Origin: Streptomyces sp. Edi2
GTDB lineage: Bacteria; Actinomycetota; Actinomycetes; Streptomycetales; Streptomycetaceae
Direction of reading: 5' to 3'
DNA length: 64,000 bases
NCBI RefSeq assembly: GCF_040253635.1
Contig: NZ_JBEJGX010000003.1
Span: 434,001-498,000, forward strand
In this document: in pieces, positions 1-64,000 of the stretch
Numbering within the stretch: the stretch's first letter is position 1
Layout of the letters: the number at the start of each line of letters is the position of its first letter
Notes under the pieces: generated by a model
Database searches by the model: none
Told to the model about the DNA's origin: nothing
What the model saw: only the letters and a program-made list of their open reading frames with translations
Translations under genes and position numbers: made by a program

Positions 1-100
1 TCTGCCCGGTCAGGGAGGCACCGAGGCTTCCCGACAGGAGCCCTCCGGTCCCCACCTGCTCCTGTCCGGCGGGGCCTTCACCACTCGGAGTCTCCTGAGG

Positions 101-1528
101 TCAGGCCGAGGGGAAGGTCACCGTGAACACCGTACGTCCGGGACGGCTCGTCATGGCGACCGAGCCGCCGTGCGCCGTGACCACCGCGTGCACGATGGCC
201 AGCCCCAGCCCGGTGCCACCGGCCGCGCGCGAGCGACTGTGGTCGGCGCGGACGAAGCGGCCGAAGATCTCGGGTTGGAGTGCGTCCGCGACTCCCGGGC
301 CGTCGTCCGCGACAGTTAGCCGTGTGCTGTGCCCGTCGATCGCCAGCCGCACCATGACCGAGGTCCCCGCAGGCGTGTGGGTACGGGCATTGGCCAGCAG
401 ATTCGCGATCACCTGGTGCAGCCGGTGTTCGTCGCCGATGACGGTCACCACCGTCGCGGGCAGATCGAGCTGCCATCGGTGCTCGGGACCGGCTGCCCGG
501 GCGTCCTCCGTCGCATCGAGGATCAGGCGGGTCATATCCACCGGCCGCCGCGCCAGGGCGCGCCCCGCATCGAGCCGGGCGAGCAGCAGCAGATCGTCGA
601 CGAGGTGGCTCATCCGCTCCGACTCGGACTGGATGCGGTCCAGAGCCCGGCGGACATCGCCGGGAACAGGGCCTTTGTGCCGGAGGGCGAGTTCCGCGTG
701 TCCGCGGATGTTGGCCACCGGGGTGCGCAGCTCGTGGCTGGCGTCGGCGGCGAAGTGCCGCAGTCGTTCCTCGCTGGCCTGGCGGCGCTCCAGGGCGTTG
801 CCGACGTGGCCGAGCATGCGGTTGAGGGCGGTGCCCACCTGTCCGACCTCGGTCCGCGGGTCGGCGACCGGGACCGGCGCCGGCATGGCCACCTCGCCGC
901 TGGCCAGTGGCAGCTCGGCCACACTCGCCGCCGTGGTGGTCACCCGCCGCAGGGGGCGCAGGGACAGCCGCACCCACATCGCCCCGACGACCCCGGTGAC
1001 CAGCAGGGCCCCTCCGAAGACTGCCGTCTCCACCGCCTCCAGCCGGTGCACGGTCTCCTCGACCGGGTGCAGCGGCAGGCCCGTGACCAGCACATCGCCG
1101 TCGTCCCCCGGTACGGCGTTGACGCGGTAGCTCCCCAGCGCGGACAACCGGACGTCGTGCCCGGTGCCGTCATCGGGAAGAGCGGCGAGCGCCCTTCGGT
1201 CGGTGCCGGTGAGCGGGATCCTGGCATCCGTCGCCGCCCGTACGACGGCCGCCTGCGTCGTGGTGCCGTGCAGCAAGCGGGCTCCGAACGTGCCCTCCGC
1301 CTGGCCGCGGGTATCGGGGCGGTTGTCGGCGTCCGGCCGCGCCTCGTGTTCCAGGCTCGCCGCGAAGCGGCCCCCGGACGCGGCGAGCTGCTGGTCCACG
1401 CGGCGCACGAGGAAACCTTCGAGCGCGAGAACCGTGGTGACTCCCACAGCCAGGCAGGCGAGGGCGAGGAGCACGACCAGGCCCGCGGTGAGCTGGCTGC
1501 GCAGCGTACGCGGCAGCATCCGCTTCAT
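101..1528 (-). CDS. Sensor histidine kinase, two transmembrane segments
   Basis: Membrane sensor kinase of 475 aa. Hydrophobic segments lie near residues 13-36 and 167-187 and enclose an extracytoplasmic sensor loop of about 130 residues. A HAMP-like stretch follows (about 188-245). The HisKA H-box, read as ASHELRTPVAN, places the phospho-acceptor at H265. The ATPase domain shows an N-box (HQVIANLLANARTHT), a G1 box (DDGPGV) and a G2 box (GTGLGLAI). It overlaps its response regulator by 4 bp (ATGA), so the pair is translationally coupled, and it is divergent from the flavin electron-transfer operon. That gene order suggests it controls the operon. The signal it senses cannot be read from the sequence. 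Confidence 0.95.
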   Translation of the reverse strand: MKRMLPRTLRSQLTAGLVVLLALACLAVGVTTVLALEGFLVRRVDQQLAASGGRFAASLEHEARPDADNRPDTRGQAEGTFGARLLHGTTTQAAVVRAATDARIPLTGTDRRALAALPDDGTGHDVRLSALGSYRVNAVPGDDGDVLVTGLPLHPVEETVHRLEAVETAVFGGALLVTGVVGAMWVRLSLRPLRRVTTTAASVAELPLASGEVAMPAPVPVADPRTEVGQVGTALNRMLGHVGNALERRQASEERLRHFAADASHELRTPVANIRGHAELALRHKGPVPGDVRRALDRIQSESERMSHLVDDLLLLARLDAGRALARRPVDMTRLILDATEDARAAGPEHRWQLDLPATVVTVIGDEHRLHQVIANLLANARTHTPAGTSVMVRLAIDGHSTRLTVADDGPGVADALQPEIFGRFVRADHSRSRAAGGTGLGLAIVHAVVTAHGGSVAMTSRPGRTVFTVTFPSA

Positions 1529-2268
1529 GCCGACTCCGGCTTGAGGACATAGCCGACGCCCCGGACCGTGTGAATCATCGGTGCCCGGCCGGCGTCGATC
1601 TTCTTGCGCAGGTAGCTGATGTAGAGCTCGACGACGTGCGCCCGGCCACCGAAGTCATAGGACCAGACCCGGTCGAGAATCTGTCTCTTGGACAGCACCC
1701 GCCGCGGATTGCGCATAAGAAATCGAAGCAGCTCGAATTCGGTACGGGACAGTTCCACGAGTTCGCCGCCCCGGACGACCTCTCTGGCCTCCTCGTCCAT
1801 GATCAGGTCACCGACCATGAGACGGTTGCCCTCATCGGGCTGACGCGCCATGCCGGCCCGGCGCAGCAGGCCACGCAGCCGCGCAAGCACCTCTTCGAGG
1901 CTGAAAGGCTTGGTGACATAGTCGTCACCGCCCGCGGTGATCCCCGCGATGCGGTCCTCGACGGAATCGCGTGCGGTCAGGAAGAGGACACATACGGTCT
2001 CCAGCTCCTGGCGCAGCAGGCGCAGTACCCGCAGGCCGTCGATGTCCGGCAGCATCCAGTCCAGGACGACGGCGTGCGGGCGGAAGGTCCGGGCCGCCTC
2101 GAGGGCTGTGGTGCCGTCGGCCACGGTGCGGACCGCCCAGCCCTCGCCGGTCAGAACTCCGGAGAGCACCTCGGTGAGGTCCGGCTCGTCGTCGATCACA
2201 AGGACACGGACCGGCGATCCGTCCTCGCTCTGCCAAGGGGGTGTGGTGCGGTGGTTCTCCATGGTCAC
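1525..2268 (-). CDS. OmpR/PhoB-family response regulator
   Basis: 247-aa response regulator. The receiver domain (about residues 20-135) has the acidic pair in VLVIDDEPD, the phosphorylatable aspartate D70 in VVLDWMLPD, and the conserved lysine in YVTKPFS. The C-terminal winged-helix domain ends with the typical RKKIDAG...HTVRGVGYVL. A GTG start at 2268 precedes an in-frame ATG two codons later. The following kinase gene overlaps its stop by 4 bp. Direct repeats with 11-bp spacing in the intergenic region upstream are the kind of site OmpR-type regulators bind, so it probably controls the divergent oxidoreductase genes and perhaps itself. Confidence 0.95.
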   Translation of the reverse strand: MTMENHRTTPPWQSEDGSPVRVLVIDDEPDLTEVLSGVLTGEGWAVRTVADGTTALEAARTFRPHAVVLDWMLPDIDGLRVLRLLRQELETVCVLFLTARDSVEDRIAGITAGGDDYVTKPFSLEEVLARLRGLLRRAGMARQPDEGNRLMVGDLIMDEEAREVVRGGELVELSRTEFELLRFLMRNPRRVLSKRQILDRVWSYDFGGRAHVVELYISYLRKKIDAGRAPMIHTVRGVGYVLKPESA

Positions 2269-2310
2269 TCCAGGATCCCCCGCGTGTCGACCTGCGCGGG
2301 CACGGCCTTG

Positions 2311-2378
2311 CTCTGAGTTTCCTCTGAATTCGTCCCGGACGACGCCCCGTAACGGTCTCGCTCAGAGAATCTTCAGAG
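2311..2378. promoter_or_regulatory. Likely response-regulator operator with paired 11-bp direct repeats
   Basis: CTCTGA occurs at 2311-2316 and 2322-2327, an 11-bp step. Its complement TCAGAG occurs at 2362-2367 and 2373-2378, again an 11-bp step. The two tandem pairs therefore face each other across the gap between the divergent regulator and oxidoreductase genes. Tandem hexamers one helical turn apart are typical of OmpR/PhoB-family binding sites. That this site binds the regulator encoded at 1525-2268 is inferred. Confidence 0.6.
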
Positions 2379-2419
2379 GTTGCGCTGCGACGGTGGCACC
2401 CGCCATGGAAGGGAGCCAT

Positions 2420-3781
2420 ATGAGCACCATCTCGCACCCCCGCCGCGGTGCCGCCCGTAGCCTGCCCCCGCGCCGCGCGCCGTCCCTCGCGCCGCTGCTG
2501 GCGCAGGGGGCGATCTGGACGGGTGCCGTCGGCGTGCTCGGCCTGTGGTGGACGGACACGTCGTCCGTGGTGGGTCCGGCGGACTGGCTGACCGACGCCG
2601 GAAGGATCACCGGGCTGCTCGCCGGTTACGGCTGCGCGGTCCTGGTCGCCCTGATGGCCCGGATTCCGCTGCTGGATCACCGCCTGGGCACGGACCGCCT
2701 GGCGCGCTGGCACGCCATGGGCGGCCGCTACACCATCTCCCTCCTGCTGGCCCACACCCTGCTGATCATCTGGGGGTACGCGCTCGCCTCACACAGCGGC
2801 GTGCTGCACCAGACGACCACGCTCGTCCTCGACTATCCCGACATGCTCAAGGCCACGGCGGCCTTCCTGCTGCTGCTCGCCACCGCCGTCGTCTCAGCGC
2901 GCGCCGCCCGCCGCAGAATGAGCTACGAAACCTGGCACTACCTGCACTTCGCCACCTACCTCGCAGTGTTCCTCGCCTTCGGCCACCAGCTCTCCAACGG
3001 CGCCGACTTCGCCGGCCACCGGCCCGCCCAACTGGCCTGGTACGCGCTCTACCTCACGGTGACGGCGCTCATCACCTGGTACCGCTTTGTGCTCCCCGTA
3101 CGCCGGGCTCTGCGCCACCGCCTGCGTGTCACCAACGTCCGCCAGGAGGCACCGGGCGTGTTCTCGGTCCACCTCACCGGCCACCACCTGACCGAACTGG
3201 GCGCCGATCCGGGCCAGTTCTTCCGCTGGCGCTTCCTGGCGCCGGGCCTGTGGTGGACCGCGACCCCCTATTCCCTCTCCGCGCCTCCGCTTCCGCACCA
3301 CCTTCGCATCACGGTGAAGGAGGCCGGCGGGCACAGCGCGGCGCTGGCATACCTGCGGCCCGGCACCCGGGTCTGGGCCGAAGGCCCCTACGGCTCCTTC
3401 ACCGCGGCGCGCCGCAGAGCCCCGAAGGTGCTGCTGCTGGCGGGCGGAGTCGGCATCACCCCCCTGCGCGCCCTGTTCGAGACCCTCCCCGGGGACGTCA
3501 CCCTGATCTACCGGGCGCGGCGGCCCGAGGACCTCGCACTGCGCTCCGAACTCGATGCCATCGCCGTCTCCCGCGGCGCTGTCGTGCACTACATCGTGAG
3601 CCAACCGGCCCGGTATTCCTCCCCCTTGACGGCCCGCGCACTGAACCGCCTGATACCGGACCTGGCCGCGCACGAGGTGTACGTGTGCGGGCCACCCGGC
3701 ATGACCGAAGCCGCCCTGCGCGCCCTTCGGGGCGCCGGGATACCCCGTCGCCGCATCCATCACGAATCCTTCGAGTTCTGA
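2420..3781 (+). CDS. Ferric-reductase-like membrane flavoprotein (NADPH oxidase/FRE type)
   Basis: 453-aa integral membrane oxidoreductase. The N-terminal half is a ferric-reductase-like haem domain with about six hydrophobic helices. Candidate haem-ligand histidines are H98 and H112 (WHAMGGRY, AHTLL) and H173, H176 and H189 (WHYLHFA, FGHQL). The C-terminal half is a ferredoxin-reductase-type FAD/NAD(P)H module, with TPYSLSAPP for flavin binding, GGVGITPLRAL for the nucleotide and YVCGPPGM near the C-terminus. The ATG at 2420 is preferred because GAAGGGA lies just upstream; longer readings run back into the promoter. It heads an operon with an FMN-binding protein and ApbE, so it probably passes electrons from cytosolic NAD(P)H across the membrane to a flavinylated extracytoplasmic partner. 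Confidence 0.9.
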   Translation: MSTISHPRRGAARSLPPRRAPSLAPLLAQGAIWTGAVGVLGLWWTDTSSVVGPADWLTDAGRITGLLAGYGCAVLVALMARIPLLDHRLGTDRLARWHAMGGRYTISLLLAHTLLIIWGYALASHSGVLHQTTTLVLDYPDMLKATAAFLLLLATAVVSARAARRRMSYETWHYLHFATYLAVFLAFGHQLSNGADFAGHRPAQLAWYALYLTVTALITWYRFVLPVRRALRHRLRVTNVRQEAPGVFSVHLTGHHLTELGADPGQFFRWRFLAPGLWWTATPYSLSAPPLPHHLRITVKEAGGHSAALAYLRPGTRVWAEGPYGSFTAARRRAPKVLLLAGGVGITPLRALFETLPGDVTLIYRARRPEDLALRSELDAIAVSRGAVVHYIVSQPARYSSPLTARALNRLIPDLAAHEVYVCGPPGMTEAALRALRGAGIPRRRIHHESFEF

Positions 3782-3792
3782 GGAGCCACCGC

Positions 3793-4227
3793 GTGCGCCG
3801 AGCCGTCCTCACCACCGCGTCAACCAGCGCCCTGATCGTCCTTCTACTCGTTCTCAAACCGCACCACAGCGCCGGCTTGGCCGGCGGAGCAGCACAGACG
3901 GGCACCGCACCGGCACCATCTGGCACCGCGCACCAGGGCGCCGGTCACGGAAACGGCACGTACACCGGCGCCCCGATCGACACCAGGTATGGCACCGTGC
4001 AGGTCGCTGCCACCGTCAAAGCCGGCCGGCTGACGGCCGTCAGGGTGCTCCAGGCACCCTCTGAGAACGGCCGCGACCGGGAGATCGCCGCATACGCCCT
4101 GCCGCGCCTGACGCAAGAGGCCCTCAACACCCACAGTGCGCAGATCGACGCGGTCTCCGGCGCCAGTTACACGAGCGCCGGCTACACGCAGTCCCTTCAG
4201 AGCGCATTGGACAAGGCCGGTGTCTGA
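3793..4227 (+). CDS. Membrane-anchored FMN-binding domain protein
   Basis: 144-aa protein with a single N-terminal hydrophobic segment (about residues 5-22), a low-complexity Ala/Gly/Thr linker and an FMN_bind domain (about 56-140). The attachment motif reads SGASYTS at 122-128. The usual covalent flavin site in this family is SGAT, so Ser125 sits where threonine is normal. The GTG start at 3793 lies 11 bp after the stop of the reductase gene. Its stop overlaps the start of apbE. The arrangement implies an extracytoplasmic flavoprotein that receives electrons from the upstream membrane reductase and is flavinylated by the downstream enzyme. Confidence 0.85.
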   Translation: MRRAVLTTASTSALIVLLLVLKPHHSAGLAGGAAQTGTAPAPSGTAHQGAGHGNGTYTGAPIDTRYGTVQVAATVKAGRLTAVRVLQAPSENGRDREIAAYALPRLTQEALNTHSAQIDAVSGASYTSAGYTQSLQSALDKAGV

Positions 4228-4999
4228 TCGCCGGAGTGAACTGCGCCATGTCGAGCACGTGATGGGCACCGTGTTCTCGTTCAACATCCGTGACCCGCGC
4301 ACCATAGCCGTCGAGGACGCCCTCGAGGGCGCGGTCGCCTGGCTCCACCACGTCGACCGGGTCTTCTCCACCTACCGTCCCGACAGCGCCATCAGCCGAC
4401 TCGCCCGGGGCGACATCGCACTGGAGGACTGCTCACCCGAAGTACGGGAGGTCCTCGACCTCTGCGCGCAGGCCGGCCGCACCACTGACGGCGGGTTCAG
4501 CCCCGCACCGGACGGCACCCTCGACCCTTCCGGCATGGTCAAAGGGTGGGCCGTGGAACGCGCCTGGCAGATCCTCCACCAATCGGGAGCCCGCAACATC
4601 TGCGTGAACGGGGGCGGCGACCTCCAGCTCAGCGGCGAGTCCACTCCCGGCGTCCCCCGGCGCATCGGCATCGCCCACCCCCTGCGCCCAGGAGAGCTGT
4701 GCACCGTCGTCACCGGCCGCGATCTGGCCATCGCCACCTCGGGCACCGCCGAACGCGGCCCCCACATCCTCGACCCGCACACCGGCGCCCCCGCCGACGG
4801 CCCCGGCTCCCTCACGGTGGTCGGCCGACGATTGACCCTGACCGATGCCTACGCAACGGCAGCATTCGCCATGGGCACGAAGGCAAGAAACTGGCTGGAA
4901 GACCTCGACGGCTACGAGGGCTTTGCCGTTACGCGCCAGGGCCGGTCTTGGTGGACAAGCGCGTTTCCCGGCGCGCCGATTACGTACGGCAAGCTCTGA
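4220..4999 (+). CDS. apbE: FAD:protein FMN transferase (ApbE family)
   Basis: 259-aa enzyme that transfers FMN from FAD to a Ser/Thr of a target flavoprotein. Family motifs are visible in order: MGTVFSF near the N-terminus, VFSTYRPDSAISRL, LDPSGMVKGWAVERA, NGGGDLQLSG, TSGTAERGPHILDPHTG and LTDAYATAAFAMG, including the Mg-site aspartate near the C-terminus. The GTG at 4220 overlaps the stop of the FMN-binding gene by 8 bp, so translation is probably coupled and the partner is almost certainly that protein. There is no signal peptide, so the enzyme may act inside the cell. A start further upstream is possible but would overlap the preceding gene more deeply. Confidence 0.92.
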   Translation: MSDRRSELRHVEHVMGTVFSFNIRDPRTIAVEDALEGAVAWLHHVDRVFSTYRPDSAISRLARGDIALEDCSPEVREVLDLCAQAGRTTDGGFSPAPDGTLDPSGMVKGWAVERAWQILHQSGARNICVNGGGDLQLSGESTPGVPRRIGIAHPLRPGELCTVVTGRDLAIATSGTAERGPHILDPHTGAPADGPGSLTVVGRRLTLTDAYATAAFAMGTKARNWLEDLDGYEGFAVTRQGRSWWTSAFPGAPITYGKL

Positions 5000-5283
5000 C
5001 CTGCACACCTGGACATCTCAGGGAGCCGAGCGCCGCAGATCGGTCGGAAGCTTCCGCAGTCTCGGCCGGTCGCCCCCTACAGCTGAAGCGCCGCGTCGTA
5101 GAGCAGTCGTTCAAGGTTGCACAATGGCCTGTCTCTGCGGCACGTAGCTCATTCGGCCACATCACCTCGGCCAGTGCCCGTTCTCGTGAACTTCGAGTCC
5201 GGCCCCAAGCGGGTACCTCCCGCTGTCCTGCCGCACACGAGCCGGGGCAGTCCCAGTGTTCTCGGGGCACTCGGGCGGCGCGA

Positions 5284-6456
5284 TCAGCGATCGTGGAGAA
5301 GGGCGACCGCTTCGGCGAAGTCGGCATGCGCGAGTTCGAAGGATCGTGCCGCGACGAGGAACATCGACCGGTCGGTGAGGGCGCGGGCGAGGCGTGCGGG
5401 GTTATGGGGCAGGCGGCGGGCGAGCGTCACGCCCTCGTCGAAGTATGGCGTGAACCGCTCCTCGAACAGGTAGGGGTGGTCGCCCTCGCGGACGGCCGCG
5501 CGGATGCCGATTCTGCGTTGGACGTCGACCAGCTCGGGCAGCCGGTCGGCCTCGCGCAGTCTCGCCGCCTCCGCTTCGAGGCCCGGCAGCATGCCGAGAA
5601 AACCGTCCCGCACGTCGCGCGACCATCCGAACTCCGTGCCGAACGGCGGCATCGGGCACTCGGGGCTCGCGGCGGGTTCGGCTGCCCGCCCCGACAGAAC
5701 GAAGAGCGTCCTCCACCACCCGAGGATGCAACTCCAGTTCTTCGGCTCGCCCGTGCTCGCGAGCTCCTCCAGGACACTCAGGGCCTCTCGCCGGGCGGCC
5801 GCAGCACTCGCCCCATCCCCGACGGTGTCCCGCATCCGGGAGAAGTGAACCAACTCCCAGGTGAGTATCGCCAGAGCGATGCGCTGTTCGGCTGCCTTGC
5901 GCCGGGTCTTCTCAAGGAGCTCGCGGAAGACGGTCGATGCGGCGTCGTGCAGCCCGGCGCCCTCCAGGTTCGCCGCCCACCGCACCATGTTCCAGAAGGG
6001 GTGACCCGGGATCCCGTTCCGGGCGGCCTCTTCGTCGAGCTCCGCGGCCTCCCTGAAGCGCCCCTCCTCGGCCAGAACGTTCGCCAGGGGCTCGCTTCGG
6101 CCGGCCTCGGCCAGCTCCTCACAGATCGCCCGTCCTTCCGCCCTGCGCCCGAGGGCGAACAAGGACGCCTGGTAGGCGTCCAAGGCCCGGCGCAACCGCT
6201 CCGCCCGGTTCGGCGCGCCGACCTCTATCCTGCGAGCGGCCCGGGAAGCCTCGGCGGCCAGCGCGACGTCCACCTTCGGATCCCGGCTCTCGCAGCGCAG
6301 CAAGAGCAGGGCGTCGACCAACTTCGGCACGTACGCCTTCGGACTCACCTCAGCCAGAACCCGGTACGCGCTGACCAGTTCGGCCCGACTCGGCCGGCCA
6401 GACCTCAACAGCAGCACGCGGGCCCGAAGCACCGTGTCGTGATCGATCGTCACCAT
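5284..6456 (-). CDS. Hypothetical helical-repeat (TPR-like) protein
   Basis: 390-aa soluble protein rich in Ala, Arg, Glu and Leu, with repeated helical pairs resembling tetratricopeptide repeats (for example RAERLRRALDAYQASLFAL and EGRFREAAELDEEAARNG). No catalytic motif is visible. I do not recognise a named family beyond the actinobacterial proteins that count or scaffold through TPR-like helices. The ATG at 6456 is preferred over a start 24 bp upstream because it follows a G-rich ribosome-site-like run. It stands alone, convergent with the apbE operon across about 285 bp with no evident gene. Confidence 0.6.
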   Translation of the reverse strand: MVTIDHDTVLRARVLLLRSGRPSRAELVSAYRVLAEVSPKAYVPKLVDALLLLRCESRDPKVDVALAAEASRAARRIEVGAPNRAERLRRALDAYQASLFALGRRAEGRAICEELAEAGRSEPLANVLAEEGRFREAAELDEEAARNGIPGHPFWNMVRWAANLEGAGLHDAASTVFRELLEKTRRKAAEQRIALAILTWELVHFSRMRDTVGDGASAAAARREALSVLEELASTGEPKNWSCILGWWRTLFVLSGRAAEPAASPECPMPPFGTEFGWSRDVRDGFLGMLPGLEAEAARLREADRLPELVDVQRRIGIRAAVREGDHPYLFEERFTPYFDEGVTLARRLPHNPARLARALTDRSMFLVAARSFELAHADFAEAVALLHDR

Positions 6457-6858
6457 TCCCCCTGTCTCCGGATGACGCACGAAGGAGATTCTGAGGGGCG
6501 GGGAACGGGCCGGACAAGCCTCGCGGACTGTGCGTTCCGTCCTCCGTAAAACGGCGCTGGCCTGTCATGATGGACATGCTCTCGTCCTGAATCCACGAGC
6601 GGGGAGCCGCACCGAACGCCTCCCCCGCCGCACACAGCACCCCGGCTCGTCCCGGCTGCGAGGATGCGCCCCGTGGTGAGCGGCGAGGAGTGGGACCGCA
6701 TCCGGCACGGCCTGCGTCTCGGGCAGCGGTTGACCGGGCGGCTGAGCCGGGTTCCGACGTCCGCTGCGGCTGCACCCCATCACCACGCGATGCTGCTGGA
6801 CTTCGATCCCCAGGTGGAGCCCCTGACGGGACAGCCCTTCAGGATGCGAATCCGTCTG
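6457..6858 (+). other. Gap with a possible gene remnant
   Basis: About 400 bp lie between two minus-strand genes. From a GTG at 6674 the plus strand reads a short conserved-looking start (VSGEEWDRIRHGLRLGQRL) that loses coherence after about 30 codons. It could be the decayed 5' end of a small hypothetical gene. No promoter or hairpin is obvious. Confidence 0.25.
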
Positions 6859-7848
6859 TCAGCCTTCCCGGATGAAGCCCTCCCGCACCAGCCAGTCCTT
6901 CGCCACCTCGTGCGGGTCCTCCCCGTCCACGTCCACCCGCGCGTTCAGCCGCTGGGCCTCCGCCCCCGTCAGCCGCTTGGTGATCGGGGCGAGGAGGCCG
7001 GCGATGACGGGGTACTTCCTCATGGTGGCGCTGTTCATCTCGGGTGCCGCGTTGTAGTTGGGGAAGAAGTGCCGGTCGTCCTCCAGCACCTTCAGCTTGA
7101 GTTCGGGAATGCGGCCGTCGGTGGTGGCCGCCACGCCGAGGGCGCAGGCCGCGCCCTCGGCTACCTGGGTGTAGACGACGCCGTCGTCCATCTTTTTGAA
7201 GTTCCCGCGCCGGAGGGCGAATCCGTAGGTCTTCGCCACGCCCGGCAGCCCGTCCTCGCGCACCGAGAACTCGCTGCCGCCGCAGATCGTCGCCGCGCCC
7301 GGGTCTTTCTTCGTCAGACGTGCCACGTCGGAGAGTGTGCGCAGCCGGTACTTCTGCGCATTCGCCTGGTTCGCAACCAGCGCGTAGGTGTTGTTGAGCG
7401 GGGCGGCGGGCAGCCAGGTGATGCCGCCTCGGCGGTCCTCCTCGCGTACGGCCTCCCACTGCTCGTACGGGTCGACGACCCGCTTGGTGTGACCGAGGTA
7501 GGTGATCCAGGCCGTGCCGGTGTACTCGTACATCCCGTCCGCCGCACCGGACTTGACCGCCTCACGGGCACCGATCGAGCCCTGGATGCCCGTCCGGTCC
7601 AGGACTTCCGCGCCGGCCGCTTTGAAGACCAGTCCCATGATCTGGCCCAGGATGATCTGCTCGGTGAACTCCTTTGAGGTCACGACCAGTTGGGCGTCCT
7701 TCAGAGGTCGCCCCTTCCCGATGGAGCCGGGCTGCACCGAGTCGGCCAGCGGGCTGCCGCTGGTCAGTCCGCAGCCGCTCAGCCCTGCGGCAGCGAGCAG
7801 CAGGGCGCCCGCGCCCGCGACGGCCGTCCGTACCGAGGTCAGGCGCAT
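6859..7848 (-). CDS. Osmoprotectant (glycine betaine/choline) ABC transporter substrate-binding lipoprotein
   Basis: 329-aa lipoprotein of the OpuAC/ProX-like type that captures glycine betaine, choline or related solutes outside the cell. The N-terminus is a lipobox signal peptide ending LSGCG. Family features include VVTSKEFTEQIILGQIMGL, EYTGTAWITYLGH and AAPLNNTYALVAN. Length is normal. The start overlaps the stop of a permease gene (ATGA), as usual in these operons, but that permease is truncated and no ATPase gene is present. The transporter is therefore incomplete here, and the protein is probably an orphan or works with parts encoded elsewhere. Confidence 0.88.
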   Translation of the reverse strand: MRLTSVRTAVAGAGALLLAAAGLSGCGLTSGSPLADSVQPGSIGKGRPLKDAQLVVTSKEFTEQIILGQIMGLVFKAAGAEVLDRTGIQGSIGAREAVKSGAADGMYEYTGTAWITYLGHTKRVVDPYEQWEAVREEDRRGGITWLPAAPLNNTYALVANQANAQKYRLRTLSDVARLTKKDPGAATICGGSEFSVREDGLPGVAKTYGFALRRGNFKKMDDGVVYTQVAEGAACALGVAATTDGRIPELKLKVLEDDRHFFPNYNAAPEMNSATMRKYPVIAGLLAPITKRLTGAEAQRLNARVDVDGEDPHEVAKDWLVREGFIREG

Positions 7849-8132
7849 CAGTCCACCTCCAGGCCGTGTGGGCGTAGCAGCAACTCGACGAGCGTCCCCA
7901 GCCAGTCCATGATAAGCGCCATGGCAACCGTCAGTACGGAGCCGAGCACCAGCACCGGCATGCGCTGGTTGGTCATGCCGGAGGAGACCAGGTCCCCGAG
8001 TCCTCCTCCGACGCAGAAGGTGGCCGGCGTCGCGGTGCCGACGTGCAGCACGAGCGCGGTCCGTACGCCCGCCTGGATCAGCGGGACGACCAGGGGCAGT
8101 TCGACCCGTAACAGCATCAGCAGCGGCGACAT
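7848..8132 (-). pseudogene. Truncated osmoprotectant ABC transporter permease
   Basis: The last 94 or so residues, from MSPLLMLLRVELPLVVPLI onwards, match the C-terminal half of OpuB-type permeases (AGVRTALVLHVGTAT, GGGLGDLV). Normal permeases of this class exceed 200 aa. The reading frame can be extended to an ATG at 8309, but the added 59 residues (for example DVVHGLRLVGDATGDTPLG) are not permease-like, so the junction near 8132 looks like a deletion or insertion breakpoint. An inverted repeat and a methyltransferase gene lie immediately upstream. The protein is unlikely to be functional. Confidence 0.7.
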
Positions 8133-8326
8133 CACGATGTGGTGCGGTGCGCCGTCTGGTGGCCGGACGGCCCGCAACTCAAGCCACTGAGCGCAGCCCA
8201 GCGGTGTATCGCCGGTGGCGTCGCCCACAAGCCGTAAGCCGTGCACCACGTCACGCAGCTCGCCGCACCCGGCGGCAGTCCCGTCATGATCAACTGGCCG
8301 CCCAGCCATGAACCTGGCTCCCCTCG

Positions 8327-9257
8327 TCAGGCCCCTTGGAATCGGTCATCTAGGCTGGCGCGGTGACTGATGAGCAGGAGCGGGTGCAGCCGTCGGGAGT
8401 GTGGGCCACGGCGGTGGGGGTGGCCAGGGTGCGGGCGCTGGAGACCGAGCGGGAGAACGCGCTGTTCCGCGACCCACTGGCACAGGCCTTCGCCACCGCC
8501 GGCGGCCTGTGGCCCTCCTCGCCGCCGCTGCCCGATGACGAGGCCGCGCAACGCCGCCGACTGGCCGTGTCGTTCTCCATCGTCATCAGGACGAAGTTCC
8601 TCGACGACCTGTTGCGGCAGGCTTCCGCGTCCGGGGTCCGGCAGGTCGTGCTGCTCGGCGCCGGCATGGACAGCCGGGCCTTCCGGATCGACTGGCCCGA
8701 GGGCACCCGGATGTTCGAGGTCGACACCGCCGCGCCACTGGACTTCAAGGCTTCGGTGCTGCGCCAGGAGCGGGCCGTCGCACGCTGCGAGCGGATCACC
8801 GTCGCGGTGGATCTGCGTGAGGACTGGCCAGGCGCGCTGGCCGCCGCAGGGCACGACCCGGCGGAGCCGACCGTGTGGATAGCCGAAGGACTACTGATCT
8901 ATCTGCCCGAGGACGCGGTGGAACTGCTGCTGGCCCGGATCAGCGCGCAGTCCGCGGCAGGCAGTCGGATGGGGCTGACGTTGGGCTCGCGCGGCGTGAT
9001 CGAGCGCTTCGGCGCGGACGCCGCGCCGGGATCGGCGGCGTCCATGTGGGTCTCGGAGATGCCCGACGACCCGGTGGGCTGGCTGGCCGGCCACGGCTGG
9101 GAGGCCGACAGCCACACCCTGCGCGAGCGCGCTGCCGCGTACGGCCGTCCGGTCAGCACCCCGCCGCAGCGCGAGGAGCGGCCCGGCGCACTGATCTCGG
9201 CGATCCGCCGGTAGAGCGCCTCCCGGTTCCCTGGGTGATCGATTCCAAGGGGCCTGA
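8327..9257. repeat. Perfect 18-bp inverted repeat flanking a methyltransferase gene
   Basis: TCAGGCCCCTTGGAATCG at 8327-8344 recurs as its exact complement at 9240-9257. Three of the next four inner positions also match. The repeats bracket the 8363-9214 gene with under 40 bp on each side and lie next to the broken permease. They could be the ends of a small mobile cassette or a remnant of one. No transposase lies between them. Confidence 0.7.
8363..9214 (+). CDS. SAM-dependent methyltransferase, leucine carboxyl methyltransferase-like family
   Basis: 283-aa class I methyltransferase resembling the actinobacterial TIGR00027/LCM-like family. Conserved features are TAVGVARVRALET and NALFRDPLAQAF near the N-terminus, the SAM-binding QVVLLGAGMDSRAFRIDW, the acidic strand-2 end FEVDT, and WIAEGLLIYLPEDAV. 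The start is GTG at 8363. The gene is alone and oppositely oriented to the broken transporter, and is bracketed closely by an 18-bp inverted repeat. Members of this family are common in actinomycete accessory DNA and mostly have unknown substrates; O-methylation of a carboxylate or small molecule is possible but not shown. Confidence 0.88.
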   Translation: MTDEQERVQPSGVWATAVGVARVRALETERENALFRDPLAQAFATAGGLWPSSPPLPDDEAAQRRRLAVSFSIVIRTKFLDDLLRQASASGVRQVVLLGAGMDSRAFRIDWPEGTRMFEVDTAAPLDFKASVLRQERAVARCERITVAVDLREDWPGALAAAGHDPAEPTVWIAEGLLIYLPEDAVELLLARISAQSAAGSRMGLTLGSRGVIERFGADAAPGSAASMWVSEMPDDPVGWLAGHGWEADSHTLRERAAAYGRPVSTPPQREERPGALISAIRR

Positions 9258-9399
9258 TTGAGCTGCCCCTGGTGGAAGTCCGAAGCGGCACGGTGACTGA
9301 GCTGGAACGGTGCCTGGTCGGACATGTCGACGGGGTGCTTCGATATGAGGAGGAACAGCTCGGATAGGCAGTCGGAGCTGTTCTGAACCGCAGCAGGTA

Positions 9400-9641
9400 G
9401 GCCCAGGCCACCGCCGCCGACGTGGACGCAGGCATGGAACTGGGCTGCGCCCACCCCATGGGTCTTCTCCAACTCGCCGACCTAAATCGGCCTGGACACG
9501 GTGGCCGCCATCGCCCGGTCCCTGTACGACGAGTTCAAGGAACCCCTCTACGCACCGCCACCGCTGCTCCAGCGCATGGTGGAAGCGAGGCTGCTCGGCC
9601 GCAAGACCGGCCGCGGGTTCCACACCTACGACCAGGGCTGA
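9400..9641 (+). pseudogene. C-terminal fragment of a 3-hydroxybutyryl-CoA dehydrogenase, frameshifted
   Basis: The reading ATAADVDAGMELGCAHPMG followed, in another frame, by DTVAAIARSLYDEFKEP and the closing GRKTGRGFHTYDQG is the C-terminal domain of FadB/PaaH-type 3-hydroxyacyl-CoA dehydrogenases. An extra A in the run at 9484-9486 shifts the frame. The NAD-binding two thirds of the gene is absent. This is a relic, not a working gene. Confidence 0.75.
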
Positions 9642-9655
9642 GGGTCCCTGGATCG

Positions 9656-9679
9656 CCGCCGGGCTGAGGGGCCCGGCGG
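9656..9679. terminator. GC-rich hairpin after the dehydrogenase remnant
   Basis: A 9-bp perfect stem (9656-9664 with 9671-9679) and a 6-base loop. No T-tract follows. It is typical of actinobacterial terminators. Confidence 0.5.
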
Positions 9680-9691
9680 GTGTGCGGTACA

Positions 9692-9727
9692 GGGCGCGGA
9701 ACGGACGACTGAGGCCGTTCCGCGCCC
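9692..9727. terminator. Strong hairpin upstream of the metE leader
   Basis: A perfect 13-bp stem (9692-9704 with 9715-9727) around a 10-base loop. It insulates the riboswitch leader from upstream transcription. Confidence 0.6.
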
Positions 9728-9814
9728 CGTCGCGTATGAACCCCGTCCCGCCGGTGTCTCATCTCACGGTCCGGCATGTGAACAGAGGTGTCCGATACGG
9801 GCACCACGTCCTAC

Positions 9815-10040
9815 GCTGGCCGGGCAACTGGTTCGCCCCGTCCGCCAGACGGGAGCGTCGTAAGAGGGAACCCGGTGAGAATCCGGGACTGCCCCGCAGC
9901 GGTGAGTGGGAACGACCGCCGTCATACGCACTGGATCCGAGCCGCGGATCCGGGAAGCGACGGCCAGTAGGTGCCCGCCGGAAGACACTCCGGCAGGCGC
10001 GCCCGCGAGTCCGAAGACCTGCCCGTTGTCCGTGCACGCC
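9815..10040 (+). promoter_or_regulatory. Cobalamin (B12) riboswitch controlling metE
   Basis: Core elements occur in the expected order: AAGAGGGAACCCGGTGAGA with the following CCGGGACTGCCCCGCAGC (about 9862-9900), then GGGAAGCGACGGCCAGTAGG around 9950-9970, and the B12 box GAGTCCGAAGACCTGCC ending at 10023. The limits are approximate because outer helix P1 was not folded. The downstream gene is the cobalamin-independent methionine synthase, so high B12 should shut the gene off when MetH can be used. About 190 bp separate the B12 box from the start codon. Confidence 0.93.
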
Positions 10041-10232
10041 CATGCGTGTGACGGCTATCCCGGTGACCTCGAGGGCGGGTTGGGGGCACCCCCGGACGTA
10101 GTCTGGGGGAGTACATACCAGCGGACACGTGCGTCGTTGAGCGCACCGTGGTTCCGTCCGGTTCGTCATCCCTTCGCGTCCCTCGTTCCGTCGCCGGGAC
10201 ATCCAGGAGACATATCCGCGAAGGAGAGTTCC

Positions 10233-12551
10233 GTGACAGCGAAGCCCCCAGCCGCGGCAGCACGGGCCACCGTGTACGGCTACCCCCGCCAGGGACAGCA
10301 CCGGGAACTGAAGAAGGCCATCGAGGGCTACTGGAAGGGCCGCGTCACCGCGGACACCTTGCGGGAGACCGCGCAGGGCCTGCGCCGTTCGAACTGGCAG
10401 CAACTGGCCGACGCCGGCGTCCACGAGGTGCCCACCGGTGACTTCTCGTACTACGACCATGTGCTGGACACCAGTGTCATGGTCGGTGCTGTCCCGGACC
10501 GCCACCGCGACGCCGTCGCGGCCGACGCCCTCGACGGCTACTTCGCGATGGCGCGCGGCACGCAGGACGTCGCACCGCTGGAAATGACCAAGTGGTTCGA
10601 CACCAACTACCACTACCTGGTGCCCGAGTTGGGCCCGGACACCGTCTTCTCCGCCGACTCCGGCAAGCAGGTCGCCGAGCTCAAGGAAGCCCTCGCCCTC
10701 GGTCTCACCGCCCGGCCGGTCCTCGTCGGGCCGGTCACCTACCTCCTGCTGTCCAAGCCCGCTCCCGGCGTGGCCGCCGACTTCGAGCCACTGACTCTCC
10801 TCGACCGGCTGCTGCCCGTCTACGCCGAGGTCCTGGCCGACCTGCGCGCCGCCGGGGCCGAGTGGGTACAGCTCGACGAGCCCGCCCTCGTCCAGGACCG
10901 CACCCCGGCCGAGCTGAACGCCGCCGCCCGCGCCTACCGCGAGCTGGGCGCCCTCACCGACCGACCGAAGCTCCTGGTCGCGTCGTACTTCGACCGGCTC
11001 GGCGACGCCCTGCCCGTCCTGGCCAAGGCTCCGGTGGACGGTCTGGCGCTCGACTTCACCGACGCGGCCGCGGCCAACCTCGACGCGCTGGCGGCCGTCG
11101 GCGGGCTGCCCGGCAAGCGTCTGGTGGCGGGCGTGGTCAACGGCCGCAACATCTGGATCAACGACCTGGAAAAGTCGCTGACCACCCTCGGCACCCTGCT
11201 CGGCCTCGCCGACCGGGTCGACGTGGCCGCCTCCTGCTCGCTCCTGCACGTGCCGCTCGACGCCGCCGCCGAGCGCGACATCGACCCGCAGATCGCCCGC
11301 TGGCTGGCCTTCGCCAAGCAGAAGACCGCCGAGCTGGTGACGCTGGCACGTGGCCTGTCACAGGGCACGGACACCATCGCCGCCGAACTCGCCGCGAACC
11401 GCGCCGACCTGGCCTCCCGGGCGAACTCCGCGATCACCCACGATCCGGCGGTGCGCGCCCGGGCCGCGGCCGTCACCGACGCCGACGGCCGCCGCTCCGC
11501 GCCGTACGCCCACCGGGCCATCGCCCAGCGTGCCCACCTCGGGCTCCCGCTGCTGCCGACCACCACCATCGGCTCGTTCCCGCAGACCGCCGAGCTGCGC
11601 ACCGCCCGCGCCGACCTGCGTGCCGGACGCCTCGACACCGCAGGGTACGAGGAGCGCATCAAGGACGAGATCCGCGAGGTCCTCTCCTTCCAGGAGAAGG
11701 CCGGAATCGATGTCCTCGTGCACGGCGAGCCCGAGCGCAACGACATGGTCCAGTACTTCGCCGAGCAGCTCACCGGCTACCTCGCCACCCAGCACGGGTG
11801 GGTCCAGTCGTACGGCACCCGCTACGTCCGGCCGCCCGTCCTGGCCGGTGACATCTCCCGGCCCGAGCCGATGACGGTCCCCTGGACGTCCTACGCACAG
11901 TCGCAGACCGACCGCCCGGTCAAGGGCATGCTCACCGGCCCCGTCACCATGCTCGCCTGGTCCTTCGTCCGCGACGACCAGCCGCTCGGGGACACCGCCC
12001 GCCAGGTCGCCCTCGCCCTGCGCGAGGAGGTCAACGACCTGGAGACCGCGGGCACTTCGGTCATCCAGGTCGACGAGCCCGCGCTGCGCGAAACGCTGCC
12101 GCTGCGCGCCGCCGACCACGCCGCATACCTGGCCTGGGCCACCGAGGCGTTCCGCCTCTCCACCAGCGGCGTGCGGGACCGCACCCAGATCCACACCCAC
12201 ATGTGCTACGCCGAGTTCGGTGACATCGTGCAGGCCATCGACGACCTGGACGCGGACGTCATCAGCCTGGAGGCCGCCCGCTCCCACATGCAGGTCGCCC
12301 GCGAACTGGCCGCCCACGGCTACCCGCGCGAGGCCGGCCCCGGCGTCTACGACATCCACTCCCCGCGTATCCCGAGCGTGGACGAGGCAGCCGCCCTGCT
12401 CCGCAAGGGACTTGAGGCTATCCCCGCCGAACGCCTCTGGGTCAACCCCGACTGTGGCCTGAAGACCCGCGGCTGGCCCGAGACCCGCACCTCACTGGAG
12501 AACCTGGTCGCGGCGGCCCGTACCGTCCGAACGGAGCTCGCCGGCTCCTGA
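10233..12551 (+). CDS. metE: Cobalamin-independent methionine synthase
   Basis: 772-aa 5-methyltetrahydropteroyltriglutamate-homocysteine methyltransferase, which makes methionine without B12. The N-terminal half contains YGYPRQGQHRELKKAIE and the folate-side duplicated barrel. The C-terminal half holds the zinc and homocysteine site: HTHMCYAEF supplies His and Cys, and NPDCGLKTRGW supplies the second Cys. TTTIGSFPQT marks the start of the catalytic barrel. The GTG at 10233 is chosen because AAGGAGA lies 5 bases upstream; reading further back enters the riboswitch. Length is normal for the family, and regulation by the upstream riboswitch is clear from the sequence. Confidence 0.96.
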   Translation: MTAKPPAAAARATVYGYPRQGQHRELKKAIEGYWKGRVTADTLRETAQGLRRSNWQQLADAGVHEVPTGDFSYYDHVLDTSVMVGAVPDRHRDAVAADALDGYFAMARGTQDVAPLEMTKWFDTNYHYLVPELGPDTVFSADSGKQVAELKEALALGLTARPVLVGPVTYLLLSKPAPGVAADFEPLTLLDRLLPVYAEVLADLRAAGAEWVQLDEPALVQDRTPAELNAAARAYRELGALTDRPKLLVASYFDRLGDALPVLAKAPVDGLALDFTDAAAANLDALAAVGGLPGKRLVAGVVNGRNIWINDLEKSLTTLGTLLGLADRVDVAASCSLLHVPLDAAAERDIDPQIARWLAFAKQKTAELVTLARGLSQGTDTIAAELAANRADLASRANSAITHDPAVRARAAAVTDADGRRSAPYAHRAIAQRAHLGLPLLPTTTIGSFPQTAELRTARADLRAGRLDTAGYEERIKDEIREVLSFQEKAGIDVLVHGEPERNDMVQYFAEQLTGYLATQHGWVQSYGTRYVRPPVLAGDISRPEPMTVPWTSYAQSQTDRPVKGMLTGPVTMLAWSFVRDDQPLGDTARQVALALREEVNDLETAGTSVIQVDEPALRETLPLRAADHAAYLAWATEAFRLSTSGVRDRTQIHTHMCYAEFGDIVQAIDDLDADVISLEAARSHMQVARELAAHGYPREAGPGVYDIHSPRIPSVDEAAALLRKGLEAIPAERLWVNPDCGLKTRGWPETRTSLENLVAAARTVRTELAGS

Positions 12552-12561
12552 TTCCGCCGAT

Positions 12562-12595
12562 GGCCGGGAGGGAACGCAGCCGCCCCCTCCCGGCC
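12562..12595 (+). terminator. Terminator hairpin after metE
   Basis: An 11-bp perfect stem (12562-12572 with 12585-12595) begins 10 bp after the metE stop. Confidence 0.65.
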
Positions 12596-12599
12596 GTCC

Positions 12600-12778
12600 C
12601 GGGCCGCCAACAGGACCGCTCCACTGCCCTGTTCAGCCTCGCCGCAGAACTTCCCGCCGCGATCCTCGCCCGGATGCTCGGCGTCCACATCCAGGTCGCC
12701 GTCCAATGGCAGAAGGCATCCAGCGGGGACTGGGCCGCCTACGCCGCCGACGTCAGTAGCCGGACGAGTTCGACGTGA
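12600..12778 (+). pseudogene. C-terminal fragment of a site-specific integrase-like protein
   Basis: The plus strand reads TALFSLAAELPAAILARMLG followed by HIQVAVQWQKASSGDWAAYA and then stops. This is a familiar C-terminal tail of Streptomyces phage-type integrases. The catalytic region is absent. It overlaps the end of the opposite-strand nucleotidyltransferase gene by about 25 bp, so that gene's last codons may lie on relic DNA. Confidence 0.5.
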
Positions 12779-13379
12779 CACTTGTGGAAGGCCAGTCCAG
12801 GACAGTCAGTTCGGGCCATTGCTCTCGCCACCGCGCTGCCTTCGTCTCATAGACCGTCCGGGGAGCAAGTACCGGGTTTGGCCGAACGACGAGGTTGAAC
12901 ACGTCCGACAGTCCGTGCGGTGCATACACGCGCCACTGACCGTCCACCTCCACTCGTACTCCGAGGCAGCACGTCGTGGCGGCGAAACTGTCGATCGCCG
13001 CCTCGGTGGAGTCATATGGCGGACACGCCACCCCGAACTTGTCCTCATACCAGAGGTGGACCCGTGCCTCGTTGCGGATCTCGACCTCTACAGGCAGGTC
13101 GGCGAAGATCTCTCGCCCGGCCTTGATCACCGAGTCTTCGGCTTCCCAGGACAGATCACCGGCGTCGAAGTAGAAGACGTCGTAGTCCTTGATGCCGTTG
13201 GTCGGCGGGCTGTCTGTGACGACGTTCCACACGGTCTGGAACAGACAGCCGGCCGTCACATACCACCCGGGGAGATCCAACGTCGCAGCCCGCGCCAACA
13301 CCTCCGTCAACATGCCGTTACGGGACAGAACTGAACGAAGGGACTCGAGTTGCTGATCGAGAGGGAGTCGGCTGATCAT
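12753..13379 (-). CDS. Nucleotidyltransferase family protein (DUF925-like)
   Basis: 208-aa soluble protein resembling the NTP_transf_6/DUF925 family. Visible features are AGCLFQTVWNVVTD followed by IKDYDVFYFDAGDLSWE, where the D-x-D pair is the probable metal site, then VEIRNEARVHLWYEDKFG and the conserved PPYDSTEAAIDSFAATTCCLG. Length is normal for the family. The biological substrate is unknown. It sits alone among integrase remnants, and its C-terminal end overlaps one of them on the opposite strand. Confidence 0.85.
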   Translation of the reverse strand: MISRLPLDQQLESLRSVLSRNGMLTEVLARAATLDLPGWYVTAGCLFQTVWNVVTDSPPTNGIKDYDVFYFDAGDLSWEAEDSVIKAGREIFADLPVEVEIRNEARVHLWYEDKFGVACPPYDSTEAAIDSFAATTCCLGVRVEVDGQWRVYAPHGLSDVFNLVVRPNPVLAPRTVYETKAARWREQWPELTVLDWPSTSVTSNSSGY

Positions 13380-13479
13380 CAGCCCTGCCTACCACAGCTC
13401 GTGCGCCGGAGGGGCCAGAGCTGCCTCAAGCACCCCCGCAGCCGGGAGGTATTCCGGGAGTTCCAATACCCGACTCCAC

Positions 13480-13916
13480 CGTTAGCCATCTACCCCGCCG
13501 AGACCATCGAAGCCCACCGCGCCTTCATCGCTCGCCGACGCGCGCCCCGCCCGGCCGAGGAATACCGCACCCCTACGAACGCGGAGTGGGAAGACTTCCT
13601 CGGTCACTTCGAACGCCGCAAGCTCTCCGTCGGCACCTGCGCCCGCGCCTACGACACCGCCTGCATCCACGAGCACGCTTGCGTCAGAGGCTCGCTCCTC
13701 CGACCTGACCCCGCCCAGCGGGCACGGCTTGCCGAGATCCGCGACAACTTGATCGCCCGAATCGTCGAGGCCGAGACGGAACGCTGGCTCGGCGAAGTCG
13801 AAGGTCTCCAGGTCAGCCAGGCTGGCGCCGAGGAGAAGCTCCGCCAGCTCGATCGGGGCCACGGGCAGCATACGGCCGTGGACCTTGGCATACCCACCAC
13901 GCGTGGTGATCGATGA
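13480..13916 (+). pseudogene. C-terminal remnant of a Streptomyces tyrosine integrase
   Basis: From YPAETIEAHRAFIARRRAPR onward the translation matches the characteristic C-terminal region of Streptomyces site-specific integrases, including YRTPTNAEWEDFLGHFERRK, LSVGTCARAY, CIHEHACVRGSLLRPDPAQR and IRDNLIARIVEAE. The recombinase core (Arg-His-Arg-Tyr) is not present upstream, where the preceding 130 bp do not read as integrase. It is probably the scar of an integrative element. Confidence 0.65.
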
Positions 13917-13981
13917 GCCCGCGAACGTGGGCTGCCTCATGGCCTTCAACCAAGATCGAGAACAAGTTCAAGGAACGTGCA

Positions 13982-14878
13982 TCAAACGCCCTTCAGAACA
14001 CGATCAAGTGCCGCCCGGCCTGCGGGTCCCCAGTTCGGCTTGCCGCCGGGAAGGCCGCGATCCCCGTTCTGCCCCATGAGCATCAGGAAGAGGCTCTTCA
14101 TAGCGGCCAGCCCGCGGGCGCGCCGGATCGCCGCCTCGTCTGCATGCGCGTACATGTCGAAGAACCGTGAGGCCGTGCCTGCGGGTAGCAGCACCCATGC
14201 GGCGGCGAGGTCCCACGCCGGATCGCCGGCGAACAGGTCACCGAAGTCGACGATGCCTGAGAGCGTTCCGTCCGAGACGACGACGTTCGCGGGATGGAGG
14301 TCGCCGTGCACCCACACCGGCGGGCCCTCCCACGCGGGGGCCGCCACGGCGTCGTCCCAGACTGCCCGGACGTCGGCAGCGATGTCGTCGGGGGCAACGG
14401 CCTGGAAGAAGTTCTCGAAGCCGTCCGTGCAGTTCCTGGGATGGGCACCGCGGTCTGTAGTGATCGGCGCCTCGGCGGGCGCCTCCACATGGAGCGCTTG
14501 GAGGAAGCCCGCCAGCGTGTCGGCCGCGTGGGTGCTGCGGCTGATCGAGCCGTGGTCCAGCGGCTCGCCAGGAACCCACGTCATCACGGTCCAGTGCTTG
14601 GGGAAGCGCCCGGACGGTTCGCCAAACCGCACCGGCGTCGGCACCGGGAGCGGCAGGCGCGGGGCCAGCACGGGTAGCCACCGCCGCTCCTTGAGCTGGA
14701 GCTCCGGGGTAGGGTCCATCCGCTGCATGCGCACGGCCAACTCGTCCCCGAGGCGCCACATTTGGTTGCCCCAGCCGCCCGCCACCTCGCGGATGGCCAG
14801 CCCGGCAAGGTCTGGATGTTGCTCCTGCAGCAGGTCGCGGACCAGGTCTGCGGTGATCTCGATCTCGGTCTCGGTCAT
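13982..14878 (-). CDS. Aminoglycoside phosphotransferase (APH) family kinase-like protein
   Basis: 298-aa small-molecule kinase of the APH/choline-kinase fold. An N-lobe with GGWGNQMWRLGDELAVRMQR is followed by the hinge region TVMTWVPGEPLD, the catalytic loop VHGDLHPANVVV (Asp and Asn present) and the metal-binding GIVDFGDLFAGDPAWDLA. All catalytic residues are intact. It may phosphorylate an aminoglycoside or another hydroxyl or amine substrate; most chromosomal Streptomyces members have no assigned substrate, so resistance is not claimed. It is a single gene with no operon partner. Confidence 0.9.
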   Translation of the reverse strand: MTETEIEITADLVRDLLQEQHPDLAGLAIREVAGGWGNQMWRLGDELAVRMQRMDPTPELQLKERRWLPVLAPRLPLPVPTPVRFGEPSGRFPKHWTVMTWVPGEPLDHGSISRSTHAADTLAGFLQALHVEAPAEAPITTDRGAHPRNCTDGFENFFQAVAPDDIAADVRAVWDDAVAAPAWEGPPVWVHGDLHPANVVVSDGTLSGIVDFGDLFAGDPAWDLAAAWVLLPAGTASRFFDMYAHADEAAIRRARGLAAMKSLFLMLMGQNGDRGLPGGKPNWGPAGRAALDRVLKGV

Positions 14879-15440
14879 GCGAAGTCATAGTACTGAGGCG
14901 GCAGACAGAGCGGGCGGAACAGCTCCAAAGTTCAGAGAAGCGACCAGGCCGAAGGAGACCGTTCCCTGCCAGAGTCGCATGGCTTCGACGGTACGCACGA
15001 GTAGGCCAGGGCGCCGTCCGACGGCATCCGTCCGGGGAGTTGCCCAACCCTGAGCGCCGGCCTACAGCGCGGCGGGCGCCCAGTACGGGGCCGGGACGAT
15101 AGCTGAGCAACCGGGAGTCAGCACAGCCTCACCCCCACAAGTCAGTGTCTGTGCTGCAGAACCATGTCGGGGCGGCACACCGGGCACGGCACGGTGGCGT
15201 CCGGCCGGCGGGCGCCTCTCGCGCCTCCTGGTCGGTGAAGAGGCCGCGCGTCGACTGTGCTCGTGCGGCGAACAGCAGGACTGAGGATGGAGCGAGCGAT
15301 GCCGAGTACACGGCTGAGAAGGACCTGCCTCCACTCGTCCCCCCGTGCTTAGCTCGCCTCGTCGATGTGGCTTCAGTCAGGTGAACAACCAGACACGGCA
15401 TTGCCGGCACATGCCCATGCCACCTCACAGGGGGAGAGAT
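14879..15440. other. Gap of about 560 bp without a convincing gene
   Basis: Both strands were read. A Cys-containing stretch on the minus strand near 15150-15220 is too short and lacks a start. No hairpin of note was found. It includes the promoter region and the GGGGAGAG ribosome site of the following secreted protein. Confidence 0.4.
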
Positions 15441-15910
15441 ATGAAGGCGCACAAAAGCAAGACAGTCAAGGTGGCGCAGACCGCGATGGTGGCGGGGCCG
15501 TACTCGCGGGCACCCTGGGTGCGGCTGCTCCTGCTGGCGCAGAACCTCATGCGGCCGGTGCGGCAACCACCAAGTTCTGCAGCATGGGGTTCGCCAAGGC
15601 CGGAACCTCGTGTTTCTACTCCAACGGTGACAAGCTGAGCGTCTACGACAACTGGAAGGATGGCTACCGGTCAGTGGCGAAGTGGTTTGTCTACGACCGG
15701 GCGCACAACAACAAGTTCGTGCGCAAAGGCCAGTGTGTGAACAAGCGCGGTGGCGACACCAAGCAGTGGTGTAACTACGACCTGCCGGATGGGCAGTACC
15801 GCGGCACGAGCCGATACATCATCATCTTCCAGACCTTCGGGACCACCGCTAACGGGCACGTGGTCTGGCAAGACAGCAACTCCGTGATCGGCTATACATC
15901 TGGTAGGTAG
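15441..15910 (+). pseudogene. Small secreted Cys-containing protein with a frameshift in its signal peptide
   Basis: A well-placed ATG at 15441 follows GGGGAGAG and opens MKAHKSKTVKVAQTAMVAG, a typical signal-peptide start. The remainder lies in the next frame: AVLAGTLGAAAPAGAEPHA followed by a mature domain of about 100 residues with Cys in TTKFCSMGF, GTSCFYSNG, KGQCVNKRG and TKQWCNYDL, ending at 15910. One missing G in the run at 15494-15497 would explain the break. The mature domain resembles small actinomycete secreted proteins of unknown role. Either the gene is dead or this is a homopolymer sequencing error. Confidence 0.65.
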
Positions 15911-15924
15911 CCTTCCTTCCTGGC

Positions 15925-16140
15925 ATCGTTCGGTCACACGCTTCGTGGGCAGCGGCAGCGCTTCGAGATCGGCGTCGTGGATGACGGCCGTGCGGCCGTC
16001 GGGTGTCTCCCAGCCGCGGGCGGCCTCCTCCGGCCTGACCTCACGGCCGTCCAGTTCGCACACCCGCTGGTGACGGACGCGGCCACCGTCGACGGCATGC
16101 ACGAGATGAGGGCCGGGCCGCTGCCCTTCTGCATCCGCAT
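15925..16140 (-). pseudogene. Fragment of a Ku (NHEJ) gene
   Basis: The minus strand reads DGGRVRHQRVCELDGREVRP, then EEAARGWETPDGRTAVI and DADLEALPLPTKRVTE, which is the conserved N-terminal third of bacterial Ku. The normal start (a segment like SFGLV) and the rest of the core are missing. Ku binds DNA ends in non-homologous end joining with LigD. Extra Ku copies are frequent on Streptomyces chromosome arms, which fits the surrounding decay. Confidence 0.7.
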
Positions 16141-16205
16141 GGTGTGAGGCTGGTGGTGGATCGTCGGGCTGAAGCAGCGGGGAGACGTGCAGGACGTCTA
16201 CGGGC

Positions 16206-16231
16206 GCGGCCCCGTCACCAGACGGGGCCGC
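16206..16231. terminator. GC-rich hairpin in the gap
   Basis: An 11-bp perfect stem (16206-16216 with 16221-16231) and a 4-base loop. It is terminator-like. The surrounding 16141-16690 contains no convincing gene. Confidence 0.5.
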
Positions 16232-16613
16232 GGCCCGCACGTGTGCGTGTGAGGTGTCAGCAGGTGGCAACCTATGGGCCCACGTGAAACACAGCCTCGC
16301 GAACCTCGCCGGCGCTGCACCCGACCGGGTTCGCGGCGAGACCGGAGATCGCCGACCGGATCCGGAAGGTCTGACGTCGAGGTCCCCAGACCTTCTCACC
16401 ATGCCGCAGCGCCTCATACGGCCCGATCGGACATCCACTGCTCCAACTCCGGGGGAGTCCGGCCGACGAGGGCGGTTCCATCCGTCATCCGCACAGCGCA
16501 TACCAACGAAGTACTGCGCAAATGACCTGTCAGTCAGCCATACAAACCAGCCAGCCACCTTGAAGCGCCGAAGGCAGTAACTTGCGTATGGTGATTCTCC
16601 TGACGGTGGTGGT

Positions 16614-16632
16614 GCGTGCCCTGAGGGCACGC
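16614..16632 (-). terminator. Hairpin downstream of the PepSY-like gene
   Basis: GCGTGCCC (16614-16621) pairs with GGGCACGC (16625-16632) about 60 bp beyond the stop of the minus-strand gene. It is a short terminator candidate. Confidence 0.45.
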
Positions 16633-16693
16633 TGGATGGATGTTCCACGTGCGATGGAGAAGGAACTGCGGCCGGTTCGGTGGCGGCAGTAGT

Positions 16694-17077
16694 TCAGTTC
16701 TGCGTCGTGTCCACTGGGCCGTCGCCGTCTTCTTGCGGGTTTTCGATCTTCTCTTTCCTGCTGGCGCGGGGATCGACCTTCCCGGTGTTCGCATCGACGT
16801 AGACGGGCTCGAGCACCGCGCTTTTGTCGTCGGTCTCAAAGCCGGTCAACCATTGAGCCCGCCACCTTCCGGCGCGCTGAACGGCCAGCAGTTCACTGTC
16901 GGCGATGCGTACTTTGTGGCCCTTGAGCTGTTGCAGGGCCTTGAGTGCCGTGCGCTGGGCTGTCTTCTTGTCGACGTTCAGCGCCGGCAGGTCATGAGGG
17001 TCTTGCTCGGTGCGGACCAGGAGCTGGGAGACTCGGCCGGCGGTGTTGACCTGAACGTCCAGACGCATCGGCATCAA
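16694..17077 (-). CDS. Hypothetical PepSY-like protein
   Basis: 127-aa protein. The segment RTALKALQQLKGHKVRIADS with RWRAQWLTGFETDDKSAV and PVYVDANTGKVDP resembles a PepSY-type fold, ending in a charged tail. No signal peptide is evident on the short form. The start overlaps the stop of the VanZ gene by 4 bp (ATGA), so the two are co-translated. PepSY domains often modulate proteases or act in the cell envelope; whether this one partners the VanZ-domain protein is inferred from the overlap only. Confidence 0.65.
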   Translation of the reverse strand: MMPMRLDVQVNTAGRVSQLLVRTEQDPHDLPALNVDKKTAQRTALKALQQLKGHKVRIADSELLAVQRAGRWRAQWLTGFETDDKSAVLEPVYVDANTGKVDPRASRKEKIENPQEDGDGPVDTTQN

Positions 17078-18096
17078 GCGCCGTCACTGTTGTGCCGCCG
17101 CCAGCTGACGATCCACCCGAGCTCGGCCCGGTCTCCTACGGGGTATACATGCGGCTCGGAGCCGCGCAACTCGCCTCGGTAGTGCTCCTGGGCGTAGCGG
17201 CGTGCGATGGGAAGTGCGTCCTTCTCGCTGCCGGGCTTTCGGGCGACGCCTGGGACGGGGTAGCTGGACGAGGTGGTGTTGCTGGAGCTTTCGAGGCTGA
17301 CGTTGAGTTGTGAGGCGTCCGGCCAGGTGAGCTCAGCGGAACCCTCGTTGAGGGCGATGAGCAAGATGTCGGGACTGTCGTCGACGCCTGCTTGCAGCTG
17401 TACGTTGCTGATCTTGTAACGGTCGCCGAAGGCTTGGCGGATGGCTCGGTGAGCTGCTGCCTTTTCCTTGTCTCCGGTGAATTGGAGGCTGGTGGCATCG
17501 ACGGCGACGGGGGTGACCCAGGTAGCTGCAGCAATGCCTGCTGCGACAAGGATGGTTGCGGAGGTGAGGGCGGTGGCCCGGACGTGGCGGCGGGGCGAGA
17601 TGGCAGGTCGTTTGGCCAGCCGTAAGGCAGCCCAGGCGAATGCCGTGCCGACGAGACCGCCCAGGGCGTTCATCTGCAAGTCGCTGCTGTCGCACCCCCG
17701 GCTGATGCCGGGGACCAGGGTTTGCAGGAGCTCGGTGCACAGGGAGAGCAGGATGCTTCCCGCGACGACCGGAAAGAGCGTGCGCAGGGCCATCAGTCCG
17801 AAGAAGCCGATGGGCGCGAAAAGCAAGAGGTTGAGCAGTCCTTGCTGGGTGGCGAACGGCTCAGCGTAGTTGCGGTTGATCACGCAGACACGGCTGGCTT
17901 CGGCTGCTGCCGCCCCGCTCGGCAGGAAGAGGGTGAGAGCGACTTCCGCCGTGACGGCCGCGCCGAGCGCGGCATGGGACCACGGCCGTCTGCCGGCCCG
18001 GCGCGCGAGCCAGAAGCACAGGGCGGCGACAAGAAGGACGGCTAATGCCGCTGTGACGATGAAGCCGGTCTGGTTTTTGAATATGGCGGAGAACAC
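17074..18096 (-). CDS. VanZ-family membrane protein with C-terminal extension
   Basis: 340-aa membrane protein. A VanZ-type domain occupies about residues 10-165, with hydrophobic helices and the typical NRNYAEPFATQQGLLNLLLF, PIGFFGLMALRTLFP and CTELLQTLVPGISRGCDSSD followed by MNALGGLVG. A further helix near 172-195 leads to a C-terminal extracytoplasmic domain of about 140 residues with no recognised motif. VanZ-type proteins are linked to low-level teicoplanin resistance in enterococci and are otherwise uncharacterised. GTG start at 18096. It forms an operon with the PepSY-like gene. Confidence 0.85.
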   Translation of the reverse strand: MFSAIFKNQTGFIVTAALAVLLVAALCFWLARRAGRRPWSHAALGAAVTAEVALTLFLPSGAAAAEASRVCVINRNYAEPFATQQGLLNLLLFAPIGFFGLMALRTLFPVVAGSILLSLCTELLQTLVPGISRGCDSSDLQMNALGGLVGTAFAWAALRLAKRPAISPRRHVRATALTSATILVAAGIAAATWVTPVAVDATSLQFTGDKEKAAAHRAIRQAFGDRYKISNVQLQAGVDDSPDILLIALNEGSAELTWPDASQLNVSLESSSNTTSSSYPVPGVARKPGSEKDALPIARRYAQEHYRGELRGSEPHVYPVGDRAELGWIVSWRRHNSDGA

Positions 18097-18180
18097 GAAC
18101 GCAGTGTCCCAATCCTGGAGAGCTGACAGAAGGTGGTCCGTGCCCGCCCTGCCCTGCGGCGGCCGGGCACGGACGGACGG

Positions 18181-18590
18181 TCAGCTGCAGTCGGCCAGGG
18201 GCGTCTGGAACGTCTGCTGGCCTTGCACCTGGAGAAGGCCCACGGTGCTCGAGCAGTAGGAAACGTTGTTCCAGCTACCTGTCTTGGTCGTCCCGCTGGA
18301 CTGACTGAACCAGCCGCTCCAGGAAGTCACTCCCGACCGGTTGAAACCGACACGGGCCGTGATGCTGGAGCTGCCGGTCTTCTTGTACCAGGTGGAGGCT
18401 CTGTCGTTGGTGTACTTCTGGTGGTACAGCTCAGCTCACCGCTGCTCAGCGATGAGCAGGTGTAGTTGCGGCTGAGGTGCCCGTCCCCCCGGGCAGTTCA
18501 CCATGACCGACTCCTTGGCCGTTCCCGTAGCGGCTTCGGCGTGGGCAAGCGGCATGGAGCCGATCGCGGCGACGCGTCATCCCGGGTGAC
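18181..18590 (-). pseudogene. Secreted small protein broken by two frameshifts
   Basis: Three minus-strand frames must be joined to read one protein: an Ala-rich signal end with SMPLAHAEAATGTAKES and VMVNCPGG, then DGHLSRNYTCSSLSSGEL, then YHQKYTNDRASTWYKKTGSS continuing to a C-terminal QTFQTPLADCS. The first break coincides with a six-C run at 18485-18490 and the second with a tandem AGCTG repeat near 18427-18436. The encoded protein would be a secreted, Ser/Thr-rich, disulphide-containing protein of unknown function. Confidence 0.55.
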
Positions 18591-18823
18591 GCGTCGCCGG
18601 GAGGAGGCCTCACTGATGAGATCCCGTCGCCGACCGACCGGCCGGCGACGGGACTCACCTGCCTCACTGGTAGCGCTTGACGATCAGCGTGGCTGTCCGA
18701 GCCCCGGGCGGGACAGCGATGGCGAGGGCGATGCCCAGCTGGGGCTGAGCCGTGAGTTTTTGCGTTCCATCCGGCTGCACCGTTCCGTCCTCCGAGAGAG
18801 CGGCTGCACGGGAGGATGGGGGC

Positions 18824-19381
18824 ATGCCTGCTGACCACATGCTCGTGATGGAGCTTTTGTACGCCTCCCATGCGTCCGCACAGCAAGAGACCCCGATGCG
18901 CCGGGGCGATGACCCGGCCTGCCAAGTCGTGCTCCGTGCCGCGAAGGCCGACGCGGACGACGATGGCATGGAGCGGCTCACCCTCCTGGCACTGGGCACC
19001 GCGGTCTGCGCGAGCGACCTGACCGCGGTCCTGGTCGACCACAAGAACATCACCACGCAGCATCTGATCGACGAGCTGGTGGCCGCCCGCCGCGACAAGG
19101 GCGCCGACGACACTCCGATGCCGGACCTGCTGCTCGCTATGCGCGCGGATGACCCTGGCCAGGCCGCCGAGCTGCTCGGCAACCTCATCGCAGGCGACCA
19201 CGACGCCTTCCTCGACCTCATCGTGGAACTCGGCGGCTACGCCGCCACCTGTGTATCTCTGCTGGCGGTCCTTGAGATCAGCTCCGTTGAGGTCACCCTC
19301 GCCGAGCTGGAGGAGACGGTGCAGCAGTTCTTCGCCGGCGAGCAGCCGTCCCGCACCGGGACTGCGGGAGAGCGCCGATAG
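18824..19381 (+). CDS. Hypothetical acidic protein
   Basis: 185-aa acidic, Ala/Leu/Asp-rich helical protein without membrane segments or a recognised domain. Visible parts are MLVMELLYASHASAQQETPM, CQVVLRAAKADADDDGMERL and SSVEVTLAELEETVQQFF. ATG at 18824 is supported by GGAGG at 18811-18815. The opposite strand also stays open but has weak codon bias, so plus is preferred. It looks like a Streptomyces-specific gene; I cannot assign a function. The next gene in the same direction begins about 140 bp later. Confidence 0.6.
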   Translation: MPADHMLVMELLYASHASAQQETPMRRGDDPACQVVLRAAKADADDDGMERLTLLALGTAVCASDLTAVLVDHKNITTQHLIDELVAARRDKGADDTPMPDLLLAMRADDPGQAAELLGNLIAGDHDAFLDLIVELGGYAATCVSLLAVLEISSVEVTLAELEETVQQFFAGEQPSRTGTAGERR

Positions 19382-19524
19382 CCCGTCCCTCCGGTCGTTC
19401 TCTGCCGGTAGCCCGGGGCGCCAACGACGGGGACGGGGCGTCCCGGGCCGACTGGCGTGTATCCGGCCGGCCGTCGCGGACAGCGGGGGATGTCGTGTGG
19501 ACCCGGCCGCGTACCCTCGGCTCC

Positions 19525-19938
19525 ATGCCCCGCCATCCGAAGACGCCCCGCCGGCTGGTCGCCGATGGGCGCGCCTACTTGTGGACGCTCCGCCACAGTC
19601 ACCGCGTGCAGGACAGCGGCCGGGCCACGGACTGCAGCGAGACCCTGACGCTGTACCCGCAGCCGGCCGGCACCGGCAGCCCGCTGCGCATCGTCTTCGT
19701 CGAGGCTCCGGGCCGGTACGTCCCGGGAGGGTTCCCCATGGGCTCCGGGGACGTGGGGTATGTCCGGGGCGCCTCTCTCAACCTGCACGAACCGGGCGCC
19801 GTCCGGGCCCTGCTCGACGCGGCTGCGGCCCGCGGGTGGCAGCCGGGGGAATGGCGAGCGGCGGAGGTCGACGGCTGGCCCTTGCTGGAGGAGGCGGCCG
19901 CCGCGCGAGCCAAGGACGCCGGCCCCGCGGGCTCATAG
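19525..19938 (+). CDS. Conserved hypothetical protein of Streptomyces
   Basis: 137-aa protein with no signal peptide or membrane segment. It reads as a compact beta-rich domain: LVADGRAYLWTLRHSHR, ETLTLYPQPAGTGSPLRIVF, SLNLHEPGAVRALLDAAAA and RGWQPGEWRAAEVDGWPLLE. I have seen similar short genes in Streptomyces genomes, but none with a known role. The start at 19525 (MPRHPKTPRR) is preferred over 19495 because the conserved part begins just after it. No operon partner is clear. Confidence 0.6.
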   Translation: MPRHPKTPRRLVADGRAYLWTLRHSHRVQDSGRATDCSETLTLYPQPAGTGSPLRIVFVEAPGRYVPGGFPMGSGDVGYVRGASLNLHEPGAVRALLDAAAARGWQPGEWRAAEVDGWPLLEEAAAARAKDAGPAGS

Positions 19939-20019
19939 GGGGTGACCCCGAACTCCCCTCGGACTGTCACCCTCGCATGGATCCGGCTCTGGCTCCGGCC
20001 GCGAACCGGGCCCAGCTCA

Positions 20020-20581
20020 TCACTCGGCGCGTGACGATCGACTCACGGGCCGCCAGCCTGAGGGCCAGGCGACGTCCCGGTTGACCGGACTGGTCACTCC
20101 CAGACTGGCGCGTGCGCACTCGAGGTACCGGCGCTGTGTATCTCTGAACTCCACATACGCCTGCTCCCAGCTCTGCTCGACTTCCGTGGGCACGCCCCGC
20201 GCCAGGTGCTCCAGCCGCCACAGGCAGTGGTTCAGCGTCTTGGACGCGGTGTTCGTGTCCGTGTCTCCCAACAATTCGCAGGTCTCCCAGCGCGGAACGG
20301 CGGGCCTCAGCAGCGCCAAGTTCGCCGAGCACCTCGGCAGTGAGCTCCAGCGGCGCGGGACCAGTCACCAGCCCACGAGCCGCAGCGATGCGCTGATAGC
20401 GGCCCGCAAGCTCTTTGACCGCATGGATGTACTCCCCGTAGGCGTCCAGACGCCGCCCGTCCCAGCGCACGGACTGCTCACGCCGCCACCGCGCCCGGTC
20501 GTTGAAGCTGCTCACCAGGAACGGCCCGACAGCACCCAGCGCAACACCCACCAACGGAAGTATCTGTCCCAACCAACCCAT
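20020..20581 (-). pseudogene. Membrane-anchored hypothetical protein with a single-base frameshift
   Basis: From an ATG at 20581 the minus strand reads a short membrane segment (ILPLVGVALGAVGPFLVSSF) and a helical region down to LTAEVLGEL. The coherent continuation, ALLRPAVPRWETCELLGDTD with NTASKTLNHCLWRLEHLARG and AYVEFRDTQRRYLECARASLG, is in the next frame. One surplus base near 20315-20325 accounts for the break. The product would be a one-helix, cytoplasmically coiled protein of unknown role. Confidence 0.5.
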
Positions 20582-20679
20582 AGAGGCTCCGATCCCCGAT
20601 CACGTGGTCAAACGGTTCCCCATTCTCCCGATCGGAGCCCCATCGAAGTCGGTGCTGCCGTCACCCACAACCACTGATG

Positions 20680-21000
20680 ACTCCTCGAAGACGCCCTAGG
20701 ATTCCGTTGTGCGGCCGCAGGGCGGCCAGTCTCTCCCGCGACCTCAGGGCCACCCTGCACACCGCGAGCCGGCCGGACGGGGCCAGGGCTTCCACCAGCA
20801 GTGCATCCGGCCGCTGGGCTCCGGGGCCTTGGGCGCCCACCAGTACGGGTGGGCATACAGCAGTGGGTCGACGTCGGTCTCTTGGATGACCAGCGTGAGG
20901 CCGTCGGTCGCCGCCCAGCCGCGGGCGGTCTCCTCCGGCCTCATCTCCCGGCCGTCCAGCTCGCACACCCGCCGGTGGCGGACGCCGCCGCCATTCTCTG
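20680..21000 (-). pseudogene. Second decayed Ku gene fragment
   Basis: The minus strand reads GGGVRHRRVCELDGREMRPE and ETARGWAATDG, then, after an internal loss of the TKRV region, DPLLYAHPYWWAPKAPEP, and finally, in another frame, LLVEALAPSGRLAVCRVALR and SRERLAALRPHNG. These are successive blocks of bacterial Ku. It is a different copy from the fragment at 15925 because the overlapping parts differ in sequence. It is non-functional because of a deletion and a frameshift. Confidence 0.7.
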
Positions 21001-21123
21001 GGGTTTTCGAACCTGAGGTGTGACGTTGCGCCGTAGCCCCATTTGGGGCTACGGCGAAGGTTCTTGGGGGGGGTGTAGCTCTGCGGTGGATCGTAGTGAT
21101 CATTCCGTGGAGTTGAGGTACAG

Positions 21124-21290
21124 GTGCGTGCATTTCCTGTCGTGCTGCCGTCGGGGATCCGGTACTGGACCGTGGTGGACGAAGAGCTTGTGGTGATCCA
21201 TGACGCAGACCGCTTTTTGAGAGAGCTGCGGCTGGCCCAAGAACGGGCGGAGTCGACGACGAAGGCGGTCAGCAGGATCGACATACCGGT
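21124..21290 (+). pseudogene. N-terminal fragment of a Streptomyces integrase
   Basis: MRAFPVVLPSGIRYWTVVDE followed by LVVIHDADRFLRELRLAQER and AESTTKA is the conserved opening of phage-type integrases in this genus. Coherence is lost after about 55 codons. It may be the opposite end of the same kind of element as the C-terminal scar at 13480, but the two are 7 kb apart. The 21290-21590 stretch that follows has no assignable gene. Confidence 0.6.
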
Positions 21291-21589
21291 GAACTCGGGG
21301 CGTGGCAGTCCGCAATGCGGGGCGTGGCAGGTGTCCGCGCCGCCGTAGGCGTCGCGGATCATGGTGCCGACGCTGACAGCGGCCACTCCCCCAACTGCCT
21401 CCGCAGAGACATCGATGCCGACGGAGCGGGCCGGTGAGCCCGGCCCCGCACCGTGGGCAAGTGGTCGCCTTGCGCGGAGCGGCGTCCAGTAGCAGAGATC
21501 CGTTCTTGCCGACGTCGGCGAACGGTGGTCCGCCCGTGTGCGCCATCGGCTGGAAACTCCGGCCGTCGAGTCACACAGCTCAACCCGCA

Positions 21590-22339
21590 CGGTTTCGCCG
21601 TGGCGGGTGTGGCGGTCCGTTCCAGCGGACAGGCCCAGTTCCCGTCCCAGCTCCACGACATCAAGGGCGCCATCCGCTGGCTGCGCGCCAACGCCGGGAA
21701 GTACCACCTGGACCCGCATCGCTTCGCGATCATGGGCGAGTCTCCGGTGGCTGGGCCACCACGATGGCAGCCGTGACGGGGGACATTCCCGAACTGGAAG
21801 GCACCGTGGGCGCCCGTGGCCCCTCCAGCTCCGTCCAGGCGGCCGTGCCGTTCTACCCGCCCACCGACTTCCTGCAGATGGACGAGCACATGCTCAGTGA
21901 CTGCACGCCGCGCAAGGACGGTTCCGTGCCCCGCGCATGCCACGCCGGTCCCAAGTCGCCCGAATCACGGATGCTCGGCTGCGCCATCAACGATTGCCCC
22001 GACAAGGCGGCCGCGGCCAACCCGCTCACCTACATCGGCAAGCGGAAGATCCCGCCGTTCCTGATGTTCCACGGCGAGCGGGACCAGTTGGTTCCGTACC
22101 ACCAGAGCAGGCTGCTCTTCGACAAACTGGCCTCCGCGGGCAAGGACGCCCGGTTCTTCTCCTTCCCCCACGCCCGGCACGGCACGTACCTGGAAATGCT
22201 CAGCGACGCCGACACGCAACGCGGCGCCCGCCAGGAAACCACCCGCGACGGCCGCACCACACGACCCGCCCCCGCACACCCCACATGGCAGACCGTCATC
22301 TCCTTCCTGAGGAGCGAACTCCACACCGGAGGGCGCTGA
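21590..22339 (+). pseudogene. Alpha/beta hydrolase (carboxylesterase-like) remnant, frameshifted at the nucleophile elbow
   Basis: The first part reads LNPHGFAVAGVAVRSSGQAQ and DIKGAIRWLRANAGKYHLDP then RFAIMGES. The second, in the next frame, reads GGWATTMAAVTGDIPELEG through PPFLMFHGERDQLVPYHQS and FFSFPHARHGTY. These are the oxyanion-side helix, the GxSxG elbow, the catalytic Asp region and the His of a BD-FAE/lipase-like hydrolase. A single missing base near 21741-21745 falls inside the GESxGG elbow itself. The N-terminal strand set is also missing, so the gene is dead in this form. Confidence 0.7.
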
Positions 22340-22360
22340 CACCACAAGCGTGTGCGAGAT

Positions 22361-22395
22361 GACGAGGCCGTGGCTCCCCGGGCCACGGCCTCGTC
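22361..22395 (+). terminator. Terminator after the hydrolase remnant
   Basis: A perfect 13-bp stem, 22361-22373 with 22383-22395, and a 9-base loop, 22 bp after the stop codon. Confidence 0.7.
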
Positions 22396-22573
22396 GACCC
22401 GTCTGCCGCCCGGCAGGACGCGGACCAGCAGGTGTCCGACCACCTGATGGTCGCCGTCACGGCAGTTCGTCGAGCCCCCACCACGCCGGTTTGACCGGCA
22501 CCCCGTCCGCTTGGCGTCGACCTGCGGTTCAGGCGGTGAGGCGACGGGACGCTCGGCCTGAGGCAACCCCTGC

Positions 22574-22684
22574 ATGAGCAAACTCGGCCCATTCCAGATC
22601 CACCCCTTCGCCGACGTCTTCCCTCTTATCGAAGGGGATGAGTTCGACGCTCTCGCGGGTGACCGGCGCGCCGTTCGTGCGTGA
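22574..22684 (+). pseudogene. ParB-like nuclease domain fragment
   Basis: A 36-codon reading from ATG 22574, LGPFQIHPFADVFPLIEGDE then FDALAG, is the first helix-strand segment of ParB/Srx-fold proteins (compare EVFPLMEGEEFDAL). It then runs into unrelated sequence and stops. Neighbouring 22396-22570 and 22690-22790 hold no gene that I can support. Confidence 0.5.
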
Positions 22685-22794
22685 GGTGGGGTTGGGGTGA
22701 CCGCGTGGCCGCCGACGACCGGCGAGACCTGAGAAGGCTGGGAGGACGCCGTCGTGTTCCGCCGCCGGTGAGCGGCACAGCTCACCGGCCGGTT

Positions 22795-23040
22795 CAGTCC
22801 CGGTCAGGGACCGTGACGTGCCCAGCTTTCTGCGGCGACGCGGCGGCGGCCGTTGCGCAGGGGGGCGGTGTCGCCGGTCTTGTCCCAGCCGTAGGCGCGA
22901 CGCTCCTGCTAGCGGTCCCGGCGGCTCTCCTGGCCGATGCCGGTGTGGACTCGGATCTGGCTGTAGTCGTTGAGGCGGAGCTCGCCGAAGCGGTAACTGC
23001 GGCCCGACTGTCGGCCAGGTACCCGCCTCTTGATGTTACC
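22795..23040 (-). pseudogene. Lamin-tail-domain protein remnant
   Basis: The minus strand reads GELRLNDYSQIRVHTGIGQE, an in-frame stop, then RRAYGWDKTGDTAPLRNGRR. This is the core of a bacterial lamin tail domain (VRVHTG...NNTGDTATLRN). The stop and a degraded C-terminus show that it is not expressed as a full protein. Intact relatives are secreted proteins, often carrying DNA- or membrane-associated enzymes. Confidence 0.5.
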
Positions 23041-23105
23041 GGCGAGGGGCGACCGGTGCTCTTCACCGTGGCCACTCCGCGTTCAGGCTCGCGAGGTGTC
23101 CGGTG

Positions 23106-23441
23106 CTACGTGTCGCCCCGCGGAGTCGGCTGCCCACCGCGGCGGACTTCGTCCTGGACGAGGAGAGAGAGGAGGGAGGCAACCGTGAGGCCGGCTTCGG
23201 CCGGGTGCCGCAGCACCTTGCCCGACTCGATGCGGTAAGTGTTCGCGCGTCCTTCGCGTTTGTGGGACAAGTAACCGCCTTGCTCAAGATCGACGATGAT
23301 CCGTTGGACGGCACGCTCGGTGAGCCTGCAGTGAGCGGCGATGTCGCGGATGCGGGCGTTCGGATCGTCGGCGATGGCGGCCAGCACGCGCGCGTGATTG
23401 GTGATGAACGTCCATCCGTTGTGAGGGTCAGGCACTCCCAT
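23106..23441 (-). CDS. MarR/ArsR-like winged-helix DNA-binding protein
   Basis: 111-aa transcription factor. A winged helix-turn-helix fills most of it: NHARVLAAIADDPNARIRDI then AAHCRLTERAVQRIIVDLEQ (recognition helix) and GGYLSHKREGRANTYRI (wing). There is no ligand-binding domain. The start at 23441 (MGVPDPHNGW) is natural for this small family in Streptomyces. It is divergent from the STAS-domain gene with about 115 bp between. The intervening sequence is unusually AT-rich for the region (around 23480-23520) and probably holds both promoters. Confidence 0.85.
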   Translation of the reverse strand: MGVPDPHNGWTFITNHARVLAAIADDPNARIRDIAAHCRLTERAVQRIIVDLEQGGYLSHKREGRANTYRIESGKVLRHPAEAGLTVASLLSLLVQDEVRRGGQPTPRGDT

Positions 23442-23556
23442 GCGGCAATCTTAAGACTGCCCTTGGCCGACACCGAATACATGACATATATTTCGTGTAA
23501 CACATTGCGTGTGTTGATGTTCCGGCGTCGGCAGGTCTCCAAGGAGGGCGAGCGCG

Positions 23557-24135
23557 GTGGATGCTCGGGTAGAGACGGTTGGGACAGGGCGGGCCTTGGG
23601 GGCGCAGCTATCCCCCCGACCCGAGAAACCAGCTGGCGGGCCAGTGAGTCCGCCATGCCTGATGAGGGTCAGCAGCGCCCCCGACACGGCAGGGACCGTG
23701 GTCGTGCTGCGCGGCGAGATCGACTACGACTGTGAGGCGGCACTCGAAAGGTCCCTCGCCCACGCTCTGAGCTGCTCCGCCCGCGGAATCGACATCGACC
23801 TCAGCAAGGTCTCCTTCTGGGCATGTTCCAGTGTGAAGGTCCTCTTGGTCGTACGTCAGCTGGCGCTGCGTCAGGACAAGACCATGTCCTTGCGGGCGAC
23901 CAGCCCTAGGGTGCGCCGTGTGCTCGAACTGACCGATACGCTGCAGCTCTTCACCACCAGGACCTCCCCCGCCTCTCCACCCCCGCCATCACCGGCCCCG
24001 GCGAAACCGCCGTGGTCCACTGCGGCTCTTGCTGGAGCATCAAAAGCACCCAAGGCAGCCCCTGCCACGAGCACCGACGAAGTGGCGGCATTCACCGCCC
24101 TCGGCACCGGCCAGTTCACGGCCAGTACCCCGTAG
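23557..24135 (+). CDS. STAS-domain anti-anti-sigma-factor-like protein
   Basis: 192-aa protein. A STAS domain lies at about residues 45-135: TVVVLRGEIDYDCEAALERS, GIDIDLSKVSFWACSSVKVL and MSLRATSPRVRRVLELTD. In typical antagonists the phosphorylated serine follows an Asp in DSSG; here the motif reads ACSSV, so phosphorylation control may differ. A Pro/Ala-rich tail of about 50 residues follows. GTG 23557 is preferred because AAGGAGG sits 9 bases upstream. Such proteins free SigB-like sigma factors from anti-sigma kinases, and several stress-type genes (small membrane protein, CsbD) follow on the same strand. Confidence 0.8.
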   Translation: MDARVETVGTGRALGAQLSPRPEKPAGGPVSPPCLMRVSSAPDTAGTVVVLRGEIDYDCEAALERSLAHALSCSARGIDIDLSKVSFWACSSVKVLLVVRQLALRQDKTMSLRATSPRVRRVLELTDTLQLFTTRTSPASPPPPSPAPAKPPWSTAALAGASKAPKAAPATSTDEVAAFTALGTGQFTASTP

Positions 24136-24415
24136 TCAGGCCGTGCAGGTGCATGCCTACGGGCCTGCGGCTGTCTGCTGCATTGCGCGGGAGCTCGCTC
24201 AGGGGCGATTCCCGGCCCAATCGGGTCCAGCCTCTTGCGGACCTCGGAGACGCCGGGCGACTTCGCCGGCAAGGTGGGCGCACCGGGATTCGAGGCTCCC
24301 CGAACCCTTCCTTTTCCAGAGGCGCCTTTTGCCCCTCATTCGTTCGGAGAAACCTCTTTATCATCCGCGTAGGGGGGACGAGCCCGGGCACAAGGCGGAT
24401 CGGAGGTTGATACAT

Positions 24416-24586
24416 ATGGTTCCCCTGTTGCTGGTTCTTCTCCTTGCCCTGCTCCTTTTCGGTGCCGGATTCGCACTCAAGGCTCTGTGGATCGTAGCGG
24501 TAATTGTCCTGGCAATTTGGTTGCTGGGATTCGTCCTGCGCTCCGCCGGCGCCGGTGGCAAGCGTGGACGGTGGTACCGCTGGTAG
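24416..24586 (+). CDS. Small hydrophobic membrane protein
   Basis: 56-aa protein that is almost entirely two hydrophobic helices: PLLLVLLLALLLFGAGFAL and LWIVAVIVLAIWLLGFVL, with a basic tail GGKRGRWYRW. GGAGG at 24402-24406 fixes the ATG at 24416. It is like the small hydrophobic proteins of Streptomyces that often accompany stress genes. Function unknown. It is followed directly by a strong terminator, so it is a monocistronic transcript. Confidence 0.8.
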   Translation: MVPLLLVLLLALLLFGAGFALKALWIVAVIVLAIWLLGFVLRSAGAGGKRGRWYRW

Positions 24587-24603
24587 TCGCCATCCCCTCA
24601 ACG

Positions 24604-24654
24604 ACCCGTGGGGCGGGTCAGACAACGTCCTGTTACCTGACCCGCCCCACGGGT
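24604..24654 (+). terminator. Strong terminator after the small membrane protein
   Basis: A perfect 18-bp stem, 24604-24621 with 24637-24654, around a 15-base loop, 17 bp after the stop. Confidence 0.85.
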
Positions 24655-24812
24655 TTCCCTGCGCCTCCCAGACCCCCTCTCACCTGATGCATCATCAGGC
24701 AAAAACGGGACAGGAGAACGCTGTGGCCCGGAGCGGGCGCGTTCCCGCACGGAACCCACCTCCACCACAGCGCCCCTCCGGGCCACGCCGCCCCGCCGTC
24801 AAGCCCCCTTCT

Positions 24813-24837
24813 GTTTCATGAACGCATTCACGGGCAC
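24813..24837 (+). promoter_or_regulatory. Possible SigB-type stress promoter for the CsbD gene
   Basis: GTTT at 24813-24816 is followed, 15 bases later, by GGGCAC at 24832-24837. This resembles the actinobacterial SigB-class pattern GTTT-N14-16-GGGTAC with one mismatch in the second block. It lies about 50 bp upstream of a CsbD start codon, where such a promoter is expected. Confidence 0.4.
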
Positions 24838-24885
24838 TCGCATGATGCCACCACCATGATGCCACCACGCAGAAAGGACCACGCC

Positions 24886-25059
24886 ATGAGCGCCAGCGAA
24901 AAGGCAAAGGCCAAGGCGGAGCAGACCGCCGGCAATGTCGAAAAGGTAGTGGGACGTGCAGTCGGCAATGAAAGGGTCGCCGCCGAGGGCGAGTCGAAGG
25001 AAGCCGAGGGAGATCTCCGAAGCGCCAAGGAAAAGGGAAAGGACGCCTTCAAGAACTGA
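24886..25059 (+). CDS. CsbD-family stress protein
   Basis: 57-aa, Lys/Glu/Ala-rich helical protein: MSASEKAKAKAEQTAGNVEK, VVGRAVGNERVAAEGESKEA and EGDLRSAKEKGKDAFKN. This is the whole CsbD domain, which is SigB-controlled in Bacillus and general-stress-induced in actinomycetes. AGAAAGGA lies 7 bases before the ATG at 24886. A candidate SigB promoter is just upstream and a strong terminator about 120 bp downstream. Confidence 0.9.
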   Translation: MSASEKAKAKAEQTAGNVEKVVGRAVGNERVAAEGESKEAEGDLRSAKEKGKDAFKN

Positions 25060-25181
25060 CACCAGAAGGTGATGCGCACGGCTGGAAACCCTAGCCCAGC
25101 CCCCCTCCTCCTGGTTCCGGCGACTGGGCACATGAGCCGGTCGCGCCGAGGACCGCCGACGCGCGCTGGAGGTCCCCAACA

Positions 25182-25219
25182 GTGTGGCCCCGACCCTGCT
25201 TACCGGGTCGGGGCCACAC
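25182..25219 (+). terminator. Terminator downstream of csbD-like gene
   Basis: A perfect 15-bp stem, 25182-25196 with 25205-25219, and an 8-base loop. Confidence 0.75.
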
Positions 25220-25351
25220 TTGCGTTCGAGGGGTCGGACACTTCTTCCGTCCAATAACGCCTAGGTTCCGTCTGCCTGGTCAGTGTCGGGTCCAGATGAG
25301 GACCGCAGCGAGTGGAATGCAGCCTAATACTCCAGCTGTAGATCGTGATCT

Positions 25352-26609
25352 TCATGTCTGAGGCGCGGCTTGTCGCCGGTAGTGACTTGTGCGTGATCGG
25401 GCTTGATGACGTCGCCTCCACTCGGACCAGCTCAGGCGGTGAGCCGCGGTGGACAGGGGCGGGACGACGAGCGGGATGAACAGGCGCTGGATCTCGTTGC
25501 CACTCAGCGGAATCAGGTCGTCGGAGGCCGGACGGGTGTGTTCGTCGGCGCGGACGACGGCGAGGACGGCGTGGGCGAGCATGGCGAGGGTGACCCAGCG
25601 GACCCAGGAGGGGTAGCGGCGGAGCTGGTGCTCGTCCAGGCCGGCCAGTTCCTTCTCGGTCTGGAATGTCTCCTCCACCCGCCACCTTGATCCCGCGACC
25701 TGACCAGGGTGGTCAGCGGACCCGGCCGGGTGGAGTGGCACCGGCAGTAGGCCAGTTCACCGGCGCGGCGGTTTCGGCGGTTGCGGCGGTTGCGGCGGAT
25801 CAGCAGATGCCGACGGCCTGGTCCGGTTTCGGCCAGGTCGATGACGGCCCAGTCGTAGAAGCGGTTGCCCTTGGCTCCCGCGCCTGCCGAGAGCTTCTGC
25901 CAGGCCCGCTTCGGTACCTTCGCCGCGAGCGTGTCGGCGCGGAACTTGCCCGCGCTGGTGGTGACTTCTGCCGAGCAGGCCACGGCGAGGGCATACCCCA
26001 GGCCACGTTCCTCCAGGGTGGAGAGCAGCTTGGGGTTGCCGCCGTAGACCTCGTCGCCGGTGACCCAGGCCACTTGGTGTCCGGCGTCCAGGAATCGTTC
26101 GATCATCGTGCGGGCCAGCTCGGGCTTGGTCGCGACGACGATGTCCTCGCCGAGTCCCGCTGCCCGGCAGCGGTCGGGGTCGCAGGTCCAGGACCGCGGG
26201 ACGTACAGTTCCCGGTCCACCGCCCGGTGGCCTCGGGCACCTGCATAGACGAGGTAAACGGCGACTTGGGAGTTCTCGATCCGGCCGGCCGTGCCGGTGT
26301 ACTGACGCTGGACCCCGACAGTGTGGACACCCTTCTTCACATCGCCGGTCTCGTCCACGACCAGTACCGCCTCCTGGTCGTGCAGGTGCTCGACGAGGTA
26401 CTCACGGACATCGTCACGGACGGCGTCGGCATCCCACGAGGCCCGGCAGAGCAGATGCTGCATGCCGTGCGGATTCACTTCCCAGCCCACTCTGCGATCG
26501 TCCAGCAGTTCTTGCGAGGCAGGTCCGACAACAGACCCAGCACCAACCGCCCGGCCCGAAGCCGTGGCTCGACCCGGGTGAACAGGCCCGCGATCCGCCC
26601 CATGGCCAC
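25352..26609 (-). pseudogene. IS701-family transposase with two frameshifts
   Basis: The best start is a GTG or ATG at 26609/26603 (VAMGRIAGLFTRVEPRLRAG). Three frames are needed: the N-terminus to TIAEWAG, then EVNPHGMQHLLCRASWDADA through VLVVDETGDVKKG, AWVTGDEVYGGNPKLLSTLE and FYDWAVIDLAETGPG, then VAGSRWRVEETFQTEKELAG to the end. The first break is one missing G in a G-run near 26490 and the second lies near 25710. The DDE residues (Asp in DETGD, Asp in GDEVYG, Glu in EETFQ) are all recognisable, so the inactivation looks recent or artefactual. Confidence 0.8.
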
Positions 26610-26726
26610 CTCGAACGCCTCCCGTCAACGAACGGGATCTATGCTGTGACCTGCGGCCACCGTCTCACCGTTACTCCACACACGTCACGATGATCAACGG
26701 TGGCCGTACCCGTCGGTGTTCGCACG

Positions 26727-27104
26727 TCAGTCGCGAACGAGGCAGAAAGGATGCCCTGCCGGGTCTGCATAGATCCTCCAACTGCGCTTGTCGTCGCCGA
26801 CATCGAGCAGTGAAGCCCCGAGTTTGAGAACCTGTTCCTGGGCCTGGTCGAGATCCTGGACACCCAGGTCAAGATGGAACTGTTGCGGGTGAGCGGGATC
26901 CGGCCACCGCGGCGGCTGGTGGTTCTCCGCGCGCTGGAAAGCGAGCACGAGCCCCGAATCGGTATGGAGGGTCGACCAGTTGTCGTCAAGCGCCCATCGC
27001 GGATCCCGCTGGTCCACCACGCCACCGAGAAGCGACAGGTAGAACCGGGAAAGCTCACGCACATCGGAACAGTCCAACACCACACACTGCAGCTTGGCGA
27101 TCAT
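26727..27104 (-). CDS. VOC-family (glyoxalase-like) protein
   Basis: 125-aa vicinal-oxygen-chelate protein: MIAKLQCVVLDCSDVRELSR, FYLSLLGGVVD, NWSTLHTDSGLVLAFQRAEN, FHLDLGVQDLDQAQEQVLKL and RIYADPAGHPFCLVRD. This is a complete single VOC module of the common actinobacterial type. Possible metal ligands include the His in QFHLDL and the acid and His residues near ADPAGHPF. It lies inside the inverted repeats of the IS701-like element, downstream of nothing else, and reads in the same direction as the transposase. Members include antibiotic-binding and isomerase-like proteins, so no substrate is assigned. Confidence 0.85.
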   Translation of the reverse strand: MIAKLQCVVLDCSDVRELSRFYLSLLGGVVDQRDPRWALDDNWSTLHTDSGLVLAFQRAENHQPPRWPDPAHPQQFHLDLGVQDLDQAQEQVLKLGASLLDVGDDKRSWRIYADPAGHPFCLVRD

Positions 27105-27319
27105 GACAAGCAGCGTAGACCAGCCACCCAGGGCTCCCTGACGTCCTTGATCACGATCTACAGCTGGAGTACCAGGCAACACCGCAGCCAGATGGTGGGG
27201 CACGGAGTGGACAGCAACGCCCATCACACCGCGGCACAGTGGGGCGCCCTGGCGGCCTCGGCGGCTTCGCCTCCCCACGCCGACGCGTACGGGATGGAGG
27301 TTCGGGAAATCCATGAGCT

Positions 27320-28147
27320 GTGGCTGAAATCGGTGAGGCAGAGGGCGATAGGCCCGGCGACGACGAGAATACGACAGGGCCAGTCAGCGAGGGCGAAGGG
27401 CGGCGTGGCGCTGACAGTTGGGATGTCGGGGAGCCGCCATCAGGATCGGCGGCCAATGCCGACGAAGAGAGACGGAGTTCAGGCGGTGAAGGGGATGTGA
27501 CGGGCTCTGCCTCGTTACACGACGGAGGAGACCCGCAGGAGCCGGATGCCTCTCCTGCATCACCGACCATGGATATGGCCCGGTGGGGAACGATGGCGGC
27601 GACAGTCATCACCGTCCTCGCAGCTCTTGGCGGTCTGATCCTCGGTATCAGGGCTGAGATACGAGCCACCGCTGACGAAAAGCGAGCCGTGAACGAGGAA
27701 ACGCGAGCGGTCAACGCCGAAAAGGAGGCAAGCGCGCGTGACACGTCGGTGTACGCGCGGCGGGTGGATTTCTATCAATACATGTCATCCCTGACGATCA
27801 TCAACGGTAGTTCCCGCGTCATGGACATGCGCCTCGTGCTGAAGAACCCCGACGTGTGGTGGGACCTCCAAGCTCTTCGGCCATGTCAGCAGTTCGACAT
27901 TCCCACCGGACTGCTCAAGAGTGCAATGTCCGCCAAAGAGCCAAGGGTGGCGAAGCATCTTACGGACCGAGACATGAACAGACTGCAACTTGAGCTTCGG
28001 GACCCGAACGGCAAAGTATGGCGTCGGGACAGCGGCGGGCTTGTCACTCAGGAAGGGGGCTGGGGCCAACCGCCCAAAGGCTTGCGCGTGGTGAGTAGCG
28101 AGCCGTGGAACACAAGGCCCGAGAAATCTCCGTACTGCGGAGACTGA
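27320..28147 (+). CDS. Hypothetical single-pass membrane protein
   Basis: 275-aa protein. An acidic, Gly/Ser/Glu-rich N-terminal region of about 83 residues is followed by one transmembrane helix (MAATVITVLAALGGLILGI, about 92-112), a charged coiled-coil-like stretch (EIRATADEKRAVNEETRAVN), and a C-terminal domain of about 130 residues containing SLTIINGSSRVMDMRLVLKN and LTDRDMNRLQLELRDPNG, which looks like a beta-sandwich. It is actinobacterial in style. I recognise no family name. GTG start at 27320. No close neighbours. Confidence 0.65.
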   Translation: MAEIGEAEGDRPGDDENTTGPVSEGEGRRGADSWDVGEPPSGSAANADEERRSSGGEGDVTGSASLHDGGDPQEPDASPASPTMDMARWGTMAATVITVLAALGGLILGIRAEIRATADEKRAVNEETRAVNAEKEASARDTSVYARRVDFYQYMSSLTIINGSSRVMDMRLVLKNPDVWWDLQALRPCQQFDIPTGLLKSAMSAKEPRVAKHLTDRDMNRLQLELRDPNGKVWRRDSGGLVTQEGGWGQPPKGLRVVSSEPWNTRPEKSPYCGD

Positions 28148-28418
28148 GGTCGCTTCGAGGTGACCGTTCGCTGGTTCCGCTGACGGCCGGCCCCGTGCGT
28201 TGGAGACAGCTCAGTGGGGAGTACGTCCCATCGAGGGGCCAGGCCGCGCCATTGTCTGGATCAGTTGATCCAGCGTTCCACAGTGATTGCGCTGCTTATA
28301 GCTCGTTACATAGGGAGCCGTTCGTGACCGGTCGAGTTCCGGTGCTGCCACCCACCCATTGCCGCCCCTTGAATACCGATCTTGGGTAGGCTGCACGGAG
28401 AATCCTTCAGGGGGTGTC

Positions 28419-28622
28419 ATGGCGAAGGTCACCATAAGCCTGGACAGTGATCTAGCGATCGAGGTCATGCTGTTGGCCGGTACCAAGAGTCCGCAGGACG
28501 CTGTCGAGTTGGTCGTCCGGGACTACCTGGCGAGGGGGCGCCGCACCGAGGCTCGTACCGGTGACGCCACCGACCAGGACCGCCTCTCTGACCGGCGGTC
28601 GGCGCCGGAAGAGGGACGATGA
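28419..28622 (+). CDS. VapB-like antitoxin, orphan
   Basis: 67-aa protein with a ribbon-helix-helix-like N-terminus: MAKVTISLDSDLAIEVMLLA, GTKSPQDAVELVVRDYLARG, then a polar tail. This matches DUF2191/VapB antitoxins, which normally precede a PIN-domain VapC toxin. No PIN domain follows; instead the next 640 bp hold a transposase-like scrap. The antitoxin is therefore orphaned. ATG 28419 follows a G-rich run. Confidence 0.65.
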   Translation: MAKVTISLDSDLAIEVMLLAGTKSPQDAVELVVRDYLARGRRTEARTGDATDQDRLSDRRSAPEEGR

Positions 28623-29266
28623 GCTCTTCAGAATGGGTTCAGTATGGCGGCTGGGAGTTGAGGCGGCCATGAGGCAAGGTCTGGCGCGCGGTTGATGATC
28701 TCGTGCCCGAGAACTGTGGGAGCGAATAGCCTCGCTCATCCCCGCCCGGCCGCCGCCGCTTCCCCGGCCGCAGGCCCAGATCGTTGAGGTCGGGGTGTGT
28801 GCACAGGCAACAGGCGACATCGGGCCGGTACCACCATGCCGAGCGCGGGAGTCACGCCGTCCGTGACAAGCACCAGGAACTCGTCGTCCCTGAGTCGGTC
28901 GAGGTTGCCGGCAGCGACACGTTCGGAAGCACCGATGGCTTGGACAATGTGCCGGGTCGCCGCTCCTTGGGTCGCAGCCTCGGCGTCGAGGCCGCCCGGC
29001 AGCCGTTGCCTCGCCCGGCCCGGCCGGCGCTCAGACGTTACGCCGTGTTACGCCACTGTCACCGTGCATGCCCTGCCCAGCGCGCCTGGACCACCCACCG
29101 CTGGGAAGACCACCCCACCCGCGACCCGCTATCCATGCGAGCCCCTAATATCATTTGGCGTCCTCCGACGGACGCTGACGCCCGCTGGGTCGTGCCCGCC
29201 GTCCAACGCCGGCACGACGGCTCCGCCGCATGGCAATGGAGTCCAGCATCGAGGAGAGGAACGTTC
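28623..29266 (+). other. Gap with an IS5-type transposase N-terminal scrap
   Basis: Around 28707-28790 the plus strand reads ARELWERIASLIPARPPPLP, which resembles the opening of IS5/IS1647-type transposases. No further homologous block is seen before the next gene at 29267. The rest is unassigned. Confidence 0.35.
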
Positions 29267-30811
29267 ATGCGCGCCCGGAGCATCGCCACGGCCACCGCAA
29301 CAGCATTGGCGCTGGTGGCCGCTCGTGACCTTGTCCAGAAGAAGCACGCATTGCTCCGGAACTTTCCCGTGCTCGGGCACGCCCGGTACCTGTTGGAGAC
29401 GATCGGTCCTGAGCTGCGGCAGTACATAGTGACCTCCAACGACGAGGAGCGCCCGTTCAGCCGCGACCAGCGCACCTGGATCTACGCGTCGGCGAAGGGG
29501 GAGAACAACTACTTCGGGTTCGGTACCGACAACGACGTCGAGCACATGCAGGGGCACGCCTACCTGAAGCAGCGCACCTTCGCCGGCACGCTGCCCGACG
29601 CGCACGACCCGCAGGCCCCACTGCCGTCGGCCAAGGTGCTGGGCGGGCCGCGCGGGCGCGCCAAGGCGTTCCGGCCGGCGAGCGTGGTGAACATCTCGGC
29701 GATGAGCTTCGGATCGCTCTCCGGCGCGGCGATCACGGCGCTCAACAAGGGGGCGGCGCTGGCGGGCACCCTGCAGAACACGGGCGAGGGCGGCCTCTCG
29801 CCGTACCACCGCAACGGCGGCGACCTCGTCCTTCAAATCGGTACGTCCTACTTCGGCTGCCGCAACGAGGACGGCAGCTTCAACATCGACAAGCTCAAGG
29901 ACGTGGTCGCCGGCGCCCCGGTCAAGGCGATAGAGATCAAGCTCTCCCAGGGTGCCAAGCCCGGGCTGGGCGGAATGCTGCCGGGCGCGAAGGTGACCCC
30001 GGAGATCGCCGAGATCCGCGGCATCCCGCTCGGCGAGGACTGCGCCTCCCCGTCGCGACACACCGCGTTCAGTGACGTCGACTCGATGCTCGACTTCGTC
30101 GAACTGCTCGCCGCCGAGACCGGCCTGCCGGTCGGAATCAAGAGCGCGGTGGGAGAGATGGAGTTCTGGCAGGAGCTGGCCACGCTGATGGCGCGTGGTG
30201 ACCGTGGTGTCGACTTCGTGACCATCGACGGCGGCGAGGGCGGCACCGGGGCGGCGCCGCTCACCTTCTCCGACTCGGTGTCGCTGCCCTTCCGGATGGG
30301 TTTCTCCCGGGTCTACGGCGTCTTCGCCGAGCAGGGGCTGACCGACGACCTGACGTTCATCGCCTCCGGCAAGCTCGGCCTGCCCGAGAACGCCGTGGTC
30401 GCCTTCGCCCTGGGTGCCGACATGATCAATGTGGCCCGTGAGGCGATGCTGTCGATCGGCTGCATCCAGGCGCAGAAGTGCCACACCGACAAGTGCCCCA
30501 CCGGCATCGCCACCCAGAGCCCGTGGCTGGCCCGCGGCCTCGACCCGGCCTCGAAGGCCACCCGGGCCGCTGTCTACCTGCGCACCCTCCGCAAGGAGCT
30601 GACGAAGATCTCTGCGGCCGTCGGCGTCGCCCACCCGGCCCTCATCACGGCCACGGACATCGAGATCATGAACGGCGACTACGAGGCCCGTACCCTGGCC
30701 GGCGTCTACGGCTACAAGGACGGCTGGGGCGAGCTCGGCCCGCACCTCGCCGAGGAGATCACCGCACTGCTCACCACCGAGCAGTCCTCCGACCGGAAGC
30801 CGACCGCCTGA
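29267..30811 (+). CDS. FMN-binding glutamate-synthase-like protein
   Basis: 514-aa flavoprotein of the glutamate synthase large-subunit central-domain family, without the glutaminase domain. It has a short hydrophobic N-terminus (ATATALALVAARDLV), then the barrel with VVNISAMSFGSLSGAAITAL, NTGEGGLSPYHRNGGDLVLQ, EIKLSQGAKPGLGGMLPG, VTIDGGEGGTGAAPLTFSDS and the FeS-binding cysteine cluster CIQAQKCHTDKCPTG. ATG 29267 is preceded by GAGGAGAGGA. Stand-alone members are membrane-associated in several bacteria and their physiological reaction is mostly unknown. It is not proposed as the cell's main GOGAT, because the amidotransferase half and small subunit are absent. Confidence 0.92.
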   Translation: MRARSIATATATALALVAARDLVQKKHALLRNFPVLGHARYLLETIGPELRQYIVTSNDEERPFSRDQRTWIYASAKGENNYFGFGTDNDVEHMQGHAYLKQRTFAGTLPDAHDPQAPLPSAKVLGGPRGRAKAFRPASVVNISAMSFGSLSGAAITALNKGAALAGTLQNTGEGGLSPYHRNGGDLVLQIGTSYFGCRNEDGSFNIDKLKDVVAGAPVKAIEIKLSQGAKPGLGGMLPGAKVTPEIAEIRGIPLGEDCASPSRHTAFSDVDSMLDFVELLAAETGLPVGIKSAVGEMEFWQELATLMARGDRGVDFVTIDGGEGGTGAAPLTFSDSVSLPFRMGFSRVYGVFAEQGLTDDLTFIASGKLGLPENAVVAFALGADMINVAREAMLSIGCIQAQKCHTDKCPTGIATQSPWLARGLDPASKATRAAVYLRTLRKELTKISAAVGVAHPALITATDIEIMNGDYEARTLAGVYGYKDGWGELGPHLAEEITALLTTEQSSDRKPTA

Positions 30812-30965
30812 CGCGCCGATCACGGCCCGCACCGCGCTCGCTGCTCCCCGGCCTGGCAGGCACCCGCCCTCGCCACTCCCCGGCCCGGAGCGCGCGCGTG
30901 GTGCCGGCCGGTGGCACCCTTGTCTTCCCTACTCCACGAACAGCCCCTGCCTAGGTGATCAGAAC

Positions 30966-31754
30966 ATGAGCGAAAAAGTGCGATTCCCGAGCGTCGTCGG
31001 CCCCGAACTGGCCGGAGCGATCGACCTGCCGGACGGCGAGATCCGCGGCTGGGGGATCTTCGTGCACGGATTCACGCTCGGCAAGGGCTCGCCGGCCGCC
31101 TCGCGCGTCAGCAAGCAGCTGGCACGCGAGGGGATCGGCATGCTGCGCTTCGACAACCTCGGGATCGGGGACTCCGACGGCGACTGGGGGGACGGTTCCT
31201 TCACCGTCAAGGTGCAGGACACGATCCGTGCCGCAGCCATGATGGCGGAGCGTGGGACTCCGGCAGACCTGCTGGTGGGGCACTCGTGGGGAGGCGCTGC
31301 CGTCCTGGCCGCGGCGGCCGAGGCCACCGGCGTCCGCGCGGTCGCCACGATCGGGGCGCCGGTCGATCCCAGCCACGTCGAGCGGCAGTACGACGCGGTC
31401 GTGGATCGCGTGCTCAGTGAAGGGGCGCACGAGTGGTTCGTCGGCGGGAGGACCCTGGTCCTCAAGCGTGCCTTCGTCGAAGACGTCCGCCGTGCTCACC
31501 TGCGGGATCGGATCGGCGAGTTGGACCTGCCGCTCCTCGTCCTGCATTCGCCGACCGACAACACCGTCGACATCGACAACGCGGGAGAGATCTTCCGCGA
31601 GGCACGACACCCGCGAAGTTTCGTCTCACTCGAAGGAGCAGACCATCTCCTGACCGCCCGAGGACAAGCACAGCGAGCCGCGCACATCATCAGTGCCTGG
31701 GCCGACCAGTACATCCACGGGTCAGGGTCCGCAGGAGACATCTCAGGTGGTTGA
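30966..31754 (+). CDS. Alpha/beta hydrolase
   Basis: 262-aa hydrolase of the bacterial BAAT/esterase-like group. The oxyanion region is GWGIFVHGFTLGKGSPA, the nucleophile elbow LLVGHSWGGAAVLAAA (Ser in GHSWG), the acid probably in LVLHSPTDNTVDIDNA, and the His in LEGADHLL. All catalytic parts are present. Proteins of this type are often fused to, or followed by, an OsmC domain, but none follows here. The start ATG at 30966 lies about 150 bp after the glutamate-synthase-like gene, possibly in the same transcript. Confidence 0.88.
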   Translation: MSEKVRFPSVVGPELAGAIDLPDGEIRGWGIFVHGFTLGKGSPAASRVSKQLAREGIGMLRFDNLGIGDSDGDWGDGSFTVKVQDTIRAAAMMAERGTPADLLVGHSWGGAAVLAAAAEATGVRAVATIGAPVDPSHVERQYDAVVDRVLSEGAHEWFVGGRTLVLKRAFVEDVRRAHLRDRIGELDLPLLVLHSPTDNTVDIDNAGEIFREARHPRSFVSLEGADHLLTARGQAQRAAHIISAWADQYIHGSGSAGDISGG

Positions 31755-31814
31755 GCACGCGCTCGGATAGGTACGGGGTCAGGGTCGCGGGCGGGGCGGG
31801 CTTCCCGGCGGTGG

Positions 31815-32570
31815 GTGGTCCAGGCAGGTCGGAGCAGGCTGCGCACGGTGGGTGATGACGGCATCCGCGAGGCCGACGAAGGCGGCCATGACACTGGTGT
31901 GGTGTTCCTGAGCAGCGTGCGTGCCGGGAGGGTGCCCTGTCGGGGGCCCGACGTGCTCGGGCTGCGTGCGACGCACAGCATTGATTACCACTGCGCCGAT
32001 GTGTTCGTCCCGGCGACGCACACGTATCTCGCCACGACGACGACCCCGGCCAACGGCGGCGCGATCTACCGCCTCGGATTGGTCAACATGTCCGCCATCG
32101 GACACACCGGTTGGGCGTTCGGTGTGGGGCGGCGCCTGCTCGATGAACTGAAGTCGGTCGCCGCGGCCAAATCCGGCACACCTAACGCCGCCGTCGACAC
32201 CGCGCAGTTCCACGCGGAGTACGCGACCGCCGAAGCCAAGCTTCGTTCGGCACGGGCGTGGGCGATGGAGGTCTGGCGAGGTATCGAAGACACCCTGGAT
32301 GCAGGCGAGTTGCCGAGTACCGAGCAGGACACTCTGCTCAGGCTGGCGCTCAACCACGCGACGTGGACCGTGCAGGACGTCGGTCAGACGGTGCACCGAT
32401 GGGCGGGGACGGCGGCGATCCGGCGCGGACCGATCGACCGGTTTCTGCGTGATCTCGGCACAGGTACCCAGCACATCACGTCGAGCCCCACGGTCCTGCA
32501 GAACTGCGGGAAATGGCTCAGCGGCGCACAACCCCGAGCGCACTGGGAATTTCTCGACTTGACGCCGTGA
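31815..32570 (+). pseudogene. Truncated acyl-CoA dehydrogenase-like gene (C-terminal part)
   Basis: From about residue 35 the reading is the middle and C-terminal alpha domain of an acyl-CoA dehydrogenase/flavin monooxygenase-type protein: GLRATHSIDYHCADVFVPAT, YRLGLVNMSAIGHTGWAFGV, QDVGQTVHRWAGTAAIRRGP and FLRDLGTGTQHITSSPTVLQ. The N-terminal alpha domain and part of the beta domain, about 150 residues, are missing, and the first 30 codons are unrelated. It is unlikely to bind FAD properly. The C-terminal signatures resemble the DszC/hydroxylase-like subgroup rather than beta-oxidation enzymes. Confidence 0.65.
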
Positions 32571-32603
32571 TCACCAGGTCGACGATTGCGCACCAGCACA
32601 AAA

Positions 32604-32628
32604 GGGAGCCGGCGTTCGCCCGGCTCCC
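32604..32628 (+). terminator. Hairpin after the acyl-CoA dehydrogenase remnant
   Basis: A 9-bp stem, 32604-32612 with 32620-32628, and a 7-base loop. Confidence 0.6.
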
Positions 32629-32690
32629 CGGATTGCATGGTGCCTGCTGCGACGCCACCTTTGACTGAGGACGGACACGACGTCCTGCAT

Positions 32691-32751
32691 CGTCCTGCCC
32701 TCCCTCCACCCACCGATCGGAGGGAGGGAGGGAGGGAGGGAGGGCAGGACG
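32691..32751. repeat. Large inverted repeat with a GGGA tandem tract
   Basis: A perfect 17-bp stem, 32691-32707 with 32735-32751, encloses a loop that includes tandem GGGA units (about 32719-32744). It is adjacent to the AraC gene stop and probably terminates both converging transcripts. The G-tracts could also form a quadruplex on one strand. Confidence 0.6.
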
Positions 32752-32764
32752 ACCGATTTTCTCC

Positions 32765-33745
32765 CTATGCCCGCAGCGTCTCCGAAGGCGACTCCCCGAA
32801 CCGTTGGCGGTACGCGAGTGAGAAACGGCCCGGGTGCAGGAAGCCCCACCGGGAGGCGACGGCGGTGACGGTGGCGGCACCCGGGTCGAGGGCCAGGAGT
32901 TCCTTGCGTACGCGATCCAGTCGGACCTCGCGCAGGTACGCGAGCGGTGTCGTGTCGAGGTGCCGGCGGAAGCCGTCCTGAAGGGCCCGTACGCCGACAC
33001 CGACGCATTCCGCGATCTCCGCGACCGTGAGCGGCTCGCCGGCATGTCCCTCGATGACCTCCATGGCGCGGCGAACCGCGGGCGGGGCGACGCGCGGCTG
33101 CTCGCCGAACAGCGCCGACGAGTAGTTGTTGGGCTGGGCCATCAAAAGCTGGGTCATGAGGAGCGATTCAAGCTGTTTTGTCACGAGGGGCTGGCTTGTC
33201 ATCCCACCGGGCCCCTCCGCCTCCCGGCGCATGAGGTCGACGATGTTGAGCCAGGACCGGGAGGCCGGGGTGGTGAGGTTCATGCCGAGCGAGAAGAAGA
33301 TCGGGCGGCGCACGGCGCGGCCGAGCAGACTGCCCAGGTGCGATTCCAGCGACGATCGGTCGAACCACACGATCAGTTGCGGATTGCCGTCACCCCAGCG
33401 CATGTCCAACTTTCCGGTCGGAGAGGGGACAGAAGCGAGTTCCGGGGAGGAAATGATCTCCTCGCGGCCGCAGGTGATTTCGGCGTAACCGGCGAGCGGG
33501 ATCTGGACAAGGAAAAAGCTCTCCAGATCGCCCGGCGTAATCCGGACTTCCGTTCCGTAATCGAGGTAATAGAGACCTGTCCGGTCGAAGGGCGCGCCGT
33601 GCAGCCGGGCGTCGAGTGTCGCCGAGCGCCGCATGATGCGCAGGTCATGCGGACAGAAGGCGCGGCCGACCTCGGCCCGCGCCTCCCAAATGTCTGTTGT
33701 ATGGAACCGCTGGTGATTTGCGAGGGGGGACTCTTCAGCGGGCAT
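32765..33745 (-). CDS. AraC-family transcriptional regulator
   Basis: 326-aa regulator. An N-terminal AraC-binding-like effector domain (about 1-200; IPLAGYAEITCGREEIISSP) is followed by a C-terminal AraC/XylS DNA-binding domain with two helix-turn-helix motifs: LTVAEIAECVGVGVRALQDG, then FRRHLDTTPLAYLREVRLDR and ASRWGFLHPGRFSLAYRQRF. ATG 33745 is supported by GGAGG 6 bases upstream on the minus strand; a longer reading to 33874 lacks this. It is divergent from the styA-type genes across 525 bp, so it is the likely activator of the monooxygenases in response to an aromatic inducer. The inducer is inferred. Confidence 0.9.
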   Translation of the reverse strand: MPAEESPLANHQRFHTTDIWEARAEVGRAFCPHDLRIMRRSATLDARLHGAPFDRTGLYYLDYGTEVRITPGDLESFFLVQIPLAGYAEITCGREEIISSPELASVPSPTGKLDMRWGDGNPQLIVWFDRSSLESHLGSLLGRAVRRPIFFSLGMNLTTPASRSWLNIVDLMRREAEGPGGMTSQPLVTKQLESLLMTQLLMAQPNNYSSALFGEQPRVAPPAVRRAMEVIEGHAGEPLTVAEIAECVGVGVRALQDGFRRHLDTTPLAYLREVRLDRVRKELLALDPGAATVTAVASRWGFLHPGRFSLAYRQRFGESPSETLRA

Positions 33746-34116
33746 AGGAACCTCCACCGCCGAGATGCGCGATCGGGACAGCAACCCGCGTGATCCGGAT
33801 AGCGCAGGTGATCTTGCCATACCAAGATTGATGCCTGACCGCCGCGGCCCCGAGAGAATCCTGGGAATCAACAATGCAGGGAGTGCCGGGCCGGACTGCG
33901 CTCGTCAAAGGCGGAGTCACGCCCAGCGGACGGCCCCTCGCATGCGCGCTGCGCGGATTACGCGCGACCGGCGCGGCGTGGGGCGCCAAGGCCGTACCCT
34001 CGCATGTCGCGGCACCCTTGCCGCTGCTGCCCCGGCTCGCCGATTCGGCCGGGCCTCGCTAGCCGGCCGGGTCACCCGGGTCCCATCCCCCGGTCCTACG
34101 GGTGCCCCGGCCTCCC

Positions 34117-34152
34117 GCGGCTGCCCGCCGGCCCCCTCCGGCGGGCAGCCGC
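34117..34152 (+). terminator. Strong hairpin in the styA leader region
   Basis: A perfect 15-bp stem, 34117-34131 with 34138-34152, around a 6-base loop, ending 118 bp before the StyA-type start. It could end antisense or read-through transcription, or act as an attenuator. The rest of the 33746-34270 gap has no gene that I can support. Confidence 0.6.
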
Positions 34153-34270
34153 ATTCCGCACAGCCGCCCCCCACTCGTTGGCGTCGCCACGTGCCGAAGC
34201 GCTGCACAGCGCACGGCACTGCAAGGTGCTGTTCACAAACCGCTCACCCCAACCCCCGGAGTTCCCCCTC

Positions 34271-35491
34271 ATGCGCAAGATCACCATCGTCGGAGCCGGC
34301 CAGGCCGGTCTCCAGCTCGGCATCGGCCTGGTCGACCGCGGTTTTGACGTCACCGTCGTGTCCAACCGCACCGGAGACCAGATCCGCGAGGGCCGGGTGA
34401 TGTCCAGCCAGGCCATGTTCGGCACCGCGCTGGCCCACGAGCGCAACCTCGGCCTCGACTTCTGGGGCGACGCCTGCCCGTCGATCGACGGTCTCGGCGT
34501 GAGCATCGCCGACGGCCAGGGCGGCCGGGCGCTCTCCTTCGGCACCCGCCTCGAGGCCACCGCCCGCTCCATCGACCAGCGCGTCAAAATGCCACTCTGG
34601 ATGGGCGAGTTCGCGCGCCGCGGCGGCCGTCTGGAGCTCTGCGAGGCCGGCATCGAGGACCTGGAACGCTACGCCGCCGAGTCCGACCTGGTGATCGTCG
34701 CGGCCGGCAAGGGCGAGATCGCCGGGCTGTTCGAGCGGGACGCCATGCGTTCCCCGTACGACGCTCCCCAGCGCGCGCTGGCCCTGGCGTACGTCACCGG
34801 CATGGCTCCGCTGCCCGACCGCCCCGGCGTCAGCTTCAACGTCATCCCCGGTATCGGTGAGTACTTCACCATGCCCAGCCTCACCACCAACGGTCCCTGC
34901 GACATCATGTTCTTCGAGGGCATCCCGGGCGGCCCGCTCGACTGCTTCGACGGGCTCACCCCCCACCAGCAGCTGGCCAAGTTCCAGGAACTGCTGCGGA
35001 CGTACGTTCCGTGGGAGGCCGAGCGCTGCGCCGATGTCACGCTCACCGACGCGAACGGCACCCTCGCGGGCCGCTTCGCGCCGACCGTCCGCAAGCCCGT
35101 CGCCACGCTGCCCTCCGGGGCGCAGGTGCTCGGCCTCGCCGACGTCGTCGTCCTCAACGACCCGATCACCGGCCAGGGGTCCAACAACGCCGCGAAGTGC
35201 GCGGCCTCCTACCTCGCCACCATCCTGGACCACGGCGAGCGCCCGTACGACGCCGCGTTCATGGAGCTGGCCTTCGGCCGCTTCTGGGACGACGCGCAGT
35301 CTGCCACCACATGGACCAACGCGATGCTCGGTGCCCCGCCGCAGCACGTCCTGGAGCTCTTCGGCGCGGCGAGCGCCAACCCCCGTATCGCCGCCCGCTT
35401 CGTCAACGGCTTCGACGACCCGCGCGACTTGTTCCACTGGTTCATGGACCCGGTTGCCGCGAAGAACTACCTGACGGAGGTCGGCGCCTGA
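34271..35491 (+). CDS. styA1: Styrene/indole monooxygenase oxygenase component (StyA1-type)
   Basis: 406-aa flavoprotein monooxygenase of the two-component group E type, which uses reduced FAD and O2 to epoxidise styrene or oxidise indole. The Rossmann motif ITIVGAGQAGLQLGIGLVDR is at the N-terminus. RSIDQRVKMPLWM and VIPGIGEYFTMPSLTTNGPC are StyA-specific blocks, and LNDPITGQGSNNAAKCAASY is the C-terminal flavin motif. It needs a separate flavin reductase, and one is fused to the next gene's oxygenase 76 bp downstream. The start follows CCCCCTC with a weak ribosome site. The gene order StyA1 then StyA2B is as reported for Rhodococcus opacus 1CP. Confidence 0.9.
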   Translation: MRKITIVGAGQAGLQLGIGLVDRGFDVTVVSNRTGDQIREGRVMSSQAMFGTALAHERNLGLDFWGDACPSIDGLGVSIADGQGGRALSFGTRLEATARSIDQRVKMPLWMGEFARRGGRLELCEAGIEDLERYAAESDLVIVAAGKGEIAGLFERDAMRSPYDAPQRALALAYVTGMAPLPDRPGVSFNVIPGIGEYFTMPSLTTNGPCDIMFFEGIPGGPLDCFDGLTPHQQLAKFQELLRTYVPWEAERCADVTLTDANGTLAGRFAPTVRKPVATLPSGAQVLGLADVVVLNDPITGQGSNNAAKCAASYLATILDHGERPYDAAFMELAFGRFWDDAQSATTWTNAMLGAPPQHVLELFGAASANPRIAARFVNGFDDPRDLFHWFMDPVAAKNYLTEVGA

Positions 35492-35567
35492 GCTCCCCGT
35501 CAAGGACGGACCAGCGAACTGACGCTACGTCAGCGATAGATACGTAACGAGAGCAGGACAGCAGGGC

Positions 35568-37292
35568 ATGAGAAGGATCGCGGTGGTCGGAGCCGGGCAG
35601 GCGGGTGCCCAACTCGCTCTGGGGCTCCAGGCGCACGGTTATGACGTCACCTTGGTCACCGACCGCGGCCCCGACGAGATACGTCGCGGCCCGGTCATGT
35701 CCAGTCAGTGCATGTTCGACACCGCGCTGCAGAGTGAGCGCGAACTCGGGCTGCACCACTGGGAGGACCAGGCCCCGGACATCTCCGCCATCGCGCTCTC
35801 TCTCATCGGTCCGCACGGTACTCCGGACGTCTCCTGGCGTGCGCCGCTGGAAGCCCCTGCCCACTCCGTCGACCAGCGGGTCAAGTGTGCCGCCTGGATC
35901 GAGCAGTTCGCGGACGGCGGCCGCGGCGAGATCGTGCTGCACGAGGCGGGCGTCAACGACCTCGAATGGTACGCCCGTACGCACGATCTCGTCGTGGTCT
36001 CCACGGGCAAGGGCGAGCTGAGCCAACTTTTCCCGCGCAACTCCGAACTCTCCCCGTACGACCGGCCGCGCCGTGCGCTGGCCCTGACGTATGTCACGGG
36101 AACGGCTCCGCGGGAGGGGGAGGACGCCGTCCACTACCGTCTGGTCCCCGGCGTCGGCGAGTACTTCTCCTTCCCGGCCCTCACCACTACCGGACCCTGC
36201 GACATCATGGTCTTCGAAGGTGTCCCCGGCGGTCCGATGGACTGCTGGGACGACATCCGCACGCCTGAGGGCCACCTCACCCGCTCACTGGAAATCCTCC
36301 ACCGGTTCTTCCCCGACGAATACGAGCGCTGCCGGCACGCCCGGCTCACCGACAGCGGCGGCGTGTTGCGCGGCAGGTTCACTCCGACCGTCCGGCACCC
36401 CGTCGCCCGCCTGGCCTCCGGCCGGCACGTCCTCGGCATGGCCGACGCCGTCGTCCTCAACGATCCGATCACCGGCCAGGGTTCGAACAACGCGGCCCAG
36501 GCCGCGACCCACTACCTCGACAGCATCCTCCGCCACGGCACCGGCGAGTTCACCCCGCAGTGGATGCAACGCACCTTCGACAACTTCTGGCGCGGCTGGG
36601 CTCAGTGGGCCGTCGGCTGGACCAACTCCCTCCTGACCGACCTGAGTCCCCATCACCGCGACCTCCTGACCGCGGGGGCCGAAATCCCCTCGGTCGCCGG
36701 CGCCCTCGCCGCCGGGTTCGACGACCCGCGCACCCTCTACCGCTGGTGGTTCGAGGAGCCCGAGGCACACCGCTTCCTCGCCGAGAAGCGTGCCCAACAC
36801 GCCGCCCACTTCGACGGCCGCGATCTGCGCCGCGCACTGGGCCAGTACGCCACCGGCGTGACCGTGGTGACGGCCCGCGCCCCCGACGGCCGCAACGTCG
36901 GCATGACCGCCAACTCCTTCACCTCCGTCTCGTTGGACCCGCCCCTCGTCCTGTGGTGCCCCGGCAAAAACAGCCCGAGCCTCCCGGACTTCACCGACGC
37001 CTCGCACTTCGCCGTCCACGTACTGGCCGCCGACCAGCACCACCTCTCCCGCCAGTTCGCCACCCCGGCCGACGACAAATTCCGCGGTACCCCCACCACC
37101 CCCGGCATCGCCGGCACCCCCCTCCTGGAGGGCGCGGTCGCCCGCTTCCAATGCCGCACCGTCCAACGCCTCGACGCCGGCGACCACGTCATCTTCCTCG
37201 GCGAGGTCGAAGAGTACGAGGCCGACGGCGGCGCCCCTCTGGTGTTCCACTCGGGGTACTACCACGTGGCGACGAAGCATCCCGATCTGTGA
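35568..37292 (+). CDS. styA2B: Fused styrene monooxygenase and flavin reductase (StyA2B-type)
   Basis: 574-aa natural fusion. Residues 1 to about 410 form a second StyA-like oxygenase (IAVVGAGQAGAQLALGLQAH, VPGVGEYFSFPALTTTGPCD, LNDPITGQGSNNAAQAATHY). Residues of about 414-574 form an HpaC/StyB-type flavin reductase (LRRALGQYATGVTVVTARAP, VGMTANSFTSVSLDPPLVLW, HSGYYHVATKHP). It is self-supplying for reduced FAD and can probably feed StyA1 encoded just upstream. It shares about half of its oxygenase residues with the neighbour, so the pair probably arose by duplication. It lies in an operon with styA1 under the AraC regulator. Confidence 0.93.
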   Translation: MRRIAVVGAGQAGAQLALGLQAHGYDVTLVTDRGPDEIRRGPVMSSQCMFDTALQSERELGLHHWEDQAPDISAIALSLIGPHGTPDVSWRAPLEAPAHSVDQRVKCAAWIEQFADGGRGEIVLHEAGVNDLEWYARTHDLVVVSTGKGELSQLFPRNSELSPYDRPRRALALTYVTGTAPREGEDAVHYRLVPGVGEYFSFPALTTTGPCDIMVFEGVPGGPMDCWDDIRTPEGHLTRSLEILHRFFPDEYERCRHARLTDSGGVLRGRFTPTVRHPVARLASGRHVLGMADAVVLNDPITGQGSNNAAQAATHYLDSILRHGTGEFTPQWMQRTFDNFWRGWAQWAVGWTNSLLTDLSPHHRDLLTAGAEIPSVAGALAAGFDDPRTLYRWWFEEPEAHRFLAEKRAQHAAHFDGRDLRRALGQYATGVTVVTARAPDGRNVGMTANSFTSVSLDPPLVLWCPGKNSPSLPDFTDASHFAVHVLAADQHHLSRQFATPADDKFRGTPTTPGIAGTPLLEGAVARFQCRTVQRLDAGDHVIFLGEVEEYEADGGAPLVFHSGYYHVATKHPDL

Positions 37293-37459
37293 ACGAGCCT
37301 GCGGATCCGGTCCGTTCTCCTGCACGTGGGAGAGAGAGATCCCGAGGTTGTCCTATGCCACCGGACTTCCCCTCTGCGCGGGCTGCACCTGGAGGCAACT
37401 GCCTCCTGTCTTCGGTCCGTGCCGGTAGACGGCCTAACGGCGTTTCGCCCAGTGGAGCC

Positions 37460-37640
37460 GAGACCTGGTCTGGGCCCGGCTCCACCGTGTCGTCCTCGAC
37501 GAACCCGGGGCAAGAGGCGAGCTGGACCGGTCGCGATGCGCGATCGACTCCGTCAGCATCAGAGCGGCAAAAAAACTGAAATGTCCTGCGGGATTGCCGA
37601 CTCAAGGGAAGCGGCATCCACCAGGCCATGCTCGGCATCG
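37460..37640 (+). pseudogene. IS5-type transposase remnant
   Basis: LVWARLHRVVLDE, then GARGELDRSRCAIDSVSIRA, resembles the middle of IS5-group transposases (DRLH..., ELDWSR, the first catalytic Asp in IDS). Coherence ends after about 40 codons. No ends were recognised. Confidence 0.45.
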
Positions 37641-37707
37641 CCCGACTCGCAATCCAGCCCTCACAGGATGAGCTGGCCTCGGCTCACGGTGCCCCGGGCC
37701 CTGCACG

Positions 37708-37842
37708 CCTTCCTACCTACGCTGGCGCAACGCCAACGCCCGCCACCCCGACGTCCTCGCAGCCCAACGCCGAGAACGTGCCCGGATCCGCAGCGAGAAA
37801 GACATCCGCTGGGGCGGCAGGCCCCTCCAAGCCGCAGCGTGA
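37708..37842 (+). pseudogene. IS630-type transposase C-terminal remnant
   Basis: PSYLRWRNANARHPDVLAAQ followed by RRERARIRSEKDIRWGGRP to a stop is the familiar C-terminal tail of actinomycete IS630-like transposases. The catalytic core is absent. Confidence 0.5.
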
Positions 37843-37874
37843 CCCAGTTCGGCGAAACCATGCGGTCACAGCAC

Positions 37875-38705
37875 CTAGCTTCGGCTGCGCACCATCGACA
37901 TCAACAGGCCGTGAGTCTCGTCGTCGGCGGTGACCACAAGCCCACGGCCTGCCTCACCAATGGGGGCACCGTCGATCCCGGTGACAACACAGCCAGCAGC
38001 CCGGCACAAAGCGATGCCGGCAGCGAAGTGCACGCTCCCGGCGAGGTCACCGCCATCGGTGACATACGCGGCGCGCTTACCGGCAGCGACCCAGGCCAGC
38101 GCCAGGGTCGTGGACACGACCCGCGGCCGGAAACGCTCGACGAACTCAGGGTGGGCCAGCAGATCCACAGCCCGGAATCCGGGCGCACACGGGAACGGCG
38201 GATCCAGGTTGACGTCCACCAATCGGGAAGCGGGCGTGGGAGTCAGCAGTGCGTCGTCTGCCCCGTCATGCCGCACCCAGGCGGACTCCCCATCAGTGAA
38301 GAAGACCTCGCCGCTGAACGGGTCGGCCACCGCTGCCGCCCCATCGCGCAGCGCCACGTTGACGGCCACCAGCATGTTGCCGACGGCGTAGTTCAGCGTG
38401 CCGCACAGGGGGTCCACCAGCCACTGGCGCACAGCGTCGGCGCCACCCTGTTGCCCGCCTTCCTCTCCGAGCACCGCATCATCGGGCCGTAGGGCACGGA
38501 TGACGCCGAGGATCACCGCCTCGGCCTCCACATCGGCGGCGGTGGCAAAGTCCCCGGCACCCTTGTCGATGCGGGTGAGCCGCCGGCCGTACATGTTGCG
38601 GACCACATCCGCGCCGGCACGCGCCCCGGCTATCGCGACTTCAGCATCGTCAGAACTCGCGTATGAGTTGATCACGTCGTGCAGACTATCGAGGCGAGCC
38701 ACCAC
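37875..38705 (-). CDS. Inositol monophosphatase-fold protein with altered metal site
   Basis: 276-aa protein of the inositol monophosphatase/FIG superfamily: FATAADVEAEAVILGVI, LGEEGG at 80-84 and WLVDPLCGTLNYAVG. The canonical metal motif is DPxDGTxN; here it reads DPLCGTLN (98-105), so Cys101 replaces an aspartate. The usual C-terminal WDxAxG is also altered (GSVHFAAGIALCRAAGC). Catalysis by the normal two- or three-metal mechanism is therefore doubtful, although the fold is intact. It is followed 27 bp later, in the direction away from it, by the P450 stop; both genes lie on the minus strand with the P450 upstream, so they may be co-transcribed. Confidence 0.8.
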   Translation of the reverse strand: MVARLDSLHDVINSYASSDDAEVAIAGARAGADVVRNMYGRRLTRIDKGAGDFATAADVEAEAVILGVIRALRPDDAVLGEEGGQQGGADAVRQWLVDPLCGTLNYAVGNMLVAVNVALRDGAAAVADPFSGEVFFTDGESAWVRHDGADDALLTPTPASRLVDVNLDPPFPCAPGFRAVDLLAHPEFVERFRPRVVSTTLALAWVAAGKRAAYVTDGGDLAGSVHFAAGIALCRAAGCVVTGIDGAPIGEAGRGLVVTADDETHGLLMSMVRSRS

Positions 38706-38731
38706 CCCGGCGGACCTTCTCGGTCAGAGCA

Positions 38732-40045
38732 CTAGAGGCCCCGTGGCCGCACCATCATCCGGATCCCGTCCCGTGCCCACAGCACGAACCGTTCCACCGG
38801 CGTCACCTCGTGCCCCGGCGCGGGCCGGAAGCGCAGGCGCTTGAGGAGGACGGCCAGAACGAGCTGGGCCTCGACCGTGGCCAAAGCGGCGCCCTCGCAG
38901 CTGCGTGGCCCGATCCCGAAGGGGATATACGCGAGCCGCGGCCGCTGGGCCACCTCCTGCGGCGTGAACCGTTCGGGGTCGAACCGCTCCGGCTCGGGCC
39001 AGTGCTCAGGGTTCAGGTGCACCGCCCAGAACGGATAGAACACCGTCGTCCCGGCCGGGATCTCGTACGGGCCCAGAACCAGGTCCTCGGTCGTCTCGCG
39101 TGCGCCGTACGGGCCGGGCGGGAACAGGCGCATCGACTCCTTGAGCACCATGTCCAGATACGTGAGCCGCCGCAGATCACCGTAATCGGGCGTGGCACGC
39201 TCGCCCAACACCTGGTCCAGTTCGGCGGCGACGCGCTCGGCTACGTCCAGATGGCGGCCCAACAAGTGCAGTGTCCACGAGACGGCGACGCCGGTGGTGT
39301 GGTGAGCGGCGAGCAGCGTCATCATCACGGTGTCCCGGATCCGCGCCGGGGTCTGACCGGCCTCGACGAGCGCCCCGATCAGGTCGCTGCGGTCGGTGCG
39401 GCCGCCCGGGCGGTGCGCCGCCACCACGCGGTCGACCGTCGCGCGCAGATAAGCAAGGGCCGCCTCGGCCCGCTCTGCCGAGCACGGGTCGGCCCGCGGC
39501 ACCTGGTAGAGCCGCCCGAGGTGCTCGGTGAGCACCTCCTCGAATGCGGCGACGACACGGTCCGTGTCGGTTTCCGCGCCACCGAGTGCGAACCCGCAGA
39601 TCATGCGGAGCGACAATGCGGTCAACTCCTGCTGCAGTTCGACGGGTTCGCCGTCGGCCTGCCCCGCCCAGCGGTCCGCGAGCTCGCCCGCCAGCTCGGT
39701 GAAGCGCGCGAAGTGCCGCTCGTGAGCCGGTCGTCCGGCGAGCACCGAGAGCAGTAGTCGGCGCCAGGGGGTGTGCTCGTCGGCGGGTAGCACTTGCAGG
39801 TTCCCGGCCTCACACAGCGGATCCAGGAACGCGAACAGTTCCTCGGGCCGCGTGTCGAAGTGCGCCGTGGCCTCCAGAAGCACGGGATCGGCGACCGACA
39901 CAGCCGTGTCCGCGCCCGGCAGTTGGAAGCGCACGACGGGGCCGTACGCCTCGTGCAGGCGCAACTGGTACCGGTGCAGCCCGCCCGCAGCCGCAACAGC
40001 GCTCAGCCCGCCGTCCTCCTGGTGCTCGGGTCCGGGGATGTGCAT
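38732..40045 (-). CDS. Cytochrome P450 with atypical I-helix
   Basis: 437-aa haem monooxygenase-type protein. The ExxR motif is KESMR (302-306), the PERF-like motif FDPERF is at 355-360, and the haem loop FGIGPRSCEG gives the thiolate ligand C383. In the I-helix the usual A-G-x-D/E-T-T reads LLAAHHTTG (245-253), so the acidic residue that assists oxygen activation is replaced by His while the threonines remain. ATG 40045 is preferred to GTG 40048 because AGGAGG is 7 bases upstream. Its substrate is unknown. The neighbour upstream is the EF-hand protein, 280 bp away. Confidence 0.93.
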   Translation of the reverse strand: MHIPGPEHQEDGGLSAVAAAGGLHRYQLRLHEAYGPVVRFQLPGADTAVSVADPVLLEATAHFDTRPEELFAFLDPLCEAGNLQVLPADEHTPWRRLLLSVLAGRPAHERHFARFTELAGELADRWAGQADGEPVELQQELTALSLRMICGFALGGAETDTDRVVAAFEEVLTEHLGRLYQVPRADPCSAERAEAALAYLRATVDRVVAAHRPGGRTDRSDLIGALVEAGQTPARIRDTVMMTLLAAHHTTGVAVSWTLHLLGRHLDVAERVAAELDQVLGERATPDYGDLRRLTYLDMVLKESMRLFPPGPYGARETTEDLVLGPYEIPAGTTVFYPFWAVHLNPEHWPEPERFDPERFTPQEVAQRPRLAYIPFGIGPRSCEGAALATVEAQLVLAVLLKRLRFRPAPGHEVTPVERFVLWARDGIRMMVRPRGL

Positions 40046-40328
40046 CACGGTGCCTCCTGTCCCAAGTCCTGCCCTTGAGTCCGTCCGAGAGCGCGGCCCT
40101 CAACTCGCCCTTGTGTCAGCCGGTTTCCCCTTCCCCGCTCCCTACCCACGGCGGGGCCCGTGCCCGCACCGGCCTCGGCGAACATTTCATGGATCGCGGA
40201 GGTCCTTGCGCATCTGCACCGGGCTGGTGTCGCCGTGGTGGGGCAGCGCGATGACGGCCTGCGAAGCAGGCGCGCCCGCCCACATCAGTGGCTGCCCGCT
40301 GCCCCCGGCACTTCGCGTGCATCTGCCG

Positions 40329-41774
40329 CTACGGGCGCCCGAGGAGTTGACTGCCGGCCGTGCTGTCGGCGCGGGCGGTGAAGTAGTCGGTGAAGGCCTG
40401 GACGAATTCGTCTTCGGTGATGCGGCCGTCTCCATCGTGGTCGATCTGGCGGAAGCCGTGGTTGAGTTCGGCGGGGTGGACCCGGGAGCCGCCGAAGATC
40501 GTGCGGTACTCATCGGCACACAGATGTCCGCTGCCGTCGGTGTCCGCAGCGTGGAAGATCGCCCGCACCGCGACATGCAGCCCTTGCTCGAGATAGGCCG
40601 GCCCGGCGTCGATCCCGGTGAGCATGGCGGTGACGAACTCCTCGCAGGTCAGCTGTCCGTCGTCGTCAGCATCCATGCCGGTCCGCAGGTGCTGCCACCA
40701 GGTCTCGAAGGCGGCGTAGACACGGGCTTCGCGCTCAGGGGTGAGCTCGAGCGGCCAGCACACGTTGTGCGCCATGGCCTGCAGATCGGTCGAGTTGATG
40801 CGGCCGTCGCCGGTCTGGTCGAGAACCTGGCGGAAGAAGGTCCGCATACGCGCCGGGCGGGAATCGGCACCCTTGCGGCGGCGAGGTGCGGGAATCCGGA
40901 CGGGGCTCGCCTCCGGCGGGGAAGGACGGTCGGTGGAGGCGGTGGAAGGCTGCGGGGCCGAGGAGTTGCCGGTCGGCGGCGTGCGGTAGCGGCGGTGCTC
41001 GGGCAGCGCGTTCATCAGCACGCGCATCCCACGGTGCAGGAGGAAGGACAGCAGGGCCGCGCGGCGGGTGCGGGGCAAGTTGAAGCGCTCGCGGAAGGCT
41101 TCCGGCAGGTCCGCGATGGTCAGCGCACCGATCACGTAGGCAGTCACCGTGCGCACAAGCGGCCAGGCCGGCTTCAGGCGGCCGAGGCGGCGCGGTGCGG
41201 GCGCTTCACGGAGCATGTCGAAGAGCAGGTAGCGCACGGGTTCGCTGTATTCGAGGCGCTCGCGAATGGTGCGGTCCATATACGCGGGAACGTCCGCGGC
41301 CGTGGCCGGGAGCAGGTCGTCGGAGAGACCGAACTCGGCACACACCGCACGGAATTCTCCGTACATCTGATCCAGCTCAGGCGGTGTCAGCGGGCGTCCG
41401 GACAGTTCCCGCATCGCCGTCATGCACTCGTACAAGGTGACCAGTACCCACACCCGCACCGCCGGGTCCAACGCGGTGAACGGCCTGCCCTGCTCGTCGG
41501 TCCCGGCCAGACGACGGTGCGTGCGTTCCAGACGGGCCACCTCACGGCGTAGCCCTTCACGGTCGGAGAAGAACAGCCGCTTCCCGCTGTCCATGGTGTG
41601 CTCGACACGCCGCCACGGATGCGCGCGGTAGGTGGAGAAGTGGGCCATGCCGGCCGCGACCGCCGGATCCGCGGTCTGCAGAACCAGCAGCCGCCAAGCC
41701 ACCAACCCGATCCGCCACTCCCCCAGCGTGCGGCGCAGCAGCGAATCAGGACCAGGAAGATCAGCGGCAGCCAA
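40329..41774 (-). CDS. DUF2236 (MpaB-like) protein fused to four EF-hands
   Basis: 481-aa two-part protein. Residues of about 15-265 form a DUF2236/MpaB-like domain (AHFSTYRAHPWRRVEHTMD, LVTLYECMTAMREL, YMDRTIRERLEYSEPVRYLL), a family with haem-binding and oxygenase or polymer-cleaving members. A Pro/Ser-rich linker (about 264-305) leads to four EF-hand loops: DQTGDGRINSTD (319-330), DADDDGQLTCEE (368-379), DTDGSGHLCADE (411-422) and DHDGDGRITEDE (445-456). The C-terminal third thus looks like a calmodulin-type calcium sensor. TTG 41774 is the start, with GAGGAGA 7 bases upstream. Confidence 0.85.
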   Translation of the reverse strand: MAAADLPGPDSLLRRTLGEWRIGLVAWRLLVLQTADPAVAAGMAHFSTYRAHPWRRVEHTMDSGKRLFFSDREGLRREVARLERTHRRLAGTDEQGRPFTALDPAVRVWVLVTLYECMTAMRELSGRPLTPPELDQMYGEFRAVCAEFGLSDDLLPATAADVPAYMDRTIRERLEYSEPVRYLLFDMLREAPAPRRLGRLKPAWPLVRTVTAYVIGALTIADLPEAFRERFNLPRTRRAALLSFLLHRGMRVLMNALPEHRRYRTPPTGNSSAPQPSTASTDRPSPPEASPVRIPAPRRRKGADSRPARMRTFFRQVLDQTGDGRINSTDLQAMAHNVCWPLELTPEREARVYAAFETWWQHLRTGMDADDDGQLTCEEFVTAMLTGIDAGPAYLEQGLHVAVRAIFHAADTDGSGHLCADEYRTIFGGSRVHPAELNHGFRQIDHDGDGRITEDEFVQAFTDYFTARADSTAGSQLLGRP

Positions 41775-42284
41775 GGGGACGTCTCCTCAAGCACGTGTAC
41801 AGGAATGAGCAAAGGACGCCCGAAGAGCGATCATCCGGCTATCCGCCCAGCCCAACGGCCCTACCGGAATCCGGGAGCGGCCAGGTTCCCGAATTCACCC
41901 ATCCGAGACACGCCACAGGGTCGCCAACACCGCCCCGGAGCCACCGCTCATGGTGCCTTGTCGACGCGGTCATGACCGATGCCGAGTGGCAGTCGTAGCC
42001 GATGACCAATCGGTCGGGCATTGAGGGTTCTTGAAACGACCCGGCTGCGGTGCCGGGCGGCTGGCCCGGCAGCTCGGCCTCGTCACCGGCCATATGGCAC
42101 CCTTGTGGGGCTGAACGGGGAGCGTGGAGGACGCTTCCAGGGCGCCGGAGTTCTCGGGGGGGGGGCGAAGGGCTACGACCAGCTTCGTCGCGGGAACTTC
42201 CCGTGCCGCAGGCAACGCCTAGGCCGTTTCTGATGGCTCTTGCTGGGGTGGTGGATCAGTGCTCCGGCTGGGCAGTTGGGTCTT
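41775..42284 (+). other. Degraded IS-rich gap
   Basis: At 41970 an ATG opens MTDAEWQS and stops, as in the first codons of IS5 transposases. A run of ten G lies near 42155-42165. The remainder is unassigned and may be relic DNA from successive insertions. Confidence 0.35.
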
Positions 42285-42557
42285 ATGGTGCGGCGACATG
42301 AGCTCACGGACGCGCAGTGGCAGAAGATCGAGGCTTTACTGCCCGCCGACGGCAAGCCCGGCGGGCAGCGGGCCGATCACCGCAAAGTGATCAACGGGGT
42401 GCTGTTCCGGGCCCGCACCGGCGTGCCCTGGCCAGACCTGCCCGAACGCTACGGCCCCTGGCAGACCGTTTACGAACGGCACCGCCGCTGGTCGGCTGAC
42501 GGAACCTGGCAACACATCCTGACTGATTTGCAGTTCGATGCTGACGCCGCCGACCCC
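42285..42557 (+). pseudogene. IS5-family transposase N-terminal fragment
   Basis: MVRRHELTDAQWQKIEALLP, then DHRKVINGVLFRARTGVPWP and WQTVYERHRRWSADGTWQHI, is the standard helix-turn-helix end of IS5 transposases. It is interrupted after about 90 codons by IS30-type sequence in the same frame, so a later element landed in this one. Confidence 0.75.
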
Positions 42558-42569
42558 GACGGAACCCTG

Positions 42570-43830
42570 ACCAAGGACCTGGAGAAAAAAAGCGTGCAGC
42601 GCCGGCAGGAACTCCAAGCCGAGCGGGAGGAATACTTCCGGCTCGTGCAGATCGGGCTGACCAACGAGAGGCAAGCCGACACGTCGGCGTCCATGAACGG
42701 ACCGGTCGCGAATGGCGAAACGGCCGGACCGACCCGAGGCGGCGGCGGGCTCGGGCTCTTGCGGAGCAGGAGTCCGAGCCTTCGCCGACGAGGTACCTGC
42801 GGGAATGCGAGCGGCTTCACATGGCCGACCGGCTGCGGGAGAAGGCGTCCGTCCGTGCGATCGCCGCCGAGCTGGGCCGCAGCCCGTCCACGATCAGTCG
42901 TGAAATACGCCGCAACGGCATGCCTTTGCGCGGTGACCGCACCCGATGGGCCTACCGTCCCCACGCCGCCCAGCGCCGGGCCGATGCCCGCCGGACCCAG
43001 CCCAAACCCAGCAAGATCGGCCAGGTCACCGAACTGCGGGACTTCATCCAGGCCCACTTGGCCATGCGGTGGAGCCCGGAACAGATCTGTCACGCTCTTC
43101 GCAGACGGTTCCCCGACCGGCCGGAGATGCACGTGGTCCACGAGACGATCTAACAGGCCCTCTACGTACAAGGCCGCGGGGAACTGCGCCGTGAGCCGGC
43201 CAGAGCTCTGCGCACGGGACGGGCTCGGCGCAAGCCGCACCGCCAGGCCGCTGCCCTGCAGCCACGCTTCTCCCACCCCATGGTCGTGATCAGCGAGCGG
43301 CCCGCCGAAGCGGACGACCGGGCAGTGCCCGGCCACTGGGAAGGCGACCTGATCATCGGCAAGGACAGCGCCTCCGCCATCGGCACCCTGGTCGAGCGGG
43401 CCACCCGTTACGTCATGCTCCTCCACCTGCCCCAGGGCCGTGGCGCCCAAGACCTCAGCATGGCCTTGCAGACCACCGTCCAGGCCCTGCCGCGGCAGCT
43501 GACCAAGTCCCTGACCTGGGATCAAGGCTCAGAGGTGGCCGCCCACCATGCCTTCACCGCCGCCACGGACATTCCGGTCTACTTCTGCGACCCAGCCAGC
43601 CCCTGGCAGCGCGGATCGAACGAGAACGCCAACGGCCGGCTGCGGCAGTACTTCCCCAAGGGCACCAACCTGGCCGTCCACCCCCGCGAGCACCTGGAAG
43701 CCGTCGCCGCCGAACTCAACAGCCGAGCGCCTGCATAAACAGCTCGCAGCCTCATCAACCAACCACGTGTTGCAACGACCCCCGGAATTCGCCCAGTCCG
43801 GCAAGGCTTCGTCGTCTCACCCGCTCTCAC
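42570..43830 (+). pseudogene. IS30-family transposase, inactivated
   Basis: The N-terminal part KKSVQRRQELQAEREEYFRL is in one frame; the helix-turn-helix (REKASVRAIAAELGRSPSTI) and DDE core (HWEGDLIIGK, TWDQGSE, NENANGRLRQYFPKG) lie in others. There is an in-frame TAA at about 43150 between HETI and QALYVQGRGE. Near 43725 a deletion joins AELNSR to AERLHKQLAA, the tail of a different frame. The three catalytic acids remain readable. At least four lesions make it non-functional. Confidence 0.8.
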
Positions 43831-43839
43831 ACAGGGATC

Positions 43840-44640
43840 ACCAACTGCGTGGACGGACGCCGTCATCGCCGACGCCGTACGTCACGCCGGCCCAGCCCTT
43901 GTGCACGAACTCAACGCCGTGGCCACCGCCACGGCACCCGGCGATGCTGCCGCAGCATCCAAACTCATTTCGCCTTCGTCGGATACTTGCTGCGCGCGGA
44001 GCACCCTGCCGCCCCGTTCGGTCTGTTTGCCGAGGCGGCGATACCTGCTTCCGGCCGCGGACAACGGTCTGCAGGGGCCACCGCCGTGGCCCGGGCCGAC
44101 AGACTTGGCTGACCGGCAGCATCACCACCCTGGAGATGGCCGGCACCCCTGTCCCTTCCCGGGGCCTGGCCCGCCACCTTGCCGGGTCTCCCCGGACCTC
44201 GACGCACGCACCGTCTGCGCCATGTTCGACGAACTGCTCGCCCATGACCTGATGCCCGAGCACCATCGCCTCCCGGCCTCCGCGGGAAGAGACACCGCAG
44301 GGCGCCGGCAGAACAGATGGGCGAGCGCGGGGACGTCCCGCACCCACTGGCAGTGGACCTACGCCTGGATACCGAGGTGCAGCTGCCCCACACGATCGCC
44401 TGGGAAGCCAAGCCACCGCGACCGTGCTGGCCCGGCTCATGCCATCCCCCACGTCACCCCCGCCTGGCAGACCTACCGCCACCCCTTCCTGGAGCACTAC
44501 GGGCCGCGCGTGCTGGTCCCGCTTCTGGAGTGCAACGACCCAGTCACCGCCATTGACCTGCCGGACGGCTTCCACGCATCCACGAGCGCTGCATGAGCGC
44601 CTTAGGCCGAATCCGATGCGTAGGGTTGACCAGTTGATCC
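43840..44640 (+). other. Unassigned, probably degraded coding DNA
   Basis: Short coherent pieces such as SPDLDARTVCAMFDELLAHD (about 44190-44250) suggest former coding sequence on the plus strand, but no frame stays open and nothing is recognised. Confidence 0.3.
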
Positions 44641-45200
44641 TGGCATGTATTCTCTAATTGAGAGACCGCATTGTTTAGGAAGACCTCGGTAGGCCTCGGA
44701 GGGATCCTTGTTATACCGGTTAGGTTGGCAGTTGCAAGCCCTTCACGGGGTATACGTCTTCATCATAGAGCTCGTCCATGACCGCATAGCTGCTGAATTG
44801 ATCACCCCTCCCTCGGCGCACCAGAGGGACGATCACGTAAAGATATCCTCAGGCAATCTGGAGTACAGACATTGGGACGTGACTTGCTGTACCGATATGC
44901 GCCACAATACCCTTGAGGGTTTTGCTAATAATTGCGTAGAGTCTGCCACTTACTCAAGGCTCGAAAAATTCACACCCATTCCCCGACGGCGTAAATGGCC
45001 AATAAACCGTGTCGCTAGCCAGATGAATTCCCAGCGCATGGCTGAGCGAATCTCATCGTGCTCGGTTCGGGCGCGGGCGGGACCCATAATGCAACGAAGC
45101 CCCTCGATGTCGCATGGAGAGTCAACAACCGTGCAACACCAGGAGTTTCGCCGGTCACCTAAAGCTCCATTTTCGATGTCCTCTCCGACTGGTTCCTGAC
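44640..45200. other. Lower-GC island without a clear gene
   Basis: By eye, base composition falls towards half GC, well below both flanks. A minus-strand stretch reads GPARARTEHDEIRSAMRWEF and IWLATRFIGHLRRRGMG before a stop at 44950, but its upstream part fades. Both strands were read and no gene is claimed. The composition suggests foreign or promoter-rich DNA. Confidence 0.45.
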
Positions 45201-45259
45201 GAGAGAACCTGACCGTCGCCCGAAGGGGTGACGCGGGCGGTATCCGGCGGTGGCGCCGT

Positions 45260-45897
45260 GGAGTCAGGCGCTCGTGTTGCCGATCTTCCTCGCCAAGGGC
45301 GCGACACCTTTTGAACAGCCCGGATGCCACTTCGGGGTCGGCACCTAGACCACCTGCCGCTTCGTCAACGAGGGCATCGATGCCCTCGCCGCGCCGGCCC
45401 CAGCCTGGCCGACCCCTCGCGCCAACGGGGAAGAGCGGCGCCTGCTGCTGGACAGCACCTTGATGTCCGCCTGGCGCTGCAGCAGCCTGGCCACCGAGGC
45501 CAAACACCGCCAACTCGGCATGCACGTGCAGGCGCTGACCACCACCGGGAGAGGCTGGTCTCCCTCGGCGAGGCCCGGGCCTGCTCCATGCACGACCTGA
45601 CCGCCGCACGCGCCGATGACACAGGACGCGGAGATCACCGTCGACTCCGGCACCAAGGCGCCAACGGCATCTTCCACACCCCGATGAAGCGCCCCAAGGG
45701 CAAGAGCCACAACGGCTGGGAGAAGCTGGCCAACACCGGCCTTGCGCGCCTGCGAGCCCCCGCAGAGCGGCCCTTCGCCCACCTCAAGAGCCGGCGCGTG
45801 CTGCACAAGATCCGCACCAGCTTCGGACGGGCCACCGCCCTGCTGCACGCGCCCCTCGCCGACAACCAGCAACAGCGCTCACTCGCAAGGACGTAGA
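45260..45897 (+). pseudogene. IS5-type (DDE_Tnp_4) transposase remnant
   Basis: Blocks in several frames: VNEGIDALAAPAPAWP, ANGEERRLLLDSTLMSAWRC with the first Asp, and RPKGKSHNGWEKLANTGLAR with FAHLKSRRVLHKIRTSFGR. An early stop (TAG near 45348) and frameshifts are present. It lies directly upstream of the candidate alkaloid genes and may mark their left boundary. Confidence 0.7.
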
Positions 45898-46063
45898 TGA
45901 GATCTGCTCACTGAAACCCTATTAGTCATCGCTGGCGACCCGGTGTCGCAGCTCTCTGATTGCCGTCAGCCGAGGCCATGATGACGCAGGAATCCGACGC
46001 CGTCCGTGACTCATCCGCAGACAAATAGCAGCGACGATATCTCACTGAAAGAAGGGGAAAACC

Positions 46064-47032
46064 TTGTCTGAAACGATTTCCGATCGGCATGTCGAGATCG
46101 CCTGGCCCGATCTGGGTATCACCGTGACCGCGGAACTCGATGGTCGCAACGCTGAACTTGCCGACGCACTGTGGGAGGCGTTGCCCTATCAGAGTCTGCA
46201 GGGACACGCGCTGGTGGCGGGACAGCATCTATATCACGCGGCGCCGATTCCGTCGCTGCTGCATCTGTCCGCGTCTACTCGGATCGCAGATCGACGCGAG
46301 GCGCCCGATGGGACCATATTCTGCTCCGCGCTGCAGCATTTAGGCATCAAGTACGGCACGTTGACCGAACCTATGCCGGCATCCCCGGTGGGCCGGATCT
46401 TGCAGGGGGATATGCCCGCACTACTGGAGGTCGGGCAGGCAATCTGGGATTCGGTCTATTCGACGAAGAAGCCGATCCTGGTGGAGGTCCGCAAGGCGGG
46501 CACCGAAGGCGGCCACCGTATTCCGCATTTAACCGCCGTAGATCCCGACGCGAGCCGTCTCATCCACGACGTGTACACCGCGACCGAGCGGGCTTGGCTG
46601 TCCGGACCGCAGGAGCTCGCTGATCTCCACGCGGGGGTGATCCCTTCCGGGGCAGGGAGTTTTGAGACGGTGTTGCCCACTCTGCTGTTCGTCAACGGTG
46701 AGACCCGCCCGCTGGGGTATGCCACCTACGGTGGTCTGGTCCGGGCCACGGTCCAGGGCATGCCGATGGATTCATTGCGTCACATGGCCCGCCTGCTGGT
46801 CGGTCTTCCGGCCGAGTTTCTGGGCTACTGCGGCCTGGAGCAGCTTTGGAGTTTCACCCAGCGCTTCCTGGCCTGCCTCGACCAGATCGATCGCGACGAT
46901 TTCCTGAGTCTGGTGAGCCAACTGGCCCTCTACGTCAACTGTTTGGGTGGTTGGAATCTGCACCTGTATCCATGGGACGCCGGAGATCACCTGCGCCAAC
47001 TGCGCCCCAATGAATCGGTCCGCCAGTCGTGA
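46064..47032 (+). CDS. Cucumopine-synthase/McbB-like protein, candidate Pictet-Spenglerase
   Basis: 322-aa protein. The N-terminal cyclophilin-like domain (about 8-145) reads VEIAWPDLGITVTAELDGRN, LADALWEALPYQSLQGHALV and AGQHLYHAAPIPSLLHL. The C-terminal helical bundle (about 150-315) includes IPSGAGSFETVLPTLLFVNG and PLGYATYGGLVRATVQGMP. This two-domain plan matches cucumopine synthase of Agrobacterium and, from memory, the beta-carboline-forming McbB. E102 in TLTEPMP is my candidate for the catalytic acid. The start is TTG at 46064 with GAAGGGG upstream. Two TTA codons (46340 and 46529) imply bldA dependence. The stop overlaps the next start by 4 bp. The substrate amino acid and carbonyl partner are unknown. 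Confidence 0.75.
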   Translation: MSETISDRHVEIAWPDLGITVTAELDGRNAELADALWEALPYQSLQGHALVAGQHLYHAAPIPSLLHLSASTRIADRREAPDGTIFCSALQHLGIKYGTLTEPMPASPVGRILQGDMPALLEVGQAIWDSVYSTKKPILVEVRKAGTEGGHRIPHLTAVDPDASRLIHDVYTATERAWLSGPQELADLHAGVIPSGAGSFETVLPTLLFVNGETRPLGYATYGGLVRATVQGMPMDSLRHMARLLVGLPAEFLGYCGLEQLWSFTQRFLACLDQIDRDDFLSLVSQLALYVNCLGGWNLHLYPWDAGDHLRQLRPNESVRQS

Positions 47033-48141
47033 GCCAACTCCCCGAACGCACGGACACCGTTGTCATCGGCGGGGGTGTCGTCGGCAACTCAATAGCGTGC
47101 CAGCTTGCCGAGGCAGGCGTCGGTACCGTCCTGCTGGAGCGTGGCGCACTCGGATCGGGATCGTCCGGGACCACTGCGGGCGTGGTGCGTACCTACTTTC
47201 CCGGTAACGCTCTCATCAGCAGCCTTGCTGTCCGGAGCCTGGCGGCTTATCACGCCTTCACCGAACGGACCGGAATCGACCTCGGCTTGAAGCGTATCGG
47301 CTTGCTCGTGCTGTTCACCGACGAGCACCAGACGCAGGACTTCCGGCACACCCGAGCTGCCCAGAAGGCAGCCGGAGTGGATGTCGAACTCGTGACAGCT
47401 GCTGAAGCAGCGCGGCTCAACCCGCTGGTCGACGAGCGAGCCATCCTGGCGGCAGCCTGGTCGCCCGAGGCCTACGCATGCGATCCCGCCGCGATCGTGC
47501 GCGGCTATGCCACAGCCGCCCAGCAGGCCGGCGCCATTCTGCGCACGGAAACACCCGTCACCGGTATCGACCCAGATGGGCGGGTCCACACGTCTGCGGG
47601 CAGCATCCGCGCAGACACCGTCGTCTGCGCGGCAGGCCCCTGGGCGGGAAGCGTCGCCGCCATGGCCGACGTACGCCTTCCTGTGACCACATACCCCGTC
47701 GAAATGCTCCTGACCGACACCCCCGGTAGTGCCCCGCGCTGCGTTCTGCCGATGACTATGCACCCGTCCAGCCTGCGCATCCGAAGCTGGGGAGACCGCA
47801 TCCTCGTCGGGATGGGCCGCCCCGCTCCGGATGAAACCCGACAGGCCTGGCTACAACGGGTGTCACACCACCTCGGTACGACCTATCCGGCCCTTGCCGG
47901 CAGCAGCCTCGAGAACGGGTGGAGCGGAGACCTCGATGTCAGTCCGGACGGGATGGCTTTCATCGGCCGCGATCGCTCCCGCCCGTTCCTCTACGCGGCT
48001 GGATTCTCCGGTCAGGGCCTGTGCCAAGCACCTGCCGCCGGAGAGATCATCCGAGATCTCGTGCTCGACAAGAAATCCTGGACCGACATGACCGGTCTCT
48101 CCACCGCCCGCTGCCTCAGTGGTTCGGCCGAGATCGGGTAG
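47029..48141 (+). CDS. DAO-family FAD-dependent oxidoreductase
   Basis: 370-aa flavoprotein oxidase related to glycine, sarcosine and D-amino-acid oxidases. The FAD-binding Rossmann motif is TVVIGGGVVGNSIACQLAEA, followed by LLERGALGSGSSGTTAGVV, the substrate-domain strands, and the C-terminal NGWSGDLDVSPDGMAFIGRD with AAGFSGQGLCQAPAAGEII. It begins with GTG inside the stop of the cucumopine-like gene, so the two are coupled. The family oxidises secondary or primary amines to imines. In this setting ring oxidation of a tetrahydropyridine-type product, or oxidation of an opine, is the natural guess. Confidence 0.87.
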   Translation: MSQLPERTDTVVIGGGVVGNSIACQLAEAGVGTVLLERGALGSGSSGTTAGVVRTYFPGNALISSLAVRSLAAYHAFTERTGIDLGLKRIGLLVLFTDEHQTQDFRHTRAAQKAAGVDVELVTAAEAARLNPLVDERAILAAAWSPEAYACDPAAIVRGYATAAQQAGAILRTETPVTGIDPDGRVHTSAGSIRADTVVCAAGPWAGSVAAMADVRLPVTTYPVEMLLTDTPGSAPRCVLPMTMHPSSLRIRSWGDRILVGMGRPAPDETRQAWLQRVSHHLGTTYPALAGSSLENGWSGDLDVSPDGMAFIGRDRSRPFLYAAGFSGQGLCQAPAAGEIIRDLVLDKKSWTDMTGLSTARCLSGSAEIG

Positions 48142-48599
48142 GAAAGAAGAGGAAATCAACATGATTACGTAGGGCGCAATGGTTTCATCCCCATCGCCGA
48201 TGAGGCGTGACTGCTCAGGTCCTTGAATACGCGTGAGCGGGTGGTAGCCAGAGGTTTCCGGTCAGGAGGTCGCGGAGGGCGGAGAAGTGGGTGCGGCCCA
48301 CGTCGCGGTCGTGCGCGAGGCGCCGTTTCAACTCTGCTTTCTATGACTTGAGATCACCGATCCGGACCTCGAACCGATCGATCGTGCGGTCCTGCTGCGC
48401 GACCGGACGCGCGGGAACGTCGTACGACAGACGGTGCATGGTGAGACCCATGACCAGGACGGGAAGGCGGTGGCACGTGCGGGGACGATGACGTCGGCGC
48501 AGCCGACGCCCCTGCCGCGAGCCACCGCTGCCCGCCCTTCAGGGGCAATAAGTTCTGCAGTTGCCGGGCATTTGCTCAATTCTTTCGAGAGGAAAATTC
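48142..48599. other. Gap of about 460 bp inside the candidate cluster
   Basis: A minus-strand scrap reads LAHDRDVGRTHFSALRDLLT and NLWLPPAHAYSRT before a stop near 48220; a plus-strand scrap near 48350-48490 reads DLEPIDRAVLLRDRTRGNVV. Neither is recognised. The end carries the ribosome site GAGAGGA for the next gene. Confidence 0.4.
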
Positions 48600-49658
48600 A
48601 TGGTCGAGCACACTGGCGGAGAGTTCGTTCGAGAGATGATGCAGTGGCACTTCAGTCCAGAGACCGGGTCATCGTTCTGGCTGAAACGGGCCGAAACCCT
48701 CAACTTTGATCCGCTGACCGACGTCCGGGATTTCGACGATCTCCGCTTATTTCCCAATGTTGTGGATGAACTGCGCGATGTCGGTGTCCGTGAGCTGATT
48801 CCCCGTGGCTACGGTGACGAGCACGGGGCGACCGTCTACGAAAGCGGCGGTACCACAGGGCAGCCCAAGCGAGTGATGTACACCGCGGAGTGGCACCGCC
48901 GCAGCGTCGAATGGTTCAGTGAGCGACTGGATGCTCACGGCGTACCGCGAAATGTCGACTGGCTCAGTGCGGTTCCCACCGGGCCGCACAATGTCGGAGC
49001 AATGGCGGCCGACGCCGCGATGGCTCGGGGTGGGCTGAACTTCAGCATCGATCTGGACCCGCGATGGGTGAAGAAGCTCATCGCGCAGGGCCGGACGGAC
49101 ATGGCCGACGCCTACACCGATCATCTCATCGAACAGGTCGGCTACCTTCTGGCCGGCCAGAAGGTGGGCGTCCTCTTCGCCACCCCGCCGATGCTGGAGC
49201 GCCTCGCGCAGCATGACGATCTGGTCGAGTTGGTGAACCGGAAGGTTCGCGCGATCATCTGGGGTGGTACGCATCTGGACGCTGACACCCGAGATCTACT
49301 GCGCGACGAGGTGTTCGGAAACGCCAAATTGGTCGGCGGGTACGGCGGCACGATGATGCTGGGGACATCGGTGGAGCGACCCGGCCTCGGTGGCGACGAG
49401 CCGTGCGTGTTCGACCCCTTCGCTCCGTACACCACGTTCCGGGTAATCGACCCCGACACCGGCCGGGTTGTTCCGTACGGCGAGCGCGGGCAGATAGTTG
49501 TGCATCACATGAGCCGAAGTGCCCTGCTGGTCAACAACATCGAGCGGGACTACGCAACCCGGATCGCACCGGTGGCCGGCGGCTTCGGTGATTCGGTCGC
49601 AGACGTCGCACCCGTGGCGTCCTTCGGCGATACTCCGGTGGTCGAGGGCGTGTACTGA
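48600..49658 (+). CDS. EhpF-like adenylate-forming enzyme
   Basis: 352-aa ANL-superfamily protein resembling EhpF of phenazine (griseoluteate) biosynthesis and LuxE-type enzymes. The P-loop is YESGGTTGQPKRVMYTAEWH. IIWGGTHLDADTRDLLRDEV and KLVGGYGGTMMLGTSVERP correspond to the core adenylation motifs. The usual mobile C-terminal domain is missing, as in that subfamily. It should activate a carboxylic acid as the acyl-adenylate. ATG 48600 is fixed by GAGAGGA 6 bases upstream. A TTA codon (48747, codon 50) suggests bldA control. The last base of its stop is the first base of the next start, so it is translationally coupled to the ALDH-like gene. Confidence 0.82.
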   Translation: MVEHTGGEFVREMMQWHFSPETGSSFWLKRAETLNFDPLTDVRDFDDLRLFPNVVDELRDVGVRELIPRGYGDEHGATVYESGGTTGQPKRVMYTAEWHRRSVEWFSERLDAHGVPRNVDWLSAVPTGPHNVGAMAADAAMARGGLNFSIDLDPRWVKKLIAQGRTDMADAYTDHLIEQVGYLLAGQKVGVLFATPPMLERLAQHDDLVELVNRKVRAIIWGGTHLDADTRDLLRDEVFGNAKLVGGYGGTMMLGTSVERPGLGGDEPCVFDPFAPYTTFRVIDPDTGRVVPYGERGQIVVHHMSRSALLVNNIERDYATRIAPVAGGFGDSVADVAPVASFGDTPVVEGVY

Positions 49659-51019
49659 TGTTGTCCCTGGACGTTCTCGGCCCCGGCGGCCCCTATCGGT
49701 CCCGGCGTCAGGAGACCATTCGAGATCTTGCCGGAAACCCGGTCGCGACACTGAGTATCGCGCCCTCGCTCTACATCAGCCGCGCGATAAAGGCCCTGCG
49801 CCGAGCGCCGGCGCTACCCGTCGACACACGGATCGCGGCGTTCGCACAGGCGGGCCGGGCTTTCGCCACGCAGCCGATCGCGGGACTGACGGCGCAGGAA
49901 TATCAGCACACCGTCAGCGCGGTCACCGGGATACCGATCACGGTAGTGCGCAATGCCACCGACGATATTGCGCGGGCCGCCGAGCGGATCCACCACAGCG
50001 TGGAGAACGCGCGGCCAGCCGGTTCAGTCGGCTCGTGGCGCGATCCGCGGGCCCGGGGCGGTGCGGCGGTGTGGACCCGGCGCGGTGGGGTATTTGCCGT
50101 CCATGCGGCGGGCAATCACCCTGCGGTGCACCAGGGTTGGTTCGATGCCCTCGCGCTCGGCTATCGCGTTGCCGTGCGTCCCTCCCGTCGTGAACCGTTC
50201 ACCCCACATCGGCTGGTCACTGCCCTGCGCGAGGCCGGTTTCGGCGACGAGGGAATCACGTTGCTGCCCACCGACCACAACGGGGCCGACGACATCCTCC
50301 GGGACACCGACTTCGGAATGGTGTACGGAGGTACGGATGTCGTGGGCAAATATGCCGGCGATCGACGCATTCTGCCGCAGGGCCCCGGGCGCTCCAAGAT
50401 TCTCATCACCGCCGAAACCGAGTGGGAACCGCTCGTCGACACCATCGTGGAGTCGATCAGCAGTGGTGGGGGCGTCGGTTGCGTCAACGCCACCGGCGTA
50501 CTGGTCGAGGGCGACCCCTCCCCCGTGGCCGCGGCGATCGCCGAACGCCTCGACGCGCTGCCCAGCCTCCCCGCGACGGATGAACGCGCAGTCCTGCCCG
50601 TGCAGCCCGTCGGTCTCGCCCGTTGGTGGGACGAGTATCTGCGGCAACGGGCAGCGGGCACCAAGGCGTGGCTCGGCGGTGACGGTATCGTCGACGATCT
50701 CGGCGATGGTTCCGCGGTGCTCCGGCCGGCGGTGCACCAACTCGACAGCCCGTTCGCCGAACAGCTCGGGGTCGAGTTGGGCTTCCCCTGTGCGTGGATT
50801 GCCCCATGGGACCGCGACGCCGGGGTCCGGCCGCTGCGCGACACCCTCGTCCTCACTGCCGTCACCACCGACGCGAAGCTGATCGACGAATTGGTGGCCG
50901 AGCCGACGATCGCCAACGTCTACGTCGGTGACCATCCGACACCGTGGATGGAGCACGGACTGCCCCACGACGGCTACCTCGCTGAATTCCTCATGCGCAC
51001 CAAGACGATTCGATGCTGA
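49658..51019 (+). CDS. Aldehyde-dehydrogenase-fold acyl reductase (EhpG/LuxC-like)
   Basis: 453-aa ALDH-superfamily protein. The cofactor region reads VFAVHAAGNHPAVHQGWFDA and LALGYRVAVRPSRREPFTPH, and the likely catalytic cysteine is in SSGGGVGCVNATGVL. Together with the preceding adenylating enzyme it forms the pair described for EhpF/EhpG, in which an activated acid is reduced by NAD(P)H to an aldehyde. It overlaps that gene by one base (ATG 49658). The product aldehyde could serve the cucumopine-like enzyme. It is convergent with the phosphatase gene, 45 bp away. Confidence 0.82.
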   Translation: MLSLDVLGPGGPYRSRRQETIRDLAGNPVATLSIAPSLYISRAIKALRRAPALPVDTRIAAFAQAGRAFATQPIAGLTAQEYQHTVSAVTGIPITVVRNATDDIARAAERIHHSVENARPAGSVGSWRDPRARGGAAVWTRRGGVFAVHAAGNHPAVHQGWFDALALGYRVAVRPSRREPFTPHRLVTALREAGFGDEGITLLPTDHNGADDILRDTDFGMVYGGTDVVGKYAGDRRILPQGPGRSKILITAETEWEPLVDTIVESISSGGGVGCVNATGVLVEGDPSPVAAAIAERLDALPSLPATDERAVLPVQPVGLARWWDEYLRQRAAGTKAWLGGDGIVDDLGDGSAVLRPAVHQLDSPFAEQLGVELGFPCAWIAPWDRDAGVRPLRDTLVLTAVTTDAKLIDELVAEPTIANVYVGDHPTPWMEHGLPHDGYLAEFLMRTKTIRC

Positions 51020-51063
51020 CCGACGGGGGTCCGTGCCGAGCACCGCCCCATTTGCTGCCGAGG

Positions 51064-51801
51064 TCAGCGGCGGTCCGCGAGGTGCGACGTGTCGTTCAGC
51101 AATTGCACCGACGCATTCCCATCCCCGTGATAGGCCACGGCCGACAGCGAGGCCGCCGACAACTCCATCCGGAACAGGGACACGGGCGGCGCGCCCAGCG
51201 CCAGCCGAACCAGCGTCCGCAACACCCCGACATGCGAAACGACCAACACCGTCTGCCCCTCGTACCGTGCCAGGAGCCGGTCCCGCAAGAGCGCGGCCCG
51301 GCGCGCAACCGCGGCGAATGTCTCCCCGGTTCCGCCCGGCACCGCTGCCGGAGAGGCAAGCCACGCTGCCAGCTCGTCCGGGTAGCGCTCGCGCACCTCG
51401 GCGAACGTAAGTCCCTCCCAGGCACCGAAATCCGCCTCGGTGAGCCCTTCGTCGATTCGGACTTCCAGGCCCAGCCGACGTGCCGCTGTCTCGGCCGTCT
51501 GCTGGGCTCGGCGCAGCGGTGAGGACACCACCGCCTGCACCGGGCCGCGTGCCACGAGCATCCTCCCGGCGGCCTCGGCCTGCCACTGCCCGGCCTCCGA
51601 CAACGCCGGATCGCCACCGCCGCTGCCGGACAACCGCTTCTCCGGCGTCAATGCCGTCTCACCGTGGCGTAGCAGCATAAGGGTCGTGGGGGTGCCCTGG
51701 CCGGTGAGGGCAAGGTTCACGCCGGCCGCTCCACAGGTAGTTCTGTCCCCGATGCGAATCGGGTCACCCCTTTCGATCACAGCCCCCGTCGCCGGCGGCA
51801 T
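51064..51801 (-). CDS. Histidine phosphatase domain, probably split from an RNase H/acid phosphatase
   Basis: 245 aa. From about residue 40 the protein is a histidine phosphatase: LMLLRHGETALTPEKRLSGS with the catalytic RHG, SSPLRRAQQTAETAARRLGL, FGAWEGLTFAEVRERYPDEL and VLVVSHVGVLRTLVRLALGA with the second His. It is very like the C-terminal half of the bifunctional RNase HI/phosphatase found in Streptomyces, including the tail ASVQLLNDTSHL. The RNase H half is absent and the first 40 residues are unrelated. A stand-alone phosphatase may therefore have been recruited to the cluster. It follows the LLM gene by 18 bp in the same direction. Confidence 0.8.
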   Translation of the reverse strand: MPPATGAVIERGDPIRIGDRTTCGAAGVNLALTGQGTPTTLMLLRHGETALTPEKRLSGSGGGDPALSEAGQWQAEAAGRMLVARGPVQAVVSSPLRRAQQTAETAARRLGLEVRIDEGLTEADFGAWEGLTFAEVRERYPDELAAWLASPAAVPGGTGETFAAVARRAALLRDRLLARYEGQTVLVVSHVGVLRTLVRLALGAPPVSLFRMELSAASLSAVAYHGDGNASVQLLNDTSHLADRR

Positions 51802-51819
51802 CGTGGCGAAGTGTGCAGT

Positions 51820-52704
51820 TCAGCGCAGCGCGGCGATAACCGGCGCGAAATTCTCCATGTTGTATTCCATAACCGTGAAGTAGGTGAAGCCGTAGCGTTC
51901 GCGGCGTTCCTTGAGTTGTTGCGCCATCTCCGATGGGGTTCCGATCAGCACAGTGGGAAGCTCCTCGGGGCTGCCCACGGCGTCGGGCGGCAGGAGCGGC
52001 TCGAACCTGTCAGGCACCGCGGCGCGTTCGGCGGGCGGAATCACCTGCTGCACCAGGATATTCAGCTCCACAGCGTCGGCACGGTCACCGAGTAGGCCGC
52101 GCACGTAGGCGACCCGTTCTTCCGTCTGCGCGATTCCGGCCACATGGAGTACATCGCCGGTGGTGCTGGCCCAGCCTCCGGTGAAGGCGATGATATCGGC
52201 CTGCGCGGCGGCCAGCCGCAGCAGCCGGTCGCCCCAGCCCCCAATCAGCAGTGGCGGCCCGGATGGTTGGGCTGGACGCGGCTGAAATTTTGCGTCCTTA
52301 AACAGACGACGCAATGTGGTGACAGTCCGTTCCAGCTGGTCGACCCGCCTTCCACCGCTGGTGAACGGTATCTCCGCGGTGTCGAACTCGGCCTTCACGT
52401 AGCCTGCGCCGAGCCCGAGTTCCATACGCCCGTCGATGAATTGGTCGGTGCTCGCCACCTCACGCGCGAGGAGGACAGGGTTGTAGAACGGTGTGTTCAA
52501 CACGAACGTACTCAGCCGTACCCGTTCGGTCATTTCGGCGGCGAGCACCAGTGCTGGAAACGGCGCGGAGAACTCCAGGTGATCGGCTACTCCGACTACA
52601 TCGAAACCGAGTTCCTCGGCTCTGCGGCACTTCGCGCTCCACTCGCGTCGCGAACCGGGAACGAACATGTTGACACCGAAGCGGAAGGGGCGCTGCGAAG
52701 ACAT
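51820..52704 (-). CDS. Luciferase-like (LLM) F420-dependent oxidoreductase
   Basis: 294-aa barrel oxidoreductase of the TIGR03621-like F420 group: PFRFGVNMFVPGSRREWSAK, AEELGFDVVGVADHLEFSA, RVRLSTFVLNTPFYNPVLLA, GRMELGLGAGYVKAEFD, GPPLLIGGWGDRLLRLAAAQ and YFTVMEYNMENFAPVI. The enzyme should use F420 or FMN to reduce or oxidise a small molecule. The start at 52704 has no clear ribosome site and a TATA-like string overlaps it, so it could be leaderless. It heads a two-gene operon with the phosphatase, convergent with the candidate alkaloid operon. Confidence 0.88.
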   Translation of the reverse strand: MSSQRPFRFGVNMFVPGSRREWSAKCRRAEELGFDVVGVADHLEFSAPFPALVLAAEMTERVRLSTFVLNTPFYNPVLLAREVASTDQFIDGRMELGLGAGYVKAEFDTAEIPFTSGGRRVDQLERTVTTLRRLFKDAKFQPRPAQPSGPPLLIGGWGDRLLRLAAAQADIIAFTGGWASTTGDVLHVAGIAQTEERVAYVRGLLGDRADAVELNILVQQVIPPAERAAVPDRFEPLLPPDAVGSPEELPTVLIGTPSEMAQQLKERRERYGFTYFTVMEYNMENFAPVIAALR

Positions 52705-52989
52705 TATACTTGTTTACCACATGATGATTCTCCCGTCCTGCCTCTGAGCGGGAAGAAATCAATCAGTTATCCATTGAGGCCCTCTCGGCAACGTCATAGT
52801 TGCGGTGCGTGATCGGGTGCGGGTGGCCGAGGTGGTTACACGACGTCAAATAGGCGTGAAGGCCCTGGTAGAACGGGTTGGCGGAGATCAATGTCCCAGC
52901 CCAGAGGCTTCATGTGACGTCCAGCATCACCTACACCGCTGTCCTCGATGTTCGCAGTCGGACCGCGGAGCACCTCGCGACGTTGCGGT

Positions 52990-53510
52990 GCGACGACCGC
53001 AGGCGGCTCCGCACCGCAAGGGACCCGCGCCCTGGGCGTCCGCAAACAAGTCGTACTGGTGCCACGCGGGTTCGTCGACGGCACCCGGCTTGTCCAACTC
53101 GCCCGGGACAACGGCATCGCCGGTCTGGTTGTCCACCGCTGCCTGCCGGTCCGCGAGCACAGCACCACCTGCGACCGCACCCACGGTCTCGTCGACGCCC
53201 TCAACCGGCTCGCCGCAACCCTCAGCATTCCCACCCTGACCGACCTGACCTACGAGAACGTCCGTGCCGAATTTCGCCACGCAGTCAAAATACCCAACAG
53301 CGACGAACTCAGCGAGTCGGAACCGACGTTCAACACGACGATCCCCGACGTGCACGGCATGGCGGAGCATGCGAGCGCCCTGCTGCAAGTCACCTTCAAG
53401 GCCCTGCGCAGGGTCAGCCTCGACCCGGCAGCCATCACCCGCATCGCCTGAGCCGCCCTCGCCCTGCTCCGCCTCGAACACGGCCGCACCGCCTGAGCGA
53501 AGATCACGTA
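52990..53510 (+). pseudogene. IS5-type transposase remnant with a large internal deletion
   Basis: GVRKQVVLVPRGFVDGTRLV then QLARDNGIA is the N-terminal part; TLTDLTYENVRAEFRHAVKI, EPTFNTTIPDVHGMAEHASA and LLQVTFKALRRVSLDPAAIT are the C-terminal part, with an in-frame stop before AALALLRLEHGRTA. The DDE core is deleted. It lies about 290 bp beyond the LLM gene. 53510-53880 has nothing that I can support. Confidence 0.65.
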
Positions 53511-53882
53511 CCGTCACGAGAAGGTATCGAGATGGGTTCACTGCGCCTGGATGGGCGCTGTCGAACTCCCGACGTCCTTCACCTTGGTTGAACAGTGAGT
53601 ACGGCGCCGAACGCTACCCATAGTCCGGGATCGTTAACCAACCTTCGTAGCAACCGAGTTGGGTATCGGTCCGTCCAAGCGATTCGTTGTCGATGGCGGA
53701 GGCGAATCATGAAGCGGGTACGTGCGGGGCTTGCAGGTTCGAGGACAGAGCGGGCAAGGCCGCCCGAACCCTGCGGTACGACGGCGGCTGGGGCCTGGCC
53801 CTGACGTCGGCGTCGTCGATCGTCCATACCCCTCAGGTCCTGCCCATCTACGGGCCACCGGGCTCGCGGGCCTGCCGGCACG

Positions 53883-54065
53883 CTAGCCTCGGGCTTTCAC
53901 GAGGCTAGGTGTACGAGGGAGGGCTGTAGACACGATGAACGCCTCTGACCTGGGACGATAGACTTTTCTAGGCCCTGAACGCCGTTTGGGGAGAAGCACC
54001 CCTCAGGTGAAGAAGGGTGTCGGGTTGTACCCGTCTGCCCGTGCTGTGGGCGCGGATGAGCCGTG
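53883..54065 (+). mobile_element. Left-end remnant of an IS1380-type element
   Basis: The sequence from 53883 through about 54060, including the string ACACGATGA, a CCTCAGGTGAAG-type start and the reading VKKGVGLYPSARAVGA, is a diverged copy of the left end of the intact element at 55598 (VKQSIGSYPRVRVEGG). Its first bases TAGCCTCG also match the complement of the intact element's right end. A 9-bp palindrome CTAGCCTCG/CGAGGCTAG is at 53883-53908. Confidence 0.6.
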
Positions 54066-54227
54066 ATTCTGGCCTGAGTAGCGTCAGCGACCGCGTGCTG
54101 GTCAACGTGGCCGGGAACAGCGATGGGGAGCACTTTGAAGCGCTCTCAGCTCGGCGGAAGGTCGAGAGCGTGGGAGCTGGGGCGGGATTCTGTTCCACAT
54201 CAGCTTGCCGTTCGGGGTTGTGGCTGG

Positions 54228-55343
54228 CTATGTCTGCTGCCCTGGCGGGGGTCCGGCGACTGCCGGGTCCAAATAGGAGGGACCGGGTAGACCTTTGCGA
54301 CGCATGGCGATCCCGGTCAGTGCCTCGAAGATGGCTCGCCGGGCGTTCATTGTGGTGGTGTAGCCGGGATCGAGGTGGGGTGCGACCTCGACGATGTCCA
54401 TGCCCACGACTGGCGTCTCGTGACAGATCCGGCGGATGGCCGGCAGCAGTTCGCGGTTGGTCAGGCCGGGTGGCTCGGGTGTGCCGGTGCCCGGTGCGAA
54501 GGCCGGGTCCAGCACGTCGATGTCCAGCGACACGAACAGATATTCCGGCCCGTCCAGCGCCTCATCGATGGCCTGTTGGAGGACCACATCGAATCCGCGC
54601 CGGTCGATCTCGGCCATGAAGTGCGCCCTCAGTCCGTGCTCGCGCATCCAGTCGAAGAGTTCGTCGTCGGGCGCGATCGCACTGCGCAGGCCGATCTGGA
54701 TGAAGTTGCGTCCGGGGACATGTTCGTCCTCGATCAGCCGGCGAATCGGTGTGGCGTGCGAGGTGGGATGACCGAACAGGTCCTGGGAGCAGTCTGGATG
54801 GGCGTCGAAGTGGATCACGCCGACCTTGCCCGCCCCGTACACGTCAGCCATGGCCGCGGCATCCGGCCAAAGGATCGAGTGGTCCCCGCCGAGCACGATC
54901 GGGATCGCACCGGTTCCGGCGATCTCGCGGACCAGAGCGCGGATCGGTTCCATGGAGTTGTCGATACTGAATGGGTCCACCGCGGCATCGCCGTAGTCGA
55001 CCACCGTCAGTTCCTCGAACGGTTTGATGCGGGTGCTGGGATTGACCAGCATCTGCGGAGTGTGGGGCAGAATCCGCTCATCGGCCCTGATCGCACGCGG
55101 CCCGAAGGCCGCCCCCCGGTGCCCGGTCGACATGTCTACCGGGGCCCCGACGACGGCCACATCGACGTGGCCGGCACGCAGGTCGTCCGGGTTGAGGCAC
55201 AGCGGCAGCCCGAAGAACGTGGCGATCCCGGCGTAAGCCGGTACGAACGCATACCGCTGCAGATTGATCGGCCCGGGCTCGCGCCTCGGGTCGGACGAAC
55301 GGTCGAGTTCCCATTTCCAGGCGTCCGGCGGTACACCTTCCAT
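54228..55343 (-). CDS. Agmatinase/ureohydrolase family protein
   Basis: 371-aa arginase-fold enzyme that hydrolyses a guanidino compound to urea and an amine. Mn-binding motifs are intact: VLGGDHSILWP, VGVIHFDAHPDCSQDLFGHP and SLDIDVLDPAFAPGTGTPEP. An N-terminal extension of about 30 residues (PPDAWKWELDRSSDPRREP) precedes the fold. ATG 55343 is preferred because GGGAG is 7 bases upstream; a longer reading to 55613 is not supported. Typical substrates are agmatine or guanidinobutyrate. It is flanked by IS1380-type ends on both sides and lies 3 kb from the PKS, so a role in making an amino-acid starter unit is possible but unproven. Confidence 0.88.
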   Translation of the reverse strand: MEGVPPDAWKWELDRSSDPRREPGPINLQRYAFVPAYAGIATFFGLPLCLNPDDLRAGHVDVAVVGAPVDMSTGHRGAAFGPRAIRADERILPHTPQMLVNPSTRIKPFEELTVVDYGDAAVDPFSIDNSMEPIRALVREIAGTGAIPIVLGGDHSILWPDAAAMADVYGAGKVGVIHFDAHPDCSQDLFGHPTSHATPIRRLIEDEHVPGRNFIQIGLRSAIAPDDELFDWMREHGLRAHFMAEIDRRGFDVVLQQAIDEALDGPEYLFVSLDIDVLDPAFAPGTGTPEPPGLTNRELLPAIRRICHETPVVGMDIVEVAPHLDPGYTTTMNARRAIFEALTGIAMRRKGLPGPSYLDPAVAGPPPGQQT

Positions 55344-55597
55344 GAGCATCTCCCTTCGATCCCGTCCGGGCAGCCGCCTGGTACGGATAGCACCGGGCCG
55401 GCCACACAGCCGCCACTCAACCGGACCTGTGGGTGATTCGCCGCGCACCTTGGCGAGACAGACCGCCACAGTCAGTCGTTCGGACTGGTGATCAGGAGGT
55501 TGGCAGGTCATGACAGGGCATCTGGGGTTGCGCTGCTGGTTCTCCCTCTCCCGGCCTGGGCCCAGGAGAGCATCTGACGTCGGACAGCTTCCGTTCT

Positions 55598-57265
55598 TAC
55601 TCGTCTCGCGCATTCACGTGGCTGGGCGTCCGATGGGTGATCAGAAACACGATGAGTGCCCCTGACCTGCAACGATGGGACTCGTCTAGGGTCCTGTTCG
55701 TCGTCAGGAAAGCGGCACGCCTCAGGTGAAGCAGAGTATCGGGTCGTACCCCCGTGTCCGGGTCGAGGGCGGTGGTCGCGGAGTGGTTTCGCAGGCCGGG
55801 GCCGTACTGCTGGTGGAGACGGTCCGCAAGAGCGGGCTGGACAGCGCGATATCGGCGGCGTTGGCGCCGTGGCGCAAGCAGCGGGCGGTGCACGATCCGG
55901 GCAAGGTCCTGCTGGACGTGGCGCTCGCGGTCGCGCTGGGCGGAGACTGCCTGGCCGACGTCGAGGTGCTGCGGGCCGAACCGAGCGTGTTCGGGCCGGT
56001 GGCCTCCGACCCGACCGTCTCCCGCCTGGTCGACACGCTCGCCACGAGCGGGGAGCGTGCGCTGACCGCGATCCGCCGGGCCCGTGCTCAGGTCCGCGAA
56101 CATGTCTGGGCGCTGGCCGGGGACGCCGCCCCCGATACGGGCGGTCAGCTGATCGTGGACCTGGACGGGGTGCTGGTGATCGCGCACTCGGACAAGCAGG
56201 CCGCCGCGGCGACCTGGAAGCGGACGTTCGGCCACCATCCGATCATGGGGTTCGTCGACCACGGGGCGGGCGGGTCAGGTGAGCCGGTGGCGGGCCTGCT
56301 CAGAGCGGGGAACGCGGGCAGCAACACCGCCGCCGACCACATCACCGCCACCCAGATGTCCCTGGCCCAGCTGCCGAAGAGGTACCGGCGCGGGCGCCGC
56401 ACCCTGGTCCGCACCGATTCCGGGGGCGGCACCCACGAGTTCGCCAACTGGCTCACTGCGCGGGGCCGGTGGCTGTCGTACTCGATCGGCATGACCATCA
56501 CAGACGCCATCCACCAGGCCGTACTGAAGGTCCCGGCATCAGCCTGGACGCCGGCAGTCGAGCCCGGCGGGGAGGTCCGCGACGGTGCCTGGGTCGCCGA
56601 GATCGGCGGGGACTGCCTGAAGGGGTGGCCAAAGGGGATGCGGCTGATCGTCCGCAAGGAACGCCCGCACCCCGGCGCCCAGCTCCGCTTCACCGACGCC
56701 GAAGGTAAGCGTCTGACCTGCTTTGCCACGAACACTCCCGGCACCGCGATCGCCGGGCTCGAACTGCGGCACCGCCAGCGTGCCCGCTGCGAGGACCGCA
56801 TCCGAGGCGCCCGCGACACCGGCCTGCGCAACCTCCCACTCCACGGCTTCGCGCAGAACCAGATCTGGCTGGAGATCGTCCAGCTCGCCCTGGACCTGCT
56901 GGCCTGGATGCCGATGCTCGCCCTCACCGATCAGCCACGGACGTGGGAGCCCAAACGCCTGCGGCTGCGGCTGTTCTCCGCCGCCGCCCAACTCGTCACC
57001 ACCGGCCGCCGCCGCTACCTCCGCCTCGCGGCGCACTGGCCCTGGATCGACGTGATCACCACAGCGGTCAACCGGCTCCAAGCCCTGCCGAACCCCGACT
57101 GACCAGCCCCTTCTCGCTCCTTCGAGCAGCACCACCCCACCGGAGCAGTGGAACCCGGCGCCCACCCGACGCGACAGCCGGGCCACCGCTATTCCCACGT
57201 TCAGCCCGCAACAGCGAAACGGCCCGCCGGAAAATCCGACGGACCGTCATGCAAGATCGAGGCTA
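55598..57265 (+). mobile_element. IS1380-type insertion sequence, apparently intact
   Basis: The left end near 55598 aligns with the remnant at 53883, and the right end near 57265 (GATCGAGGCTA) is the imperfect complement of that remnant's first bases. A single complete transposase gene fills it. The intact copy's own left repeat matches less well. I did not find a convincing target duplication. Confidence 0.7.
55726..57102 (+). CDS. IS1380-family transposase
   Basis: 458-aa DDE transposase with an uninterrupted frame. DPGKVLLDVALAVALGGDCL, LIVDLDGVLVIAHSDKQAAA (first Asp) and TFGHHPIMGFVDHG lead to RTLVRTDSGGGTHEFANWLT (second Asp) and the C-terminal CEDRIRGARDTGLRNLPLHG with the final Glu region. 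GTG 55726 corresponds to the start seen in the diverged left-end remnant. It is probably active or recently active. Confidence 0.9.
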   Translation: MKQSIGSYPRVRVEGGGRGVVSQAGAVLLVETVRKSGLDSAISAALAPWRKQRAVHDPGKVLLDVALAVALGGDCLADVEVLRAEPSVFGPVASDPTVSRLVDTLATSGERALTAIRRARAQVREHVWALAGDAAPDTGGQLIVDLDGVLVIAHSDKQAAAATWKRTFGHHPIMGFVDHGAGGSGEPVAGLLRAGNAGSNTAADHITATQMSLAQLPKRYRRGRRTLVRTDSGGGTHEFANWLTARGRWLSYSIGMTITDAIHQAVLKVPASAWTPAVEPGGEVRDGAWVAEIGGDCLKGWPKGMRLIVRKERPHPGAQLRFTDAEGKRLTCFATNTPGTAIAGLELRHRQRARCEDRIRGARDTGLRNLPLHGFAQNQIWLEIVQLALDLLAWMPMLALTDQPRTWEPKRLRLRLFSAAAQLVTTGRRRYLRLAAHWPWIDVITTAVNRLQALPNPD

Positions 57266-58431
57266 GGCGCTCGACTTCCTGACCGGCGCCATCGCGGAAC
57301 ACACCGGCTGGGAAGGCTTCGCGGTCCCCGCCCATGCCCGCGGCGGCCGAGGCGCTTTCAATCTCCACGGTCGCCTCGCGGCATACGCACCTGCTTGACC
57401 GCAGCCCGACGCTCGATCACACCATCGCGGCCCGCTCAGGCTTCCCCCTACCACCCCGACCAACAAACGCCACCCACTCGTAACGGCCGCCGGGAACTCT
57501 CACTGCCATCCACATCCTCGCCTGAACGCCCGCCAAGCAACACGTTCGCCGTCAGACCCGCCTCGCCCCCTGTGCCACGACTGGGTGCACCTACGCCACC
57601 GGCACCGAGCTGCCCATCGTAAAGATCCCGCCAAGGCACGCAGAGCGACCCTTGACAAGCCTGATTCCGACTGATCCGGAACGTCTATCCGATCGTGCCC
57701 GACCCTCACATCCGCCTCGGCTACCCCTGGAGGCGAAGACGACTGACTGTGGCGCAGCAACGCTGACAAGGACCCGTTCGGCCCGCCGACCTGGGGTATC
57801 CGCTTCAACGACTCCTGTCCGACGGACCGCGTCCGGGCCTGCGCCATCGCCCTCGCCGAGGTGTACGAGCAGGGGCCGGACACCTGCCTCGCCGCGCCGG
57901 CCCGAGGCGCCAGGGCCGGGCACTGCGACGTCGCGGCGGCCGTGAGCCGGCCAGGTCCAGGACAGAAACCGTCAAAGTTGATGATGGCAGGCCGCGAAAT
58001 CCATTGATAGTTTAAGAACCGATTCAGGCACCTGCAAAGAACCGCGGGAGCATTTAAACCCAATATGGTCGATCATTCGAGATGAATCTGACGTTGGAGT
58101 TACTTTCTGCAAGCCTGGGCGCTACGCGCAGAACTGGCCTGACCGGCAGGGCCGGAGTCGGGTCCTACTGTTGGTGAAGATCGTGACATGAACCCGTTGC
58201 GGTGGGATGGGAGCCTCTCAGCTGATTCGGCGTTCCGCCACAGTCGCTACCCCGTCGCACGTTGACCGCATATATCCGCGAACACCCTACCGAAGGCACC
58301 GTCCTCGCAGACAAGTCCATGACTCCGCAACGGACGACTGGCCGTCATACGGGTCATGTTGAAGGTGTCACTACGGATTCCCTCGCCCTGCAGTGTCGGG
58401 GTGACATCACTGTTTTCGATGAGGTGCTCAG
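57266..58431. other. PKS upstream region with unassigned fragments
   Basis: Immediately after the IS end the plus strand reads DFLTGAIAEHTGWEGFAVPA then HARGGRGAFNLHGRL before a stop, probably a gene interrupted by the IS. Around 57780-57950 a second short stretch (ACAIALAEVYEQGPDTCLAA) is unrecognised. From about 57960 to 58110 the DNA is AT-richer and may hold the PKS promoter. Confidence 0.4.
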
Positions 58432-61400
58432 GTGAATCAGGAGAATTTTTCCAGCCCGACCGAGGACTGCCCCGCTATGCGACGATTCCCGGATCTCAAC
58501 TCTGTAGTCGACCTGGTTCGCGACCAAGTGGCTCAGGTGCTCGTTTATGTGCAGCCGGACATGGTCAACGTGGATCAGTCCTTCAAGGACGCCGGGTTCG
58601 ATTCCATCGCTGCCGTGCAGTTGTGTAACCGGTTGAATGAGGTCACGAGCCTTTCGTTGCCTGACACTTTGGTCTTCGACTACCCCACCCCGCTGGCTTT
58701 GGCTGAGCATCTCTTCACGCTGCTCGGCGAGGAAGAGACCACGGAACCTCCCGCCGGGTCACCCTCGTCCCAAGAAAGCCCCGCGCGCGAGGGTGAGGTA
58801 TCCGCTGCCGATCCCATCGCCATCGTGGGGATGGGATGCCGTTACCCCGGAGGCGTGCAGTCGGCTGAGGATCTGTGGAATCTGATCTCTGCAGGCACGG
58901 ATGCCACCACAGAATTCCCCACCGATCGTGGGTGGGACATAGCTGCTCTCTATAACGAGGACCCCGATCACGTAGGCACCAGCTACACCATGCGGGGAGG
59001 TTTCCTGGAGGGAGCGGCGGAATTCGACCCGCGCTTCTTCGCCATCTCACCGCATGAGGCGTTGGCGATGGACCCGCAGCAGCGATTGCTACTGGAAACA
59101 TCCTGGGAAGCGATCGAGTCGGCCGGAATAAACCCCCGCTCCCTCCGCGGTACCAATGCGGGCGTGTTCGCCGGATTGATGTACCACGATTACGCATCGA
59201 CGGTCGAGCAGGTCCCCGGAGAGATCGAAGGACACTTGACCACGGGTAAATCCGGCGGAGTCCTGTCCGGTCGGGTGTCGTATGTGCTGGGGCTCGAGGG
59301 GCCCGCGGTGACGGTGGACACGGCGTGTTCGTCGTCGTTGGTGGCGCTGCACTGGGCGGTGCAGTCCTTGCGGTCCGGTGAGTGCTCCCTGGCGTTGGCG
59401 GGTGGAGTCACCGTCATGTCCAACCCGGCGACTTTCGTGGAATTCAGTCGGCAGCGGGGGCTGTCTGCGGACGGCCGGTGCCGTTCGTATGCCAGCAGCG
59501 CTGATGGGACTGGGTTTGCTGAGGGTGTGGGTGTGTTGGTGGTGGAGCGGTTGTCCGATGCCGTGCGGAACGGGCATCGGGTACTCGCAGTGGTACGGGG
59601 ATCCGCCGTCAACCAGGACGGCGCTTCCAACGGCCTGACGGCGCCGAGTGGGCGGGCGCAGGAGCGGGTGGTGCGGCAGGCATTGTCGGGTGCGGGACTG
59701 GGGCCTGGCGATGTGGACGTGGTGGAAGGGCACGGCACGGGGACGCGGTTGGGCGATCCGATCGAGGTCGGCGCGCTGGTAGAGGCGTATGGCCGGGAGC
59801 GATCCGGTGCGCCGTTGCTGCTCGGCTCGGTGAAGTCGAACCTCGGCCACACCCAAGCCGCCGCGGGTGTCGCAGGAATCATCAAAATGGTGCAGGCCAT
59901 GCGCCATGGCGTGGTCCCGGCATCGCTGCACGTGGACGCTCCCTCGCCGCATGTCCAGTGGGGCGACGGTGTCGAGCTGGTCACGGCCGCGCAGGCATGG
60001 CCCGAATCCGACCGACCGCGCCGTGCAGCGGTCTCGTCCTTCGGTGTGTCGGGGACCAACGCCCACGTCATCATCGAGCAAGCCCCACCCGTACCCCCGC
60101 CCGCCCGCAAGAGCGGTGGTGTGGTGCCGTGGGTCTTGTCCGGTCGCACCGCGGACGCGCTACGGGACCAGACCGACCGTCTGCGCACTCACCTGGAGTC
60201 CCACCCCGAACTCGACCCCGTCGACGTCGGATACACCCTCGCCGTAGGACGCACCCACTTCGAGCACCGCGCCGTGGCCATGAACGGAGACCTGACGTCG
60301 TGGGTGGCCGAGGGAACAGCCGTTGCCCACCGTGAGGTGGTCTTCGTGTTCCCCGGCCAGGGAGCGCAATGGGTGGGCATGGGACAAGACCTCATGGCCT
60401 CCTCCCCGGTATTCGCGGCTTTGATGACGGAGTGCGAGCAGGCGCTTGCTCCGTTTGTGGACTGGTCACTGTCCGAAGTCCTCGCCGACGCCTCGATGCT
60501 GGAGCGCGTGGACGTCGTCCAGCCGGCCTCGTGGGCCGTCATGGTCTCCCTGGCAGGCCTATGGCAATCCATGGGCGTTACCCCCTCCGCAGTCGCCGGA
60601 CACTCCCAGGGAGAAATCGCCGCGGCCTGCGCGGCAGGAGCACTCTCCCTGGACGACGGCGCCCGCATCGTCGCACTACGCAGCCAGCTCATCCGCGACA
60701 AACTAGCCGGCTCCGGCGCCATGGCATCAGTCTCACTCCCACTCAACGAAGTCCGCGACCACATCGCCGACCTGAAGGGACTGTCGGTCGCCGCCGTCAA
60801 CGGCCCCCGGTCAGTCGTGGTCTCCGGCGACGTCAACGCCGTCGAAAACTTCGTGGCAGCGCGCACCGCTGAGGGAGTCCACGCCCGCATGGTCGCAGTC
60901 GACTACGCCTCCCACTCCGCACACGTCGACAGCATCGAACAACAACTGACCACCTCACTCACCGGCCTCCAACCCACCACCTCACACACCCCCTTCTACT
61001 CCACAGTGACCGGCACACCCCTCGACACCACGGAACTGAACGCCGACTACTGGATCCGCAACCTGCGGCAAACAGTCCGCTTCGAAGAAACCACCCGGCA
61101 CCTGCTCGACGACGGACACGACGTCTTCATCGAAATCAGCGCCCACCCCGTCCTCGGCATCGGCCTCCAAGACACCTTCGAAAACCACACCGACTCCCCC
61201 GCCATAACCCTCGGCACCCTACGACGCGACGACGGAGACATCGACCGCTTCCTCACCTCACTCGGCGAAGCCCACGTCCACGGCGTCGACATCAACTGGC
61301 ACACCGCCTTCACCAACCAAGAAGCCCAACGCATCGAACTCCCCACCTACGCCTTCCAACACGACCACTACTGGCTCGAGAAAGGGAGTCGCAGGGCGGA

Positions 61401-62724
61401 TGTCGACGCTGCGGGGCAGCAAGCGATCGACCACATCCTGGCAAACGCGCTTGTAGAACTGGTGCAGATGGATGGTCTTCTCCTCACGGGCTGCCTCTCC
61501 GAGAACACTCACCCCTGGATTGCCGACCATGTAGTCGGTGGCGTCATGGTCTTGCCCGCATCGGCGTTGCTTGAACTGGCGCTCCGAGCGGGCGCGGAAG
61601 TCGGGGCTGACCAGATCGAGGAATTGACCCTGGAGGCGCCGCTGGTCTTCCGCAGGGGCGCCAGGGTCAAGTTCCAGGTCGCCATGTCCGCGCCGGACAC
61701 GGACGGCAGGCGAGCCGTCAGCGTGCACTCCCAAGGCGAGGCGGGCTGGGTGCGGCACGCGGTCGGCTCCATGGTGCGGTCGTCCGCGCAGGACGCCGGC
61801 GAGTCCGCCGAAGGGGAGGAGTGGCCGCCGAGGGGTGCCACCGCTCTCGATCTGAGCGGTGCCTATGAACGCCTGGTCGAGCGCGGGTACGACTATGGTC
61901 CGGCGTTCCGGTGCCTTCGCGCAGCGTGGCGCAACGGCCAGGAAGTGTGCGCCGAAGTCGCGCTGCCCGAACCGGAAGCCGGCGAGTCCGGCTCTTTCCT
62001 CCTGCACCCGGCGCTGCTGGACGCACTCCTTCAGTCCCTGTTGGTCGCTGATCTGAACGAGGAAGCGCGACAGATTCGGATGCCCTTCGCCTGGACAGGG
62101 GTGTCGTTGTACGAGCCGGGAGCCGCCGTATTGCGGTGCAGGATCTCAAGGCAGCAGCCAGACACGCTGTCACTGAGCATTACGGAGACCACAGGCCGCC
62201 CCGTGGCATCGGTGGAGTCCTTGGTACTGCGGCCGATATCCGCTGAGAAACTCGGAACTGCTGAACCGCCGGTCCGGAAAATGCGGGCTCGGCAGGCGAA
62301 CACACCGGACGAAGTATCCCTCCGGGACCGTTTGGCCAGTCTCTCCGCGAACGCCAAAATCCGCGCTCTCGTGGACACTGTCCGCACATGCGCCGCTGCC
62401 GTCCTGGGGTACAAGGAAGGCTCGGGAGAGATCGGCGCCAGGACGGCGTTCACCGAACTCGGCCTCGGTTCCATGGAGGCCGTACAGCTGCGCAACAAGC
62501 TGAATGCGGCTACGGGGCTGCGGCTACCGACCACGTTCGCCTTCGAATACTCAACCGCTGAGGCGATGGCGCGGAAGCTATGTGACGAGCTGTTCCCGAT
62601 TTCCCCGTCCACGGAACCTGAACGAGTGCCGGATGAACCTGCGGCAGCCGGTGCTGATACTGATGCCGATTCAGCTGATCTCGCCGCACTCATCGAGATG
62701 GCACACCAAGTCGGCGACCTCTGA
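58432..62724 (+). CDS. Type I modular PKS, ACP-KS-AT-DH-ACP
   Basis: 1430-aa polyketide synthase. Domains in order: ACP (about 22-100; S58 in GFDSIAA), KS (about 128-552; C299 in DTACSSS, H434 in EGHGTGT, H473 in NLGHTQ), AT (about 636-960; GHSQG with S725, specificity motif YASH at 825-828, which predicts methylmalonyl-CoA), DH (about 1010-1240; [10 protein letters not shown] with H1033, YGPAF and LLDALLQ), ACP (about 1280-1390; S1347 in GLGSMEA). There is no KR or ER between DH and the last ACP, only about 40 residues. No N-terminal docking helix, so this looks like the first synthase, with its starter loaded onto the leading ACP in trans. GTG 58432 follows GAGG. Confidence 0.93.
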
Positions 62725-63655
62725 GTCACGAGCCTGGGGTAATGATGTCTGAACAGCAGCTCATCGACGCACTACGCGCCTCTGTGAAGGAAAGCGAACG
62801 TCTACGACAACGAAATCGCGAACTTACCGAAAGCAGTCGCGAGCCGGTGGCAGTCGTGGGAATGGCATGCCATTATCCCGGCGGGGTGGCCAGCCCTGCT
62901 GACTTGTGGAACCTGGTGATATCCGACGAGGACGCGGTGTCCGGGTTCCCGGAGGACCGAGGCTGGGATATCGACACCCTGTTCCACCCCGATAGCGAAA
63001 AGGCGGGGTCGAGCTATACCCGGCACGGGGGTTTCCTGCAAAATTCCAAGAACTTTGATCCGGAGTTCTTCGGTATCTCTCCGCGCGAGGCGTTGGCGAT
63101 GGACCCGCAGCAGCGATTGCTGCTGGAAACGTGCTGGGAAGCCTTCGAAGACGCAGGAATCGACCCCTTCACACTGCGGGAAAGCGACACCGGCCTGTTC
63201 ATCGGATCCAATGGGCAGGACTACGCCTCCAGGCTGAGGCGCTACCCCGCCGCGCTGGAAGCCCAGTTGGGGACCGGAAGCGCCGCCAGCGTCCTGTCAG
63301 GTCGAGTGGCGTATGCGCTGGGCTTCGAGGGGCCCGCGGTGACGGTGGACACGGCGTGTTCGTCGTCGTTGGTGGCGCTGCACTGGGCGGTGCATTCGTT
63401 GCGTTCCGGTGAGTCCTCTCTGGCGTTGGCGGGCGGTGTCACCGTCATGTCCTCACCCTCACGGTTCGTGGAGTTCAGCCGGCAGCGCGGCCTCGCCCCG
63501 GACGGCAGGTGCAAGTCCTTCGCCGAGGCGGCCGATGGGACTGGGTTTGCTGAGGGTGTGGGTGTGTTGGTGGTGGAGCGGTTGTCCGATGCCGTGCGGA
63601 ACGGGCATCGGGTACTCGCAGTGGTACGGGGATCCGCCGTCAACCAGGACGGCGC
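59503..63655 (+). repeat. 122-bp identical repeats in two KS-coding regions
   Basis: 59503-59624 and 63534-63655 are identical base for base. A further pair of about 69 bp (59295-59363 and 63326-63394) around the active-site cysteine is also identical. Other parts of the two KS regions differ substantially, so local homogenisation by gene conversion is likely. Confidence 0.8.
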
Positions 63656-64000
63656 CTCGAACGGCCTGACAGCTCCCAGTGGGCGGGCACAAGAGCGGGT
63701 GGTGCGGCAGGCGTTGTCGGGTGCGGGGCTGAGGCCCGGCGATGTGGATGTCGTAGAAGGGCACGGGACAGGGACGCGGTTGGGTGATCCCATCGAAGTC
63801 GGCGCTCTGGTGGAAACGTATGGCCGGGAACGGGCCGGTGCCCCCTTGCTGCTCGGCTCGGTGAAGTCGAACCTCGGCCACACCCAAGCCGCTGCGGGTG
63901 TGGCAGGGATCATCAAAATGGTGCAGGCGATGCGCCATGGCGTGGTCCCGGCATCGCTGCACGTCGATGCTCCTTCACCGCATGTCCAGTGGGGCGACGG
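62745..64000 (+). CDS. Second type I PKS, N-terminal docking helix and partial KS (cut by window edge)
   Basis: Partial protein of about 418 residues. ATG 62745 (or the adjacent ATG 62742) starts a charged coiled-coil docking helix, [20 protein letters not shown] with [10 protein letters not shown], characteristic of downstream modular synthases. A KS follows: [40 protein letters not shown], the active cysteine in [19 protein letters not shown] and NLGHTQ. The reading is open to the end of the window. It begins about 20 bp after the first PKS stop, so it is in the same operon and should accept that chain. Confidence 0.93.

Follow-up and report, generated by a model that had tools for sequence, protein, structure and literature searches.

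The question raised by this locus is what is made by a group of genes that pairs a Pictet-Spengler-type enzyme with a flavoenzyme, an acid-activating enzyme, and an aldehyde dehydrogenase-like reductase. The genes lie in a 64,000-nucleotide stretch of Streptomyces sp. Edi2 DNA (contig NZ_JBEJGX010000003.1), hereafter the window. The first-pass annotation had described them as a four-gene alkaloid or opine pathway without a known counterpart. Its family calls and its expectation of conservation held, but the novelty, the four-gene extent, the aldehyde supply, and the opine chemistry that it proposed did not. Judged from its genes, the cluster is probably of the pyridindolol type, in which tryptophan and a three-carbon phosphorylated aldehyde would be converted to the β-carboline pyridindolol.

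All four genes were confirmed as intact at the stated positions, and profile and structure matches support their assignment to the McbB-like, DAO, EhpF, and ALDH-type families. On the forward strand, a McbB/StnK2-type Pictet-Spenglerase (PSase; 46064–47032, 322 amino acids, TTG start) is followed by a DAO-family FAD oxidoreductase (47029–48141, 370 amino acids, PF01266 with 214 bits). A 458-base gap (48142–48599), which holds no long open frame in a six-frame reading, separates this pair from an EhpF-type adenylating enzyme (48600–49658, 352 amino acids) and an EhpG-type reductase (49658–51019, 453 amino acids). The conserved unit has six genes rather than four, as it continues on the reverse strand with a histidine phosphatase (51064–51801, 245 amino acids, PF00300 with 194.7 bits) and an LLM-class F420-type oxidoreductase of the TIGR03621 family (51820–52704, 294 amino acids, 344.6 bits, above the cut-off). 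The four genes do occur together in other genomes, and all six are present in 8 of the 80 PSase loci examined. Matches of at least 86% to PSase and at least 88% to EhpF co-occur in the same five of 392 sampled genomes of the genus. The proteins of S. lilacinus (L001) are 88–93% identical to those of the window, with the LLM protein compared in part. A DUF475/TerC gene adjoins the LLM gene in some relatives and was not seen beside the window cluster. Presence was counted by tblastn with chosen identity and coverage thresholds, because called genes sometimes had wrong starts or were opposite-strand ORFs, which replaced the DAO gene in several loci. The protein search for relatives, with 120 of 194 proteins listed, was used solely as a listing.

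PSase is a full-length enzyme of the McbB type. It carries PF18631 (Cucumopine_C, 149 bits) and matches the structure of McbB, the marinacarboline enzyme (PDB 3x27), with 288 bits over residues 8–313, which covers both domains in the same order. The catalytic residues R77, H92, and E102 are kept and are invariant in all 88 aligned PSase sequences. R77 and H92 align with Arg72 and His87 of McbB. E102 aligns, as had been predicted, with the catalytic glutamate of McbB, which is Glu97 (PMC9366743). The domain order, the similarity, and the catalytic residues thus all place the protein among the McbB/StnK2-type PSases. The McbB system itself differs, as its partners are mcbA and mcbC and its aldehyde is oxaloacetaldehyde (PMC7024544). 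In the tree, the window PSase falls in a nine-member clade (99/98) with eight other six-gene loci.

The DAO-family gene is the most constant partner of PSase. A homologue is present in 79 of the 80 loci and lies directly downstream of PSase in 76. Its predicted role is oxidation of the ring. McbB is reported to oxidize its own product (PMC7024544), so this role is not forced. The same pairing of a PSase with a DAO-type enzyme is found in StnK2/StnP2 of streptonigrin. The StnK2-like loci (L135–L140) differ in the remaining genes, which include methyltransferase and aminotransferase genes, and the labels EhpF/EhpG, histidine phosphatase, and LLM are absent from them.

EhpF and EhpG reduce a phenazine carboxylate in D-alanylgriseoluteic acid biosynthesis. 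The window EhpF matches 3l2k/3hgu with 262 bits over residues 7–352. PF00501 is its sole Pfam domain, and PF13193 is not listed at E ≤ 1, which means that the usual ANL C-terminal domain is missing, as expected of EhpF. The adjoining EhpG-type protein has the aldehyde dehydrogenase fold, and its nucleophile Cys275 is conserved in all 37 aligned sequences. The aligned general-base column contains no Glu in any of the 37, as expected because a reductase must not hydrolyse its own thioester. Among the Foldseek and VIA matches, many ordinary aldehyde dehydrogenases fall within 2 Z units, so that these matches give the fold of EhpG, not its substrate. The name EhpG is based on this fold and on the EhpF partner, which is the direct neighbour of the gene in the window as well as in 24 of 25 further loci. 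The arrangement resembles the adjoining ehpF and ehpG of Proteus BL95 (PMC11278526). The acid would differ, as EhpF/EhpG serve a phenazine pathway (PMC3175449), whereas a β-carboline-3-carboxylate is the putative substrate in the window.

The histidine phosphatase is a dedicated extra copy, as indicated by its distribution. All 24 sampled genomes that contain a close PSase have a second phosphatase copy, as does 1 of the 368 others (Fisher p 1.8e-37, uncorrected for relatedness). Its match to the C-terminal part of PRK07238 has 279 bits and is below the cut-off. The gene stands beside PSase in 42 of the 44 loci L001–L044 and in none of the 36 loci L045–L080. The association is thus a trait of one PSase clade, and the 24 genomes with a second copy are not independent. 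A dedicated phosphatase suggests that the aldehyde is phosphorylated, glyceraldehyde-3-phosphate for example, and the enzyme may dephosphorylate the side chain that derives from this aldehyde. In PSase, nine columns differ between the phosphatase-bearing clade and L045–L080, and none of them is a conserved new basic residue shared by the window; column 113, for instance, is mostly Arg in this clade and Leu in the window. The comparison therefore gives no support for a phosphate pocket. The LLM gene is present in 8 of the 80 PSase loci, and its product may perform the last reduction or the ring oxidation.

The first-pass annotation knew of no described cluster with this set of genes. The set has in fact been described, as a pyridindolol cluster was proposed in 2021 for Streptomyces sp. 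ID38640 and the producer S. alboverticillatus (PMC7955054). Among the titles, abstract openings, and passages of the non-subscription papers covered, this was the sole source on pyridindolol biosynthesis. ID38640 makes a compound of m/z 259.1089, and a syntenic region is present in S. alboverticillatus, with protein identities over 90% in the text and 87–95% in Table 4 (PMC7955054). Table 4 gives the ID38640 proteins as PSase (322 amino acids), FAD oxidoreductase (370), ligase (352), ALDH (453), histidine phosphatase (218), and LLM (293). The window has the same six families in the same listed order, and the likeness was judged by family, order, and size. The first four sizes are identical, while the phosphatase has 245 rather than 218 amino acids and the LLM protein 294 rather than 293. 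An AraC-type regulator and two StyA-type flavoenzyme genes lie upstream in both (32765–37292 of the window). The interval between the flavoenzyme genes and PSase holds two short ORFs in ID38640 (PMC7955054) and about 8.8 kb with other genes in the window.

From these families, residues, and neighbourhoods, we infer the substrates, the order of steps, and the product. With Glu102 as the acid/base, PSase would condense L-tryptophan and a phosphorylated three-carbon aldehyde, for which glyceraldehyde-3-phosphate is the likeliest candidate, to give a 1-substituted tetrahydro-β-carboline-3-carboxylate. The histidine phosphatase would then take off the phosphate, leaving a 1,2-dihydroxyethyl side chain. 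The DAO-type flavoenzyme, possibly together with the LLM enzyme, would remove four hydrogens to form the β-carboline. EhpF would adenylate the 3-carboxylate, and EhpG would accept the acyl group on Cys275 and reduce it to the aldehyde. The alcohol may be made by the LLM enzyme or by a general reductase. By our own arithmetic, tryptophan plus glyceraldehyde minus H2O and 4H, with COOH converted to CH2OH, gives C14H14N2O3 with [M+H]+ 259.108. The pyridindolol link was put forward as a hypothesis in PMC7955054; the roles of the phosphatase and EhpF/EhpG are additions of the present analysis.

In a different arrangement, which had been the original interpretation, EhpF/EhpG would reduce a free acid to an aldehyde, PSase would condense it with an amino acid, and the DAO enzyme would oxidize the ring of an unknown alkaloid. 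The genes do stand together in one order, and EhpF/EhpG pairs without a nearby PSase (24 of 25 loci) suggest that such pairs can make aldehydes independently. Nevertheless, no pair was seen by tblastn in the DNA examined for 68 of the 80 PSase loci, which yet keep the oxidase; some loci run off the end of a contig, so that true absences may be fewer. The 3-hydroxymethyl group of pyridindolol also requires reduction of the tryptophan carboxylate, and the phosphatase would be left unexplained. This arrangement is therefore unlikely, and the ring carboxylate is the more probable target of reduction by EhpF/EhpG. An opine-like pathway is very improbable. In such a pathway PSase would act like cucumopine synthase, which couples an oxo acid with histidine or a different amino acid, a chemistry that differs from that of McbB-type PSases. 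The PF18631 superfamily is common to both, but identity to 15 matched Agrobacterium/Rhizobium plasmid records is 24.7–29.7%, too distant for a close relationship, and the opine reading was dropped. Among functionally described proteins, those nearest to PSase are McbB and, for the ID38640 protein, StnK2 with a reported identity of 49%; the oxidase of ID38640 is reported to be 39% identical to StnP2 (PMC7955054).

The pyridindolol-type cluster might also be silent, or make a different β-carboline in this strain, given the 458-base gap after gene 2 and the transposase-type genes nearby. The latter are an integrase-core gene (43280–43738), a weak DDE_Tnp_4 match (52948–53451), and a transposase (55726–57102). 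All six ORFs, however, are open and near full length compared with their relatives. The spacing between genes 2 and 3 ranges from about 46 to 550 bases among relatives, with gaps of similar size in L007, and the compound-making ID38640 also has a transposase gene after its LLM gene (PMC7955054). A silent or altered cluster is thus quite unlikely.

Beyond the pyridindolol-type cluster, the modules around PSase vary. A carbamoyltransferase variant, as in S. lavendulae (L037), is found in 34 of the 80 loci, three of which also have EhpF/EhpG, and a P450 is present in 34 of the 36 loci of the branch without phosphatase. Xanthine dehydrogenase genes lie beside PSase in 20 of the 80 loci and deaminase genes in 29. 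Both were set aside as probably ordinary purine genes; the one large subunit tested scored 937.7, above the xanthine dehydrogenase equivalog cut-off of 849.5. In the non-subscription literature searched, no paper combined Pictet-Spengler chemistry with at least two of carbamoyltransferase, xanthine dehydrogenase, and Streptomyces. It can tentatively be hypothesized that PSase and its oxidase form an unchanging core around which a large family of actinobacterial alkaloids is built. This core may be fed directly by glycolysis through glyceraldehyde-3-phosphate, with a phosphatase copied from a housekeeping enzyme's acid-phosphatase domain and with exchangeable modules (EhpF/EhpG reduction, carbamoylation, P450 oxidation) setting the product.

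The window thus adds a further member to a cluster type already on record, and what had been inferred to be an unknown alkaloid pathway can now be tested as an instance of the proposed pyridindolol cluster. Candidate roles, and with them new clues, are given to the ligase and the histidine phosphatase, two genes left open in PMC7955054. If the phosphatase is read correctly, these enzymes would make β-carbolines directly from an intermediate of glycolysis, and the related loci of Streptomyces and Nocardia that carry the carbamoyltransferase would be promising sources of undescribed β-carbolines.

The gene for the McbB-type Pictet-Spenglerase (46064-47032, plus strand) is followed on the same strand by genes for a DAO-family FAD oxidoreductase (47029-48141), the adenylating enzyme EhpF (48600-49658) and the ALDH-fold reductase EhpG (49658-51019). 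The genes and enzyme families of the first-pass annotation are confirmed. Its statement that no described cluster holds this set was wrong, because the window reproduces, judged on gene order and protein sizes, the region described in 2021 for Streptomyces sp. ID38640, a source of pyridindolol (m/z 259.1089; available portion of PMC7955054, Sci Rep 2021). The pyridindolol producer S. alboverticillatus has a syntenic region, with protein identity given as >90% in the text and 87-95% in Table 4 of that paper. The window cluster is thus another member of the kind described in 2021. Genes at 32765-37292, encoding an AraC/AndR-like regulator, a StyA-type monooxygenase and a 574-aa StyA-StyB fusion, resemble the first three genes of the ID38640 region in that paper; in the window they lie about 8.8 kb from the Pictet-Spenglerase gene.

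The conserved unit exceeds the four genes first noted. Relatives carry, after these four genes and on the opposite strand, one gene for a histidine phosphatase and one for an F420-type LLM oxidoreductase; both were found in the window by profile matches (51064-51801 and 51820-52704, minus strand). Among the best 80 of 92 confirmed Pictet-Spenglerase loci, eight carry the complete six-gene set (L001-L007, L043). Gene clustering showed that most of these eight genomes have different genes around the unit, which suggests where it ends; the exceptions are a DUF475/TerC gene in L001-L005, some upstream genes common to L001 and L003, and polyketide-synthase-like genes that cluster together across loci. 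The window also contains an integrase-core gene (43280-43738), a weak DDE_Tnp_4 match (52948-53451; 24.4 bits, cut-off 24.8) and a transposase (55726-57102). An mpaB/rubber-oxygenase-type protein with C-terminal EF-hands (40329-41774) is encoded beside a P450 (38732-40048). Modular type I polyketide synthase genes (58432-64000) continue past the window end, and no link between them and the alkaloid unit was seen.

R77, H92 and E102 of the Pictet-Spenglerase are invariant in all 88 sequences aligned. R77 and H92 are the counterparts of Arg72 and His87 of McbB. E102 falls on McbB Glu97, the residue named in the available text of PMC9366743, as had been proposed. In the tree of these sequences, the window enzyme groups with those of the eight six-gene loci in a nine-row clade (bootstrap 99, SH-aLRT 98). 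PDB entries 9uwb and 9uwa, which are Pictet-Spenglerase-related, align to the window enzyme but have the two domains in reverse order, the C-terminal-type domain first; entries 9ns6 and 9k0a are matched at comparable positions. By these alignments, the reversed order would mark a permuted branch of the superfamily.

The best-supported mechanism is a pyridindolol-type β-carboline route. The Pictet-Spenglerase would close the ring between tryptophan and glyceraldehyde-3-phosphate, followed by dephosphorylation and ring oxidation by the DAO enzyme. EhpF, through an acyl-AMP, and EhpG, through a cysteine thioester and hydride, would reduce the 3-carboxylate, and the last reduction, to the alcohol, may be the work of the LLM enzyme or of a general reductase. 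The pathway proposed earlier was right only in part: condensation with an amino acid and ring oxidation are kept, while EhpF and EhpG would act on the carboxylate rather than supply the aldehyde. The sum formula fits pyridindolol, C14H14N2O3 ([M+H]+ calculated 259.1077, reported 259.1089). The authors of PMC7955054 proposed tryptophan and a C3 unit, "possibly glyceraldehyde(phosphate)", then aromatisation and carboxyl reduction, and the available text assigns no role to the ligase and phosphatase. McbB reportedly performs the oxidation itself (PMC7024544, available text), and the McbB-like window enzyme might do so too.

All 37 EhpG sequences compared keep Cys275. At the alignment position of the ALDH general-base glutamate, each of the 37 has Gln, Asn, His or Leu instead. 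This pattern fits a thioester-reducing enzyme that must not hydrolyse its thioester. EhpF-EhpG pairs are common in the genus, with varied neighbours and both gene orders. Of 25 other Streptomyces loci (L087-L111), 24 have EhpF adjoining EhpG, with no Pictet-Spenglerase in the 1.5-kb flanks; the stretch analysed at L108 yielded no EhpG. Twenty-kilobase regions around ten EhpF genes (L141-L150) contained no Pictet-Spenglerase, and gene calling showed no EhpG in L145 and L150. Since such pairs occur elsewhere without the Pictet-Spenglerase, EhpF and EhpG seem to be a portable acid-reducing module that this cluster recruited.

The core of the family is the Pictet-Spenglerase with its oxidase, because 79 of the best 80 of 92 loci contain a DAO homologue, which in 76 of them comes immediately after the Pictet-Spenglerase gene and on its strand. 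Within the stretches analysed around these 80 genes, EhpF and EhpG occur at 12, and a carbamoyltransferase (PF02543/PF16861) with an SRPBCC protein at 34, all in the Streptomycetaceae/Nocardia set L001-L044; both modules meet in L008, L009 and L022. This commoner variant of the core, present in many of L008-L044 (e.g. L038:10001-13851, L023, L035), comes with the histidine phosphatase, and a literature search found no paper on it. Loci L045-L080 come mostly from Nonomuraea and Actinomadura, and of these 36, 34 carry a P450 and 13 an ANL ligase; the available text of PMC7148486 reports no biosynthetic cluster for the nonocarbolines of a Nonomuraea. Of 392 sampled Streptomyces genomes, five have the Pictet-Spenglerase at ≥86% identity, and the same five have EhpF at ≥88%. 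Six same-genus loci (L135-L140; Pictet-Spenglerase 46-48% identical) carry one or two DAO genes, methyltransferase-like and class I aminotransferase genes and, in some, DAHP synthase, and look like streptonigrin-type β-methyltryptophan clusters.

The phosphatase is similar to the C-terminal region of PRK07238, a model for RNase H/acid phosphatase (positions 172-377 of 378; 279 bits, cut-off 326). It has matches at E 1e-45 in 380 of the 392 genomes, mostly one each. In many listed rows, the single match falls inside an open frame of roughly 400 codons or longer and was taken for a housekeeping fusion enzyme. Twenty-five genomes have two listed matches: all 24 with a Pictet-Spenglerase of at least 72% identity, including G326 and G040, where it is split or partial, plus G335, where the second match reaches only 51% identity. 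Not counted among the 24 are six StnK2-like genomes (Pictet-Spenglerase 47-48%), each with a single phosphatase match, and genomes whose Pictet-Spenglerase matches were just short or distant fragments. The second copy is thus present in 24/24 close-Pictet-Spenglerase genomes versus 1/368 others (Fisher p 1.8e-37, the genomes being related). The trait belongs to one Pictet-Spenglerase clade (42/44 of loci L001-L044, 0/36 of L045-L080). An extra phosphatase linked to the Pictet-Spenglerase points to a phosphorylated intermediate and favours glyceraldehyde-3-phosphate as the aldehyde. Counting against this, no clade-specific basic residue was found in the Pictet-Spenglerase alignment. The widespread carbamoyltransferase variant and the phosphatase link are worth pursuing.
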